Source: Arthrobacter cryoconiti
GTDB lineage: Bacteria; Actinomycetota; Actinomycetes; Actinomycetales; Micrococcaceae
DNA: 58,760 nucleotides
Reading direction: 5' to 3'
NCBI RefSeq assembly: GCF_020905375.1
Contig: NZ_JAJJBU010000002.1
Location: 1 to 58,760, forward strand
Shown here in pieces: positions 1 through 58,760 of this stretch. Numbering within the stretch: the stretch's first letter is position 1; each line of letters opens with the position of its first letter. The position numbers and the translations under genes were made by a program. Under the pieces are notes generated by a model. It did no database searches, was not told the DNA's origin, and saw only the letters and a program-made list of their open reading frames with translations.

Positions 1-224
1 ACCCGGGTTTAGCGGGTGGCGGCACTCCAGTACCCGCGTTCTTGCCACCACTGGGGCTTAGGGTCCAGCAGCGGCGTTAGCAGCAGGCCTATGCTCAAGT
101 TCGCATCACTATCCCAAGTGCCTTCCATGGACGTCGTTCTTCTTCGCCGGACTTAGCTCCTAGACTGAGGGGGCCCACGTTGGGCGGCGAGGCTACTGGC
201 GCGAGATGGAAGTTGGAAAAGTAC

Positions 225-1598
225 GTGGATATAGGACTACTCCAAGAACTGAAGTCAGTAGTGGCCCCGGAGCAGGTGAGCACTTCTGCGCAAGACTTGA
301 AGTTCTTCGCTTCGGATCAGGGCCCCATCACGGCGTATTGCGAACCGGACGTTGTGGTGTGGGCGGAATCGGTGGCTGATGTTCAGGCCGTGGTCCGCTT
401 AGCTGCCATTCATGACATTCCCATTGTGGCCCGCGGGGCAGGCACCGGTGTCTCGGGAGGCGCCCATGCAACGCCTGGCTCGTTGGTGCTGGTGCTGGAC
501 CGGATGAATGCGATCTTGGAACTGAACGCGCAGGATGAGATTGCTCGGGTGGAACCAGGTGTCATCAACGCTGACCTCAATGACGCGGCGGCCGTCCATG
601 GCCTCATGTATGCCCCGGACCCCGCCAGCTACAAGACGTCCACCATTGGCGGTAACATCGCCACGAATGCAGGCGGCTTGCGATGTGCCAAGTATGGCGT
701 GACGCGCGACGCCGTCCTGGCGTTGGATGTGGTGCTCGCGGATGGCACTCTCATCCATACCGGGCACAGAACATTCAAGGGCGTGGCCGGCTACGATCTC
801 ACGGCCCTGTTTGTTGGGTCTGAGGGGACTCTGGGCATCGTTGTGGGAGCCACCGTGAGGCTGAAATATCTACCCGTAGACATACGAACTCTTGCCGTAT
901 TCTTCCCCGACGTGCGCTCCGCCGCTGCAGGCGTGCTGGCCCTCGGGAAGGCTCGTGTACAGCCTTGCATTCTAGAAATGATCGACGGCGCCAGTCTAGA
1001 AGAGCTCGACTCTCACCACGGCACCGACCTCGCCACCCGCGGCAACGCGTTGCTGTTGGCACAATTTGATGGATTGGCGGCTTCCCAAGAGAGCGACATT
1101 GCAGCGGCTGCTTTAAGCGATCTGGGCGGCGTGGTGAGCCGGGAAGATCCGGCCGAAGCGGAACGTTTGGTGGATCTGCGCCGGCACAACCGCGGTTTGG
1201 ATCTGGACTCTGACATCACAGTGGGTGAGGACGTGGCACTGCCACGTTCCCAACTGGTCCACTACGTTGCCGCCTTGGAGGATATGGCTCTTCGGCACGG
1301 AGTGGGAGTTCGGATCATTGCCCATGCTGGCGACGGCAATCTTCACCCTACGTTCTGGGTACCGGAGGCGGAGCCGGCCAAAATCGCGGCACTCAATGCC
1401 GCCTTGGACGAATCCATCGAAAAAGCCTTGGAACTGGGAGGCACCATCACCGGTGAGCACGGAATCGGTCAGTACAAGCTGCGCTGGTTGCCGTTGGAAC
1501 AGTCGGAAAAGGTGCGCCACATCCAGCAAAACATCAAAGATCTCTTCGATCCACAAGGGATTCTGAATCCAGGCAAAGCCATCGTAATGGCACTATGA
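225..1598 (+). CDS. FAD-linked oxidase (GlcD / D-lactate dehydrogenase type)
   Basis: Probable flavin-dependent 2-hydroxyacid dehydrogenase of the GlcD/D-lactate dehydrogenase family. An N-terminal FAD_binding_4 (PCMH) domain is visible: GTGVSGGA near residue 80 and the FAD loop with SEGTLGIV near 200. The C-terminal FAD-oxidase domain has HAGDGNLHP and TGEHGIG, typical of this family, which oxidises D-lactate, glycolate or a related hydroxyacid. The length (about 457 residues) is normal. I prefer the GTG at 225, preceded by GGAAAAG; an in-frame TTG at 180 would add 15 residues that do not look like the family. It is a single gene; the substrate cannot be told from sequence. Confidence 0.85.
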   Translation: MDIGLLQELKSVVAPEQVSTSAQDLKFFASDQGPITAYCEPDVVVWAESVADVQAVVRLAAIHDIPIVARGAGTGVSGGAHATPGSLVLVLDRMNAILELNAQDEIARVEPGVINADLNDAAAVHGLMYAPDPASYKTSTIGGNIATNAGGLRCAKYGVTRDAVLALDVVLADGTLIHTGHRTFKGVAGYDLTALFVGSEGTLGIVVGATVRLKYLPVDIRTLAVFFPDVRSAAAGVLALGKARVQPCILEMIDGASLEELDSHHGTDLATRGNALLLAQFDGLAASQESDIAAAALSDLGGVVSREDPAEAERLVDLRRHNRGLDLDSDITVGEDVALPRSQLVHYVAALEDMALRHGVGVRIIAHAGDGNLHPTFWVPEAEPAKIAALNAALDESIEKALELGGTITGEHGIGQYKLRWLPLEQSEKVRHIQQNIKDLFDPQGILNPGKAIVMAL

Positions 1599-1685
1599 CT
1601 TGACTAACACCTGCTCTTTCAGGCAGTGTACTGGCGGGGGGTATGTAGTCCGGACCCGGGCTCACAGATGACGTTCGGAAGCCCA

Positions 1686-2327
1686 ATGAACTATTTCTCG
1701 CATGTTCCCAGCAGAGCTTTGCGCCGGAAAGCGCTAGCATCCACAGCCCTAGCTGCCTTGTGTCTTGGCGCAACGCTGGGCATAGCGACCACCGCCAGCG
1801 CTTCGCCGTTGGCCCAAGAAAACGTCGTGAACCAAGAGCAGGTAGCGGCAACGACGGCTTCATCGGCACCGTCACCAAGTAGTGAGAGCCCAACCCCAGA
1901 TAAGATTACCGCTCCACCGCCAGCGACGACCAAAGCTCCGGCACAAGTAAAAATGCCGGAGCAAGCTCCCGCGCAAGTTCCTGTTCAGGCGCCCGTCGAG
2001 GCGCCCAAGCCGGTGGAGACCACGGCACAAGCCACCGAAACGGTTACCCCGGTAGCTTCAGAAACGCCGTGGCCTACGTATGTGCCTAGTGCCACCTCGT
2101 CCAGATCCGTCACCGCAGTCCCGGCTGAAGCAACCGTGGATGTTGCGAAAAATGCCGAGATGTCACTGAGCAACGAGACCTCTCGCGGACCTGGCCTAAT
2201 GATTGTGATGCTCATAGTGCTGGGTGTGGTGGCGATCGTTGGGGCCGGAGTAGCCGTCTACGCTTTCAAGTACCTAAGGACTCGCAATAGTGGCGGACCG
2301 GGCAGTGGCGGCCAGCACAGGGGCTAA
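1686..2327 (+). CDS. Exported Pro/Ala/Thr-rich protein with C-terminal membrane anchor
   Basis: Not a recognised family. The start at 1686 is preceded by GGAAG and gives a typical signal peptide: basic SRALRRK, then a hydrophobic Ala/Leu stretch and an ASA-type cleavage region near residue 40. The mature part is low complexity, with Pro/Ala/Thr/Val repeats such as APAQVPVQAPVEAP. One hydrophobic segment (around residues 176-200) is followed by KYLRTRN, which should leave a short cytoplasmic tail. The architecture suggests a surface-anchored protein with an extended, perhaps glycosylated stalk. It is convergent with the DUF4032 gene and ends in a shared hairpin. No enzymatic motif is seen. Confidence 0.6.
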   Translation: MNYFSHVPSRALRRKALASTALAALCLGATLGIATTASASPLAQENVVNQEQVAATTASSAPSPSSESPTPDKITAPPPATTKAPAQVKMPEQAPAQVPVQAPVEAPKPVETTAQATETVTPVASETPWPTYVPSATSSRSVTAVPAEATVDVAKNAEMSLSNETSRGPGLMIVMLIVLGVVAIVGAGVAVYAFKYLRTRNSGGPGSGGQHRG

Positions 2328-2334
2328 GAGCCCC
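2320..2334. terminator. Hairpin between convergent genes
   Basis: GGGGCT-AAG-AGCCCC inverted repeat overlapping the stop codon of the exported protein and followed by TTTAG. It sits between two convergent genes, so it may end transcription from both sides. Confidence 0.5.
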
Positions 2335-2335
2335 T

Positions 2336-3703
2336 TTAGTCGTCGTCGGAGCTATCTTGGAGTACGCCGCTTTCCAGCAGTGCGATCGTAGCGGTGTCCG
2401 TACTGAGCATGATGGCGTCCTCATCCCTGCGGTACCGCAGGATGGTATCCACATAAGACTGCACGGCTTCGGCGAGAGGGACGTTGCGTTCTTCCTCTTG
2501 GGATTTGTACCAACGGTGCTCCAAGACTTCATGGACCACTTCCGCCGGTTCCAGTTTGCCGCCTAGCTCGCGGGGGATGGCGCGGACAATCGGTTCAAAG
2601 ATGGAACTGACCCACTCGTGCGCGCTGATTTCCTCATCAACCGGCACGCCCGAGTCGGCACGGAACGAGTCCATGGCGTTCAGGAGTCGCCGGGCCTGGT
2701 TCTCCTGGGCGTCGATGCCTGTCAAACGCAGCAGGCGGCGCTGATGGTGGCCGGCGTCGACCACCTTGGGCTGAAGCTGAATGGTGGAGCCATCCGGGGT
2801 GGTCTTGATGGCATACTCTTCGACGTCGAAGCCGAGCTCGTTCAGACGCCGGATGCGGGCGCCCACTCGCCATCGGTCTTCCAGCTCAAAGGATTCCTTC
2901 TCGGTCAGCTCAGCCCAGAGACGCCTATAGCTGTCCATGATGAGCTCGCTGGTGGCTACGGGATCCACCTTTTCCTCGATGAGCCCGCCTTCTAGCAGGT
3001 CCATGAGTTCTCCGGCGATGTTCACCCGCGCAATCTCGAGATCGTACTCGCGCTGGCCAGTTGAGAGGTCCGGGTACAGTTCACCGGTTTCCGCGTCTAC
3101 CAGATACGCGGCAAATGCGCCGGCGTCGCGGCGGAACAGCGTGTTGGACAGGGAGACGTCTCCCCAGTAGAAGCCCACCAGGTGCAGGCGTACCAGCAGG
3201 AGTGCCTGGGCATCGATGAGGCGGGTGAGTGTCTCGCGGCGCAGCTTCTGTGAAAAAAGTGCTCGGTAGGGCAGGGAGAACTTGAGATGGCGGGTGACCA
3301 ACACGGGGTCCAGGGGAGCGCCAGTCGGGGTGGTGCGTCCGGTGATGACGGCCACCGGCTCCACGCACGGGACGTCGAGGCGGGCCAGTTTGCGCAGCAT
3401 GTGATACTCGTGCCGGGCCACGTGCTCGGAGGTTTCCTTGATGGCGATGACTGAGCCGTCGAGGTGGGCGAAGCGCACCACGTGGCGGGAGATTCCGCGA
3501 GGGAGAGCAGCCAAGTTCGCCGCCGGCCATTCCTCCAACTTGATGTGCCACGGCAGGTCCAATAGGCCGGGATCGGTGGCGGCAGCCGTAATGTTCAGCG
3601 ATCCCATGACAGCGGCTGGCGGCGCGGACTGGCGCGGCAGTTTACCGATCTGCTCGAAGTCTGTGGGTTCGTGGTTCCACTGTGCGCCGGAAGTCTCAGT
3701 CAT
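2336..3703 (-). CDS. DUF4032 domain protein with a kinase-like fold
   Basis: Matches the actinobacterial DUF4032 family (455 residues). The N-terminal half resembles lipopolysaccharide-kinase/APH-type small-molecule kinases: an IAIKET lysine motif near residue 105, HLVGFYWGDVSLSNTLF near 218-235 as the catalytic loop (GDVSLSN in place of HGDLHxxN), and LVDAETGE as the metal-binding segment. The C-terminal half is the DUF4032 part proper. Next to the MsmK-like ATPase and otsBA, as in other Arthrobacter-type genomes as I recall. The substrate is unknown. A function linked to sugar or envelope metabolism is an inference from neighbours only. Confidence 0.75.
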   Translation of the reverse strand: MTETSGAQWNHEPTDFEQIGKLPRQSAPPAAVMGSLNITAAATDPGLLDLPWHIKLEEWPAANLAALPRGISRHVVRFAHLDGSVIAIKETSEHVARHEYHMLRKLARLDVPCVEPVAVITGRTTPTGAPLDPVLVTRHLKFSLPYRALFSQKLRRETLTRLIDAQALLLVRLHLVGFYWGDVSLSNTLFRRDAGAFAAYLVDAETGELYPDLSTGQREYDLEIARVNIAGELMDLLEGGLIEEKVDPVATSELIMDSYRRLWAELTEKESFELEDRWRVGARIRRLNELGFDVEEYAIKTTPDGSTIQLQPKVVDAGHHQRRLLRLTGIDAQENQARRLLNAMDSFRADSGVPVDEEISAHEWVSSIFEPIVRAIPRELGGKLEPAEVVHEVLEHRWYKSQEEERNVPLAEAVQSYVDTILRYRRDEDAIMLSTDTATIALLESGVLQDSSDDD

Positions 3704-3728
3704 GGGCTTTATTCTCTCTTAAAAGGTC

Positions 3729-3772
3729 AGGCGCGGTTGCGTGCCGGAAAGATCCGGCAGGCAACCGCGCCT
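3729..3772. terminator. Long inverted repeat downstream of the ABC ATPase gene
   Basis: AGGCGCGGTTGC and GTGCCGG pair with CCGGCA and GCAACCGCGCCT around an AAAGAT loop. This very stable hairpin lies between two minus-strand genes. There is no clear T tract, so it may stabilise an mRNA end or terminate weakly. Confidence 0.45.
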
Positions 3773-3817
3773 CAATGCCACTACAAAGTTCCCGAAGTGC
3801 TGGGCCATAAACTTGGG

Positions 3818-3878
3818 CCCACGCGCCCGAGGGCCACACGAAAAGTCGCGCAGGCGACTTTCCGCGGGAGGGCGTGGG
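3818..3878. terminator. Nested hairpin just after the ABC ATPase stop codon
   Basis: Outer arms CCCACGC/GCGTGGG enclose an inner AAAGTCGC/GCGACTTT stem (3842-3849 with 3854-3861). The structure lies immediately downstream of the minus-strand ATPase gene and is the likely end of its transcript. Confidence 0.5.
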
Positions 3879-3880
3879 GA

Positions 3881-4981
<1,101 letters not shown>

Positions 4982-5167
4982 AGTAGTAGTTCCCTTCATC
5001 GGCAGGTACGTGCCGAACGATCCTCAAGTGAATGGTGGTTATTCAGTTATGTGGTTATGCAGTCATTCAGTTATGCAGAACAGACTTGACCTAGGGCGCG
5101 GTCGGCTCTGATATATGAAGTATGACACATTTGTGCTCTGAGTTGGCCAAAATTTCGGCCCCCGTCC

Positions 5168-5977
5168 TCATGGCGTGCGGGGCGCTCCGGAAGACGTCCT
5201 GATGGAGAGCAAGAGTTCCAACACGGCAGGGAGTGCTTGGGCGCAGGGGATGCGGAAGGACGCCGCGGTGGCTCCGGGGCCGACCTTGATGCCTAGATCG
5301 CCTGTGGTCAAGGCGGCAAAGGCGTGTTCATCGGTGACGTCGTCTCCGGCAAAGACGATGGCATCGGCGCCTGTTACTTCACGCAATAGCGCAATGCTCT
5401 CACCCTTGTTGGAGCGGATGGCGGAGACTTCCAGCACCATCTTGCCCTCCGTAATAAACAGTCCGTTTTCTCGCTCCAGGGCGTTACGGACATGTTCGAC
5501 GGCGTCGCTGGCGGCTTCCGCGCTGGCCTGGCGGTAATGCAGGACGACGCCGGCTGGCTTGCGTTCGGCCACCGTGCCGGGGTGGGTAGCCACCACAGCA
5601 TCCACACAATGGAGTGCCCGTGCCAAGGATTCCTGTTGGGAATCGTTGAGTTTCAGTGGCGTGGAATCGGGCCCCAGCCATATTTCGGCGCCGTGGCTTC
5701 CCACCAGCAGAGCTTCCTCTGGAGGGGTGGCAACGGCCCGCAAACTAGCCAGAGCGCGCCCGGACACGAGCGCCGTCGTGGTACCTTCCAAGCCTGAAAG
5801 CGCGGCAAAAGCTGCGGCAGCGGCGGGGAGTGGGCGGGCGTCTTCTGCCCGGGAGACAAGTGGGGACATGGTGCCGTCAAAGTCCATGGCCACGAGTAAG
5901 TGCGGGACGTGGCCGACGCGCACCAGTGCGTCGTATAAAGGAACGGGTAAGTCAGCGATCGTCACGAACGGCCTCAT
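5168..5977 (-). CDS. otsB: Trehalose-6-phosphate phosphatase
   Basis: HAD-superfamily phosphatase that removes phosphate from trehalose-6-phosphate to give trehalose, the second step of the OtsAB pathway. HAD motif I is DFDGTMSPL (nucleophile and acid/base Asp), motif II is in TALVSGR, and the acidic motif is FAGDDVTDEHAFAAL near the C-terminus. The length (269 residues) fits. The gene begins 26 bases inside the end of otsA, so the two are translationally coupled. Trehalose serves as an osmoprotectant and cell-wall glycolipid precursor in this group. Confidence 0.93.
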   Translation of the reverse strand: MRPFVTIADLPVPLYDALVRVGHVPHLLVAMDFDGTMSPLVSRAEDARPLPAAAAAFAALSGLEGTTTALVSGRALASLRAVATPPEEALLVGSHGAEIWLGPDSTPLKLNDSQQESLARALHCVDAVVATHPGTVAERKPAGVVLHYRQASAEAASDAVEHVRNALERENGLFITEGKMVLEVSAIRSNKGESIALLREVTGADAIVFAGDDVTDEHAFAALTTGDLGIKVGPGATAASFRIPCAQALPAVLELLLSIRTSSGAPRTP

Positions 5978-7427
5978 TTTGCAAGGCGGTGAGGAAGTCC
6001 TGGCTCCAGCGCTCGACGTCGTGGGTGAGGATTTGGCGGCGCATGGAGCGCATGCGGCGGCTCGATTCAGCGGGGGAGAGCTCGATGGCGCGGGTGATGA
6101 TGGCCTTCAAACCGTCGATGTCATGCGGGTTGACCAGGAGGGCCTGCTTGAGCTGGTCTGCGGCGCCGGTGAATTCGCTCAGCACCAAGGCTCCGGTGTT
6201 ATTTGACCGGGCGGCCACATATTCCTTGGCCACCAAGTTCATGCCGTCACGCAAGGCCGTCACGAGCATGACGTCCGCGGCCAGGTACAAGGCCACCATT
6301 TCTTCCACGGGGTAGTTGTGATGGAGGTAGCGGATGGCCGTGTTCGAGATGGTGTCGAACTGGCCGTTGATCCGGCCCACCATGCCCTCGACTTCCTCAC
6401 GCAGGAGCCGGTAAGTTTCCACGCGCTCGCGGCTGGGGCTGGCGACCTGAATCAGGGCAGCATCCTGGACAGTGATGACCCCATCGGTGAGAAGTTCCCC
6501 ATAGGCCTTGAGCCGGTGGGTGATGCCCTTGGTGTAATCGAGGCGGTCCACGCCCAGCAGGATGGTCTTGGGGTTGCCCAGATCAGCGCGGATCTGACGT
6601 GCGCGGGCAATGATGTCAGGGCGTTCCGCCAATTCCTGAATTTGGCGCACGTCAATGGAGATGGGAAAGGGCTCGGCGCGGGCAATATGGCTGACCGAGC
6701 CGTCATTTTCCTTCACATGAACCTGCTGGGCCTTGACGCTGGCGCCGAGGAAGCGCCGGGCTGAGCGCAGGAAGTTGGCGGTGTCATTGGGGCGTTGGAA
6801 GCCGATCAGATCCGCACCGAGCAGTCCGTTGATGATGGCCTGGCGCCAAGGGAGCTGGGCAAAGATCTCCGGGGGAGGGAAGGGGATGTGGTTGAAGAAA
6901 CCGATCCGCAAATCTGGGCGCAGTTGGCGCAGATACCGGGGCACCAACTGGAGTTGGTAATCCTGAACCCAGACGGTGGCATTTTTTGCCGCGGCGCCGG
7001 CGGCTGCTGCGGCAAAGCGACGGTTCACCCTTTGGTAGGCGTCCCACCACGTACGGTGGAACTCCGGAGGGGCAATGACGTCGTGATAGAGCGGCCACAG
7101 GGTGGAGTTGGAGAAGCCCTCATAATACAGTTCCACCTCGTCATGGGAGAGCGGGACCGGGATCAAGTCCATGTTCTCGTGATGGAAGGGATCCAAGGTT
7201 TCATCGGGCGCGCCGTGCCAGCCGACCCAGGCACCGTCGCGGACTGCCATGACCGGGGCCAACGCCGTAACCAGGCCTCCCGGGGAACGCCGCCAGCCGC
7301 CGTCGTCCGTGGCAGTAGGAATCCTGTCCACCGGCAACCTGTTGGAAACCACCAAGAAGTCCGCCGATCCGTACTCAGTCCCGGAATGACGGGCCTCGTC
7401 GGGGTGGGACTGGACTTTGTGCGGCAC
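5952..7427 (-). CDS. otsA: Trehalose-6-phosphate synthase (GT20)
   Basis: Family GT20 glycosyltransferase that joins UDP-glucose (or another NDP-glucose) and glucose-6-phosphate to trehalose-6-phosphate. Recognised by LVVSNRLPVDR at the start, VWVQDYQLQLVPRYLR, FFNHIPFPPPEIFAQLPWR, LLGVDRLDYTKGI, and ALRDGMNLVAKEYVAAR near the end. The start is GTG at 7427 with AGGGAG eight bases upstream. The first about 20 residues are a non-conserved extension before the GT20 fold. Forms an operon with otsB. Confidence 0.94.
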   Translation of the reverse strand: MPHKVQSHPDEARHSGTEYGSADFLVVSNRLPVDRIPTATDDGGWRRSPGGLVTALAPVMAVRDGAWVGWHGAPDETLDPFHHENMDLIPVPLSHDEVELYYEGFSNSTLWPLYHDVIAPPEFHRTWWDAYQRVNRRFAAAAAGAAAKNATVWVQDYQLQLVPRYLRQLRPDLRIGFFNHIPFPPPEIFAQLPWRQAIINGLLGADLIGFQRPNDTANFLRSARRFLGASVKAQQVHVKENDGSVSHIARAEPFPISIDVRQIQELAERPDIIARARQIRADLGNPKTILLGVDRLDYTKGITHRLKAYGELLTDGVITVQDAALIQVASPSRERVETYRLLREEVEGMVGRINGQFDTISNTAIRYLHHNYPVEEMVALYLAADVMLVTALRDGMNLVAKEYVAARSNNTGALVLSEFTGAADQLKQALLVNPHDIDGLKAIITRAIELSPAESSRRMRSMRRQILTHDVERWSQDFLTALQNEAVRDDR

Positions 7428-7588
7428 GGAAATCTCCCTATGTAGGTGGCTGGCTTGGGGATAGTTTAGCCGGTGGTAGCGAGATGGGGCAGAGGTGGAG
7501 CCTTAAGCCTGCTCCAAGGTTTGTCCTTTAGGATTGATTAGAGAAGCCGCAGCGCGGCCATTGCGCCATGCCATCGACACGAGGAACT

Positions 7589-8491
7589 ATGAGCCCTAAG
7601 AACGAAAAACGCTTGACCAACGCCGAGCGCACCGCACTAGCGCGTGAGCAGGCCAAGAAAATTCGGGATACGCAGCAGAAGAAGGAAAAGACGCGGAACT
7701 GGATTATCCGCGGCAGTGTCCTTCTGGTTGCTGTGGCGATTGTGGTGATCATTGCGATTGTGGTGCTGCAGACGTCCAAGAGCAATGAGCCGGTGGCCGC
7801 AACGGGGGCCGTGCCGGCAAATGCGAACTCCTATGGTGGCGTCACCGTGGGTAAGGATGGGGCCATTGTGGCTCCGGTGACCAAGGAAACCACAGTAGAC
7901 ATGGCGAGCCTGCCGCCTGCGCCCACTGCGCAGCCGACTGCCGTTTCCGGTCTGGACAAGTTGGGTCTGGCAGCAGCACCTGCTGACAAGCCCGCGCAGG
8001 TAGTGGTGTACCTGGACTTTATGTGCCCGGCGTGCAAGAACTTTGAAACGGCGTACGGCCCCACGCTGGATGGTCTGCGTAATTCAGGGAAGATCACGGT
8101 GGAGTACCGTCCGCTGAACTTCCTGGACCGTTTCTCCTCCGGAACCAACTATTCCTCGCGCTCGGCAGCTGCCGCGGCATGTGTGGTTGATAAGTCCCCG
8201 GATAAGTACAAGGCGTTTGTGGACTCGCTCTACAAGGAACAGCCTGCGGAGAATAGCAAGGGCCTGGATAATGCCACGCTGGTGAAGTTGGCTTCAGAGG
8301 CCGGCGCCGCAGATATCAATAGCTGCGTGAATGATAAAACGTTCCGTCCGTACATTGCGTTCGGTGGAGCGCTTGCCGTAGCGCGGGGCATTGCTGCCAC
8401 GCCGACGGTGTTTGTGCAGGGTCAGCAGTGGATGCCGGAGAAGGACAAGGACTTCAACGCTTTCCTGACGACGGCGCTCGCAGCTAAGTAG
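7589..8491 (+). CDS. Membrane-anchored DsbA/thioredoxin-like disulfide oxidoreductase
   Basis: A charged cytoplasmic N-terminus (about 40 residues of Lys/Arg/Glu) is followed by one transmembrane segment (near residues 44-65), a Ala/Pro/Thr linker, and an extracytoplasmic thioredoxin_4/DsbA domain. The active site is CPAC in YLDFMCPACKNFE, and the cis-Pro motif ATPTVF is near the C-terminus. Two further cysteines (ACVVDKS and NSCVNDK) may form a structural disulfide. The family helps fold exported proteins. I chose the ATG at 7589, preceded by GAGGAAC, over an in-frame ATG at 7568. It ends in a strong hairpin. Confidence 0.85.
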   Translation: MSPKNEKRLTNAERTALAREQAKKIRDTQQKKEKTRNWIIRGSVLLVAVAIVVIIAIVVLQTSKSNEPVAATGAVPANANSYGGVTVGKDGAIVAPVTKETTVDMASLPPAPTAQPTAVSGLDKLGLAAAPADKPAQVVVYLDFMCPACKNFETAYGPTLDGLRNSGKITVEYRPLNFLDRFSSGTNYSSRSAAAAACVVDKSPDKYKAFVDSLYKEQPAENSKGLDNATLVKLASEAGAADINSCVNDKTFRPYIAFGGALAVARGIAATPTVFVQGQQWMPEKDKDFNAFLTTALAAK

Positions 8492-8533
8492 AGTTTGTTT
8501 CTGTACTGGTAAAAAATTGTTTCCTTGCTGGTA

Positions 8534-8568
8534 AAAACCGGCCTCCGACTATGTTGGGGGCCGGTTTT
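8534..8568 (+). terminator. Rho-independent terminator of the DsbA-like gene
   Basis: AAAACCGGCC (8534-8543) pairs with GGCCGGTTTT (8559-8568), a 10-bp perfect stem ending in four T. Confidence 0.8.
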
Positions 8569-8617
8569 CAGTTCCCGCGCATCCTACGGTAACCTTGTAA
8601 CGCGCTTGATTGCGTTT

Positions 8618-8691
8618 GCCTCCTTAGCTCAGTTGGCCAGAGCACCGCTCTTGTAAAGCGGGGGTCATCAGTTCGAATCTGATAGGGGGCC
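8618..8691 (+). tRNA. tRNA-Thr (anticodon TGT)
   Basis: Folds fully by eye: acceptor GCCTCCT with AGGGGGC (one G-T pair), D arm GCTC/GAGC, anticodon arm CCGCT-CTTGTAA-AGCGG with anticodon TGT, and T arm ATCAG-TTCGAAT-CTGAT. After the acceptor stem the sequence reads CCCA without a clear separate discriminator base: either position 73 is C and CCA is not encoded, or the discriminator is missing before an encoded CCA. The 3' half is also the presumed attachment site of the island that follows. Confidence 0.93.
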
Positions 8692-8693
8692 CA
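8656..8693 (+). repeat. Presumed attL: 3' half of tRNA-Thr
   Basis: The 38 bases from the end of the anticodon loop to CCCA reappear, with a few mismatches and one missing base, at 46634-46670. The 3' end of a tRNA gene is the classic target of tyrosine integrases. The copies bracket about 38 kb of mostly defence-type genes, so I read them as old attachment sites. No integrase gene remains. Confidence 0.6.
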
Positions 8694-8727
8694 AAAAGCC
8701 CGGATTTACAGGGATTTTGGATGCGAG

Positions 8728-8755
8728 AATGGCCCCTATTCGGGGCCATTTTTGC
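8728..8755 (+). terminator. Terminator after tRNA-Thr
   Basis: AATGGCCCC (8728-8736) pairs with GGGGCCATT (8742-8750) and runs into TTTTT. Strong intrinsic terminator for the tRNA transcript. Confidence 0.8.
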
Positions 8756-8954
8756 TTAACTCATACATAACTCATCCGTTTGGGTCATCCTTTTCATCAT
8801 TTTCGGCTGCTGGGGCTGCTTAAGGAGGGTCCTCTAGGGGCTCCGATCCATCCTCGGGTGGGGCCCTTCGTCCTTCGCTGGCCCATCGTATCCGTCATCT
8901 GGTAAAGCCTGTCCATCCGTTGGTCGAGGTTCCCAGGGTATTTTGCTGCTCTTC

Positions 8955-9131
8955 CTAGTGGGGAAGTTGCGAGTCGGATCGGAGTTCGAGCCAGGCTTCT
9001 AAATCCTCCCTGCTGACGCGAACCTGCCGCCCGATCTTGTAGGCGTGAGGCCCGATTCCCTTCGCGCGCCACTGGTAGAAAGTTTGCAGTGGGATCCACA
9101 GTTCGTGGCAGATCTCGGTGGGCAGGGCCAC
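8955..9131 (-). CDS. Small excisionase-like (MerR/HTH_17) DNA-binding protein
   Basis: A 58-residue protein in the style of actinobacterial Xis proteins: IPLQTFYQWRAKGIGP is the recognition helix region, then YKIGRQVRVSREDLEAWL is the wing and last helix. Starts at a GTG; a stop codon lies 13 codons upstream in the same frame. The N-terminal helix (LPTEICHEL) is a little divergent from the usual LTPEEVAEYL, so it may be decaying. It lies next to tRNA-Thr on the strand expected for an int-xis pair, but the 260 bases towards the tRNA are too short for an integrase. Probably a relic of the element that built the island. Confidence 0.65.
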   Translation of the reverse strand: MALPTEICHELWIPLQTFYQWRAKGIGPHAYKIGRQVRVSREDLEAWLELRSDSQLPH

Positions 9132-9529
9132 GCCAAAACTGTTGTCGATGAGGAAACACTGGGCAGTGCCTGCTTATACATGTCAGCCTCTATGATTTTT
9201 CGGATCGATACCTATTCATGGCGATTCAGCAGCTAAACGACATGACCGGCGTCATTCGATTGTGGTGGGGATGGGCGGTTCTCGATGCAACGAGGTCGAG
9301 ACGAACGCCTTCTTTGGTTCACCGACAGCCAGTGAGAAGTGTTGACGGCCAGGCATTCCCCCCATTCAATTTTGACTTGCTAATTGGCGGCGTTGCCTTT
9401 GTGGAATGATGTTGTCTATGCTCAGGCCGTCCGCAACGAAGAGATCTCAGTTGATTCGCTGTTAGTTGCCCGGACGCCCTTTGCATTCATCACTGAACGC
9501 CCTTGAGGGCGGCGACGAATGGGGTTTTC
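9132..9529. other. Non-coding stretch between excisionase relic and hydrolase gene
   Basis: About 400 bases. Short open frames here have no recognisable motif or ribosome-binding site. It must hold the promoters for both flanking genes, which diverge, but I cannot place a convincing -35/-10 pair. Confidence 0.4.
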
Positions 9530-11392
9530 TTGTCTAACGAACCGATCTTGCTGTTCTTACATGGCGTCGGAGATGGCGACCGGGATGACAATTGGAAGAC
9601 AGTACTCAATGAGAATCTGGTCAGTATTGGCTACCCCGAACTGGATACAGAGCGAGCAATCGCACCCAAATATGCGAACGCACTAAAGGGCTGGGACGAA
9701 AAAGTTCCACTGCCAGGGTTGAAGGCTAAGCAGCCTCTTCGTGAGGCGGCCAAGAAGAACCGTCGAGACTTCGAGCGTCGCACGGGAGCGCTCGAGCTCA
9801 GATTGGGACGTCCTGATCGCGGTATAGGTTGGGTAGGTGGCGAGGCGGTCATTGATGCAGCCTTTAAGCAGCGTCTTTTCGTCCAAGCTCGTAACTACTT
9901 GACGGATCCACAGATCCGCGCGCAAGTCCTCCACCGCATCCTCAACGCGCTTCCAGAGTCCGGGCGTCTCGTGATTGTGGGCCACAGCCTCGGCTCGGTA
10001 ATCGCAGCCGACCTCGTTCGTCGATTGCCTACCGGCCTTGAGGTTGCAGGCATGGTGACTATCGGAAGCCCACTGGCGAGTGGCAACTTCGATGTCGACA
10101 AATTGAGGGAGACTCTCAGAGAGCCGCCAACGAACCTGCAGTGGTGGGTGAATTTCTGGAACGGCCTCGACCCTGTCGCGGCCCATCGCGGAGTCTCATC
10201 CGTCTTCCCATGGATAATCGATCTTCGCATCGATACGGGGCTGAGTCTCCATGTCCATGACGCAGCGGTGTATCTGGCCGACGAAACCGTGGCGGAGGCT
10301 ATCGGCTTCGGAGTGTTCGGGTCCAGGTCAAGAGAACTTGCTCGTGTCAAAAAGGGGCTCGACATCCCCATGGACACCGCGGAACAGCTGATTATCCTAG
10401 CGTTGAGATACGCGCACCTTATCAAGGAAGAGCTCAGCGGTGATCTGAAGGATCGCTATGCTGGTGCGCTTCGGCAAGTGCAAGCGACCGTCGTCGACGC
10501 CATCGGGAGACGGAATAGCCGCGAGAAGCGAGCGATGCCGTTCGAGATAGCACGACTCGCGTTCGACCTCTCAGATCCAGACGCGCTTGTACCCGAACCT
10601 CTACCGGGTCGCCATATCGGGAAGGACGATGCAGTTGCTCTCCTGACGTCGATAGCTGCCCAGAACATCATTCAGCCATTTGAAATCTCGGTTCCGAAGG
10701 ACAAGCTTCTGGTCGCCATAAAGGAACTCTCTGCAGAAATGGGACTGGGTAGCCAGTACGGCGCCGATGTGATTACTGCCGCCAAACGTGCGCAGGAAGC
10801 GCTGAACGGTGGCCGCGGAGTGAATTGGGTTAAGTGGGGTGTCATGGGTGCAGGCGCGGTGGCGATTGTGTTGGCAACCGGAGGACTGGCATTGGCGGCA
10901 GGTGCCGGCCTTACCGGAGCCGCGGTAATCACCAGCGCCCTGGCGGCGTTCGGCCCGGGCGGAATGATCGGTGGGTTGCTGACTGCGGGAACCCTCGTTA
11001 CGGCAGGTGGCGGTGGCGTCGCATTTGGACTTGCCAGTCCCGGCACCACTGCTGCAACCGTCGAGGCAGTCGTCACGCACCAGCTGTCAGCGGTAATTCT
11101 GCGGCAACTACAACACCTCGAGCAAGACCAGACCTTGTGGAGGACACTGGTTGAGACCGAGATCGAAGTGCGGCGTCAACATGAGCGGCTCGACGAATTT
11201 TCCGACAAATCGGCCCAGTCAGTCAAGGAACTGACGCAAAAGATCAGTGCCATTGAACATGCGCTGAAGTACCTAAAAGACCACGGCCTTGAGCCAGACA
11301 TTGATTCCAACACAGAAGCTGAGGCGGATGGAAGCCGCGAGCAGGGCCCGCATAGTCGTCAGGCCGACGACGACGAAGCCAGCTACCGCTAG
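9530..11392 (+). CDS. Alpha/beta-hydrolase (lipase-like) with C-terminal membrane region and coiled coil
   Basis: About 620 residues, not a named defence family I know. The N-terminal third is an alpha/beta-hydrolase: FLHGVGDGD as oxyanion-side strand, nucleophile elbow GHSLGS (Ser near 153), acid in NGLDPVAAHRG and His in LHVHDAAVYL. A helical middle follows. Residues about 435-530 are very rich in Gly/Ala/Val and look like two or more membrane-spanning helices, then QHERLDEF...QKISAIEHALKYL is a coiled coil, and the end is acidic. The start is probably the TTG at 9530 (MSNEPILLF); a TTG at 9503 is also open. It stands alone between two excisionase relics. A membrane-targeted esterase or phospholipase effector is a fair inference, not shown. 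Confidence 0.6.
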   Translation: MSNEPILLFLHGVGDGDRDDNWKTVLNENLVSIGYPELDTERAIAPKYANALKGWDEKVPLPGLKAKQPLREAAKKNRRDFERRTGALELRLGRPDRGIGWVGGEAVIDAAFKQRLFVQARNYLTDPQIRAQVLHRILNALPESGRLVIVGHSLGSVIAADLVRRLPTGLEVAGMVTIGSPLASGNFDVDKLRETLREPPTNLQWWVNFWNGLDPVAAHRGVSSVFPWIIDLRIDTGLSLHVHDAAVYLADETVAEAIGFGVFGSRSRELARVKKGLDIPMDTAEQLIILALRYAHLIKEELSGDLKDRYAGALRQVQATVVDAIGRRNSREKRAMPFEIARLAFDLSDPDALVPEPLPGRHIGKDDAVALLTSIAAQNIIQPFEISVPKDKLLVAIKELSAEMGLGSQYGADVITAAKRAQEALNGGRGVNWVKWGVMGAGAVAIVLATGGLALAAGAGLTGAAVITSALAAFGPGGMIGGLLTAGTLVTAGGGGVAFGLASPGTTAATVEAVVTHQLSAVILRQLQHLEQDQTLWRTLVETEIEVRRQHERLDEFSDKSAQSVKELTQKISAIEHALKYLKDHGLEPDIDSNTEAEADGSREQGPHSRQADDDEASYR

Positions 11393-11556
11393 GACTTGAA
11401 GTCAGCTCGTTGTCGTTCGCTGAAGCTTTCGGCATGGCTCGCGAGCCATGCTTCAAAATCAGCGCGATCAATCCGGATCACCTTGCCGAATCGATACGCG
11501 GGTGGACCCACGCGTCTGGCTTGCGATTGATAGATAGTCTGTTTTGGGATGTGCAA
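11389..11556 (-). pseudogene. Second excisionase-like HTH relic
   Basis: The frame reads IPKQTIYQSQARRVGPPAYRF, then GKVIRIDRADFEAWL, clearly related to the small protein at 8955-9131 (recognition helix, wing, DxEAWL helix). Upstream similarity (PASCHQL against TEICHEL) continues past the only possible start, a TTG, to a stop codon a few residues further on. The N-terminal helix is therefore broken. It overlaps the stop of the hydrolase gene by three bases on the other strand. Most likely the remnant of another integrated element. Confidence 0.6.
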
Positions 11557-12004
11557 TTGATGGCATGATGCAGGGGGCGGTTACGTCCCAAGGAATGGTG
11601 GAGTTTGCCTCGACACCGTGCGGTGTCGACGCCGACCGAAAATAGGGCCAGTAGTGCCGAAAACCGACGGCTAGGTCCCTAGATGCCAGACGTTTGACGG
11701 TCTGACGGTCTGGACCACTTGTCGGGGCTCCGGTGAGATTCGTGGGCAGCGATCGAAGGATTGAGCATGGCTAAGCCGAATCGAATAGCCGGTGAGTCGA
11801 CGGATCTGTGCAACGTTTGTAGGGCACGGGATCGGAATTGAGCGGTCCGAACGCTGGAAGTAGGTTGGGGAGACTTGCCCTCGCCCTGCAAGTTGCAGTG
11901 ATGGCCAGGCGAGTGCGGGGCTTATGGTGGGAGGATGCGGTCCGCATGGATTTGGCACGCCGGTTGATAAAATGGATTTTCATACTTGTAGATTGGGGCT
12001 GCAA
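11557..12004. other. Non-coding stretch before the PD-(D/E)XK-like gene
   Basis: About 450 bases with no convincing gene. It contains a CGACACCG/CGGTGTCG hairpin (around 11607-11625) and a tandem GACGGTCT (about 11697-11713). Base composition becomes more AT-rich towards 12000. Confidence 0.35.
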
Positions 12005-13426
12005 ATGCGATTTTCGGAGCACTATGACGTCGATCGGTCCACCGCGGACGATTGGTTCGACCCACATTTGACCGTTGATACCAAATTGTTCATTGATCCT
12101 CTGTTGCTACTTATTGCTGGTGAGCCGTGGGCTTCTGCTCATAATCGATTGTTGGATCACTTTGTGAGATGTTACGAGCTGGTGGCAAATGCTACGGACA
12201 AGATGTCAACTTCCGCGAAGATGGCACGTGGACTTCTTACATTTCCAGAACCTGCTGAGCTATGTCTGGGCTACACCGCCATAGGCAGCAATGGTTCAGG
12301 GTCTGGCGGCGCTTTTGCTCGGACGATGGCGGACGGTATCGCTGTTGCGATTGCTCGTGGTTTGACTAGGCCTGAACACATTGAAGAGATTGGCATCCTC
12401 AATGAAGGCATTGGTGCGGATCGGATTTCTGATGCGGTAGGCAATGTCTTGAAGGCTGATTTCATTGCATATACCCAAGAAATTTGCGCGCGACACAACA
12501 TAGAGATGGTCTCCCACAGGGTTCGGAATTCCCGCGTTTTTGCCGGCGAAGGACGTTGGCTAATCGAATCGGTTTTGTTGCCTAGCAATCCGGAAAATGG
12601 GAAGCCAATAATACTTGTTCCTGAGGCTATCCTTAACGACCTACCTACTTTGAACGCTGATGAGTGGTTTGACTCCAGTTTGAACGAAGATATTCGAAAC
12701 CAGCTAAACCTGAACGTGGGTCAGCGAGTTCGCAAAGCCGATGTTGTGCGAGTGGCACGGGAGAATCCAGAGCGAGTCCGAGCGTGGGCAAGGCAGCAGA
12801 CTAGCCGAAAGGATCTTCACGGATACGACTTTGCGGATGATCCCCGCGGTGTTGTCCAGTGGGACAAGCTTCCCGTCGAGTACGCGGGTGCTCATCCGTT
12901 AAGCTTGCACGCCCAGGTAACGACTGTCAGTGAACTGCGGGAGTTGGTTGTGAAGATGCTGGATCATTTCCGACATTTCATCGAAGATCAGAGGGGTTGG
13001 TCGCTGCTTTGGGATGCAAATGGTGGAGAGAAACCTGAAGAGGCTGCGCAATTGGTATTTCTTGGGATGGCTCAGCATTATTTGAGGCTCTTCAATGTCG
13101 AAGTAGACAGAGAAGTTGAACTTGGCAGAGGACCAGTGGACTTCAAAGTTTCTTCAGGAGTTAGCCTGCGCCTGCTGATTGAAATAAAAAAGGCTCACAA
13201 TGGCAAGTTCTGGAACGGCCTTGACGCACAACTACCCAGCTATCTCGAATCCGATTCCTGTGAACATGGTTGGTATTTAGCGATTCGGTATAGAAATAAC
13301 AAAGCGTCGGAGACACGCATGAAGGCGCTTCCAGCTAGGGTGAAGGTTATTTCGCAGCGGTCAGGTAAAAATATCGAATATGCTGCTGTGGACGGGCGGC
13401 CTAGAATGTCGGCTTCGAAGCTGTAA
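12005..13426 (+). CDS. Unrecognised protein with PD-(D/E)XK-like C-terminal motif
   Basis: About 473 residues from the ATG at 12005 (MRFSEHYDV); a further in-frame ATG lies at 11972. The protein opens with DWFDPHLTVDTKLFIDP, a pattern I have seen in uncharacterised bacterial proteins but cannot name. Near residues 375-395 GPVDFKV is followed about 12 residues later by LLIEIKK, and then a QLPSYL helix; this spacing fits the D...(D/E)xK core of restriction-type nucleases. Codon use is more AT-rich than in the neighbours, which suggests separate acquisition. It is on the same strand as the big operon but 194 bases upstream, so probably its own transcription unit. A standalone nuclease-type defence gene is an inference. 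Confidence 0.5.
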   Translation: MRFSEHYDVDRSTADDWFDPHLTVDTKLFIDPLLLLIAGEPWASAHNRLLDHFVRCYELVANATDKMSTSAKMARGLLTFPEPAELCLGYTAIGSNGSGSGGAFARTMADGIAVAIARGLTRPEHIEEIGILNEGIGADRISDAVGNVLKADFIAYTQEICARHNIEMVSHRVRNSRVFAGEGRWLIESVLLPSNPENGKPIILVPEAILNDLPTLNADEWFDSSLNEDIRNQLNLNVGQRVRKADVVRVARENPERVRAWARQQTSRKDLHGYDFADDPRGVVQWDKLPVEYAGAHPLSLHAQVTTVSELRELVVKMLDHFRHFIEDQRGWSLLWDANGGEKPEEAAQLVFLGMAQHYLRLFNVEVDREVELGRGPVDFKVSSGVSLRLLIEIKKAHNGKFWNGLDAQLPSYLESDSCEHGWYLAIRYRNNKASETRMKALPARVKVISQRSGKNIEYAAVDGRPRMSASKL

Positions 13427-13620
13427 CCTCGGCAATTGTGCCCCACTGAACTGAGGGGAGACTCCTGCTTGCTTCTGACGATGGTGTTCCCTGTAGCCCG
13501 ATGACTCTTCGGCAGCGAACTCGCGGCTGCCTCTTCGACCGTGCCCAAATGGCTAGTCATCACGGAACCTGCCTATTCTTACTATGGACAACACTGTCGT
13601 TAGCATCGTGGGGGTAGCAA

Positions 13621-16600
13621 GTGGACGCGTTTGGTATTCGGGACCAGCTGATCGAGGGCTACCGCTCGTTCACCGAAGGATTTGTCGACATCCAGGACCA
13701 GCGCATTAAGGATGCCGTCGTCGAACTGGGTGACAAGGGACGCCAGTGGCCTGATCCGTGGCTTTCGTTGAACCCGTCCTTTAGTTCCGGCGGCCGCGTG
13801 GATGAGCTTGTGCGGCGCGGGCTCCTACACCCCGACTGCGACGCAATTTTCCGGCCAAAAAAGGATCTCTCAGATCGTGGATCCTCGCCGATCACCCTGC
13901 ACAGGCACCAACGGGATGCCATTGAGATCGCGGCCCAGAAGGCCTCATACGTTCTGACCACCGGAACCGGCTCGGGCAAGTCACTCGCCTACATCGTCCC
14001 GATTGTGGACCGTGTCTTGCGTGAGGGCACGGGAAAAGGTATCAAGGCCATCATTGTCTACCCGATGAACGCTTTGGCCAACAGTCAGATGGAGGAACTG
14101 TCAAAATTCCTCGATTTCGGTTTTGACGGCAGGCCACCGGTAACCTTTGCCCGTTACACAGGGCAAGAGCGCGGCGAGGACCGGGAAAACATACTGAAGA
14201 ATCCTCCGGATATCCTCCTGACCAACTACGTGATGCTCGAATACGTTCTGACAAGGCCAGAGGAACGCCAATCGCTCATTCGGGCAGCCTCCGGGCTGCA
14301 GTTTCTGGTGCTAGACGAATTGCATACGTACCGGGGACGCCAGGGTGCCGACGTGGCAATGCTGGTCCGTCGGCTGCGCGATGCCTGCAACGCCCATCAG
14401 ACACTTCAGTGCATCGGGACCTCGGCGACCATGTCCAGCGGCGGTACCCTGGCGGATCAGCAGAAGGACGTTGCCAAGGTGGCCTCGCGCATCTTCGGTG
14501 CGGACATCACCCCGGAACATGTAATTACCGAAACATTGGTGCAGGCGACTACCAGCCACCATCGCTCAGCGGGTGAACTTAGGTCAGCCGTCTTGGAACG
14601 AGGCGATGCAGAATTTAGCAGCCCGACCCTGTCGGGTGGCTACACACTGATGCAGTCGGATCCGCTGGCGTCGTGGATTGAGGACACCTTTGGGCTCACC
14701 ACTGAGCCCGATTCGGGCAGGATCGTGCGCCGCAAGCCACAAACCGTCACTCACGCGGCGGAAGAATTGGCGACGATAGCTGGAGAGCCTGTGCGGAAGT
14801 GTGCCACAGCGATCCGTGCCACGCTCCTCGCCGGTTCCAAGGCCAAACATAGTGAGACAAACCGTCCCCTGTTTGCCTTCCGACTTCACCAGTTCATCTC
14901 CAAAGCAGGCTCGCTGTATGTCACGGCGGAGTCCGAAGACAAGCGACTCATCGAGACCAATTTTCAGTTAACAATTGGCGCAGACGAGAAACGACTTTAC
15001 CCATTGGCATTTTGCCGGGAATGTGGCCAGGAGTATCTGATGGCCCGGCTGACAGAACGGGATGGGGAACACAGATTCATAACTCGTCATGAGCTCAAGA
15101 TGCAGCAGAGTGGTGGCGACGATAATGGCCAAGACGGGTACCTGTATATTTCCACCACTCAGGAATGGCCCGACAAGGCAGTGGAAGCAGGGCGAATCCC
15201 GGGGTCCTGGCTCAGCAATGCAGAATCGGGCAATCCCATCATCGAGTCCAAGCGCAAACGGATTCCTGCCAGGTTCCGGGTGCAGCCTGATGGGTCGGCG
15301 GCCTTCGACAATGAGTACACCCAAGGTTCAGGACAACTGGCCGCGTGGGTACCTGGGAGCCTTGGGTTTTGCCTCAATTGCCAAGTGACGTACGAGTCCG
15401 CGCGGAGCGGGGAGTTCTCAAAGGTTGTCACCCTTGACCAAGAAGGCCGCAGCAGTGCCATGACGGTGATCGCCACCAAATTGGTGCAGCTCTTGCGGTC
15501 CAATGCTGGCGGGGACTTGAAGCCACAGGCCAAGAAGTTGTTGACCTTTGTGGACAACCGGCAGGACGCTTCCTTGCAGGCAGGGCATTTGAACGACTTT
15601 GTTCAGGTTGCTCAGCTTCGTTCTGCACTTTATCGGGCTGTTGCTTCAGCGGGTGACGCTGGTGTTGAGGCTATGGAGCTTGGCGATGCCATGGTCAAGA
15701 CCCTCGATCTTGCCTGGACTGACTATGCGCGGACAGAAGACCCGCTTGACCCCAAACCCACCAAGCGCGCCCTGAATGAGGTGGTCACGTATCGCGCCCT
15801 GCGAGATTTGCAGCGCGGTTGGCGGATCACCTTGCCAAACTTGGAGCAGACAGGCCTGCTGGTAGTTGACTATCCGCTGGCGAAGAACCTTGCTGAACAA
15901 GAACGGCGCTGGGAAGGGGCTCACTACATCCTCCGTGACGCTGATCCAGGGAAGCGTGAAGAGATCATCAGGGTCTTGCTTGATGAGTTCCGGCGTGTGC
16001 TGGCCATTGATGCAGAGGAGCTGACTGCCGATTGGTTGGACCGAGTCAAGAACCGCAGCCGGGAGTTCCTCACCGGAATCTGGGCACTGCCCGAACAGGA
16101 ATCCGCGGCAAGCGTCGGTTTGGTTACCACTGAGCCGAAGAAGATGGCGTTCCGAACGACCCTTCCCATCACCTCCTACGGTACGTTTGGACGCTGGCTG
16201 GCGAAAACTGCGTCCCCTGGTGGCAAGCTCAAGCGGGTGGAAGTTGATGAAGTCATCGCCTCGCTCTTTACTATCCTTCTGGAGACCGGGTTCATTGCAG
16301 AAGTGGTGGAGGGCAAGTCTGCTGGCTACCGGTTGAAGCTCTCGAGCATGGTCTTGAAAAAGGGCGACGGCGAATACGGCGCGCCAGATCTTTTGCGCCG
16401 GACTTATCATGCCGATCAAAAGCCTCGAGTTATTGATTTCTTCAAGGATTTGTACCTAGAAACCGGACAGGAATTGGCTGGCCTGAAGGCTGCAGAACAC
16501 ACCGCCCAAGTTCGCGCCGATGACCGTGAACGACGCGAACACGAATTCCGTAGTGCGGAGCTGCCGCTACTATTTTGCTCTCCCACCATGGAACTCGGCG

Positions 16601-18798
16601 TTGATATTGCCGACCTCAACGCCGTTGCCATGCGCAACGTTCCTCCCACTCCAGCGAACTATGCCCAGAGAAGTGGCCGGGCTGGAAGGTCGGGTCAGCC
16701 AGCCTTGGTACTGACCTACTGTGCCACGGGCAGTCCGCATGATTCGTATTACTTCGAGCGCTCAGATCTGATGGTTTCCGGGCAGGTGCAACCGCCTCGC
16801 CTCGACTTTGCCAATGAGGACTTGGTTCGTTCCCACGTGCATGCTGTGTGGCTAGCTGAAGCGCTAGCTGCAACAAAGACCGGTCTAGGTAAATCCATGA
16901 GCGGCTTGTTGAAGCTCGAAGACAAGAGCTACCCGCTTCAAGCTCAAATCAAGGCCGTCTTGGCTGATCAAAATGCAGGGGAAAGGGCCAAAAGTTCCGC
17001 CAAAGTCCTCATGCGCAGCATCGAAGGTGAATTGCGAGACACCCCATGGTGGACAGAGGCTTGGTCGGACCAAGTGATTGAGAATGCATTGACCAGCTTT
17101 GATCAGTCGTGTGAGCGTTGGCGCCAGCTGTACCGCAGCGCCATCGCTGAACAGGATGCCGCGCACCGGGCCAGCCAAGATCATTCCACGGATTCGAAGC
17201 AACGTGAATTGGCAATTAGCAGGCACCGTGAGGCTGGCCAGCGCCTTGAAATTCTCCTCAATGACAGTGATTCACGTGGCCAGTCGGACTTCTATACCCT
17301 GCGGTACCTTGCATCCGAAGGGTTTCTGCCTGGTTATTCGTTCCCGCGGCTGCCGCTTGCAGCTTTCATTCCGGGCCAGCGGCGTGGCAAGGACAGCAAT
17401 AGCACCTGGCTACAGCGCTCTCGCTTCCTGGCCATCAGTGAGTTCGGCCCGGATGCGCTGATCTATCACGAGGGCGCGCGCTACCAGGTCAAACGGGTGA
17501 GCCTACCTCGGGACTCCGATGGCGGTGGCGTCGGGGATGTTGTCTTGGGTGAGGCACGCGTTTGTGACGCCTGCGGATACCTGCACCAACGGCAAGCCGG
17601 TCTGGATATCTGTGAGTCCTGTGAAGAACCGTTAGCAGGAAGCTGGTCCAATCTCATGCAATTGCAGTCGGTCATCACACGACGGCGCGAAAGAATTAGC
17701 GCCGATGAGGAAGAACGCAATAGGCAAGGCTTCGAGTTGGTTACCAACTATCGGTTTGCCCCGCATGGGGAAAAACCGGGACATTCGGATGCCGCAATCC
17801 TGAATGGCCAGAACAGTCTGGGACATGTTCTTTACGGTGATGGAGCCACAGTCCGCGTTACGAACCTCGGCCGTCGTAATCGTGCCCAGCAGGACCGCCA
17901 TGGTTTTTGGCTGGATCTCATTACAGGGGAGTGGCTCTCGGAAAAGAAGGCAACTTCGGAAACGGGTGAAGTGGGCGATCTTTCGGACGCTGATGATGCC
18001 ACCGTCGAGCAGTCCAAAAAGAAACAAATGGTCACCCCGTATGTCGAAGACAGACGGAACATTGCCGTCATTCGATGGCATGACGTGTTGACGACGGCGG
18101 AGTCAACGTCCATGCAGTTCGCGCTCGAGCGGGGCATTGAAGCCGTCTTCCAACTGGAAGATTCCGAGCTCTCGAGTGAGTTACTGGCCGACAACGAGGA
18201 CCGTGGACGGCTGCTATTCATTGAAGCAGCCGAAGGCGGTGCAGGAGTACTTCGACGCCTCCAAGGTGAGACTGATGCGATGGCTAGGGTTGCCGTCAAG
18301 GCTTTGGAGATTCTCCATATAGATACCCAGACGGGGCAGGAGCTGGAAAACGCGTGTGTCCGGGGGTGTTACCGCTGTCTCCTGTCCTACGGCAACCAGC
18401 GTGACCATGAGATCATCGATCGCCGTCTTATCATCGACCGCCTGCTTCAATTGGCGGGAGCAACCACGGTGGCTTCTGTTGAACCCCGGCAAGCTAAACA
18501 TTCCTTGCCGCCGGGGACGGTGGTGAGCTTTCGCGCCGAAGAGCTCCTGACTTACCTGTTGGAGTCTGGCCGCCGACTTCCGGACGAGGTGGGCTCCACC
18601 CTGGAGGGCAACGTCGTCGATTTTGTCTATGCGACCGGTTTGTCAGTCCGTTCTGCTGTAATCGTGGAAGACCCCTCCCGGCCAGCCGTAGATACGATGG
18701 CCTTAACCTTCAGTAACTGGAACGTCATCACTTGGCGCTCCAACGCGGACATGGAAGTGTTCGTCAATGAACACGCAAACATTTTTGGAGCTGTGTAG
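13621..18798 (+). CDS. YprA/DruE-type DEAD-like helicase with C-terminal DUF1998
   Basis: Large superfamily 2 helicase (1725 residues), the hallmark protein of the DISARM/Druantia/Dpd-related defence group. Seen in order: Q-motif HRHQRDAI, Walker A TGTGSGKS near 115, DELH box near 233, GTSATMSS as motif III, zinc-type cysteine pairs CRECGQ (about 465) and CLNCQ (about 583), the second RecA domain with GVDIADLNA and YAQRSGRAGRSGQ near 1000, CDACG/CESCEE near 1316-1335, and a DUF1998/MZB end with CVRGCYRCLLSYG near 1580. In DISARM the DUF1998 part is usually a separate protein (DrmB); here it is fused, as in DruE. The start is a GTG after a GGGGG stretch. First gene of a six-gene operon; its TAG overlaps the next GTG. 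Confidence 0.85.
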   Translation: MDAFGIRDQLIEGYRSFTEGFVDIQDQRIKDAVVELGDKGRQWPDPWLSLNPSFSSGGRVDELVRRGLLHPDCDAIFRPKKDLSDRGSSPITLHRHQRDAIEIAAQKASYVLTTGTGSGKSLAYIVPIVDRVLREGTGKGIKAIIVYPMNALANSQMEELSKFLDFGFDGRPPVTFARYTGQERGEDRENILKNPPDILLTNYVMLEYVLTRPEERQSLIRAASGLQFLVLDELHTYRGRQGADVAMLVRRLRDACNAHQTLQCIGTSATMSSGGTLADQQKDVAKVASRIFGADITPEHVITETLVQATTSHHRSAGELRSAVLERGDAEFSSPTLSGGYTLMQSDPLASWIEDTFGLTTEPDSGRIVRRKPQTVTHAAEELATIAGEPVRKCATAIRATLLAGSKAKHSETNRPLFAFRLHQFISKAGSLYVTAESEDKRLIETNFQLTIGADEKRLYPLAFCRECGQEYLMARLTERDGEHRFITRHELKMQQSGGDDNGQDGYLYISTTQEWPDKAVEAGRIPGSWLSNAESGNPIIESKRKRIPARFRVQPDGSAAFDNEYTQGSGQLAAWVPGSLGFCLNCQVTYESARSGEFSKVVTLDQEGRSSAMTVIATKLVQLLRSNAGGDLKPQAKKLLTFVDNRQDASLQAGHLNDFVQVAQLRSALYRAVASAGDAGVEAMELGDAMVKTLDLAWTDYARTEDPLDPKPTKRALNEVVTYRALRDLQRGWRITLPNLEQTGLLVVDYPLAKNLAEQERRWEGAHYILRDADPGKREEIIRVLLDEFRRVLAIDAEELTADWLDRVKNRSREFLTGIWALPEQESAASVGLVTTEPKKMAFRTTLPITSYGTFGRWLAKTASPGGKLKRVEVDEVIASLFTILLETGFIAEVVEGKSAGYRLKLSSMVLKKGDGEYGAPDLLRRTYHADQKPRVIDFFKDLYLETGQELAGLKAAEHTAQVRADDRERREHEFRSAELPLLFCSPTMELGVDIADLNAVAMRNVPPTPANYAQRSGRAGRSGQPALVLTYCATGSPHDSYYFERSDLMVSGQVQPPRLDFANEDLVRSHVHAVWLAEALAATKTGLGKSMSGLLKLEDKSYPLQAQIKAVLADQNAGERAKSSAKVLMRSIEGELRDTPWWTEAWSDQVIENALTSFDQSCERWRQLYRSAIAEQDAAHRASQDHSTDSKQRELAISRHREAGQRLEILLNDSDSRGQSDFYTLRYLASEGFLPGYSFPRLPLAAFIPGQRRGKDSNSTWLQRSRFLAISEFGPDALIYHEGARYQVKRVSLPRDSDGGGVGDVVLGEARVCDACGYLHQRQAGLDICESCEEPLAGSWSNLMQLQSVITRRRERISADEEERNRQGFELVTNYRFAPHGEKPGHSDAAILNGQNSLGHVLYGDGATVRVTNLGRRNRAQQDRHGFWLDLITGEWLSEKKATSETGEVGDLSDADDATVEQSKKKQMVTPYVEDRRNIAVIRWHDVLTTAESTSMQFALERGIEAVFQLEDSELSSELLADNEDRGRLLFIEAAEGGAGVLRRLQGETDAMARVAVKALEILHIDTQTGQELENACVRGCYRCLLSYGNQRDHEIIDRRLIIDRLLQLAGATTVASVEPRQAKHSLPPGTVVSFRAEELLTYLLESGRRLPDEVGSTLEGNVVDFVYATGLSVRSAVIVEDPSRPAVDTMALTFSNWNVITWRSNADMEVFVNEHANIFGAV

Positions 18799-21659
18799 TG
18801 ACAAGTACGACGACGGAGCAGGGTTTTGCGATCGGCTCACTTGTCGCTGCGCGCGGCAGAGAATGGGTTGTCTTGCCAGAGAGTCAAACCGATTTTCTGG
18901 TGCTTCGACCCATCGGAGGCACTGACGACGACATTGCCGGCGTCATCCCGGCCATCGAGGACGTCGTCCACGCATCATTCGGGCTGCCATCAGCCACCGA
19001 CTTTGGTGATGACCGCAGTGCACGGCTGTTGCGCGATGCCCTGCGGATCGGTTTCCGCTCCAGCGGCGGTCCCTTCCGTTCGCTTGCCGGGCTGAACGTC
19101 AGCCCCCGCCCCTACCAGCTCGTCCCCTTGTTGTTGGCGCTCCGCCAAGACGTGGTTCGGCTCCTGATCGCCGATGACGTCGGAATTGGCAAGACCATTG
19201 AAGCAGGCCTGATTGCCTCCGAACTTATCGCCCAGGGTGACGCGGATGGTCTGGCGGTGCTGTGCCCTCCTAGCCTCGCCCAACAGTGGCAGCAGGAGCT
19301 TTCGGAAAAGTTTGGTATCGACGCCAAGCTAGTTCTTCCAGGAACAGTGAAGAGGCTTCAAAAAGAAGCCGGATACGACAAGTCGATCTTCGAGTACTTC
19401 AAATACACAATCGTCTCCACTGACTTCATTAAGTCCGAGTCCAAACGACATGACTTTATGAGGACAGCCCCAAACTTAGTCATTGTTGATGAGGCCCACG
19501 GCGTCAGTGCCGACGACTCCGGCAAGGGCGGCGCTGGCCGGACCCAACGCTATGAATTGGTGCGGGGCCTGGCCGACGATCCGGAGCGTCATCTCCTGTT
19601 GGTCACAGCCACCCCTCACAGTGGCAACGACGGTGCCTTCCGAAATTTGATTGGCCTGCTGGATAACTCGCTCAAGACTGCCGATCTCTCAACCGAGAGC
19701 GGCCGCCGCAAGTTGGCCGACCACATGGTTCAGCGCCGCCGCGTGGACATTCGCAGCTACCTAAAGTCGGACACCAAATTCCCCGATGACCGGCAAACCG
19801 TCGAAGTTGCCTACAAACTTTCCCCGGAGCACCGGGCATTTTTTGATGCCGTTCTCGACTACGTCCGAGGACAGGTACAGGACAACTCGGGCACCAAACG
19901 CGACCAGCGCATTCGTTGGTGGTCCGCACTTTCGCTCCTGCGCGCTATGGCATCTTCACCGGCTTCTGCGGCTGCGACATTGGGCACAAGGGCCATCGGT
20001 GAAGAAGCGGAAACTCGCGAAGCTGCCGAAAAACGCGGTATGGCCGTTGTTATGGACCAGGTGGAGGACGACGGTGGAGAAGCCATCGACGTCGTTCCAG
20101 GCTCACGTCCGAACACGATGGATGAGTCCTCGTCCCAGAAACGCAGTCTCAATACCTTCCTGAAAACAGCCAGACACCTCCAAGAGCACCCAGAGCTGGA
20201 TACCAAACTCCTGCTGCTTTTGAAGCGGACCAAGAATCTGATCGCCGATGGGTACCAGCCCATAGTCTTCTGCCGGTTCATCCCGACGGCGCATTATGTT
20301 GCCGAATACTTGCGCGATGCCGGCAAGAAGAAATTCGATGTCGAAGTTGTCACCGGCGAGCTTCCCTCGGAGGAACGCGCCGCTCGCATTGCCGCACAGG
20401 CCGAGCGTGCGCAGGACGTACCCAAGATCCTCGTGGCCACGGATTGCCTGTCGGAAGGTGTAAACCTGCAGGACGGTTTCCAGGCCGTCATCCACTATGA
20501 CCTTGCCTGGAACCCTACCCGGCATGAACAGCGAGAGGGCCGTGTTGACCGCTTCGGCCAGCTGTCCGAGACCGTTCGAGCCCTGACGCTTTACGGGGAC
20601 GACAACGGCATCGACGGTATTGTCTTGGAAGTCCTGCTCCGTAAGCATGAGAGCATCCGCCGGGATTTGGGTATCAGTGTCCCGGTGCCGCCCAAGAGCG
20701 ATCAGGTTCTGGCGGCCCTCTTGGAAGGCATTCTCATGCGGGGCAAGGACGGAGACCAGCTGGAATTGTTCACGTTGACACCCGAGGCAGAGCAATTTGA
20801 TGCTGATTGGCGCAGCAGCGCCGAGCAGGAAAAGATCAGCCGGTCTCGGTTCGCGCAAAACGCTGTGCGGCCTGAAGAGGTGGAAAAAGTGGTGGAGGCT
20901 GCCAAACGGAGTTTGGGGGATCCTGACGACGTTGCAGCATTTGTTCGTGCCGCATTGGAAGAAACTGGTGCGCATATTCAGGACTCTGAGAACGGTTTCA
21001 CTGCCGAGTTAACCGCTGCTGTCGCTGGAGTCCGCAGTGCGCTTAGAACGGACAAGGCTATGCGCTTTGTCAGTGACTTCCCGGCGCCCCGCAATGCTGC
21101 GGTTCTGGTCCGGACCGATCCAGCCGTTGCTGCAGCCGCCAACTACGTGCTGAATTCAGCCTTGGATGTGCAGCTCTCGGGCAAGGAACGTCCCGCCCGG
21201 CGTTGCGGTTTCATCAAGACGAACGACGTCGAACAGCTCACAGTTGCGCTGTTGGTGCGTTTCCGCACCAAGTTGGTGCTCCCAGCCCGGTTGGGAGACA
21301 GAACCGACATGGCCGAGGAAGCCCGGGTGCTGGCGTTTACCGGCTCCCCGAAGAATCCAATCTGGTTGGCGGAGGATCAGGTGGAGGCCTTGCTGGAATC
21401 CAAGCCGTCGGCCAATACCGGGGACGTCGGCAACATGATGACAAACATCCTGGACTCCATACCATTGTTGACCCCGCAGCTTAATGAAAAGGCGCAGGAA
21501 GTGGCGGATCAAATCCGCGATGCCCACCGCGAGGTCCGCATTGCCGCACGTGGCGACCGCGCCGGTCAACTGGGTATTCGTGGCCTCAGCGTTGAAGCCA
21601 ATCTTCCCGTCGATATACTCGGCGTCTATGTCTACAGCCCGGCCGGAGGCAACAATTGA
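18798..21659 (+). CDS. SNF2-family helicase (RapA/HepA-like, DrmD-like)
   Basis: A 953-residue Swi2/Snf2 ATPase resembling DrmD of class 1 DISARM. Motifs: DDVGIGKTIEAGLIASEL (Walker A) near 127, IVDEAHG (DEAH) near 231, LLLVTATPHSG (motif III), ILVATDCLSEGVNLQ and NPTRHEQREGRVDRFGQ (motifs V-VI) near 550-585. It probably translocates on double-stranded DNA using ATP. The GTG start overlaps the stop of the upstream helicase by one base and the TGA overlaps the start of the methyltransferase, so translation is coupled. The C-terminal 350 residues are unassigned and may contact the partner proteins. Confidence 0.85.
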   Translation: MTSTTTEQGFAIGSLVAARGREWVVLPESQTDFLVLRPIGGTDDDIAGVIPAIEDVVHASFGLPSATDFGDDRSARLLRDALRIGFRSSGGPFRSLAGLNVSPRPYQLVPLLLALRQDVVRLLIADDVGIGKTIEAGLIASELIAQGDADGLAVLCPPSLAQQWQQELSEKFGIDAKLVLPGTVKRLQKEAGYDKSIFEYFKYTIVSTDFIKSESKRHDFMRTAPNLVIVDEAHGVSADDSGKGGAGRTQRYELVRGLADDPERHLLLVTATPHSGNDGAFRNLIGLLDNSLKTADLSTESGRRKLADHMVQRRRVDIRSYLKSDTKFPDDRQTVEVAYKLSPEHRAFFDAVLDYVRGQVQDNSGTKRDQRIRWWSALSLLRAMASSPASAAATLGTRAIGEEAETREAAEKRGMAVVMDQVEDDGGEAIDVVPGSRPNTMDESSSQKRSLNTFLKTARHLQEHPELDTKLLLLLKRTKNLIADGYQPIVFCRFIPTAHYVAEYLRDAGKKKFDVEVVTGELPSEERAARIAAQAERAQDVPKILVATDCLSEGVNLQDGFQAVIHYDLAWNPTRHEQREGRVDRFGQLSETVRALTLYGDDNGIDGIVLEVLLRKHESIRRDLGISVPVPPKSDQVLAALLEGILMRGKDGDQLELFTLTPEAEQFDADWRSSAEQEKISRSRFAQNAVRPEEVEKVVEAAKRSLGDPDDVAAFVRAALEETGAHIQDSENGFTAELTAAVAGVRSALRTDKAMRFVSDFPAPRNAAVLVRTDPAVAAAANYVLNSALDVQLSGKERPARRCGFIKTNDVEQLTVALLVRFRTKLVLPARLGDRTDMAEEARVLAFTGSPKNPIWLAEDQVEALLESKPSANTGDVGNMMTNILDSIPLLTPQLNEKAQEVADQIRDAHREVRIAARGDRAGQLGIRGLSVEANLPVDILGVYVYSPAGGNN

Positions 21660-24600
21660 GCACCGCATTTCAAGCCATCACCGTTGTGGGCGGCGTTGTC
21701 CCACCTTCCTTGTTGGGCCGTATCCAGTCCGGTGAAGTTAACGACGTCAAGAGCTTGGCTCCGGCCGGCTACCACCTGATCGGCACCGAAACAATCCGTG
21801 ACGCCGCCTCGCGAACCTGGATGTACCTGCAGGACGCCTGGAGCGCTTGGCGAGAATCCGATGCCTCGAAACGACCCGACGGAGAAGGCGCCGGAACCGG
21901 TGACGCCCGGCAAAAGTGGCTTCTTGTCCTGCTGCGCGAGCTTGGTTATGGCCATGTTCAGGTTACCCCTGGCGGCCTGACTATCGGCGAGGACAGCTAC
22001 CCCATATCGCACCGGTGGGAGTCCGTTCCTATCCATTTGTTGGGTCCAGGACTGAATCTGGACAAGCGGACTCCGAAAGAGGCCGGTGCCGCACGACGCG
22101 CTCCACAGGCAATGGTGCAGGAATTCCTCAATCGCGAGGACAACTACTTGTGGGCCATTCTGAGCAATGGGCTGAAGCTGCGTCTGCTCCGTGATTCCAC
22201 CGCACTGGCGGGTTCGGCATACATCGAATTTGACCTTGAAACGATCTTCGATTCAGATCTGTATTCAGAGTTTCAGCTTCTGTGGCAGCTGTGTCATGAG
22301 TCCCGACTTGCCAAGCGGGGTGGTGCCGATGCTCCGGCCGACGACTGTTGGTTGGAAACTTGGCGCAGCGAATCCGTGCAGGCCGGGGCCCGTGCGCTGG
22401 ATAAACTCGGCTCCGGAGTCGAAAACGCACTTAACAGCCTTGGCACAGGGTTCCTGCGTCATCCTGACAACAGCTGGCTCCTCGAAGCATTGCACACGGG
22501 CGAACTCCGACACCGCGACTTCCACAAGGCCCTTCTTCGCACCGCCTATAGGCTTCTCTTCCTCTTTGTAGTGGAAGACCGTGGGGCACTCCTTGATCCT
22601 GAAGCCAACAAACTATCCCGCCAACGTTACGATGACTATTTCTCCACGCATCGATTGCGCAAGATGGCAAGGACGCGCGACGGCGGTCCTCATCCCGACC
22701 TGTGGCGCACACAAAAGATGGTACTTTCAGCCCTCGGCGGCGAAGGCCTGACAACAATTGGGCTGCCGGCCCTGGGCGGTCTCTTCGACCCAGACCCGCG
22801 AGCCAAAAAGGTTGAAGGGCAGTCACAAGACGACCTCCTTCTGGGTGCAGAGCTGGCCAATCAGGACTTCCTGAAAGCAATCCGCAGTTTAGGGTGGGTG
22901 TTGGGCAAATCCGGGCGTATGCAGCCGGTGGACTATCGCCACTTGGGAGCTGAAGAACTGGGCTCCGTTTATGAGTCGCTGTTGGAGTTTGTGGCCAAGG
23001 TTGACACTGAAACACGCTCATTCAAGCTGGCCCTCTTGTCCGGTAACGACCGCAAGACCACAGGCTCTTACTACACGCCGCCCAATCTGGTTTCCGCACT
23101 GCTGGACACGGCCTTGGATCCGCTTCTAGACGCTGCCGTCAACGGTGGCGGCAATACGGCGGACAGAGAGTCCCGCCTACTGGCCCTGACCGTTTGCGAC
23201 CCGGCCTCCGGTTCCGGAGGGTTTCTGGTTGCCGCTGCCCGACGTATTGCACGTCGTGTGGCCGAGGTCCGCGCCGGCGACAATGAGCCGACTCCTTCGG
23301 AGGTGCAAACTGCCCTGCACGATGTGGTCGAACGCTGCATCTACGGCGTAGATATGAACGACCTTGCCGCAGAGTTGGCCAAGGTGTCTCTGTGGCTCGA
23401 AGCCATGCAGCCCGGAAAACCATTGGGATTCCTGGACGCACGCATCAAGATCGGCAACAGCCTCCTCGGCACGACACCGGCACTCCTTGCGGGCGGTGTT
23501 CCGGACGGGGCCTTCACAGTCCTGGAAGGGGACGATAAGAAGCACGCTGCGGAAGCCAAGAAACGAAACAAGGCCGAGAACACACGCACAGTAGACCAAT
23601 TATTTGGATCCCTGGGCCAAGATGCCTTCAGCTTTGGCGGCACAACGTCAGCACTGGCCACTCTAATCAGCCAACGCCAGAATCTCGTAAAACCAGTCTC
23701 GAGCGCCCAAGAAGCGCGTGCACGAGCCAAGGCCTACACAGCCTTCGACCAGTCCGAAGGCATGGAACAAAAACGGCTCCACGCCGACGCATGGTGCGCA
23801 GCCTTTGTCTGGCCACTGAAAGTAGGCGAACCTGAACCTCCGACGTCTTCCATCGTCCGGCAATTGGGTGAGTCCGGCACGTCGGCTGGCTACGCGGAAA
23901 CTGTGGAGCTTGTCCGCAAGCTGGCCCACGACTATCGCTTCTTCCATTGGCACCTGGAGTATCCAGAAATCTTTGGGGACTCCGAAGCCAGCGACGACGT
24001 CGGTGCGGAGGGATGGCCTGGAGGTTTTTCCTGCATGCTTGGTAACCCGCCGTGGGAACGTGTCAAGCTTCAGGAGCAGGAGTTCTTTGCAGCCCGTAAT
24101 GAGGCAATTGCAAAGGCGCCGAATGCGGCCGCAAGAACGCGTTTGATCAAGAACTTGGTTGATGACGATCCGATTCTCCATCGCGACTTTTTGCAGGCCA
24201 AACGTGAGGCTGAGGGGCAGAGCGTTTCCATGCGAACTTCTGGCCGTTACCCGTTCAATGGGCGCGGAGATGTCAATACTTATGCGGTGTTTGCTGAGCT
24301 TTTCCGAAGTTTGACAGGCCCTCACGGCCGCTCGGGTGTCATCGTCCCCACGGGCATTGCCACAGACGCAACCACCCAGTATTTCTTCAAGGATCTCGTA
24401 GAGAGCAGCACCATCGCAGCACTGTATGACTTTGAAAACCGGGCCCCACTTTTTCAGGACGTCGATTCAAGGTTCAAGTTCTGCTTGCTAACGGTAGCGG
24501 GCCGGGAGGCGAAGGAAGAAACAGCATCATTCGCGTTCTTCCTTCACGACCCTGCTGATATTTCGGTGTCGGAGTTCGACCTCAGTCCGGCGGAGATCAA

Positions 24601-25669
24601 ACTGATCAATCCAAACACGGGAACCTTGCCGATCTTCCGGACGCGCCGTGATGCGGAAATCACCCTCGGCATCTATCGTCGCGTGCCAGTCCTTATCAAT
24701 GAGAGCGACCCCATCAACGGCAACCCATGGGGCGTCTCCTTCATGACGATGTTCCACATGTCGAATGATTCTCACCTGTTCTATACCCGTGAACAACTCG
24801 AGAACGACGGCTGGACCCTTAACGGCAACGCCTTCGAGCGCGAAATCGTCGGGGGGGGGGGTGATAGAATGCTTCCTCTTTATGAAGCGAAGATGTTCCA
24901 CCAATTCGATCACCGTTGGGCAACCTACGATGGCCTCGACGTTCGCGATGCCTCACTTGCAGAGAAGTGCAACAAGGCATTCACGGTGCTCCCGCGTTAC
25001 TGGGTTGCCGATGAGGAAATCAATGCCCGCCTGTCGGGAAAATGGGATAAGTCATGGCTGCTGGCCTTCCGCGACATTGCACGGTCGACAGACGAACGCA
25101 CAATGATCGCCAGCGCATTGCCACGAGTTGCCGTGGGACACACAGCGCCAATTGTTGATGCAGATTGTCCGCTGGTTCTCAGCGCCATGTGGGCCTCGTT
25201 GGCGTTCGACTACGTTGCACGACAAAAAGTTGGTGGCACCCACATGACGTACTCCTACCTCAAGCAACTACCGATGTTGGATCGCGAGACCCTCGAAGCA
25301 CCAGCTTTATGGGACAGCACTCAGTCGCTCCGGGAGTGGATTGAAGACCGTGCATTGAGGTTGATAGTCACTGCGGACGATGTCGTCTCTGCGTTGGAAA
25401 CGAACACGATCGAATGGAACGATTCGGAGCGTCTAATCATTCGTGCCGAACTCGACGCCGCATTTCTGGTCCTATTTGGCGCTACCAGAACGGACGCTGA
25501 ACATATCTTGGACTCATTCCCGATCGTACGACGCAAAGAATGGATCGAGCATGGCCGATTCCTCACGAAGGAACGCGTTCTGGATTCATTTGATCAGCTG
25601 CGTGATGCCATGAACGCCGGGCTGCCATACAACTCAAGGTTGAATACCTCGCAAGGAGCCACAGCATGA
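21656..25669 (+). CDS. N6-adenine DNA methyltransferase (DrmMI/PglX/Eco57I-like), phase-variable candidate
   Basis: A 1337-residue gamma-type adenine methyltransferase. Motif X-like TGSYYTPPNLVSALLD lies near 468, motif I DPASGSGGFLVAAARRI near 515 (AdoMet binding), and motif IV NPPW near 797 (catalysis). The region from about 1071 to the end is the target-recognition part: its ends are nearly identical to the next gene's product while its centre differs. An 11-G tract encodes Gly1066-Gly1069 exactly at the core/recognition junction and is in frame as written. The start is a TTG inside the stop of the SNF2 gene. Likely role: marks host DNA and supplies specificity to the defence complex. Full length is larger than DNA-modifying PglX enzymes only slightly. 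Confidence 0.87.
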   Translation: MSTAFQAITVVGGVVPPSLLGRIQSGEVNDVKSLAPAGYHLIGTETIRDAASRTWMYLQDAWSAWRESDASKRPDGEGAGTGDARQKWLLVLLRELGYGHVQVTPGGLTIGEDSYPISHRWESVPIHLLGPGLNLDKRTPKEAGAARRAPQAMVQEFLNREDNYLWAILSNGLKLRLLRDSTALAGSAYIEFDLETIFDSDLYSEFQLLWQLCHESRLAKRGGADAPADDCWLETWRSESVQAGARALDKLGSGVENALNSLGTGFLRHPDNSWLLEALHTGELRHRDFHKALLRTAYRLLFLFVVEDRGALLDPEANKLSRQRYDDYFSTHRLRKMARTRDGGPHPDLWRTQKMVLSALGGEGLTTIGLPALGGLFDPDPRAKKVEGQSQDDLLLGAELANQDFLKAIRSLGWVLGKSGRMQPVDYRHLGAEELGSVYESLLEFVAKVDTETRSFKLALLSGNDRKTTGSYYTPPNLVSALLDTALDPLLDAAVNGGGNTADRESRLLALTVCDPASGSGGFLVAAARRIARRVAEVRAGDNEPTPSEVQTALHDVVERCIYGVDMNDLAAELAKVSLWLEAMQPGKPLGFLDARIKIGNSLLGTTPALLAGGVPDGAFTVLEGDDKKHAAEAKKRNKAENTRTVDQLFGSLGQDAFSFGGTTSALATLISQRQNLVKPVSSAQEARARAKAYTAFDQSEGMEQKRLHADAWCAAFVWPLKVGEPEPPTSSIVRQLGESGTSAGYAETVELVRKLAHDYRFFHWHLEYPEIFGDSEASDDVGAEGWPGGFSCMLGNPPWERVKLQEQEFFAARNEAIAKAPNAAARTRLIKNLVDDDPILHRDFLQAKREAEGQSVSMRTSGRYPFNGRGDVNTYAVFAELFRSLTGPHGRSGVIVPTGIATDATTQYFFKDLVESSTIAALYDFENRAPLFQDVDSRFKFCLLTVAGREAKEETASFAFFLHDPADISVSEFDLSPAEIKLINPNTGTLPIFRTRRDAEITLGIYRRVPVLINESDPINGNPWGVSFMTMFHMSNDSHLFYTREQLENDGWTLNGNAFEREIVGGGGDRMLPLYEAKMFHQFDHRWATYDGLDVRDASLAEKCNKAFTVLPRYWVADEEINARLSGKWDKSWLLAFRDIARSTDERTMIASALPRVAVGHTAPIVDADCPLVLSAMWASLAFDYVARQKVGGTHMTYSYLKQLPMLDRETLEAPALWDSTQSLREWIEDRALRLIVTADDVVSALETNTIEWNDSERLIIRAELDAAFLVLFGATRTDAEHILDSFPIVRRKEWIEHGRFLTKERVLDSFDQLRDAMNAGLPYNSRLNTSQGATA
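24851..24861 (+). repeat. Poly-G tract (11 G) within the methyltransferase gene
   Basis: Uninterrupted run of 11 G, followed by TGATAGAATG. With 11 G the frame stays open (Gly-Gly-Gly-Gly-Asp-Arg-Met). With 12 G the next codons are TGA TAG. With 10 G the frame runs to a stop at 25106. The ATG at 24869 is seven bases after the tract, so the G run could also serve as a ribosome-binding site. Such tracts are classic slipped-strand phase-variation sites; pglX of Streptomyces coelicolor is a known precedent. Confidence 0.75.
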
Positions 25670-26526
25670 CCACGACCACCGAACGCATGCTTCCCCTCTA
25701 CGAAGCCAAGATGATCCACCAGTTCGATCATCGCTGGGCAACCTATGAAGGTCTCCATGTAAGGGACGTTACGGTGGAAGAGAAAGCTGATCCATCGTTC
25801 ACGGTTCTCCCGAGATACTGGATTGAAAATACAGAAGTTGAATCTACTCTCAGCGAGGACTGGGTTGTGGGATTCCGCGATATTGCGCGAGCGACTGATG
25901 AAAGAACTACGATTTGCACGAATTTCCCGAGAGCTGGGGTTGGAAATAAGCTGCCAATTCTTCGATCGTCTGATGCGGATATATGGGTACTACCTACAAT
26001 ACTAAGTTCATTCGCTCAAGATTTTGTAAGTCGAACCAAGATCAGTAGTACTTCGTTGAACTTTTTCTTGGTAAAGCAGTTTCCGGTGCTTCCTCCGTCG
26101 ATACTTCGTGGGCCTACTAAATGGGACCATCCAGAGACTCTTCTGATCGATTGGATAGGGCCCAGAGTGGCGGAGCTGGAATATATGACGCACGAGGTAA
26201 TCCCAGCGTCTGCACAGAAACTGGAGTGTGGCGGCCCCTTCGTCTGGAATTCTGAACGACGCTCTCAAATTCGCGCCGAACTTGATGCGGCCTTCTTCTA
26301 CCTCTATGGCATTGTTCGCAGCGACGTCGATTACATCATGAACACATTTCCCATCGTGAAGCGCAAGGATGAATCTGTCTTCGGGGAATTCCAAACGAAA
26401 CGTCTGATCTTGGAAGCGTACGATGCCATGCAAGTCGCCATCGTTACCGGCGTTCCGTTCGAGTCCACACTCAATCCACCTCCGGGTCAGGGCCTCCGTC
26501 ATCCTGCAAAGGAAACCGTCTCATGA
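25666..26526 (+). CDS. Stand-alone target-recognition subunit paralogous to the methyltransferase C-terminus
   Basis: A 286-residue protein with no methyltransferase motif. Residues 7-34 match methyltransferase residues 1071-1098 at 25 of 28 positions (RMLPLYEAKM then HQFDHRWATY). The segments FRDIARATDERT and RAELDAAFFYLYG...FPIVKRKD are also shared. The middle 100 or so residues diverge, as expected for a target-recognition domain with different specificity. Its ATG overlaps the methyltransferase stop (ATGA) and its own stop overlaps the McrB-like start (ATGA), so it is co-translated. It has its own start and looks intact, not like debris. Probable function: an alternative specificity subunit used in trans, or a donor for recombination. 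Confidence 0.75.
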   Translation: MTTTTERMLPLYEAKMIHQFDHRWATYEGLHVRDVTVEEKADPSFTVLPRYWIENTEVESTLSEDWVVGFRDIARATDERTTICTNFPRAGVGNKLPILRSSDADIWVLPTILSSFAQDFVSRTKISSTSLNFFLVKQFPVLPPSILRGPTKWDHPETLLIDWIGPRVAELEYMTHEVIPASAQKLECGGPFVWNSERRSQIRAELDAAFFYLYGIVRSDVDYIMNTFPIVKRKDESVFGEFQTKRLILEAYDAMQVAIVTGVPFESTLNPPPGQGLRHPAKETVS

Positions 26527-29500
26527 GCACACAGCAGTGGAAAGAATTCATGGAATTTGCGGCCAAATTCGCCAAAACGGTCGATCTTGATGCCGAAGAA
26601 TATGACTACAAGCTGGTCCTCGCTGAACGGTTGACGCAGACGAGAGAGTTGTTCCTTTCAAAGGACTCGGGATGGTTCGAGGCGCTGCGTAAGGACATTG
26701 CGTCGTCGAACCTCATGAACCAATACTTCATGATGCGGCTGATAGAGAAAGGGCGGACGCAGCCAGACGACCTTTGGGACATCATCAATCTGCTCTGGCG
26801 TAGGGATGAACCGTCTGCAGATCATATTGATGATTTCAGCGAACGCCTACGGCCCTTCAATCCCCAGCAACTGTCTGTCGGTGGAATCGTGGGATTCGCA
26901 TCTCTGCTGCTAATGACGCGTGATCCTCATCGTTTTCCGCCTTACCGAGCGCGGGCCGTCAAGAAGTTCCTAAAACTTGTCGGATGGGATGACCGAGGCT
27001 CCAACGGAACACCATCGCGCCGATACGAGCTCTTGCTGGAGGCCTTGGACGAGATGCTTCGGCTGGCACCAGACGCGGGGATCGTGCTCCGGGACCGGCT
27101 GGACGCCCAAGGTCTTCTCTGGACAGTAATGAATGTTGATCCTACTGGGGAGTGGTCTTCAATAGAAGCCGCTGCACTGCGAAATTGGCGAGGAGAAGAA
27201 ATGACAATAGTCGAAACTGACTATGTTCGCGGATTTGGGCTCGAACCGGTATTGGAAACCGCTGCGCGATTGATCATTGATGCCGGTATTCGAGGAGAGT
27301 CGTCACCGTTCTGGCCCCAAGGTTGTTCGTGGACAGAACAGAATGCAGCTGAATTGATCAAGCGCATTTATGAGAACTTTGACGGTGGCGACGATCCGTT
27401 CATGGTGAAACTGGAACGACAGCTCAGTGGCGCCGCCGTTGGGGTTTACGTCCTGGCGGCAGAGTTCATGGCTCTGCATATGCTTCCCCTGATCAATGTT
27501 CGAAGTGAGACGAAACTATCCAGAGTCGAAGAGATCCTTGGCTGGAGTGGTGAGAGCCTGGCGATTCCCGACGTCATCAGGGCCGGTCTGTTTGCCGGAG
27601 GTTCATTCCATGGAGGAACCGGTTTCAATGTAAGAATGTGGCGGCACTTCTGTTGGCTTGCAAGGTTTGTCTTGCAGGTGCGTACGACATCGGCCAGAGA
27701 ACTGGAAGACGATCTCGCAGATCCTAGGAAGTTTGCCCTGCTCACGGAGTCTGTTCCGGACGACCCTCTGGGCATCAAATACTCGCTGGAGTACCTGGCG
27801 TGGCCAACATACTTTGAACCCATCACGAGCAGGACTCACCGTGTGCGCATCCAACAAGCATTCGCGGCGGACATCGAGGGAACATCCGGCTCAACGGATC
27901 CGGATATTTCTTGGGACCTGCATCGAATTCGGCAAGTCCACGAGGCCGCAGCCGACGGTCCGTCGGTGGACTGGTACGTGGAGCCCTACTTCAGCCGATG
28001 GATGAAGGGCGGTGTTAGCGGCCAGCGAGCATGGCTTGTCCGGCAGAGCCAGGGTGGTGTCGCCATGCTGGATTCATGGCTTGAATGTGGTTTCATTTCC
28101 ACACGCGCCCAGCATTTAGGTTCTCCCAAACCCGGGTCAGGATTCGACGATGTCCAGACCGCCGTCAACCAGGGATACCAGCACATCGATTACTCGGAGC
28201 GGAAGGCCCGTGCACAAGAGTACTTTCGATTCTTGAGCCAGATGAAACCGGATGATTTCGTGCTGACTGCTGCCGAGGGCGAGCTGTATCTCGGCATCGT
28301 ATCGGGCGACGCCGAATATGCAGACGATGAGACTTCCCGGCTGCGTCGCCGCGTAGATTGGCAATCGAACGGCATTAGCAGTGAAAACTTGCCGGCGCCG
28401 CTTCCTCGTCTGCTCGAGGAACAAGGCTCCGTGGTAGACCTGACGGACGCGCTCTCTGTGATCGCACCTTGGTTCGTAACAGACTTAGACCTCCCCTCGG
28501 ACAAGGCGGACCTGGCACCCCAGCCGCAACCCGCCGTCGTACCTTCCCTGCGGGAAGCGACTCCGGAGCTTGCCCGCAAGCTCTACGTTCCCCGCGACGA
28601 TCTCCAGGAAATAATCCGGTTGCTGCAGACCCGGCAACAGATCGTGTTCTATGGCCCTCCAGGAACGGGCAAGACATTCTTGGCTGGCAAGATTGCCAGG
28701 TTCCTAGCTGGGGACGAACATGGCGACCACGTCAAGACTGTGCAGTTCCACCCGTCCTATGCCTATGAGGATTTCTTTGAAGGCTACCGCCCGGCGAAGG
28801 CCGAAGGTGGCAACGTCGGATTCGCGCTAGAGCCGGGACCGCTGCGACGCATTGCCGCCGAGGCTGCCGCTGACGGCAACCGAGACAAGCCTTACTTCTT
28901 GATCATCGACGAGATGAACCGTGGAAACCTGGCAAAGATTTTTGGCGAATTGTATTTCCTGCTGGAGTACCGGGAACAGAGCATCAATCTCCAGTACAAC
29001 TCGGAACAGACCTTTGTGTTGCCCCCGAACCTCTTTATTATCGGCACGATGAACACTGCCGATCGCTCGATTGCGATGGTGGATGCGGCCATCCGACGCA
29101 GATTTGCCTTCGTTGAGCTGCACCCACAAGACGGGATGATCGCCGGCATGTTGGAACGGTTCCTTGAAGGCAATGGAAAGCCGCTGCTTCGATCGAGTCT
29201 GCTCAATGCGTTGAATTCCGAAATCGAGGAAACCAGCCGTGACTTGATGATAGGACCTTCGTATTTCATGAAGGCACACGCAGAGAGTAACCAAGGGCTG
29301 GCTGACATTTGGAAGTATGAGCTGCTGCCTCTCTTGGAGGAGCAATACTTTGGTCGAATGAGCCGAGACAAAGTGCGGGAGAAATTTGGGCTGGAAACGT
29401 TGCTAAAGAAGGTTGCTTTGCTAGCCGGCCCGATTGACATGCTCGTTGATGAGTCCACTGACGCCAGCTTCGACGGAGAAACCCATGCCTCGAGTATTGA

Positions 29501-29531
29501 TCAGATGGACGTTGAAGACGCAGGCCATTGA
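26523..29531 (+). CDS. mcrB: McrB-like GTPase with probable EVE/PUA-like modified-base reader
   Basis: A 1002-residue AAA+ NTPase of the McrB family, the motor of type IV (modification-dependent) restriction. Walker A GPPGTGKTFLAGK lies near 709, Walker B LIIDEMNRGNLAKIFGEL near 795, and the McrB signature IGTMNTADRSIAMVD near 843. Upstream, about 500-640, WLVRQ...MKPDDFVLT...ELYLGIVSGDAEY...RRRVDW has the layout of an EVE/PUA-like domain, known to read modified cytosine and found in McrB-type proteins. The first about 480 residues are helical and unassigned. It overlaps its neighbours on both sides (ATGA at the start, TGATG at the end), so it belongs to the operon with the helicases and methyltransferase. 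Confidence 0.82.
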   Translation: MSTQQWKEFMEFAAKFAKTVDLDAEEYDYKLVLAERLTQTRELFLSKDSGWFEALRKDIASSNLMNQYFMMRLIEKGRTQPDDLWDIINLLWRRDEPSADHIDDFSERLRPFNPQQLSVGGIVGFASLLLMTRDPHRFPPYRARAVKKFLKLVGWDDRGSNGTPSRRYELLLEALDEMLRLAPDAGIVLRDRLDAQGLLWTVMNVDPTGEWSSIEAAALRNWRGEEMTIVETDYVRGFGLEPVLETAARLIIDAGIRGESSPFWPQGCSWTEQNAAELIKRIYENFDGGDDPFMVKLERQLSGAAVGVYVLAAEFMALHMLPLINVRSETKLSRVEEILGWSGESLAIPDVIRAGLFAGGSFHGGTGFNVRMWRHFCWLARFVLQVRTTSARELEDDLADPRKFALLTESVPDDPLGIKYSLEYLAWPTYFEPITSRTHRVRIQQAFAADIEGTSGSTDPDISWDLHRIRQVHEAAADGPSVDWYVEPYFSRWMKGGVSGQRAWLVRQSQGGVAMLDSWLECGFISTRAQHLGSPKPGSGFDDVQTAVNQGYQHIDYSERKARAQEYFRFLSQMKPDDFVLTAAEGELYLGIVSGDAEYADDETSRLRRRVDWQSNGISSENLPAPLPRLLEEQGSVVDLTDALSVIAPWFVTDLDLPSDKADLAPQPQPAVVPSLREATPELARKLYVPRDDLQEIIRLLQTRQQIVFYGPPGTGKTFLAGKIARFLAGDEHGDHVKTVQFHPSYAYEDFFEGYRPAKAEGGNVGFALEPGPLRRIAAEAAADGNRDKPYFLIIDEMNRGNLAKIFGELYFLLEYREQSINLQYNSEQTFVLPPNLFIIGTMNTADRSIAMVDAAIRRRFAFVELHPQDGMIAGMLERFLEGNGKPLLRSSLLNALNSEIEETSRDLMIGPSYFMKAHAESNQGLADIWKYELLPLLEEQYFGRMSRDKVREKFGLETLLKKVALLAGPIDMLVDESTDASFDGETHASSIDQMDVEDAGH

Positions 29532-30745
29532 TGCTGAAACATCTCGTACTTGATGAACTTCAATCGGATTCAGCTCCGGTAGAGCTAGACGACGAAACCG
29601 TCTCTAGTCTTGGCTTGACCGGCCTCGTATCTGTGATGCCTGCGCATGGTGGGATGTGGAAAATCCTGCCGTGCGGCCCGGTAGGTGCTGTGCAGATTGG
29701 TGGGTTGCTGGTTGAAGTGAAGCCAAAGGCAAAAGTGGGGCTGAGCAGGCTTTTGTTCTTGCTGGGCTATGCAAAAGATCCGGGGTTTCGCCCAGAGGAT
29801 GTTGCCGGGCTGGAATACACCGATCTTTTTTCGGCACTGGCTGAATCGCTTGCCCGGCAAGTCTCAGGTGCACTGAGCCGAGGAGTACACAGTGGATATG
29901 TAACCCTCGACGAAGCATTGCGCACCGTGCGAGGCAAGATCCGTGTGGGCGACCAAATGTCACGGCGTCCCGGAATGCTGATTCCACTCGAGGTTACCTA
30001 CGACGACTTCACGGTGGACATTCCGGAGAACCGCATTCTGCGCAGCGCCCTGCGGCTCATGATGCAGGTGCCGCGACTTGCGAATGATGTCGTGGCCAAA
30101 CTTGCCCATCTGGATTCAAAGTTGGATGGCGTTTCGCTGCTGCGATGGGGGAGCCCGTTGCCTGCATGGACGCCGTCCCGCCTCAACGACCGTTACGTTC
30201 CGGCGCTCCGCCTTGCGGAAATAGTCTTGAAGAATATGTCGGCAGAAGCCGGGTTGGGGCCGCACCGGGTGGCGTCCTTTGTGGTGAACATGTCCACTGT
30301 CTTCGAGGACTTTGTTACGACAGCGTTGGCTGAATCGCTATCCAAATATCCAGGGCAAACTGTTGCGCAGTATCCCGCGTATTTCGACGCAGATGATGGC
30401 TTTCCGAATTCTCAGCGGGTGCGAATGTACGTGGACGTTGTTCATGAAGTTCGCGGGCGTGCGGCGCTGATTTTCGATGCCAAGTACAAGGCATCATCGT
30501 GGTCGGGGGCGTATCCGAATGCCGATTATTATCAAATGTTGGCATACTGTACGGCTCTGGACTTACCGCGGGCCTGGTTGGTGTACGCGGGGAGTGGTAG
30601 TCCAAGAGTGAGATCTGTGGCCAACAGTTCAGTTTCGATTGCCGAGTTTCCCATTGACGTTTCTCAAACACCCGAAGCACTACTGAGTAGCGTTGATGCG
30701 CTGGTGGAGGCAGCAGCGGACGCGTCTCTGCTGGCCCTTCGTTGA
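29531..30745 (+). CDS. mcrC: McrC endonuclease subunit
   Basis: A 404-residue McrC-family protein that supplies the nuclease for the McrB ring. The N-terminal beta domain has GLVSVMPAHGG and GGLLVEVKPK. The C-terminal PD-(D/E)XK core has MYVDVVHE followed by ALIFDAKYKA (Asp and DAK near 316). VRGKIRVGDQMSRRPG is typical of the family's middle region. It starts at the ATG overlapping the McrB stop (TGATG). Last gene of the six-gene operon; a 355-base gap follows. Confidence 0.88.
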   Translation: MLKHLVLDELQSDSAPVELDDETVSSLGLTGLVSVMPAHGGMWKILPCGPVGAVQIGGLLVEVKPKAKVGLSRLLFLLGYAKDPGFRPEDVAGLEYTDLFSALAESLARQVSGALSRGVHSGYVTLDEALRTVRGKIRVGDQMSRRPGMLIPLEVTYDDFTVDIPENRILRSALRLMMQVPRLANDVVAKLAHLDSKLDGVSLLRWGSPLPAWTPSRLNDRYVPALRLAEIVLKNMSAEAGLGPHRVASFVVNMSTVFEDFVTTALAESLSKYPGQTVAQYPAYFDADDGFPNSQRVRMYVDVVHEVRGRAALIFDAKYKASSWSGAYPNADYYQMLAYCTALDLPRAWLVYAGSGSPRVRSVANSSVSIAEFPIDVSQTPEALLSSVDALVEAAADASLLALR

Positions 30746-31100
30746 CTGTAGAAGGTCGGCAGAAATTGGGCTTGCTGAGGATGCGGGTGGCGGGCAATGT
30801 GAGAATCAACTGATCTGCATCTGAGGGCTCCTTCACGGAAGAACAGGTATTCAATGAAAATATAGTTGCGGTATTTCATACTTGTGAAGCTGATCCCGGA
30901 ATTCGGGCCGAGCCTAGGTATGCAGCGTTCTTGTCTGGGTTCGGGAGGCTTTTGGTTGGCATGAACCGTAGGTGATCCTGGGCCTGAATTGCGTGTAAAT
31001 ATGTATTGGCAGTAACGATTCATTGAATGTCAGTCCCCGCCTATAGGGTAAGTGACATTACCATTTTTGGCCTTGGGGCCCATTTTCTGGAAGCTAATAC
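30746..31100. other. Gap between mcrC and the HelD-like gene
   Basis: 355 bases with no gene-like frame. The operon end and the promoter of the helicase must lie here. There is no strong terminator hairpin; the part near 30840-30880 is AT-rich. Confidence 0.4.
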
Positions 31101-33503
31101 ATGAGCGTTGAGGTTGACCGTTTCAACGACAGCGATGTGGAAATTCAAGTGGAGCAGGATTTTTTTGATCTTGCAGTGGCAGAACGAACACGTGCCAACG
31201 CTTGGACAGACACGTCCACATGGTCGGGCGGAACAGCAGCTGAACGGCGAGGGTTTCAGCGTATCCGTGACGCCAAAACGGCATTCAGCGACGACGATCA
31301 GGTGGCGCATGGAAGTATCACCCTAGAAGACGGGGAGACTTATCATGTGGGAAAGCTGCCGGTCTTTACTGAAGACCGCGATGCCCTAGTGGTCAGTTGG
31401 CAATCTGAGAAGGGTGCCCTGTACAACCAGGCCAGCTACAGCGACCCTCGGGGGCTGACCGCCAAGAGAGCAATTGTCGCTCCCCGCAACAAAGTGTTGT
31501 CAGTAGTTGACACCATTTTCGCCGATGTTCAAGCCAAAGTTGCGGAACTTCGTGGAGAGTCAAAGCCAGATGACGCGCTCTTGTCGTCGTTGGAATCCAG
31601 CCGCGATGGCTCAATGTCCGATATCGCCAGCACCATTCAGGCGGCCCAGGACAGAATTATTCGCTCAGACAAGGATCAATTGCTGGTGGTGCAGGGCGGT
31701 CCGGGAACGGGAAAGACTGCAGTTGCCCTGCACCGCGTTTCTTGGCTCCTATACAATTTTCCCGAAGAGTTGAAAGCCACAGACATCCTCGTCGTTGGCC
31801 CTAACCCCACTTTTACTCGGTACATTCGCCAAGTCCTGCCGTCGCTTGGCGATGAAAATGTGGTGCAAAAGGCCTTGAAGAACTTGCTGTCGCCCGGAAT
31901 AACCGCAGTAGGCAGTTACAATGACGCGACAGCCGAGCTCAAGGGTTCAGCGATCATGCTTGACCTATTGGCAACAGCCCTTGATGACCGCATTCGAGAA
32001 CCTGTGGATCCGGTAACGCTTCGCCTTCGCAACAGTGGTCGGAGCGTAGACCTTGATCAGCGTGCAGTTTCAGAGCGAATTCGCCAACTTCGAAGCGAAA
32101 TTTATGTCAGCGGGAGATCCATGCTTAGAGACTTTCTAGTGGAACTGGCCGGCATCGAGCTTAAGCTTCTCGCGGGCACTACGGCGGCAGAGATGTTGGA
32201 CTCCAAAGCGCTGGATTCGGCGACAGATCGAATGTGGCCACAATTGTCAGCTCAACAATTCCTTCGTGAGCTCCTAGGCTCCAAAGAACGATTGCTTCGG
32301 GCAGCCCCCATGCAGTTTCTGGCAGCAGACATCGAGACTTTGCATCGGCCATCCGCAGACAAGGTGAGCGATGAGCCTTGGACAATCGCCGATCTAGCCC
32401 TGCTAGATGAAGCCAACGAACTGTTGCGCGGTGAGCCCGAACTCTTCGGGCACATCGTCGTAGACGAAGCCCAAGACTTGTCGGAAATGCAGCTAGCCGC
32501 AATCCGGAGACGGTCCCGGACTGGCGCCATGACAATTGTTGGAGACATTGCTCAATCGACGGGACCGCATGCTTCCGACGATTGGGAGTCAACGAAGTCT
32601 TCTTTGTCTTCCAATTTGCCGGTGAATGAAGCCACGCTTGAACATGGATACCGAGTTCCGCGTGAGGTGTTCGAGGTCGCCCTTCCTGTATTGAAAGTTG
32701 CTGCACCGGGGGTTACTCCTCCTCGGATTGTCCGTGATTCGGGTGTGCAACCTCGGTTTACGAGTGTAGACGAAGGACAGTTCCATGAGGCTTTGGTCGA
32801 AGTTATTCGAGAGCATGCTGCCAGTGGCCGATCCGTCGGCGTCATCGCCCGGCTAGAACAATGGCCTGAAATTCGGGAGGAACTCAAGGCGACAGACAGC
32901 AAATGGGGAGAATCCATTTCTGGCCAGTTGACCAGTGCCATCAATCTCGTCACTCCTGAAGACTCCAAAGGTCTGGAGTTCGATGCAGTTGTCGTAGTTG
33001 ATCCTCAAGATATTCTCAACATGCCAAGAGGTGAGCGCTTCCTCTACATTGCGCTTACGAGAACCACCACATTCCTCGACGTCATCTATCCGTCGGGACG
33101 ACTCCCGAAGATCTTCGATACCGAATCCACAGAGTCGGAGAGTAGTCCACAGCTGCAGGGCGACATGTCGGGTTTTCGCGAGACCGTGACTGAGGCAGAG
33201 CAGGGCATCGAGCAGCCTGAAAGTTTGACAGGATCTCACGCTGAGGCAGCGACAGAGCCCACCTCAGGACGGCTAGAGGAAACCGTGGTCCCGTCGATCG
33301 CTACTCCCAAGGCTACGGCACCTAGTCAGAGTACGCAGGAATCATTGACTCCTCCTGCAGCTGTCCGTCTTTCCGGCGCTGCACTCAGGGGTGTGCAGTC
33401 AAACGCACGCATACTTCTGGATGAGTTGGTCGAAATATCCCCAGCGAAACACTGGGAATCGGTTGTTGCAGAGCTGGCACGTCTGATCGAGGAGTCTCGA
33501 TAG
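31101..33503 (+). CDS. HelD-like superfamily 1 (UvrD/Rep) helicase
   Basis: An 800-residue UvrD/Rep-type ATPase close to HelD, a protein that binds RNA polymerase and removes stalled complexes. Walker A VQGGPGTGKTAVALHR lies near 198, ILVVGPNPTF is typical of HelD, DEAQD box near 454, motif III TIVGDIAQS, then GLEFDAVVVVD and YIALTRTT as motifs V-VI. The N-terminal region before Walker A would be the coiled-coil arm. A Thr/Ser/Pro-rich linker (about 680-755) precedes a short C-terminal helix. ATG is preceded by GGAAG. It could be housekeeping or an added defence or antibiotic-tolerance factor; its location inside the island suggests the latter. Confidence 0.8.
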   Translation: MSVEVDRFNDSDVEIQVEQDFFDLAVAERTRANAWTDTSTWSGGTAAERRGFQRIRDAKTAFSDDDQVAHGSITLEDGETYHVGKLPVFTEDRDALVVSWQSEKGALYNQASYSDPRGLTAKRAIVAPRNKVLSVVDTIFADVQAKVAELRGESKPDDALLSSLESSRDGSMSDIASTIQAAQDRIIRSDKDQLLVVQGGPGTGKTAVALHRVSWLLYNFPEELKATDILVVGPNPTFTRYIRQVLPSLGDENVVQKALKNLLSPGITAVGSYNDATAELKGSAIMLDLLATALDDRIREPVDPVTLRLRNSGRSVDLDQRAVSERIRQLRSEIYVSGRSMLRDFLVELAGIELKLLAGTTAAEMLDSKALDSATDRMWPQLSAQQFLRELLGSKERLLRAAPMQFLAADIETLHRPSADKVSDEPWTIADLALLDEANELLRGEPELFGHIVVDEAQDLSEMQLAAIRRRSRTGAMTIVGDIAQSTGPHASDDWESTKSSLSSNLPVNEATLEHGYRVPREVFEVALPVLKVAAPGVTPPRIVRDSGVQPRFTSVDEGQFHEALVEVIREHAASGRSVGVIARLEQWPEIREELKATDSKWGESISGQLTSAINLVTPEDSKGLEFDAVVVVDPQDILNMPRGERFLYIALTRTTTFLDVIYPSGRLPKIFDTESTESESSPQLQGDMSGFRETVTEAEQGIEQPESLTGSHAEAATEPTSGRLEETVVPSIATPKATAPSQSTQESLTPPAAVRLSGAALRGVQSNARILLDELVEISPAKHWESVVAELARLIEESR

Positions 33504-33733
33504 ACCCTCTCAAATGGTGCTGGTGGGACCCAACCGTCAGTCAGTCAAGTGGCGCGTACAGATCATGTGACGTTCCGTTTCAGCCGCTCGACGTGTTTGC
33601 GGGGTCCAGGTAGCAACTTTTTCCGCGAGGTCCGAGTCGAGGCGACCACCGTGGTGTGGGGATAGGACCCTGACGTGGACATTCGCTGGCCTACTATGGA
33701 AGACCGCACTACCCATCGAGAGCTCGGGATCGC

Positions 33734-34807
33734 CTACGTCATCCCCAATCCTTCGATCCGGGGCCCGCGGCTCATGGGCGGCTGATATGCGGAGCTCTTG
33801 TCCATTGCCCAGGGTGCGAGAATGCCGGCGGCGACCATTTGATCGCTGAGTTGGGCGAGCTTGTAGTTTGGATCGGATTCAAGGGCATGTTGGAAGCACT
33901 GGTGGGCGCGAGATCCCTTGCCTTCCCACCACTGGATGATACCCAAGCTGGTGAGGACCGGCGCCGCATCGGGGCCGTCGGCTCGAGTATATAGGTGAAG
34001 GAGAAGCTCTTGGGCACGGTCAACGCGTTGCCAATGAGGTGGGCGTTTCGTTTGGCCCAGCAGCAAGTTACCCATACTGTCGTCCAGCCCAGGAATATCA
34101 GCCAGCAGCCGGTCCCTCACGGAAATGAACTTGAAATCAGCTAGCAGCTCGGCCGACTGCGCATCAGTTGGTAGGTCGGCGCCTTCGAGCAAGGTGCCCC
34201 ACAGGGTTCGCGCCTTGGCTGTAGCAACCGGCGGGGTCATGGCCTCGATTCGAAGGCAGTGTTTGAACACCTCTTCGCTCAGGTCCCTCCGAGCCAGAAT
34301 GGGAATGCGGAATCCTGGGCCGGGCTCAATGCTGGATCCGCGAAACACCAGCTCCGCGTTAAGCTCGCTCGTCTTGATAGTTTCAAGGGGGCTGCGCGCC
34401 AGCGGATCGGGAACAATCTGGAAGTAGTTGGTGAATGAGGTTTCGCTGATGATCCAGCCGTCGCGGACATTGATGTCGTGCTGCGACAGCTCCCCGGCCA
34501 AGATTCCAATGACATCTTCGTATGGCCTGTCATCCATGGGTTCCCACAGAGCAGGTGTAAAGATGCCAAAAACGACGCCGGTTGCCTCACGGTCGTTGGC
34601 AATACACTTGACGACCTCATGCACATACCTTGCGGTGGCCGCTCCCTCTTTGGGAAGTCCCACCCGAAGAGTCGAGCCAATCCGGCGGCCGTCCAGGGTA
34701 ATGCAGACCAGGCTTTCCTTTGGCCAATAACCGAGGGTATGCCCCATGAGGCTGATGAAGTCTTCCGGGGTCTTGATGCTGAGCCGTTCCACAATTCCTC
34801 CGACCAT
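33734..34807 (-). CDS. DUF4192 family protein
   Basis: About 357 residues. IKTPEDFISLMGHTLGYWPKES with LVCITLDGRRIGSTLRVGLP is the DUF4192 N-terminal signature, common in actinobacteria. The C-terminal part contains short helices that look TPR-like (HQCFQHALESDPNYKLAQL), ending PRIEGLGMT. I start at the ATG at 34807 (MVGGIVERLS); the frame is open further upstream but that sequence does not look like the family. Function unknown. Confidence 0.75.
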   Translation of the reverse strand: MVGGIVERLSIKTPEDFISLMGHTLGYWPKESLVCITLDGRRIGSTLRVGLPKEGAATARYVHEVVKCIANDREATGVVFGIFTPALWEPMDDRPYEDVIGILAGELSQHDINVRDGWIISETSFTNYFQIVPDPLARSPLETIKTSELNAELVFRGSSIEPGPGFRIPILARRDLSEEVFKHCLRIEAMTPPVATAKARTLWGTLLEGADLPTDAQSAELLADFKFISVRDRLLADIPGLDDSMGNLLLGQTKRPPHWQRVDRAQELLLHLYTRADGPDAAPVLTSLGIIQWWEGKGSRAHQCFQHALESDPNYKLAQLSDQMVAAGILAPWAMDKSSAYQPPMSRGPRIEGLGMT

Positions 34808-34919
34808 GCACGGGTCATGAGCCAAAGCTCCTGTCACCAGTTCATGGGAAGGAGAAGGGAATGCAACGTGGATGGTCCAGCAGGCGCATAGCTGGACCAT
34901 CCACGAATGCCCAGGATAG

Positions 34920-35888
34920 TCAATGACCCTGCAGGAGCTGTTCTGCCTGGTTGATGAGCACGCGTTCGCGGGGATTCAGAGGCATCCCGCGAAACTGGTA
35001 GTCACGTACTTCAATGACACAGCGGTGGAGATGGACAGCGGATTTTGTCTTGAAGAGATCGAAGATGGGGGTCGCACGATTGCGGACCAAGTACATTTGA
35101 TCGGTGGTGCTGCGCAGCCAAAGATTCATCAGTAGCACCATGAACCAGCGGGAGCGTATGTCGCGCTGTAGCCGCTGCGTGGACTCGCGGAACCGGGGCA
35201 GAATCAAGCCAATACTGACCAGAATGACAGCCAGACTTTCGAAGGCTGGAAAAGACCAATTAAGCCCATGGACCAATGCGCTGCTGTGACCGGAGGTCAC
35301 TTCGAATAGCCCCAGCGCCAGCCGATTGGCCAGAGCTAGAACCATAAAAATGCAGCCAGTAGCGAAGCAGCCAACGCCCGATTGGAAGGTACGGCTGCGC
35401 ATCTGCGGGAAGAACCGCCGAGAAGTGCGTGCGACGGAAACACACACCCCAATAATGAATGCTGATCCCACCCAAAGGAACAACTGCATGCCGGGCTGGT
35501 CTCCGTAGGCCAGGGGCAGATCCCGGTTCGTTACGTCCACTTTGCTGAGTAAAAAACCTGCAACGACGCACATCGCTGCCATGGCGGCAGCCAAGCGTCC
35601 CCACCTGAGGAGGCGCCGCCGTCGTGCTTCATTGTTGAAGGCGGCCAAGACCATGGCAGTGTGAAATTGCCAGAAGCCAGCCAGGATGGCAAGGATGAGG
35701 ACCAGCCCCACATGGTTGTGCCCGCCGAGGATGGGGTCCGTTGCAGCATAGACGGACGGTATGAAGAGAGTGCAGGCGATGGCGGCAAATAATGTAGCGC
35801 GCAGGACGGACGCGCGTTCTTTGTCCAGGGCTGTCGGAAGGCGGACAGCGGTGAGGATCCAGAGCATTGCCGCTGGAACGTAGTCCAT
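34920..35888 (-). CDS. DUF6545 / MAB_1171c-like integral membrane protein
   Basis: A 322-residue protein whose first about 220 residues form six or seven hydrophobic helices and whose C-terminal 90 residues are soluble and basic (RHRC...RDYQFRGMPLNPRERVLI). This layout and the pairing with a HEFSH metalloprotease resemble the MAB_1171c putative-transporter family of actinobacteria. It starts at the stop of the protease gene, so both are in one unit. In the relatives I recall, an XRE-type regulator usually accompanies the pair; I do not see one here. The function is unknown. Confidence 0.65.
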   Translation of the reverse strand: MDYVPAAMLWILTAVRLPTALDKERASVLRATLFAAIACTLFIPSVYAATDPILGGHNHVGLVLILAILAGFWQFHTAMVLAAFNNEARRRRLLRWGRLAAAMAAMCVVAGFLLSKVDVTNRDLPLAYGDQPGMQLFLWVGSAFIIGVCVSVARTSRRFFPQMRSRTFQSGVGCFATGCIFMVLALANRLALGLFEVTSGHSSALVHGLNWSFPAFESLAVILVSIGLILPRFRESTQRLQRDIRSRWFMVLLMNLWLRSTTDQMYLVRNRATPIFDLFKTKSAVHLHRCVIEVRDYQFRGMPLNPRERVLINQAEQLLQGH

Positions 35889-36454
35889 TATCCGAAGACC
35901 TTGTTGAATCCAGACGGGTCGGCAGATGGCTCCTGCGGGCGGCGGAGGATACGTTCGGTGAGGAGGTCGGCAAGGTACTCGGCAGTGCCTTCGGTGTCGC
36001 TGGCAAAGCTGCTGCGTCCGAGGATCATCAAAGGTATTTGGGGGATGCCAGGTAACGGCGGTAGAAGCAGTGAAGTGGCACAGAACTGGTGATTCAGGAT
36101 CATGTGCGAAAATTCGTGGAGGATGATCAACTGCCGGTGCCAGACAGTTAATTCTGGCGCGTGGAGGACGTAGTCACAGTCTTCACAGTGAAGCCAGAGG
36201 CCACAGAGATCGTGCCTGTCAAGGGTAGGCATTTCCCCGATGACAATTGGCAAGCCACTCCTGGCCTCGATCAACGATTGGATGCTTTGCAAGTCCGGAT
36301 ACTCGCCAAGGTCGAGCCCACGAATGGTGTCGCGGGCGGTGTGACGAATCTGCCGGGCGTTCAGGTGGGACACCTCAGCGTTTGGGTCCTGGCCAGACCT
36401 TGCTTTGGGCGTGTTTTTACCGGACGGATCCTCTTGGTGCTGGCGAATGAACAT
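35888..36454 (-). CDS. ImmA/IrrE-type metalloprotease
   Basis: A 188-residue protein with the zinc-protease motif HEFSH (LIILHEFSHMILNH) near residues 113-117 and a downstream acidic helix TEGTAEYLADLLTERI that could give the third ligand. ImmA/IrrE proteases cut XRE-type repressors and trigger excision or stress responses. Here it is coupled to the DUF6545 membrane protein. No XRE repressor is next to it. The antitoxin of the TAC module (38.8 kb) is the nearest HTH protein, but a link is speculation. Confidence 0.7.
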   Translation of the reverse strand: MFIRQHQEDPSGKNTPKARSGQDPNAEVSHLNARQIRHTARDTIRGLDLGEYPDLQSIQSLIEARSGLPIVIGEMPTLDRHDLCGLWLHCEDCDYVLHAPELTVWHRQLIILHEFSHMILNHQFCATSLLLPPLPGIPQIPLMILGRSSFASDTEGTAEYLADLLTERILRRPQEPSADPSGFNKVFG

Positions 36455-36551
36455 TTGCGGAACCCATCGACTTCCTCAGCGGCTGAGACTCAACGCCATG
36501 CCTTAAATGTTAAATCCGTCAGTGCCGGCTGGGTAGGCGTGGGACGTAACT

Positions 36552-37058
36552 TTATTCGCCGTTGCTTTTCCGGGCAAGGTATTGCCTGAGGCCCTCTTCG
36601 CCACGACCCATCAGTACTCGGTGGGCGTATGTGAAAGCGGGGGCGGCCACGGGGCTCAGAAATGACATCCAACGGCTGGTGGGCCTGACCCGCCACTCGA
36701 TTTTCATCCGGGTGCTGCCTCCGGTGAGGTCAACCAATGTGACACGACCTTCGCCGTGTAGGTCGCCCTCGGCATCAAAGACAATCTCGTTTGGGCTGTC
36801 AACGAAGGTCGGGTGATAGGAAACTTTCAGCGTGTAACCCAAAGAAGCCTTGAAGTTCAGGGTGGCGGTGGTCGCCATCAGAATTTCAGCATCGCTGGCA
36901 CTAGGGGTATGCGGCGCCCGCTCGAGTGGTTTTGCCAAAGTACATCCCGGCCACCAATCGGGCCAAGCCATGTTGGGATCGGCAATAACATTCCAAACTT
37001 CCTGCATGGTGTTGGGGAATGTCCATGGTGATGAAAGGTCATAAAGTCGAGCTGCCAT
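36552..37058 (-). CDS. SRPBCC (START-like) family protein
   Basis: About 168 residues from the ATG at 37058. YDLSSPWTFPNTMQEVWNVI followed by WPDWWPGC, a central beta-sheet with VTLVDLTGGSTRMKIEWRV, and a long C-terminal helix (HRVLMGRGEEGLRQYL) give the START-like polyketide-cyclase/dehydratase pattern. These proteins bind lipids or small hydrophobic molecules. The specific ligand is not visible. Not a typical defence gene, so it may be a metabolic passenger with the MpaB-like gene upstream. Confidence 0.7.
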   Translation of the reverse strand: MAARLYDLSSPWTFPNTMQEVWNVIADPNMAWPDWWPGCTLAKPLERAPHTPSASDAEILMATTATLNFKASLGYTLKVSYHPTFVDSPNEIVFDAEGDLHGEGRVTLVDLTGGSTRMKIEWRVRPTSRWMSFLSPVAAPAFTYAHRVLMGRGEEGLRQYLARKSNGE

Positions 37059-37180
37059 GGGGCTATTGTTGCACGGCGAATCCCTGCGGGGGTGGCCGCT
37101 GGGATGAGAAGCGGGCCGTTGGTCATTGGGTAGAAGACAACTGATCAACACCAATATTGGTTTTGCTGGCGTCTTCTTGG

Positions 37181-38065
37181 CTAATGATCCGGCTGGCTTG
37201 CTGGGGTCATGATATTTTCCGGTCCAATGTCATCGAGGCGGTAGCCGTTGGGGTAAAGACTTGAACCTTCTTCGCCTGGGACAAAATGAGGCGCTGAGCT
37301 GAGCGGACGGCGGCGATGAATTGTATTGCGCGCCTTCAACACCGTGTGCAGGGATGTTTTGATTATCTGTGTGGCTCGGGGGAGGCGGAGGGCATCGCTG
37401 AGGCGGTCGTCGTCGAACATGGCGGAGAGTATTGTACTGGTCAATGGCCTCGCGGCTGCAGGCAGCCTGGATTTCAAGACTTGGACTGTGCTGGCCATCA
37501 GTTGTGCACCGGCGGGGGAGTAGGCGATGTTGTCACGCTCGTAGCTATCGAAGAACCGTTCCGCGTCTTGGAATGTTGCGGGGATGCCTGCGATGTTCAT
37601 GCGGGCGCCGAGCTCCTGGCAGAAGCGGGTTGCTGCGGTTTCCTCCGTCAGTGTTGGTGCCCGCCAGGCATGTGCGCGGGCCCATCGGACGGGGACGAAG
37701 AGAAGGGTGAGGAGGACGTAGAGGAAGTCGTCCTGGCTGCCAGAGACGTGACGGTGGACGTGGTTGAGGAGGCGCATCATGTGGCGGCCACGGTCGCTGT
37801 CCAGGCCGCTGGTGATGAGCTCGTAGGTGACGATGGCAGTGTCGTAGGAGCGCTTCATGGGGCGTTCGATGATCTCGCCGTTTCGTTGAAGCGTGGCAGC
37901 GATGCTGGGGATAGCGAAGTTGCGGTAGTAGGCGAGGAAGAACCCGAGCTCCATGTCCGCGGCGAGGTCGAAGAGGACCATTTGGCGGTAGGTGGCTTCC
38001 CAACGTTCGGGGGCCGCATCCGCCTGGTGGCCGGCGGACATGGTGAGGCTGGAGTGGATCGGCAT
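37181..38065 (-). CDS. Oxygenase MpaB family (DUF2236) protein
   Basis: About 294 residues. The DUF2236 signature region is present: GRHMMRLLNHVHRHV, DDFLYVLLTLLFVPVRW, and an ELG...ERFFDSYE block. The family includes MpaB and latex-clearing-protein-like haem oxygenases; the conserved RxxxLxxH-type segment would hold the haem site. I chose the ATG at 38065 (MPIHSS) because GGGAGG lies nine bases upstream; a frame start at 38131 has no such signal. The substrate is unknown. Confidence 0.72.
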   Translation of the reverse strand: MPIHSSLTMSAGHQADAAPERWEATYRQMVLFDLAADMELGFFLAYYRNFAIPSIAATLQRNGEIIERPMKRSYDTAIVTYELITSGLDSDRGRHMMRLLNHVHRHVSGSQDDFLYVLLTLLFVPVRWARAHAWRAPTLTEETAATRFCQELGARMNIAGIPATFQDAERFFDSYERDNIAYSPAGAQLMASTVQVLKSRLPAAARPLTSTILSAMFDDDRLSDALRLPRATQIIKTSLHTVLKARNTIHRRRPLSSAPHFVPGEEGSSLYPNGYRLDDIGPENIMTPASQPDH

Positions 38066-38338
38066 TGTAAACCTCCCAACATCAGCGTCGACCTCTCCAC
38101 TGAAGTCGACTGTTCCGAACAAAGGGTCCAACCCATTCTAGATCCGCTACGGATTGGCAACCATATGTACCGAGCCCACTTCCTACCTCACGTCAGTCGC
38201 AGACTCGGCTGAAACCACTGGCGGACGAACTACTTGCTGTATCGCGTGGCTAAACGATTTCCCATCGTGAGCATTCGTCTCCGAAGATGTCAGAAGCAGG
38301 TGGCGTAATATGCTGTTACGACTATTTTTGGGGGGCTC

Positions 38339-38794
38339 TTGAAGCGAATATCACGGTGCACGGTGGGGAGGAACTCGCCATATATTTGGCGAGACTATGC
38401 TGACTGGGAGCATTCCTCTACTCAGGAGCTCGGCACTTGGCTTGCTGCGTTGTCAATACAGGACCGGGAATCGGTTCAAGAGAGCGTTGAAGCCCTGAGG
38501 CAACTTGCAGCCGGCGGTGAGTTGGAAGAAGGCTGCGAAGACGAACTTGGGCCGTGTTCAGTGGACCCCGTCATCTGGGCACTGAAGTGGACCTTTCTGG
38601 ATCGGCACATACGCCAGTATCATGCGGAGCCGACCGACCACCCGGAGCTTTTGGTGAGTTTGCACATACATACCAAGCCCAGGAACACCGCTGCACCCGG
38701 CGTATGGGCCACAGTTAAGGCACAACAAGATCTGGAAATGAGCCAGGCCAAGCTACGTTACCTTTCGGGCGCAAGTTCCGAGTGGATGAAATAA
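38339..38794 (+). CDS. HigB-like toxin of a TAC module
   Basis: A 151-residue protein (TTG start after a run of six G; a GTG at 38363 is an alternative). The pattern LGTWLAALSIQDRESVQESV followed by IWALKWTFLDRHIRQYH and LLVSLHIHTKP matches the RelE/HigB (Gp49-like) fold, which cleaves mRNA on the ribosome. By itself the call is weak. The next two genes, an XRE antitoxin with a tail and a SecB-like chaperone, match the toxin-antitoxin-chaperone order of the M. tuberculosis Rv1955-Rv1957 locus and raise confidence. Confidence 0.65.
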   Translation: MKRISRCTVGRNSPYIWRDYADWEHSSTQELGTWLAALSIQDRESVQESVEALRQLAAGGELEEGCEDELGPCSVDPVIWALKWTFLDRHIRQYHAEPTDHPELLVSLHIHTKPRNTAAPGVWATVKAQQDLEMSQAKLRYLSGASSEWMK

Positions 38795-38821
38795 GCGAAT
38801 TGCCACACCGAGAACAACAAT

Positions 38822-38837
38822 ATAGATTGTAATCTAT
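38822..38837. promoter_or_regulatory. Palindromic operator overlapping the antitoxin start
   Basis: ATAGATTGTAATCTAT: perfect 7-bp arms with a 2-base centre. The last two bases are the first two of the antitoxin ATG. A HigA-type regulator usually binds such a site to control its own operon. I did not find a clear second copy in front of the toxin. Confidence 0.55.
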
Positions 38838-39270
38838 GTCCTCGCTCATGCATCTCCTAACGATCGATCACAGTTCGCGATCGCAACTTCTCGGCGTCGA
38901 GCTTGCCAAGAACGACTACCGTCTCGTAAGAGACCTCATTCGGCTGCGAAAACAACTCGGTGTAAGTCAGGAGCAACTGGCCGACAAGATGGGCGTTACC
39001 CAGCCAACAGTCTCTGCCTTTGAGTCCATGGACTCGGATCCGAAACTATCTACGATTCGCCGCTACTCGAAGGCGCTTGGCGTTTTGGTTACACACAAAG
39101 CTGCCATAGCCGATGAGTCATCAACCGTGTCGGCGGCCGATGGGTTCACCAGGGCGGTATGGCACACTGCGCCCAAGCTGACGATCCCGGTGACGCTTAG
39201 CCACCTATCATCGTTCGCACTAGCAGCACCTATGGAAGCCACGCGCACAGATTTTGCTCTCAGTGCCTGA
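38836..39270 (+). CDS. HigA-like XRE antitoxin with chaperone-addiction tail
   Basis: A 144-residue protein with an XRE helix-turn-helix near residues 33-85 (RLRKQLGVSQEQLADKMGVT, then QPTVSAFESMDSDPKLSTIR). A roughly 45-residue C-terminal extension contains hydrophobic, aromatic residues (AVWHTAPKLTIPVTLSHL). In TAC systems such a tail (ChAD) makes the antitoxin depend on the SecB-like chaperone for folding. The chaperone frame begins inside the end of this gene. An operator palindrome overlaps the ATG. Confidence 0.78.
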   Translation: MSSLMHLLTIDHSSRSQLLGVELAKNDYRLVRDLIRLRKQLGVSQEQLADKMGVTQPTVSAFESMDSDPKLSTIRRYSKALGVLVTHKAAIADESSTVSAADGFTRAVWHTAPKLTIPVTLSHLSSFALAAPMEATRTDFALSA

Positions 39271-39709
39271 CGATCAAGAATCTTTAGTTAATGACGGCTT
39301 GAACATTCATGCACTGCTTGCGAATGTCGAGCTAGTCGAAATGAGGGTCTATTTGGTCGCGGGCGAACGGAAAGACGTCCCAGTAGACGGAGCTACCGAT
39401 CAGTCTGCGGATGTTGATCTCAAGTTCATGGAGCGACACAATCCAGATATTCTTGAGAACCGATTTCGTCTCAAAGTGGAAAACGAAGAGGCCCGCTACG
39501 AGGCTGAAATTGCAGCAATATATTCGCTCGAGAAGCCGATGGATCCTTCGTCAGAACTTATTGCCGAATTTGCCGAGCGGGTGGGCTTCATGGCAGTTTT
39601 TCCATATTTGCGTGAATCAATTTCGACTTCAGCTTCGCGCCTCGGTCTTCCCGTTCCCGTTCTAGGTATAATGCGACCCGGTGATTTTCGAATTTCACCA
39701 CCGGAATAA
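39254..39709 (+). CDS. SecB-like chaperone of the TAC module
   Basis: About 150 residues; TTG at 39254 or GTG at 39263 as start, both inside the antitoxin gene. The C-terminal half shows the SecB pattern: AEIAAIYSLE, then ELIAEFAERVGFMAVFPYLR followed by ESISTSASRLGLPVPVL. The protein resembles Rv1957, which keeps the HigA antitoxin soluble. It is not the general Sec chaperone, since most actinobacteria lack canonical SecB. Slightly AT-rich codon use at the end, just before the R1 repeat. Confidence 0.72.
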   Translation: MLSVPDDQESLVNDGLNIHALLANVELVEMRVYLVAGERKDVPVDGATDQSADVDLKFMERHNPDILENRFRLKVENEEARYEAEIAAIYSLEKPMDPSSELIAEFAERVGFMAVFPYLRESISTSASRLGLPVPVLGIMRPGDFRISPPE

Positions 39710-39825
39710 TTAGACCAATGAATAATCGAACTTTCAGGCCGTGTATGGAGGTTTTTAACCCGTCGAGCGTTACGTGAAGCATCCCGGGTATCGCGGCGCC
39801 GCTTTATTTACGTCGTGCGTAACCT

Positions 39826-40258
39826 CAACCGATCCGATCAGGGGGAGGCAGTGAAGATCTGTGCCATGAACGGAACGACTTGCAGGCTGAATACGATGGA
39901 TCAAGAGTAAAATTGTAAACACGATGCGACGTCTGACTGGCTATGCGCGAGGTTGCGCGGCAGTTAGCGGGGACTTCTGACCACGTCATACAAAACTCAT
40001 CCCTATCAGTGCAAAGTGGAGAGTATTTAGTATCACTCGTTGTTGCAACCGGGCCATGCAGGAGCAGGTCGAAAGGGCCTATCGACAGCCCGAAATTACC
40101 CCTTGGCAGGACAGCGGGGCTGATAAATAGTGACAACTAACGAGAGGTGTTGAGTGCTCTACATGCTCTGACCTGCGAGGATAGTATTCGTTGGTATTTA
40201 CATGCGGTTGTAATTCCGTCCGCTCCAAGCGGGCTGTTTCGGTTCGAATTTCCCAGAT
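39826..40258 (+). repeat. R1: first copy of a non-coding repeat bounding the defence cassettes
   Basis: Best-conserved block is 39979-40032 (starts GACCACGTCATACAAAACTC), identical to R3 at 53 of 54 bases and to R2 at about 48 of 54. Similarity to R3 extends upstream to about 39826 (CCGATCCGATCA, CAAGAGTAAAAT). Similarity to R2 extends downstream to TTTCGGTTCGAATTTCCCAG, which ends at about 40258 and resembles a tRNA T-loop. No protein frame, no terminal inverted repeats. It looks like an element end or recombination site. Confidence 0.75.
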
Positions 40259-40718
40259 GCCATTTCGGTTCAAATGCCGCGACTATGATGCACGTTGGCC
40301 TTAGCGTTTTGGTCGGAAACCTATGGCGGTTGCACAAAAAATCCTACGTCGCCATTGCCCGTACCCCGAATGATTCCGTCCCAATTTACGCTGAAGCGGC
40401 TATCCACGGTGATTGTTCGTAGCGTGGATCCGCTCGTGCTCACTGCCACTGTTTCGGACGTTCGTTGACTGAAGGCGGCAGGAAATTCGTCAAGGCCTGG
40501 AAACAATGGCTGGTTCAGCTAGCGTTTTTATTGGATCTTTTTGGCTCGGTGGATATGTTTTTCTCCGAAAGTGAATAAAGTGCGTTTCGCCGTCAAACGG
40601 TCAGAGAGTTGTGAAATCGGTTCCGTTCGTTCGGTTCTACGAAACTTGTAGGTGTGCTGCGCTAGTCATTGAGTGTCGATAAAAATATGAGTTCATCTAA
40701 TTGCTGACCAATGGCTCG
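40259..40718. other. Non-coding stretch after R1
   Basis: About 460 bases without a gene-like frame. It is more AT-rich than the genes. It holds the 3' end of the minus-strand DUF6414/AAA transcript; I see no convincing terminator or transposase remnant. Confidence 0.35.
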
Positions 40719-42050
40719 CTACCAGTAGATTGCGATGATCTCCATCTCGAGGTAAATCGGTCCAGTACCCTCTCCCTGATCAAATTCGATTTGATGCGCT
40801 ATTGGCGGTGTGGGTGGCGCAGTGGGGACGGAAGCTTGTGGGAATTTTCCCCGGAGATCGAGCAGAGCTTCGGGGCTGAGAGGTTGCTCGGCCCTCGTTG
40901 AAATGCGCTCTGCAAGGCTTTTTTGCAGGTCAGTCCAGTCGGTGACAGTGGAAGGCGCAACTGGTGACGCGGAGATCAGCTCGTTCAGCTCAGAGTTGAG
41001 CTCATTGGTGAGAGTCACATTGTTGAGATTGGCGCATTCCTCCACGTACGCACGCAAGATTTCGTGCATCAGTGCCGGCGACGGATTGGGAGCGGGAGGA
41101 AGCGAAACGCCTTGCTGCAGAGTCGACAAGAACAATGGGCCGAAAGAGTCGATTGTGTCGGCTAGCTGCGCGTTTACGCGGGAAAGAACTTCAGTGATTT
41201 TGAGAGAACTCCAACCATCACGAGCTCCGTTATTAACGAGTCGGCCCAGGAGCCTGTAAGTCTGATTTGAGAAGAGGACACGTCGGACGTCTTGCCAGTA
41301 CAAGGGCTCGAGACTCACCCCGGCGACAACTACGTCGCGGACCGTCGCACCCTCCGCCTGCAATTGGCTTGCTTTGTCCGCCGATACGATTCCCTCGAAG
41401 TCATCGTGCCGGACGTAGCGAAGGCCTGCGACTTCGCCTTCGATGGGAATCAATCCTTGCGAGAGGCTTCCAAGAAGATCTCCGAGCGGGGCTGCTGCCC
41501 TGATTGCTGCCGTTTCGGTAGCGCCCATCAGGTCAGGATAGGCGTCGACAACACCAATCATGGAATCAATAACGGCTCTGACTTGGAAGACTTCTGACGC
41601 TCCCAGTCTGGCATCGACTTCAATGAGATCGCCCCGGAGAAGGCTCGCAATTGGAACACGAATGGCGTCGGGCCGCAAACGGTCTGTATTGGAGTTTTCG
41701 GTGGCGTGGAGGCGTAGATTCCGGTAGTGTCGGCTCCGAAACCGAGCGAACGCGGACTGAGCAACGCTTTTCCGTTGCTCCTCCACGGTGATTGACCGTG
41801 ATCGCGTGAAGGACGGGCTCAGCCCAGTGGGCACTCCGATTGCTTCTCCTGTCGCGGCAATCCCAACGTCATGCCCTTTGGTGCGACTTTCAGTGATGCC
41901 CGTGAGAACTTCTCCGTCCAAAGAGGCAAGAAGGCTTTCCACACTGGTCTCGTCCAAGTACACGAACTCTCTAAGTGTGCCTGGCGCGGCCTGTTTTGCT
42001 CGGAGTGTTTTCCAGAAAGCGCCAAAAGCGCGTCCAAGCTTTCGGATCAT
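40719..42050 (-). CDS. DUF6414 family protein, partner of the AAA+ ATPase
   Basis: A 443-residue protein. REFVYLDETSVESLLASLDG near residues 27-46 matches the opening of the DUF6414 family. Then comes a Ser/Arg-rich segment with predicted helices (VEEQRKSVAQSAFARFRS), a beta-rich section with GDLIEVDARLG, and a Pro-rich linker before a short conserved end. Its ATG overlaps the stop of the ATPase gene by four bases (ATGA), so the pair is co-translated. No catalytic motif is seen. Together with the ATPase it forms a compact cassette between R1 and R2. Confidence 0.62.
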   Translation of the reverse strand: MIRKLGRAFGAFWKTLRAKQAAPGTLREFVYLDETSVESLLASLDGEVLTGITESRTKGHDVGIAATGEAIGVPTGLSPSFTRSRSITVEEQRKSVAQSAFARFRSRHYRNLRLHATENSNTDRLRPDAIRVPIASLLRGDLIEVDARLGASEVFQVRAVIDSMIGVVDAYPDLMGATETAAIRAAAPLGDLLGSLSQGLIPIEGEVAGLRYVRHDDFEGIVSADKASQLQAEGATVRDVVVAGVSLEPLYWQDVRRVLFSNQTYRLLGRLVNNGARDGWSSLKITEVLSRVNAQLADTIDSFGPLFLSTLQQGVSLPPAPNPSPALMHEILRAYVEECANLNNVTLTNELNSELNELISASPVAPSTVTDWTDLQKSLAERISTRAEQPLSPEALLDLRGKFPQASVPTAPPTPPIAHQIEFDQGEGTGPIYLEMEIIAIYW

Positions 42051-43249
42051 TGAGTGGTCCTTTCACGGTTCAACCGCTGTTGCTGTACCTGTTCGAATGC
42101 CCGGTTGAGGTCTTCTTGCGCAATGGACAGGCGTTGATCGCCTGCGGCATTCCATCCGGCTTGTTGCCAAATATCAGCGAGGTCAGCACCGGACCAACCC
42201 GCTGTTTCCTGTTCGATACGGGTCGTTTTCGCGTCGTCTCGTACCTGGAGTGTGGCTCTCACCGAGTCAAGAATTTGCCGGCGTTCTGTCAGCAGCGGGA
42301 GAGAAAAATTCACCTCGGCCTGGAACCGTCCGTTGCGTCGAAGTGCGGTGTCGAGAGTATTGACCCTGTTCGTGGCCCCGATGACCATCACATTCGAGGA
42401 GGAGTTGAACCCGTCCATCAGTGTTAGCAGCATGCCAACGAGTCGGACCCCTGATTCATGTGTTTCTTTGTCGCGGGAGGGGGCGATGGTGTCGATTTCG
42501 TCGAAGAAGATGATCGCACGTTCTCGTGATGAGGCTTCGCGGAATATGTTGCGCAGTGCTAGCTCTGCGTCGCCGACATAACGGCTCATGATTTCGGGCC
42601 CGTCGACTACGAAAAAGCTTGCGTCGACGCGTTTGGCGATCTGGCGTGCAACCATAGTCTTCCCGGTTCCGGGTGGTCCAACGAACAGTACGCCTTTGGC
42701 AGGACTGACGCCGATCGTGGCGTATTCAGTTTTACGTCTGATAGGGAGTTCGACGTACCTTTCGATGGCGTCGCTGACAGTCTCTCCGATGAATGGTGGC
42801 AGATTGCCTTCTGGAGGCTGTCGTTCAAACCGCCGACCATCAGTCTCGCCCTTGTTACCTGAGAGGTCTTTTTCCCCCGCAAGCACCACTCCAATTCCGG
42901 TTTCATCGAGAATTTGTACAACGTCACCTTCTGCGATCTCCCATACGTCCGTTTCAGGCAAGGGGAATGCTCTGAGTTGGGACCCGATTTCCACGATGAC
43001 GTGAGATTCGCCGATATGTCGGATCGTCCCAAGCGTCACCCAATCGTTCCCCCAGGTCATGTTTGGTGGAGCAGCAAAAATTTGCCCGCCCTGTTGGCCT
43101 ATGAGAACGAGAATTCCCTCAATGGGGTTCTCGAGGTTTGCCTTCGGCACATAGGTGTACAAGCCGTTCTGGTAGACAGCAACCCAGTAGTCGGTGTCCG
43201 TCGGGTCCGGGGCTATGAGCCTCGCCAGCGCATACGCTTCTTCGGCCAA
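42047..43249 (-). CDS. AAA+ ATPase, Cdc48/ARC-like, of a two-gene cassette
   Basis: A 400-residue classical AAA+ ATPase with one module. An N-terminal beta-rich region of about 140 residues (WVAVYQNGLYTYVPKANLEN... with VVQILDETGIG) resembles the OB-fold ring of proteasomal ATPases. Walker A GPPGTGKTMVARQI is near 190, the Walker B FFDEIDTIAP near 248, sensor-1 ATN and two arginines in RRNGRF, then an AGWSGADLADIW lid. The start is a TTG with GTGGAG six bases upstream. In this setting a substrate-remodelling ring acting with DUF6414 is an inference. Confidence 0.78.
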   Translation of the reverse strand: MAEEAYALARLIAPDPTDTDYWVAVYQNGLYTYVPKANLENPIEGILVLIGQQGGQIFAAPPNMTWGNDWVTLGTIRHIGESHVIVEIGSQLRAFPLPETDVWEIAEGDVVQILDETGIGVVLAGEKDLSGNKGETDGRRFERQPPEGNLPPFIGETVSDAIERYVELPIRRKTEYATIGVSPAKGVLFVGPPGTGKTMVARQIAKRVDASFFVVDGPEIMSRYVGDAELALRNIFREASSRERAIIFFDEIDTIAPSRDKETHESGVRLVGMLLTLMDGFNSSSNVMVIGATNRVNTLDTALRRNGRFQAEVNFSLPLLTERRQILDSVRATLQVRDDAKTTRIEQETAGWSGADLADIWQQAGWNAAGDQRLSIAQEDLNRAFEQVQQQRLNRERTTQ

Positions 43250-43527
43250 TAGTCTCCACTCAATTCTTGCGCGTCGTGATGGAGTTACAGCTGCTGTACC
43301 TCGCGGACTCTACGCTACGACAGAACCGCCGCCTGGCCGCGCAGGACGTTGGCGGGGCGCGCGTGGCAAGATCCTTGGCCAGGCAATTTTTGCAGGGTAC
43401 CCAAGACGGGGATCGTGGAATCGTTATCGTATGTTGCCATCGAATGGTCGGAGAAACGAGCCACTGAGGAGAGGCTTTAGTTGCTCGTGACTATCCGTCA
43501 TTGAGGTCAACATGCCCGTGCGGTTCC

Positions 43528-43808
43528 CACCACGTCATACAAAATTCACCCTAATCAGCGCAAAGTGGAGAGTATTTAGTACACTCGTTGTTGCAACTGG
43601 GACATGCAGGAACAGGTTAAAGGGCTTCTTGACAGCCCGAGATGGACCCATGGCAGAACAATGGGGCTGGTAGACGTTGATAATCAACGCTGGGTTTTGA
43701 GTACCCAACATACTCTGACCTGCGGTGATAGTTTTCGTTGATATTTACATGTGATTGTGTTTCCGACTCTTCAGCACGGGCTGTTTCGGTTCGAATGTCC
43801 AGGGTTGC
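43528..43808 (+). repeat. R2: second copy of the cassette-bounding repeat
   Basis: Matches R1 over about 280 bases, same orientation: core 43528-43581, then TTGTTGCAACTGGGACATGC, AGGGCTTCTTGACAGCCC, and TTTCGGTTCGAATGTCCAG at the end. The upstream part shared by R1 and R3 is missing, so R2 looks 5'-truncated. Separates the AAA+/DUF6414 pair from the Septu-like pair. Confidence 0.75.
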
Positions 43809-43912
43809 CGGCCCACTGAATGCCGCTCTGGACTGGGGGTGCTTTGTGCTGCTCGCGCCGAACGGGGCAGCTCGGCCTAAACCTTTGATTCGCGCGGTGG
43901 GTCTGGCCAGGA

Positions 43913-44050
43913 TCAGGTGAGTCGAAGGGATTGCTCGGATTTGAGTCCATGCAGACCGCAGACCGCAGACACGGAAGGGTAATCAGTGAGTTGATCAAGG
44001 ACCATGCGCGCCGCGCGGTCACGACCTCCGGCAGGATACCTTCTGGGCAT
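43913..44050 (-). pseudogene. IS3-family transposase OrfA fragment
   Basis: MPRRYPAGGRDRAARMVLDQ followed by LTDYPSVSAVCG is the start of an IS3-type OrfA (usual pattern MPRKYPxExRERAVRMVxD). The frame stops after about 45 residues, before the leucine zipper, and there is no OrfB. Lies between R2 and the PtuA-like gene, so a past insertion or recombination scar in the cassette array. Confidence 0.6.
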
Positions 44051-44168
44051 AGTTGCCATCACTCTCAAAGCGAGTGGCGTTGAAGGCGGCGAACGAAATC
44101 CCCTCTGCATGTGAGACTCACCGGACCGGAAACAGTGATCGCTGGGGGCATCTGCGTAGACTCAAACT

Positions 44169-45494
44169 ATGACTGAACTTGGTGGATGGCACATTAATAC
44201 ACTCACCATCGAAAATTTCCGTTGCTTTGATCGTTTAAAGATCGACTTCGACAAATCCATGACCGTGCTGGTCGGTGTCAACGGGGCTGGGAAAACCTCA
44301 ATTCTCGATGCGCTTGCCGTTATGGTGTCAACTGTTCTGCGAGAGTTCGAAGGGCCTGGACGCGGGTTTTCTACTCAAGACGCCCGTGAGATTCCATACG
44401 ACTTAAAATCCGAATCTTCGGTTGCGCGTATGGAACCTGTCTATCCTGTCTCAGGGACCGTCCATGGAACGCTTTCGGGACGTGACTATCAATGGAGCCG
44501 GACGCGGAGCAGTGCAAAAGGACGGACCTCATGGTCTGACAGGGACAGTGCTCTCAGTCCTGACCTCGCTTTATTATGGAGCGGGCCAGACGAGTCCAGT
44601 TCTGATGAACCGTTGCTTCCGGTCATTGCTCTCTACGGTGTAGAGAGACTTACGGGTGTGCGCAAAGCCTCGGGTGCTATTTCCCGAAGCCGAGCCGGGG
44701 CATATGACGCTGCGCTGGACGGAAAATCCGATTTCTCAAGGCTCTCCTCGTTCATTGAAGCACTGACAATGGCTGAGTTTGTTGCCGTGCGAAAGGGTGA
44801 AACTGCCCAGGCTGCGAGTAATCAGCTACGAGCCATCACATTGGCCTGCAATGCCATATTGGCGGAAACGGGTTGGCGCAACCCGGAATGGAGCCCCATT
44901 ACTGGGGAGATTGCGCTTACTCACGCCGAGCATGGCACGCTGCCGTTGTCCTTCATGTCCAGCGGCACCAAGATCGCGGCGGGTCTGGTCATTGATCTGG
45001 TCAGCCGCATGGCCAGGGCAAACCCGAGCTTGGGGGCCGACGATCTTTTGGCCAGGGTACCAGGCATCGTGATGATCGATGAAGTTGAACTTCACCTTCA
45101 TCCCACCTGGCAACAGCGGATCCTGTCTGGGCTGCAAGGCGTGTTTCCTCGAGTTCAGTTCATCGTCACAACTCACAGCCCGCAGGTATTGTCGACGGTG
45201 GATGCGACGAGCATTCGCATCATCGACGTAGCAGAAGTCCGTGGCGCCGAATACGCTGCGGGGCTCCGAAGCGACATCATTTTGGAAAGAATTCTGGGCA
45301 CACGCTCTGAGCCTCCTCTGGACATAAATAGAAACTTGGACCGCTACATGGATCTGGTTGAAGCGGGGGAGGGTGAAACTGCCAGTACGAAGAAATTGAG
45401 GGAAAAACTAGACGAGGAACTCGGTGGCGTCAATAACGTTCCCAGACTCGCTGACGCTGATGCTTTCATTGCCTTTTACGATTTGGACGACTGA
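44169..45494 (+). CDS. PtuA-like AAA15/RecF-type ATPase (Septu)
   Basis: A 441-residue ABC/SMC-type ATPase. INTLTIENFRCFDRLKIDFD opens the fold, Walker A is VGVNGAGKTSILDAL near 36-45, the signature-like segment is LSFMSSGTK near 260, Walker B is IVMIDEVELHLHPTWQQRI near 302, and TTHSPQVLS is the switch region. It matches the ATPase of Septu (PtuA) and retron Ec78-type systems. It overlaps the next HNH gene by one base. No reverse transcriptase is nearby, so Septu rather than a retron is the better match. Confidence 0.78.
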   Translation: MTELGGWHINTLTIENFRCFDRLKIDFDKSMTVLVGVNGAGKTSILDALAVMVSTVLREFEGPGRGFSTQDAREIPYDLKSESSVARMEPVYPVSGTVHGTLSGRDYQWSRTRSSAKGRTSWSDRDSALSPDLALLWSGPDESSSDEPLLPVIALYGVERLTGVRKASGAISRSRAGAYDAALDGKSDFSRLSSFIEALTMAEFVAVRKGETAQAASNQLRAITLACNAILAETGWRNPEWSPITGEIALTHAEHGTLPLSFMSSGTKIAAGLVIDLVSRMARANPSLGADDLLARVPGIVMIDEVELHLHPTWQQRILSGLQGVFPRVQFIVTTHSPQVLSTVDATSIRIIDVAEVRGAEYAAGLRSDIILERILGTRSEPPLDINRNLDRYMDLVEAGEGETASTKKLREKLDEELGGVNNVPRLADADAFIAFYDLDD

Positions 45495-46186
45495 TGCGGC
45501 AGATACCTTCCGCGCAGCCTCCAGCTAGATTCAACCATCTGCGCGGATTGAAGGCTAATTTCCACGAGTACTCTTCCGACGAGACCATTAGACAGGCGTT
45601 GTGGGATCAGCAGGATGGGCTATGTGCCTATTGCGAACGACCGCTCAAGAAACTGTCAAAGCCTGACCATCGCACGCGTATTGAGCACTTTCACCCGCAG
45701 GGTTCCTCGTCTTGGACACGTGACTGTCAACAATGCAGCGGAGGGGCAAACAATAACGACGCTCCCACCACCTGGACAAACCTTTTACTTTGCTGCGATG
45801 GGAATGAACGCGCAGGTCAAGACTTCACCTGCGATAAATTGAAGTCAAATACGGACGTGTGCACTGAATTTCGCAATCCAAAGACTTGGGGCTCGGGAAA
45901 CCTGATCGTGATTGACAGGGCAGGAATTGCACTTCCTGCTAACGGACTTCCCACAGATGCTGAAAAAGTCATCAATGAGGTCTTGAACCTCAATGCCAAG
46001 CACTTGGTGGATGTACGGAAAACGATCCTTAGAGCGTGGCGTAAGGAAATTCTCCAGAAGAGTGGTCGTCAAAAGGGGCTTTCAGGCACGGCCCGTAGTC
46101 AGATCACTTTACGGATTCGCACGCAGGCCAGCAAGAGTGAGTATCCGAGCACATTGCTATCGCTTGCTGACACCCTAGCGCGCTAG
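45494..46186 (+). CDS. PtuB-like HNH endonuclease (Septu)
   Basis: A 230-residue HNH-type nuclease. QDGLCAYCERPL near residue 40 gives the first Cys pair, RIEHFHPQGS near 62 is the HNH/His motif, and CQQCSGGANNND with LLLCCDGNE follow. The C-terminal half is helical and carries Lys/Arg-rich segments. Its ATG overlaps the stop of the ATPase (TGATG). In Septu the PtuA-PtuB complex cuts invading DNA; here the pair forms the cassette between R2 and R3. Confidence 0.78.
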   Translation: MRQIPSAQPPARFNHLRGLKANFHEYSSDETIRQALWDQQDGLCAYCERPLKKLSKPDHRTRIEHFHPQGSSSWTRDCQQCSGGANNNDAPTTWTNLLLCCDGNERAGQDFTCDKLKSNTDVCTEFRNPKTWGSGNLIVIDRAGIALPANGLPTDAEKVINEVLNLNAKHLVDVRKTILRAWRKEILQKSGRQKGLSGTARSQITLRIRTQASKSEYPSTLLSLADTLAR

Positions 46187-46298
46187 CCTCGAGATTTCAT
46201 GACGGTGTCAACGTGGCGCGTCGTTAAAGCCTGGAAGCTGAACCGTCCCGCGAATCATGCCACCTTTTCAGTGGCGTCGTCGGCGCATCCATCCCGAA

Positions 46299-46670
46299 CC
46301 AATCCGATCGAGGGTCGCAGCGTTTGCAAGATCAGCGTCCGGTGTGACAGTCAGCAAATTCCCGCGTCGGTGCGATGAAGATCGGTTCCGTGAGTTGGCG
46401 ACTTGCGGGCTGAACGTGATGACGCAAGAGTAAAATAGAAGCACAGATTTGGCGACTGATTGGACATGCTCGAGGTGGGCATCACTAGGACGGGAGTTCC
46501 GACCACGTCATACAAAACTCATCCTTATCAGTGCAAAGTGGAGAGTATTTAGTACCGCTTGTTGTTGCAATCGCGCCATATAAGAACAGGTCAAAACGAC
46601 CTATTGGCAACTCTGAATGACCCGTTGATCAGCAAGCCGGGATCATCGGTTCGAATCCGATAGGGGCCCA
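46299..46670 (+). repeat. R3: third copy of the cassette-bounding repeat, ending in a tRNA fragment
   Basis: The core 46501-46554 is 53/54 identical to R1, and the upstream part (CCAATCCGATCGAGGG, GCAAGAGTAAAATA) also matches R1. After about 46618 it leaves the R1/R2 pattern and runs into the tRNA-Thr-like fragment at 46634-46670. It therefore closes the array at the presumed right end of the island. Confidence 0.7.
46634..46670 (+). repeat. Presumed attR: degenerate copy of the tRNA-Thr 3' half
   Basis: AAGCCGGGATCATCGGTTCG then AATCCGATAGGGGCCCA against the tRNA-Thr 3' half at 8656-8693: same order and direction, with a few substitutions and one base missing. The T arm still pairs (ATCGG/CCGAT). 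No 5' half is present, so it is not a functional tRNA. It fits the far attachment site of an old island or of a stack of islands. Confidence 0.6.
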
Positions 46671-47149
46671 GAATATGTGCAGGACCAAAAAGCCCGAATC
46701 CTCGGGGTTTACTGCGGCATGGGGGAGAGCCTCCTCCCCTACGTTCTGCGCATACCAGCCGGAGCCCTTCGAACGCAACGCTCATCGGTTGGAATTGCTC
46801 GTTAGTGTGGGGTATGTGCCGCTGACCTGCAGAGTGTCGAGTTGACAGCACCAGCGATTTTCCCGTAATTCAGATGGCTACTTTTGATAGTTACGGACTC
46901 AAACGCGCCGTAATTTTTGCCCCATACAGTTTGCGGAACTATCCATGATGCTGGTGGTGAATCCGGGCCTTTGGGGGAACTTTTGGATTGCGTTGGGGAC
47001 TCATTGGGACCATAGGCATTCGGCGTGGATGGATGGCGGCGGGTACGCAATGATGGCGAGTGAGTTGTTGGGGTCCTCCCAAACTGTCAACCAAACGTTA
47101 GGCAGACCCGCCGTTGGCTACCTCGCGAACCGTCTAGACCTAGATATTT
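46671..47149. other. Non-coding stretch at the right edge of the island
   Basis: About 480 bases. CCCGA/TCGGG (46693-46697 with 46702-46706) followed on the minus strand by CTTTTT is a weak terminator that may end the oxidoreductase transcript. A GGGGGAG/TCCTCCCC hairpin lies near 46721-46738. No gene-like frame is convincing. Confidence 0.4.
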
Positions 47150-48781
47150 CTAAGTCAGCAGTTTGCGCAGTCCAATGCCGTAGCCTGCTCTTGCCACAAC
47201 AACTCCAAGCGGACGCAGCCACCGCGGCAGCCACGCGGGTCGAAGGCTTTGTCTCCAAACGACCATGACCTCGGAGCCGTCCTGTTGGATGCTAGCCTCG
47301 ACTTCGCCCGCGACCGGACCAAACTTCGACACTTGTAGACGTCCCGGTTTGCCCTCGCTGGGCGCTTCGGCTTTGCGCACCAGCATGCGATCTGAAATTT
47401 TCACGGGCCCCAAAGACGTGAGCCCGACAAATTCCAGGCCGTCGCGCATATGGTGTTGTGTGGGTGTGACGACGGTGAGGGGAATCGCTCGGGTGTGACC
47501 ATCGAGATCAGTAAGCTTGGCCCATACGTCCCGAGCGCTTCCTTTGCAGCGGATCCGAAGGGTGAACGTATCGCTGAAGGTCGCTCGCGAAGTGACGGCC
47601 TCTCGTGTGTCGTCAAGGGCATGTGCAGCTGCTACTCCACTGGCCAATGCGCCCTGAATAGAGGATTCAGCAGTATCGCCCGCCATTATCACTCCAGCCA
47701 TTTTGCTAACCAAGGGACGATTCCCTGGCTCGATCGAGGGCAATGCATCGGCAATTTCGTGGCGCACCAGCAACCGCCAGCCAGAATGATGAACACCCAT
47801 GATGTTGGCGGCTTGGGACATAGCTTCGCTGTCATCTAAATCGTGCGTCCCCACGGCCGTTGCTTGCACCAGATGCCGTCCAGCAGGAGCGTACGACGGG
47901 CACACATTGGATATCACCGACGTGTGGATCAGCCGGGCGTCGCCTCGGACGTCAAGGTAGAGGAACGGCAACTTACTGGGACGATCAGGTGCATCGAACC
48001 ACCACGTGGTCAGAGAATTCATGGGCGGCTCTGGCTCTCCAGCCAGCCGGGCACTAGCCCGGGGCCCGGCCGCCAACACCACCCGGTCCGCTATCAGCTC
48101 TTCCCCGGAAGCACAGATTACGTTTACTTGGCCATCCTGGCTGATGAGGGATTTTACGGTCTTTGAGAACTGAATATGTTCTAAGACGCGATCTGCCAAC
48201 TGATGTGACACTGCCGACATTCCTTGGGCCGGTAACGACGGGATTCCCCTAGCGAAATACCAGGCAAGTGATCGGGCTGAAATGGCCGCGGTTTTAAGAT
48301 CCTCGTCCGCCACCACACCCGAAAAGAATCTTTCGATGACCTTGCGCAAGGGCACAGAAAAACCGGCATGGTCGATGGCTTGGCGCAGGGTCAGGGATCC
48401 TCCGCTTGCGAGGCGGTTCCAACGGAGAAAGGCCGCAACGTCGGTCAATTTCACCGTACCGCCCAACAATCCTCTGAAGTATGAGCTATGCCGGAAGGGA
48501 TCCGCCAATATCTGCACACCAGACTCATCCCGAACCGCGACGCCGCGTCCTGACGGATGTAGATCGAGGTCCTTAATGTTCAGTGCCCGCCGAGCATCCG
48601 GGTAGCTAGGATTCAGGAGTTGAAACCCTCGGTCGCATCGAAATCCGTCGACTAGCTCAGTATCGACGCGGCCACCAACTCTTTGTGAGGCTTCCAGCAC
48701 CGTGACGGCGTGACCTTGTTCGACGGCGAGGCCTGCTGCACGCAGCCCCGCTAGTCCTGCACCAATCACAATTACTTTCAC
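47150..48781 (-). CDS. FAD-dependent amine-oxidase-like oxidoreductase fused to an SRPBCC domain
   Basis: A 543-residue protein. N-terminal Rossmann FAD site: VIVIGAGLAGLRAAGLAVEQ near 3-22, then VLEASQRVGGRVDTE. The central part looks like phytoene-desaturase/protoporphyrinogen-oxidase relatives, and GVIMAGDTAESSIQGALASG near 365-385 is the second FAD motif. The last about 140 residues (FSDTFTLRIRCKGSARDVWA, VTPTQHHMRDG, WRQSLRPAWLPRWLRPLG) fit a START-like SRPBCC domain, which is unusual as a fusion to this oxidase type. The substrate is unknown. First gene outside the right edge of the island. Confidence 0.75.
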   Translation of the reverse strand: MKVIVIGAGLAGLRAAGLAVEQGHAVTVLEASQRVGGRVDTELVDGFRCDRGFQLLNPSYPDARRALNIKDLDLHPSGRGVAVRDESGVQILADPFRHSSYFRGLLGGTVKLTDVAAFLRWNRLASGGSLTLRQAIDHAGFSVPLRKVIERFFSGVVADEDLKTAAISARSLAWYFARGIPSLPAQGMSAVSHQLADRVLEHIQFSKTVKSLISQDGQVNVICASGEELIADRVVLAAGPRASARLAGEPEPPMNSLTTWWFDAPDRPSKLPFLYLDVRGDARLIHTSVISNVCPSYAPAGRHLVQATAVGTHDLDDSEAMSQAANIMGVHHSGWRLLVRHEIADALPSIEPGNRPLVSKMAGVIMAGDTAESSIQGALASGVAAAHALDDTREAVTSRATFSDTFTLRIRCKGSARDVWAKLTDLDGHTRAIPLTVVTPTQHHMRDGLEFVGLTSLGPVKISDRMLVRKAEAPSEGKPGRLQVSKFGPVAGEVEASIQQDGSEVMVVWRQSLRPAWLPRWLRPLGVVVARAGYGIGLRKLLT

Positions 48782-49374
48782 GGCAATTTCCTTCTGCAGT
48801 CAGCAATAATCCAAATATTTCATGTCAATATCAGAAAATATCCTAGATCTCAGAATGAAAATCTGTGCCCAAAGGACGCTTCTTCAATCCAAGTGTCTCA
48901 CCGTCCAGCTTCGTCCCGGGTTCCTCCATAAAGGAACTCACAAGCCCCTCTGAATCACCGAGGTTTGTGTCCAAGAGGCACTACAAACGACACGGCACCT
49001 CTCGGAGAGCTGCTCAAGGGAAAACCACCCTATTTTGAGTGTCTTGGGCGGGGGCGGGCCCGGTGAGGAGACCGTCCACAGTTCTCAATCCTTGTCGCGG
49101 GGACAGTCCTGAAGACACTGGGTGCTCGCAGCCCTCACTCTTTCGGTGGAGGGGTTTTAGCAGTCGGTTCATCGCGGTACAGAACGGTGTCGAAGTGCCG
49201 TGAGGTATGACAGATCAACAGCCTTGCCAAAAATGTGCGAAGCCACGATCTTTTCCAAGTACGTCGCTATGCCGAGCACCTTGTTGCCGAGGTCCTTGTT
49301 GAGGGTACGTTTGACAACGCTGGTAACCGCGCGTTCCGGTACCTTTTTCTTACATCAGTGTTGAGTGTCAGGAA
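48782..49374. other. Non-coding stretch between oxidoreductase and acidic protein
   Basis: Nearly 600 bases without a supported gene. The part near the oxidoreductase start (48800-48860) is AT-rich and should contain its promoter. Short open frames on both strands have no motif. Confidence 0.35.
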
Positions 49375-49415
49375 GCCGTGCGGGCCGGTGCACGGTTTGC
49401 ACGAGCCCGCACGGC
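49375..49415 (-). terminator. Terminator hairpin of the acidic protein gene
   Basis: GCCGTGCGGGC (49375-49385) pairs perfectly with GCCCGCACGGC (49405-49415), six bases after the stop codon of the minus-strand gene. Confidence 0.65.
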
Positions 49416-49421
49416 CAACGG

Positions 49422-49868
49422 TTACAAGCTGTCTCCTGACGCGTCCTCGTCGGACTCCGAAGAGAACGATTCACGCTCGTGGCTGGCCTGTTCGGCAGAA
49501 CCATCATTCAGCGGGGTTTCGGTTGATGGCGCCTCTAGTGGCGTCTCATCCGCGGGATCAACTCTCGCCGCGGCTGCATCCGAGCGAGTGAGTTCCTCAC
49601 GAAGCTGGTCGTCCGTGCCGCCGAACCGACCGGCACCCGGCTCACCGTTGCTGCCTGCATCCTCAGCTTCAAAAAAGTTCTGCTCCGGCGCGCCCAAACT
49701 CTTATCGTCTTGCAGTGCTTCTTCGTCGCTTTCCTGCCCGAGGAGTGTCGGATCTGGCGACCCCGGATTGGTTGCCGCATCCTGCGGGACTTCCTGTTCC
49801 GGAGTGGGTGAACCGTAACCACCCTCGGTCGGCTCCTGCTGGTGGCTATCTGCTTCTTTGGCGTTCAT
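49422..49868 (-). CDS. Acidic, low-complexity protein
   Basis: About 148 residues from the ATG at 49868, preceded by GGAG. Very rich in Glu, Asp, Ser, Pro and Gly with almost no hydrophobic stretches (for example QESDEEALQDDKS), so probably intrinsically disordered. No domain recognised. A strong terminator follows directly, which supports a real gene. A role in stress or hydration protection would be a guess. Confidence 0.55.
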   Translation of the reverse strand: MNAKEADSHQQEPTEGGYGSPTPEQEVPQDAATNPGSPDPTLLGQESDEEALQDDKSLGAPEQNFFEAEDAGSNGEPGAGRFGGTDDQLREELTRSDAAAARVDPADETPLEAPSTETPLNDGSAEQASHERESFSSESDEDASGDSL

Positions 49869-50037
49869 GGTGTTCTCCTTCGTTGACTGCATACATGGTC
49901 TCGTTCGGAGGTTTCGAGCTTGCGGTGCGAGCCTGCACCCGCTTTTCTTACTGTAGCCATAACCTTTGCTTGCGTCACTCCACCCACCTGCTGACGGTGG
50001 CTACGGCAGCTACTGTGGATATTTCTACTCCGCCTCG

Positions 50038-50478
50038 TTACGGCACCGGTTGCTGCTTGCGGCCTTTTCGTAGCGCCGTTGACACCAGGAGGGTTAGCCA
50101 CACCACTACGGCGGAGGCGCCAGCGCCCCAGAGGATATCGGTGATCGCAACACTGAGGGGAAAGCCTTTCAGGATTGAAAATGCCGTCAAAGCCCAGGTT
50201 GCGTAGCTGAAGAAGCCGAAGAGCGCCCCCGCAGCCACGCGTTGGCGCAGCGGGGCTTTGAGCTCGAGTGGGCGGACGCCGTAGTGCACTATTCCTGCCA
50301 CGAAGATCAAGTAAAAGAATGCGCCTCCGGCCAGTTGTGGCGAAGTCGCCATCAGGTCCGGGATGTTCCTCTGGTACTGCGGCAGTGCAACCGTAAGAAT
50401 CCAGACCACATCGATGAGGGCGAAAATCACCGCCGCGAGAACATAGTGCAGGAGCCAGGACTTGCAGCGCGAAGTCAT
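50038..50478 (-). CDS. DUF2177 family membrane protein
   Basis: A 146-residue protein with four hydrophobic helices. DVVWILTVALPQYQRNIPDL and FFYLIFVAGIVHYGVRPL together with FGFFSYATWALTAFSILKGF fit DUF2177. The ATG overlaps the stop of the acyl-CoA synthetase gene (ATGA), so it is the last gene of a marR-fadD-DUF2177 operon. The function is unknown. Confidence 0.78.
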   Translation of the reverse strand: MTSRCKSWLLHYVLAAVIFALIDVVWILTVALPQYQRNIPDLMATSPQLAGGAFFYLIFVAGIVHYGVRPLELKAPLRQRVAAGALFGFFSYATWALTAFSILKGFPLSVAITDILWGAGASAVVVWLTLLVSTALRKGRKQQPVP

Positions 50479-52343
50479 GCTTGAGACCTTTTCTCTGCGT
50501 AAATTTTTTCAATAAAGATCAACGCACGTTCGGTAAAGATGTTCCGTTTAAGCTTCATGGTAGGGGTCACTAACCCGTTGGCTTCACTGAGATCGACCAC
50601 CAGCAACACGATCTTCTTTACCTGTTCCGAGCGGGCAATCTTCGAGTTAGCCGCGGCCACCACCTTGCTGATGGCTTTGCGTAGGCGAGCATCGTCAACT
50701 TCCACGCACCCGCCGTCGTCCGGGGTTCTCAAGGTTTGGAGATCAGCGAAACCCTTACTTTGCGCCCATTCTGAGACAGAACCGGAATCCAAGAGGACCA
50801 GCCCGCCTAAAAAGGGTTTACCCTCACCCACCATGACCGCGTGGGCTATCAAGGGGTCGCTTTCCACATAGCCCTCCCAGATAGTGGGGGAAACGGTTTT
50901 CCCTCCGGCGGTAACAATGACGTCCTTGATGCGGCCGGTCAGCGTTAGGCGTCCTTGATCATCGAGGACGCCGGTATCGCCGGTGCGGAAGAAGCCGTCC
51001 TGGAAGGCCTGAGTGTTATCCGCCGCCCTGTTGTATCCGGCAAAAACCCCAACGCCACGGGCCAGCACCTCACCGTTTTCCGAGATGCGTATGGTGGTTC
51101 CAGGCATAGGCACGCCAACGGATCCTGACTTGATGGAGAACGGCAGATTTCCCGTCAGCGGCGCCGTGGTCTCTGTCAGTCCGTAACCCTCAATAACCGG
51201 CAAGCCCAGCCCCCGGAAGAACAGCGAAAGTTCGGCATCCAGCGCGGCTGCTCCGGAGAGCAGATACTCTAGGCGTCCGCCAACGAGTTTGCGGATCCGG
51301 GAGTAGAACAAACGGTCAAAGACTGCATGCCGAACCCGGAGTGAGAGCCCAGCTTTGCGGCTGGGATCGCTCTCGCGCTCCTGCGCCAGAAGCCCCCAGT
51401 CCACGGCAGTTGCCTGCGCCACTGACCACAGGCCACCAAGGTTCTTCTTAGCAGCGGCACCAGCCGCGGAGGCCTGGATCTTCTGAAGTACGCGTGGCAC
51501 CACAACCAAAAATGTAGGCTTCAGAACCCCCAACGCCGGCACTATTTCTTTGGTCTCGCTGAGATGGGCAATGCGCATGCCGTTGGCCAGGCAAATGAGT
51601 TGCAGGCCGCGGGCCAGTACGTGGGCCATAGGGAGAAAAATGATGGTGTTCCCGGATTCCTTGACCACTTCGGTATAGGCCCCGGCAACACTGAGCACCT
51701 GGCCCACGAAATTTCCGTGTGTGATGAGTGCGCCCTTGGGGGCGGCGGTGGTTCCGGAGGTGTACACAATGGTGGCCACCGAGTCTAGGGTGGCCAGCAG
51801 GCGCCGAGCTTCAAGGGTTTCTAGGGCGATATCCGCGCCGCCATGGATCAGATCTTTCAGTGTTGCCCCCGTATCAGCGTCCATGCACCAGATCTGCCCG
51901 CCGGACACGCCGGCCTGCGCAAATCCTTGCTCCAGTAACTGTGCGTGCACGGCGCTGCCGGCGACAGCGAAGCGCACGGAGGCGTCTTGCAGGATAGCCG
52001 ATACCTGATTCAGTGCTGATGTCTCGTAGATAGGTACCACCACGGCAGAGGCAAACCATGCAGCCATGTCCATGAGGGCCCACTCATACCGGGTGGGGGA
52101 CATGATGGCCAGGGTTTCACCTGGTTCCAACCCAGCGGCTATCAACCCCTTGGCCAGAGCCCGGACTTCAGTGACAAATTCGCGTGTGCTTACCGGCCGC
52201 CACGGATCTGTGATGGAAGCATGGCTGGACCGCACCTCAAAGGCGATGTGTTCTGGTGCGGTGCGGAACCGCTTCATGAGCAGTTCAGTCGCATTGGGGT
52301 AGTCAGAGGCTCCGGACAAAGCTGGAGTGGTGATCTCTTTCAT
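50475..52343 (-). CDS. fadD: Long-chain acyl-CoA synthetase (FadD15-like)
   Basis: A 622-residue adenylate-forming enzyme that activates fatty acids with ATP and CoA. Motifs: TIVYTSGTTAAPKGALITHG (A3 P-loop), LSGAAALDAELSLFFRGLGL, GYGLTETTAPLTG (A5), FRTGDTGVLDDQGRLTLTGR followed by IKDVIVTAGGKTVSP (A7-A8). Length is typical of bacterial AMP-binding long-chain ligases. The start overlaps the MarR stop codon. The neighbouring regulator probably controls it in response to a lipid or aromatic ligand. Confidence 0.9.
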   Translation of the reverse strand: MKEITTPALSGASDYPNATELLMKRFRTAPEHIAFEVRSSHASITDPWRPVSTREFVTEVRALAKGLIAAGLEPGETLAIMSPTRYEWALMDMAAWFASAVVVPIYETSALNQVSAILQDASVRFAVAGSAVHAQLLEQGFAQAGVSGGQIWCMDADTGATLKDLIHGGADIALETLEARRLLATLDSVATIVYTSGTTAAPKGALITHGNFVGQVLSVAGAYTEVVKESGNTIIFLPMAHVLARGLQLICLANGMRIAHLSETKEIVPALGVLKPTFLVVVPRVLQKIQASAAGAAAKKNLGGLWSVAQATAVDWGLLAQERESDPSRKAGLSLRVRHAVFDRLFYSRIRKLVGGRLEYLLSGAAALDAELSLFFRGLGLPVIEGYGLTETTAPLTGNLPFSIKSGSVGVPMPGTTIRISENGEVLARGVGVFAGYNRAADNTQAFQDGFFRTGDTGVLDDQGRLTLTGRIKDVIVTAGGKTVSPTIWEGYVESDPLIAHAVMVGEGKPFLGGLVLLDSGSVSEWAQSKGFADLQTLRTPDDGGCVEVDDARLRKAISKVVAAANSKIARSEQVKKIVLLVVDLSEANGLVTPTMKLKRNIFTERALIFIEKIYAEKRSQA

Positions 52344-52813
52344 GTGGCGTCCTCGCTGGAAAGTATCTGCAGATGTGTGCGCATGAGATCTTGTGTGACA
52401 TCAAGAAAAGCAACAACCGTGGTGATTTGATCAGCCGGGAGCGCTTGGAGCTTTTCGGAGAGGACCGATACCAAAGGCAATGTCAGGTCCAGAATGCGCT
52501 GGGACGCTTCCGGACTCGCGGACAGAGTTACCAAGCGCCTATCCGTTTCGCTGCGCTCACGGGACACATAGCCACGTAATTCCAAGCGTTTGGTGATGGC
52601 TGTGGTGGTGGCAGCGGTATAGCCCAATTCTTCGGCCAGCCGCCCGGAGGTGAGCGGCCCTAACTCCGCTAGCGCACACAATGCCCGGTAATCTGTGAGA
52701 TTTAGCCCCAGCCTCAGTGCCATCTCCCGCTCGCTTTCCCGGACCAGAGCAACCAGGGCTCGTAGGGTTCCAGCAACGGGCTCACGCGACGATTCACTCA
52801 CAGCTTCCCTCAT
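52340..52813 (-). CDS. MarR-family transcriptional regulator
   Basis: About 157 residues (ATG at 52813; a TTG at 52828 would add five). The winged helix is clear: LTDYRALCALAELGPLTSGR followed by LAEELGYTAATTTAITKRLE (recognition helix) and the wing RSETDRRLVTLS. N- and C-terminal helices would form the dimer interface. First gene of a fadD operon, and divergent from the DUF1295 gene; an operator-like palindrome lies between them. Confidence 0.86.
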   Translation of the reverse strand: MREAVSESSREPVAGTLRALVALVRESEREMALRLGLNLTDYRALCALAELGPLTSGRLAEELGYTAATTTAITKRLELRGYVSRERSETDRRLVTLSASPEASQRILDLTLPLVSVLSEKLQALPADQITTVVAFLDVTQDLMRTHLQILSSEDAT

Positions 52814-52835
52814 CTTCTTAGGCTTCAATCATACT

Positions 52836-52864
52836 CAATTGCTTTTGATCATCAAAACAATTTG
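52836..52864. promoter_or_regulatory. MarR-type operator candidate between divergent genes
   Basis: TTTTGAT-C-ATCAAAA (52843-52857) has perfect 7-bp arms; the wider sequence CAATTG...CAATTTG extends the symmetry. MarR proteins bind such AT-rich palindromes, so the regulator probably controls its own operon and perhaps the DUF1295 gene. Confidence 0.55.
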
Positions 52865-52943
52865 AGCAAGATAGAATGTGGGGGAAACCTCGTCACCGAT
52901 GGATTCTCCGCTTACAGCCCGCAGTCAAGAGAGGTCACCTCCC

Positions 52944-53813
52944 ATGGAACAGTCTGATCGTAAGGCGCTCGCTATTTTTCCCATGGCTTTGTTGATCGGA
53001 GCGCTACTTGCACTGGCTGGCAGCAGTGGCGGCAGCTTCATTGGAGCTATCCCCACCTTCACTCTGGCGGTAGCAGGTGCCATCGTGATTCAGTGGATTG
53101 TCTTCGTCCCCTCTTTCATGAAGCAAACCGAAAAGTTCTATGACATCACCGGAACATTGACCTATGTATCCATCACCGTGATGATCCTTTTGGTGACCCC
53201 CGATCTCGACGCCCGATCATTGCTCTTGGGCGGCCTGGTTTTGGTGTGGACCTTGCGGCTGGGCATCTTCTTGTTCCGGCGTATCAGCAAGGCCGGTAAG
53301 GATGATCGCTTTGATGCACTCAAGCCTTCTTTTGTCCGTTTCTTGAATGTCTGGACTATTCAAGGACTGTGGGTCACGTTCACGGCAGCGGCGGCGTGGG
53401 TGGCCATGACTTCCGGAAAATCGGTACCGCTTGATGGCTTCGCACTTCTCGGATTTGTCCTGTGGGCGCTGGGATTTGGTATGGAAGTCATCGCTGACCG
53501 GCAAAAATCGCGCTTCAATGCGGACGCGGCAAATAAGGGCAAATTCATTTCCACGGGCCTGTGGTCCGTCTCTCGCCACCCCAACTATTTTGGTGAGATC
53601 CTCTTGTGGATCGGCGTGGCCATCATCGCCTTCCCCGCACTGGAAGGCTGGCAGAACATTGCACTTATCTCACCGGTCTTTGTCATCTTTTTGCTGACCA
53701 AAGTCAGTGGCGTTCCCCTGCTGGAAAAGAAGTCAGAATCTAAGTGGGGCGGACAGGCCGACTACGAGGCCTACAAGGCGAAAACGCCGGTGCTGCTCCC
53801 GAAGTTCTTCTAA
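52944..53813 (+). CDS. DUF1295 family membrane protein (steroid 5-alpha-reductase-like)
   Basis: About 289 residues from the ATG at 52944, preceded by GAGAGG. At least six hydrophobic helices. GRHxNYF-type motif appears as LWSVSRHPNYFGEILLWIG near the C-terminal third, as in DUF1295 and isoprenylcysteine-methyltransferase/steroid-reductase relatives, which use NADPH or AdoMet. FGMEVIADRQKSRFNAD is also typical. The substrate is unknown, perhaps a lipid, given the neighbouring fatty-acid gene. Confidence 0.82.
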   Translation: MEQSDRKALAIFPMALLIGALLALAGSSGGSFIGAIPTFTLAVAGAIVIQWIVFVPSFMKQTEKFYDITGTLTYVSITVMILLVTPDLDARSLLLGGLVLVWTLRLGIFLFRRISKAGKDDRFDALKPSFVRFLNVWTIQGLWVTFTAAAAWVAMTSGKSVPLDGFALLGFVLWALGFGMEVIADRQKSRFNADAANKGKFISTGLWSVSRHPNYFGEILLWIGVAIIAFPALEGWQNIALISPVFVIFLLTKVSGVPLLEKKSESKWGGQADYEAYKAKTPVLLPKFF

Positions 53814-54033
53814 ACCCACCAGTGAATGGTGCCCTTGTCGGTAGCTTGGGTTCCAAGCTCCAGGACGTTTCCGTAGCAGGGATTAGCCACGCCAGCGAAG
53901 ATTTTTGGGCACTGAGCTGTCGTGATGGTCTGTGGATCCGAACCACAGGGTTCCCAGAACCCGGCATGCTAACCGTTAGCGGATTCCAGCCGACTTCTCC
54001 GATGCAGACTTATGAGCAACGCTGATAGGGCTG

Positions 54034-54708
54034 CTATTCCCTGCCGTCCTCGAGCGGGATGAGCATAGTGCGGAAAGGTCCAGCGACGGCGTGGAGGCTC
54101 CAAATGCGATCGGCGACGTCGTCGATGCCATTGACAAGCTTAAGCTTGGGAATGCCACCGGGGATTACTAGTTGCCTGACACGAATGCCCTCAGCCTTGA
54201 GTGAGTCGTGAAGCATCTCTCCTAAGGCGCTCTCGGCCGGAAACGCGAGCGACGTGCCTGCGAAGTCGGCACGCGCCTTCACCGAGGTTCCTCCGTTGAT
54301 CAGGATGACGCTGCCTTCTCCTGCCTGACGCATCGCTGGTAGCACCGTACGCACCGCATGAAGGAGCCCGAGAGCCGAGAACCGCAGTGCTTCCAGCGCC
54401 AGCTCAGGAGTCATATCAAGCACAGGCTTCAGGTATTCCCGCGACGGGAGCGGGCTGTACTGCAACGTAGTTATAGATCCCAGCTCTGCCGCGGCACGCG
54501 CTAGGGCGGCCTCAAGCGATGCTGGTTCTAGCACGTCCGCGGCGTAACCACGGGCGGTCAAGCCACTGGCTTCGAGTTCCGCAGCCATCGCGTCAAGCTT
54601 TGATTGGTTTCTGGAGATCAAGGCTATCGAGAAGCCTTCGCGCCCAAACCTCCGCGCAACTGCCGCTCCGAGTCCCGGCCCAGCTCCAATGATGGCAATG
54701 ACAGGCAC
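54034..54708 (-). CDS. Short-chain dehydrogenase-like protein lacking the usual Tyr/Lys
   Basis: A 224-residue Rossmann-fold SDR-like protein. Nucleotide site IAIIGAGPGLGAAVARRFG near 4-22, ALISRNQSKLDAM as strand 2, and YAADVLEP as the adenine-side Asp-Val. The usual catalytic SxnYxxxK reads GGTSVKARADFAGTSLAFPAESA, with no Tyr or Lys at the expected places. It may be non-catalytic or use another residue. A single gene with short spacing on both sides. Confidence 0.72.
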   Translation of the reverse strand: MPVIAIIGAGPGLGAAVARRFGREGFSIALISRNQSKLDAMAAELEASGLTARGYAADVLEPASLEAALARAAAELGSITTLQYSPLPSREYLKPVLDMTPELALEALRFSALGLLHAVRTVLPAMRQAGEGSVILINGGTSVKARADFAGTSLAFPAESALGEMLHDSLKAEGIRVRQLVIPGGIPKLKLVNGIDDVADRIWSLHAVAGPFRTMLIPLEDGRE

Positions 54709-54935
54709 AGTGAACTCCTTCGATTGATATGTTGTCTTGACAATAGCGCGGTCAGGTTAAGCAACAGATTTTAGACATCACCGGCCGAATACCCCGATTT
54801 CTGTGAGTATAGTTCACGCCATCATTCGCAGCGAGCGACGCAGACAGCGAGCGACGCAGACACTGAGCGGCGGCGGCCTTCACTGGGTGGCACGCCTAGG
54901 GGAATACGCGGCGGCGCTAGGGGGTTACAGCACCT

Positions 54936-55805
54936 ATGAGAAATGACAATTCACGGAATCTGGAAATATCGGCCACCATCGATCTAAAGGATCTGGGAAG
55001 GGTCCATCGTCTAGGGTTCGGAGCCATGCGCATCGTCGGGGACGGCGTCTGGGGTGAGCCTGCGGACCGCGGCGCCGCGATCGCCGTCGTGCGCCGTGCC
55101 GTGGAACTCGGGGTCGACTTCATTGACACCGCTGATTCCTATGGTCCCAACATCAGCGAGGAGATCCTGGCTGAGGCGTTGCATCCGTATAAGGATGGCC
55201 TGAAGATTGCCACCAAGGTGGGGTTTACCCGCACTGGACCCGACGTGTGGGTTCCGGTGGGTCGCGCCGAATACCTGCGTCAGCAGACCGAGCTGAGCCT
55301 ACGCAAGCTTAAAGTGGATTCCTTGGACCTGCTGCAACTGCACCGGATCGACCCCAAGGTGGATCCGGAAGAGCAATTCAGTGTCCTGCGTGAGCTGCAA
55401 AAAGAGGGCAAGGTCAAGGCGCTGGGCCTCTCGCAGGTCAGTGTGGCCGAGCTTGAGGAAGCCGGAAAATACTTCACCGTCTCCACCGTGCAGAACCGCT
55501 ACAACCTCACCGACCGCAGTTCCGAGGACGTCCTGAACTATGCCGAGCAGAATGGCATCGGCTTTATCCCGTGGGCGCCGATTTCCGCCGGTGAGCTGGC
55601 ACAGCCCGGCGGACCCTTGGATGAGGCTGCGAAACGGCTAGGTGCCACAACGTCGCAGGTGGCCTTGGCATGGCTTTTGCGCCGTTCCCCGGTCATGATG
55701 CCAATTCCAGGCACTGGCTCCGTGAAACACCTCGAAGAAAACCTGGGCGCGGCCGGCGTCGTACTCGATGACGAAACTTACGCGGAACTCGAAGCGGCTC
55801 GCTAA
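54936..55805 (+). CDS. Aldo/keto reductase
   Basis: A 289-residue TIM-barrel NADPH oxidoreductase. The tetrad is visible: Asp and Tyr in [10 protein letters not shown], Lys in IATKVGFT, His in LLQLHRIDP. The cofactor-binding end has [15 protein letters not shown]. Reduces aldehydes or ketones; the physiological substrate is not visible. The upstream region has a short tandem repeat of GCGAGCGACGCAGACA (about 54828-54862). Confidence 0.88.
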
Positions 55806-55873
55806 CCGTTTTCCACCACAGACAAAAACAACACCCGCTGGCCCCGAAGAGCTGGCTAACAAGGAGCAAGAAG

Positions 55874-56575
55874 ATGTCTAACATATTGATGGTCGTTTCC
55901 GCAGCCGATTCACTCACCATGAGGGACGGCAGCGAACACCCCACCGGATACTGGGCAGAGGAGCTGGTGGTTTCTCACAAAACCCTGCTCGACGCCGGCC
56001 ACACAGTTCACATCGCAACTCCCGGAGGCGTGAAGCCCACGGTGGACCAAGTGAGCCTTGCGGCTGAATCGGCAGGGGACAAGGAAAAGGCAGACAGGTT
56101 CCGCGAATACATCGCTTCGATCGACGCTGAGCTGACCGCCCCGCTGGTGCTGGCCGAGGTGAGCATCGAGGCCTACGACGGCGTTGTCATGCCCGGCGGA
56201 CACGGACCCATGACCGATCTCTACAAGGATGCGGATTTGGGCAGGCTGCTGATCGAAGCCAACAAAACCGGCAAAATCATTGCTCCGTTCTGCCACGGTC
56301 CGGCCGCTCTACTCAGCGCGGTGGATGACGACGGAAAGTTCGCCTTCGAGGGGCGCCGCCTGACAGTATTCACCAACGAGGAAGAACTCAATGGCGGCAC
56401 CGGGCCCAACACTCCTTGGTTCGTTGAAGACGTCCTGAAGGAAAAGGGCGCCATCATCGAAAACGCCGCCCCCTGGAGCTCGCATGTGGTCCGCGACGGC
56501 AACCTCATCACCGGACAAAACCCTCAGTCCAGCGAAGACGTCGCCAAGGAAGTCATCAAAGCACTCCAGAAATAG
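55874..56575 (+). CDS. DJ-1/PfpI family protein (Hsp31-like glutamine amidotransferase fold)
   Basis: A 233-residue protein. Nucleophile Cys in IAPFCHGPAALLSA near residue 140, acid Glu near 17-36, and VMPGGHGPMTDLYKD as the family's central loop. Resembles Hsp31/YhbO-type chaperone or glyoxalase III enzymes that remove methylglyoxal. ATG with AAGGAGC upstream. Just downstream of the aldo/keto reductase, so a shared carbonyl-detoxification role is possible. Confidence 0.85.
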   Translation: MSNILMVVSAADSLTMRDGSEHPTGYWAEELVVSHKTLLDAGHTVHIATPGGVKPTVDQVSLAAESAGDKEKADRFREYIASIDAELTAPLVLAEVSIEAYDGVVMPGGHGPMTDLYKDADLGRLLIEANKTGKIIAPFCHGPAALLSAVDDDGKFAFEGRRLTVFTNEEELNGGTGPNTPWFVEDVLKEKGAIIENAAPWSSHVVRDGNLITGQNPQSSEDVAKEVIKALQK

Positions 56576-56584
56576 CCACGCTCT

Positions 56585-56614
56585 GAGACGGGTCCGGCAC
56601 TCAGGACCCGTCTC
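56585..56614 (+). terminator. Terminator hairpin after the DJ-1/PfpI gene
   Basis: GAGACGGGTCC (56585-56595) pairs perfectly with GGACCCGTCTC (56604-56614). There is no long T tract, so strength is uncertain. Confidence 0.6.
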
Positions 56615-56683
56615 AAGCAAGGGAAACACTCGTGGCGGCATCCCACCTTGGGGTTTGCCCTGGTAGTCCTCAAATCATCAGGC

Positions 56684-57172
56684 CTACTCACTTGCCGCGA
56701 TGGACTCTGCGATCCGCTTAATCGCGGCCAGCGTTTTCGGGATGCCCGCTAGCGCCTGCTTGGTGCGATCCGCGATCTGGGCGCCAGCCTCCTCACCATA
56801 CTTTTCGTCGAACATGGCGATACCACCCGGCAGGAACTCCCAAGACTCGCTCAGGATCGTCCCAGTATCTGCTGGAGACAGGGTGTAGCCCCACCGGACG
56901 AAGCTGCCGCCCACCACCCAGGCGAACTCGAGACCGCGCTCGGCAGCAACCACCTGCGAGCGGGTCTCCCACGACCGGTCTGGGAGCTCATTGTGCCCAG
57001 TGAACCAAGCACCAAGCTGACCGGCGTCGGCCTCGTGATCCCACCAACACGAGGTGCAGACCGGACTCCACTCCCCAGTGCGAGTGATGTCGGAGACCAG
57101 ATCGTAAAGGACCTGTGCTGATGCCTGGACCGTGACGGACTCTTCATGATGACGTTTGCTTATGTGACTCAT
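56684..57172 (-). CDS. SRPBCC (START-like) family protein
   Basis: A 162-residue protein. ESVTVQASAQVLYDLVSDIT followed by RTGEWSPVC at the start, a central sheet with WETRSQVVAAERGLEFAWVV, and a C-terminal helix (TKQALAGIPKTLAAIKRIAE) are typical of polyketide-cyclase/START-like proteins in Arthrobacter. Ligand unknown. A single minus-strand gene between plus-strand genes. Confidence 0.78.
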   Translation of the reverse strand: MSHISKRHHEESVTVQASAQVLYDLVSDITRTGEWSPVCTSCWWDHEADAGQLGAWFTGHNELPDRSWETRSQVVAAERGLEFAWVVGGSFVRWGYTLSPADTGTILSESWEFLPGGIAMFDEKYGEEAGAQIADRTKQALAGIPKTLAAIKRIAESIAASE

Positions 57173-57343
57173 GGGTCCATCCTCACACAGTGTTCATTTC
57201 TTGAGCCGGCGGCGGCCCCACGCCAGTCTTCCTGCTGATGACGGTCTCCAGGACGGCAGCTCCACGCCTACTCTTCGGTGCCGTGGATTGGGCGCTCCCA
57301 CAGCGTTTTCCTACGCAGCCAACGCTGGCGGTAGCGTAGAGCT

Positions 57344-58720
57344 ATGACAGCTTACAAGGTAGTGAACCCCGCCACTGGCGCCACCGTCGAGGAATTCGCC
57401 GACGCAACGGATGCGGAAGTATCATCCGCCATTGCTCAATCCCATGTGGCATTTGGCCGGTGGAAAAACTCCGCGATCCCTGACCGCTCTAGCATTTTGC
57501 ACAAGGTTGCCGGGCTATACCGGGCTCAAAAGCAGTCCCTCGCCGCGATCATCACCGAGGAAATGGGAAAGCCCCTGCGGGAGTCCCTGGGCGAGGTGGA
57601 CTTGGTGGCAGACATCTTTGACTACTACGCCACGGAAGGCCCCGGCTTCCTTGCGGATGAGTTCCTTACCGTTCGCGGCGGCGGCGAAGCCATCGTCCGC
57701 ACCGCTCCGGTGGGGCCGCTCCTTGGCATCATGCCGTGGAACTACCCCTATTACCAGGTCGCCAGGTTCGCAGCGCCTAACCTCATGCTCGGTAACACCG
57801 TCATCCTCAAGCACGCCCCGAGCTGCCCCCGTTCTGCACTGGCTATTGCAAAGATCTTCGCCGACGCCGGTCTCCCGGACGGCGCGTACGTCAACCTTTT
57901 CGCTAGCAATGACCAAGTGGCAACGATCATTGCAGACCCCGGGGTCCAGGGAGTTTCACTGACGGGAAGCGACCGCGCAGGTTCGGCCGTGGGAGAAGTT
58001 GCGGGCAGGAACTTGAAGAAGTTCGTCCTGGAACTGGGCGGATCAGATCCCTTCATTGTGCTTGATTCTCAAGACATGGCCGCCACGGTCAAGGCTGCTG
58101 TGATTGGACGCATGGGCAACGGCGGACAGGCCTGCACTGCGTCCAAGCGATTCATAGTGTTGGAGGATGTGTATGACGATTTCCTTGAGCTATTCACAGC
58201 CAAAATGGCGGCGATCGTTCCAGAAGATCCAGCCAGCACGTCCACCCGCTTCGGGCCCTTGGCCTCCGAGAGTGCCGTGGGGGGAGTCATCGCGCAAGTG
58301 GATGATGCGGTCGCTAAGGGTGCAACACTGCTGACCGGCGGATCCCGTCTTGAACGCCCGGGCGCCTTCATGCACCCCACTGTGCTGGCGGACGTCACCC
58401 CTGAAATGCGTGCTTTCCACGAGGAAATCTTCGGGCCGGTTGCCGTGGTGTACAAGGTCAAGGACGCCGAGGAAGCCATCGCTTTGGCGAATAGTTCAGC
58501 CTATGGACTCGGCGGAGCGGTCTTTAGCGCCGACCCCGAAAAGGCGAAGGAAGTGGCGGACCGCCTTGAAACCGGAATGGTCTGGATCAACAGTCCCACC
58601 GGAACCCAAGCTGACCTCCCCTTCGGCGGCGTCAAGGCCTCGGGCGTGGGCCGCGAATTGGCCAAGTATGGCATGAGCGAGTTCGTCAACAAGAAACTCA
58701 TCCGCACCCCACTTTCATAG
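57344..58720 (+). CDS. NAD(P)-dependent aldehyde dehydrogenase (succinate-semialdehyde type)
   Basis: A 458-residue aldehyde dehydrogenase. Catalytic Glu in FVLELGGSDPFIV, nucleophile Cys in GNGGQACTASKRFIV, NAD site GVSLTGSDRAGSAVGEVAG and NPA-like segment MPWNYPYYQVARF. The C-terminal part has EEIFGPVAVVYK and LPFGGVKASGVGRE. Closest overall to succinate-semialdehyde dehydrogenases, which oxidise semialdehydes to acids. The exact substrate is not determined. It is the last complete gene; a GC-rich stretch ends the window. Confidence 0.9.
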   Translation: MTAYKVVNPATGATVEEFADATDAEVSSAIAQSHVAFGRWKNSAIPDRSSILHKVAGLYRAQKQSLAAIITEEMGKPLRESLGEVDLVADIFDYYATEGPGFLADEFLTVRGGGEAIVRTAPVGPLLGIMPWNYPYYQVARFAAPNLMLGNTVILKHAPSCPRSALAIAKIFADAGLPDGAYVNLFASNDQVATIIADPGVQGVSLTGSDRAGSAVGEVAGRNLKKFVLELGGSDPFIVLDSQDMAATVKAAVIGRMGNGGQACTASKRFIVLEDVYDDFLELFTAKMAAIVPEDPASTSTRFGPLASESAVGGVIAQVDDAVAKGATLLTGGSRLERPGAFMHPTVLADVTPEMRAFHEEIFGPVAVVYKVKDAEEAIALANSSAYGLGGAVFSADPEKAKEVADRLETGMVWINSPTGTQADLPFGGVKASGVGRELAKYGMSEFVNKKLIRTPLS

Positions 58721-58760
58721 CCACAAAAGAGCAGCGGGCCCCCACCCCGCAAGGGGGGGG

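Follow-up and report, generated by a model that had tools for sequence, protein, structure and literature searches.

Why should a methyltransferase that already carries a target-recognition domain in its own chain be followed, in the same string of genes, by a second such domain made as a separate protein? The question is raised by a locus of Arthrobacter cryoconiti that lies in a stretch of 58,760 nucleotides (hereafter, the window), which is the entire contig C12 of a 3.6-Mb genome. An earlier note, made from the letters alone, had taken the small gene at issue for a copy of the C-terminal recognition region of the methyltransferase and had proposed that it is a swappable specificity module. 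The answer to which we give an even chance is that the small protein, here CTD2, is a displaced subunit with a single target-recognition domain (TRD) belonging to an ARMADA Type I PglX-like methyltransferase, and that slippage in a homopolymer tract toggles the target site of the enzyme. The features concerned are the following, with positions in the window.

13621..18798, forward strand: YprA/DruE-like DEAD-box helicase with an MrfA-type Zn-binding domain, the candidate ARMADA YprA homologue (PADLOC DruE3, E 8.8e-107; Pfam DEAD, Helicase_C and MZB; same order in relatives).
18798..21659, forward strand: SNF2/RapA helicase, BrxHII/DrmD/DpdE-like (PADLOC DpdE, 4e-287; DrmD, 2.1e-89).
21656..25669, forward strand: PglX/DrmMI-like adenine methyltransferase of 1337 aa, with residues 1 to ~1065 as its core (Pfam Eco57I, MmeI_Mtase and N6_Mtase).
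24851..24861, forward strand: G11 homopolymer at the boundary between core and recognition domain, in codons for GGGG (residues 1066-1069).
24862..24867, forward strand: TGA TAG, two stops read when the tract is changed by +1 or -2.
24869..25669, forward strand: fused recognition domain CTD1, from an in-frame internal ATG just 3' of the tract; a putative insert.
25653..25658, forward strand: AAGGAG, candidate ribosome site 7 nt 5' of the CTD2 ATG, assigned by eye.
25666..26526, forward strand: CTD2, free-standing recognition subunit of 286 aa, assigned by homology to the methyltransferase C-terminus and putatively the displaced native form of it.
26523..29531, forward strand: McrB-like AAA_5 protein (Pfam AAA_5; 80% identity to the neighbour in locus L097).
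29528..30745, forward strand: McrC (Pfam McrBC, E 3.3e-56).

The order of a YprA-family helicase, a BrxHII/RapA-like helicase and a PglX-like methyltransferase is that given for ARMADA Type I in a preprint, where such a cassette is also mentioned in association with McrBC (PMC12458937), and by gene order the present system accords with ARMADA Type I together with McrBC. The best PADLOC match of the YprA homologue is DruE, in keeping with the same preprint, which describes ARMADA YprA as closest to Druantia (PMC12458937). Of the DISARM/PglX-like context named in the earlier note, the PglX-like methyltransferase stands, but DISARM class 1 was rejected, with scores far below the curated NCBIfam cut-offs (DrmD 328.6 bits of the 610 needed, DrmA 17.1 of 950). 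Searched by tblastn, 73 of 82 long loci hold more than 700 aa of the methyltransferase core in one match; of those 73 loci, 68 also match both window helicases and 15 match McrB with McrC, counts that are lower bounds because loci end at contig edges. Also present in the window are a UvrD/GajB-like helicase 3' of McrC (31101-33503), found 3' of McrC in L015 as well (47% identity), a PDC-M36A-like protein just 5' of the YprA helicase (11924-13426), and an IetA-like AAA ATPase (40719-43249, reverse strand) adjoining a DUF6414 protein, the latter pair being a possible second defence module.

CTD2 is an open reading frame of 286 codons between the gene for the 1337-aa methyltransferase and the McrB-like gene, with the overlapping start and stop of its own that had been attributed to it: an ATGA joins the methyltransferase stop to the CTD2 start at 25666 and another the CTD2 stop to the McrB-like start at 26523. 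Its homology to the recognition region is real, with 46% identity to the last ~270 methyltransferase residues (E 1.5e-69 in the genome search) and a local alignment to residues ~1069-1334 that scores 585 against 61 for the best of 200 shuffles (BLOSUM62). Identity between CTD2 and CTD1, 122/260 overall, runs from 25/30 at the start through 32/64 in the next segment and 31/87 in the centre to 34/79 (43%) at the end. The earlier count of 25 of 28 identical residues at the start is exact for RMLPLYEAKM...VRD and the centre is indeed divergent, but "conserved" describes the start alone, the C-terminal end being moderately so. The first 98 nt of the two domains form a direct repeat of 76%, and within the first 33 codons 6 differences are at first codon positions, 2 at second and 18 at third, a pattern as under protein-level constraint.

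The fold predicted for CTD2 with high confidence is one target-recognition domain with a helical tail, resembling M.BseCI, CamA and PglX, and hence the TRD plus following helices of gamma-class methyltransferases of the PglX/MmeI/M.BseCI/CamA type. An AlphaFold model of methyltransferase residues 420-1337 (pLDDT 89.6, pTM 0.87, 60 alignment rows) matches CamA, BrxX, MmeI and PglX. Conserved CTD positions are kept to 93% in CTD2 and to 80% in fused CTD1. CTD2 matched no Pfam family at E 0.1, HsdS included; weak HsdS rows appear in its comparison with known proteins and leave a relationship conceivable, and the CTD profile found no PDB chain at E 0.1. Type I HsdS proteins contain two TRDs with conserved helices separating them. 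The likeness to HsdS drawn in the earlier note holds for the logic of the arrangement, a free-standing target-recognition module by a PglX-like methyltransferase, as judged from homology and predicted fold.

The "tract states" invoked there also have a physical counterpart, the G11, which is in frame here and sits just 5' of the block common to CTD1 and CTD2. In the predicted model most of its GGGG belongs to the loop that connects two predicted strands, the last residue starting the second strand. At 11 G, the state of the present assembly, the enzyme is fused to CTD1; at 12 or 9 G the TGA TAG follows immediately and the product has 1069 or 1068 residues, whereas at 10 or 13 G the frame ends ~80 codons downstream and the product has 1149 or 1150. 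The in-frame ATG at 24869 makes a separately produced CTD1 conceivable. The frames at 9 to 13 G thus give this tract the anatomy of a homopolymer switch, in which a boundary tract by its frame sets the recognition part that is joined, and a C11 in locus L017 has it too. Runs of at least 7 near the CTD start were confined to the window (G11), L017 (C11) and L073 (A7) in a scan of the window and L001-L093 that reached from 200 nt 5' to 60 nt 3' of that start, with L001, L002, L003 and L012 being copies of the window; among 104 distinct core/CTD junctions, a list whose motif filter missed the CTD1 of L017, the runner-up to the window's run had a length of 6. The length of 11 is that of one assembly, several of whose contig ends carry poly-G or poly-C. 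Such runs, of 8-17, occur at the end of C6, the start of C20, the end of C35 and the end of the window (G8, 58753-58760), and may be either an artefact of sequencing or true breaks at homopolymers. Poly-G/poly-C at the ends of contigs resembles artefacts of two-colour sequencing.

Which of the two domains is the newcomer? That CTD2 copies the methyltransferase C-terminus, as first supposed, is right as to homology, but the direction is probably the reverse. The relatives compared were the best 80 of the 153 from the genome scan. Measured against the core of the window methyltransferase, core identity is 84% in L096, 80% in L015 and 78% in L097, whereas no CTD in an alignment of 127 rows exceeds 57% identity to either window CTD, which points to a faster turnover of recognition domains than of cores. 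The last 90 residues of CTD2 nevertheless share 62-71% identity with the C-terminal ends of the methyltransferases in six relatives (L097, L015, L096, L094, L095 and L016), against 33-40% for the tail of fused CTD1; towards more distant loci the difference is less clear-cut (42-65% for CTD2, 28-41% for CTD1). In all six the methyltransferase overlaps the next start by ATGA, and in the five whose sequence reaches far enough, L016 being a 4.3-kb contig, the gene that follows is a McrB match. From position and tail comparison, CTD2 is best read as probably the displaced original C-terminus and CTD1 with its G tract as the insert, although the GC of CTD2, 0.49-0.53 versus 0.58 in the core, would fit a long-resident native domain less simply.

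The trees add less. In the 127-row tree CTD1 pairs with the free CTD2 of L017 (SH-aLRT 87) within a six-row set at 96, and window CTD2 has no resolved place in a 20-row group that also holds this set; in a 30-row tree the CTD1/L017 pairing stands at 86/79. An AU test on the latter did not reject sisterhood of CTD1 and CTD2 (p 0.42; L017 pair, p 0.117), so that the domain tree is only suggestive and the claim of a displaced native domain rests on the tail comparison. A simple local duplication was not adopted as the origin, the two domains being 46% identical and not each other's nearest relatives, even if the AU result leaves room for sisterhood. The same CTD in the same frame is found in L005 (genome G052, of the same genus) and L016 (a contig of Arthrobacter sp. 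E3). Some relatives have damaged or incomplete genes: the methyltransferase gene of L095 is interrupted in the core by an in-frame stop and that of L096 within the CTD by a frame break, and in that of L094 the core includes a run of N. A search of L094, L095 and L096 found no homopolymers of 8 or more.

A search of related genomes for further cassettes, as the earlier note had proposed, does yield free domains. Among 127 distinct CTDs (at least 225 profile positions covered, loci up to L169, window copies excluded), four have no core in their own frame: CTD2 of the window, two in L017 and one in L103/L146. L017, from a Propionibacterium MAG, repeats the arrangement, with a core, the C11 at the equivalent boundary, a CTD1 in another frame, an ATGA and a CTD2 with AGGAGG; an acetyltransferase-like ORF, recognised by eye, lies 3' of the free CTD2 (L017:10787-11000), and a McrB match starts ~2.2 kb beyond. 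In L146 the contig edge holds the end of a CTD, and next come a nuclease, a free CTD and then, by eye, McrB- and McrC-like ORFs; the nuclease between the two CTDs is a YhcG/DUF1016 PDDEXK protein (reverse strand, 471-1541). Conserved positions are kept to 88% and 79% in the free CTDs of L017 and to 80% in that of L103, and these lower scores, like that of CTD1, would weigh against a toggle.

A different separation occurs in four proteobacterial loci (L028, L038, L042 and L057), where core and CTD are distinct genes with PIN-domain genes and small antitoxin-like ORFs between them, the CTDs being labelled fused by the frame rule since 24-38 residues of core end precede them. PIN is present in all four, and in each its stop overlaps the CTD start as ATGA; the small partner is DUF2281 in two, and that of L042 has no Pfam match. 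These PIN toxin-antitoxin-like pairs occupy the same protein position (L028:9187-9848, L038:9245-9902, L057:9137-9902 and L042:558-1258). Both helicases accompany three of the four, L042 ending at a contig edge. The four free and four PIN-split domains make 8 of 127 CTDs, in seven loci, that are produced apart from a core; separate tandem CTDs, however, occur in only three loci, and this rarity speaks against a toggle. Genome searches gave hits in 9 of 395 genomes of the family, 16 of 396 of the order, 31 of 394 of the class and 17 of 396 of the phylum, own genome included, in sets that overlap and with E-value limits that differ. In the family of G551, one of 18 genomes has a match, G551 itself. 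Phage records gave no match and plasmid records 108, and viral contigs contain a single relative, L169, whose CTD is not free-standing.

How would such parts work together? In EcoKI two M subunits join one S and HsdS has two TRDs, whereas here there is one TRD and the methyltransferase is normally fused to it. The M and S genes of EcoKI overlap and are translationally coupled, and M and S fused by engineering act as the separate subunits do (PMC3510504), so that cis and trans arrangements are interchangeable there, which by analogy speaks for a toggle. BREX PglX/BrxX has the methyltransferase, TRD and helical spacer in the same order, with the C-terminal domain setting the motif, but is described as a single chain, without mention of a free second TRD, and its C-terminal domain was not expressible alone in that study (PMC11341690), which weighs against a toggle in trans. 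That no equivalent had been described, as the earlier note held, does not stand, because analogues exist and a frame-dependent change of specificity is already known in a Type IIG enzyme: in Helicobacter pylori JHP1272/HP1353-HP1354, also an adenine methyltransferase with its TRD in the same chain and a homopolymer frame that sets the recognition part joined, a second homopolymer adds a TRD-like C-terminal domain and the methylated site changes (PMC3936762). There, however, the extra domain is added and the enzyme's own TRD kept, whereas in the present locus, that of an ARMADA system, the entire recognition domain would come or go with the frame, and another complete one is encoded by an overlapping gene of its own. 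Likewise, a poly-G fuses or separates the two recognition parts of gonococcal NgoAV hsdS1/hsdS2 and shifts specificity, but this is a Type I system with a separate HsdM, and hsdS2 alone is described as inactive (PMC9577141), a further point against a toggle in trans. For ARMADA Type I no mention of a split or a second specificity subunit was found in the preprint, and the words "phase", "frameshift" and "recognition domain" are absent from its main text (PMC12458937). No description of a free second TRD, a tract-switched fusion or a toxin-antitoxin-split methyltransferase in ARMADA was found in the openly accessible literature, including the available portions of PMC12839542, PMC11090510 and PMC12707154, a scope within which few subscription papers fall.

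The mechanism we propose starts from what was observed: the homology, the predicted fold, the anatomy of the locus and the frames of its tract, an operon conserved in relatives, the kinship of the tails, the recurrence of the layout in a second genome and the core/CTD splits elsewhere. CTD2 would be a complete specificity subunit, recognition domain plus helical tail, that was originally the C-terminal domain of the enzyme; another recognition domain, linked to the core via the slippage-prone G tract, would have come to lie before it, leaving CTD2 as a gene of its own that is coupled in translation. At 11 G the core would use CTD1 in cis, whereas with 9, 10, 12 or 13 G it would end at or soon after the tract and could recognise DNA only through a domain in trans, chiefly CTD2. 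Slippage would then toggle the methylated site, that is, the site protected from the helicase/McrBC arm, rather than switch the system on or off. Four elements of this are inferred: the tract slips in vivo, translation is coupled through the overlap, CTD2 can dock in trans on the core, and each of the two domains reads a site of its own.

Use of CTD2 in trans, and hence a specificity toggle, is favoured over its being a silent remnant or donor cassette, a leftover native C-terminus that is perhaps translated but renders no service in trans, so that the tract would be a plain on/off switch of core-CTD1 and CTD2 mere material for recombination. We regard this as rather unlikely: the rarity of the layout, the direct repeat, the failure of a PglX CTD to be expressed alone and the inactive hsdS2 product all suit it, but CTD2 has a candidate ribosome site, an ATGA at both ends and no stop in its whole length, keeps its conserved positions and a clean predicted fold, and has counterparts in L017, with its AGGAGG, and in the loci where core and CTD are separate genes. 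Improbable, in our estimate, is that CTD2 acts as a competitor or regulator that binds its own DNA site or another component (the core, the helicase or McrB), modulating the fused enzyme but never serving as its specificity subunit; CTD2 shares the gene string with a core that in the present state already has CTD1 fused to it and so offers no vacancy, and CTD2 lies directly 5' of McrB, but nothing points positively to a regulatory role and the retained conserved positions suggest an ordinary TRD. Very improbable is an artefact or transient, with the G11 or its frame an assembly error or the methyltransferase recently broken and of no selected function, for although poly-G/poly-C marks the ends of C6, C20, C35 and the window's own contig and the methyltransferases of L095 and L096 are broken, this tract is internal, in frame and flanked by unique sequence, a C11 occupies the same boundary in an unrelated assembly (L017), and CTD2 has candidate translation signals of its own.

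The toggle by slippage may be one instance of a wider pattern, which we put forward tentatively, at somewhat less than an even chance: ARMADA methyltransferases would be natural modular M plus S enzymes, whose TRD may be fused, cut loose, duplicated or set behind a toxin-antitoxin-like pair and used in cis or in trans, slippage here handing the core, reversibly, from a foreign fused TRD to the displaced native one. If the proposed mechanism is true, a single-chain PglX-type defence enzyme can be rebuilt, without recombination, as a core with interchangeable specificity subunits exchanged by the slippage of one base, which would explain how such defences can change target quickly without loss of activity. 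The locus would also offer a simple testable system, with one core, two recognition domains and a countable tract, and a natural split point for the engineering of programmable PglX-like methyltransferases.
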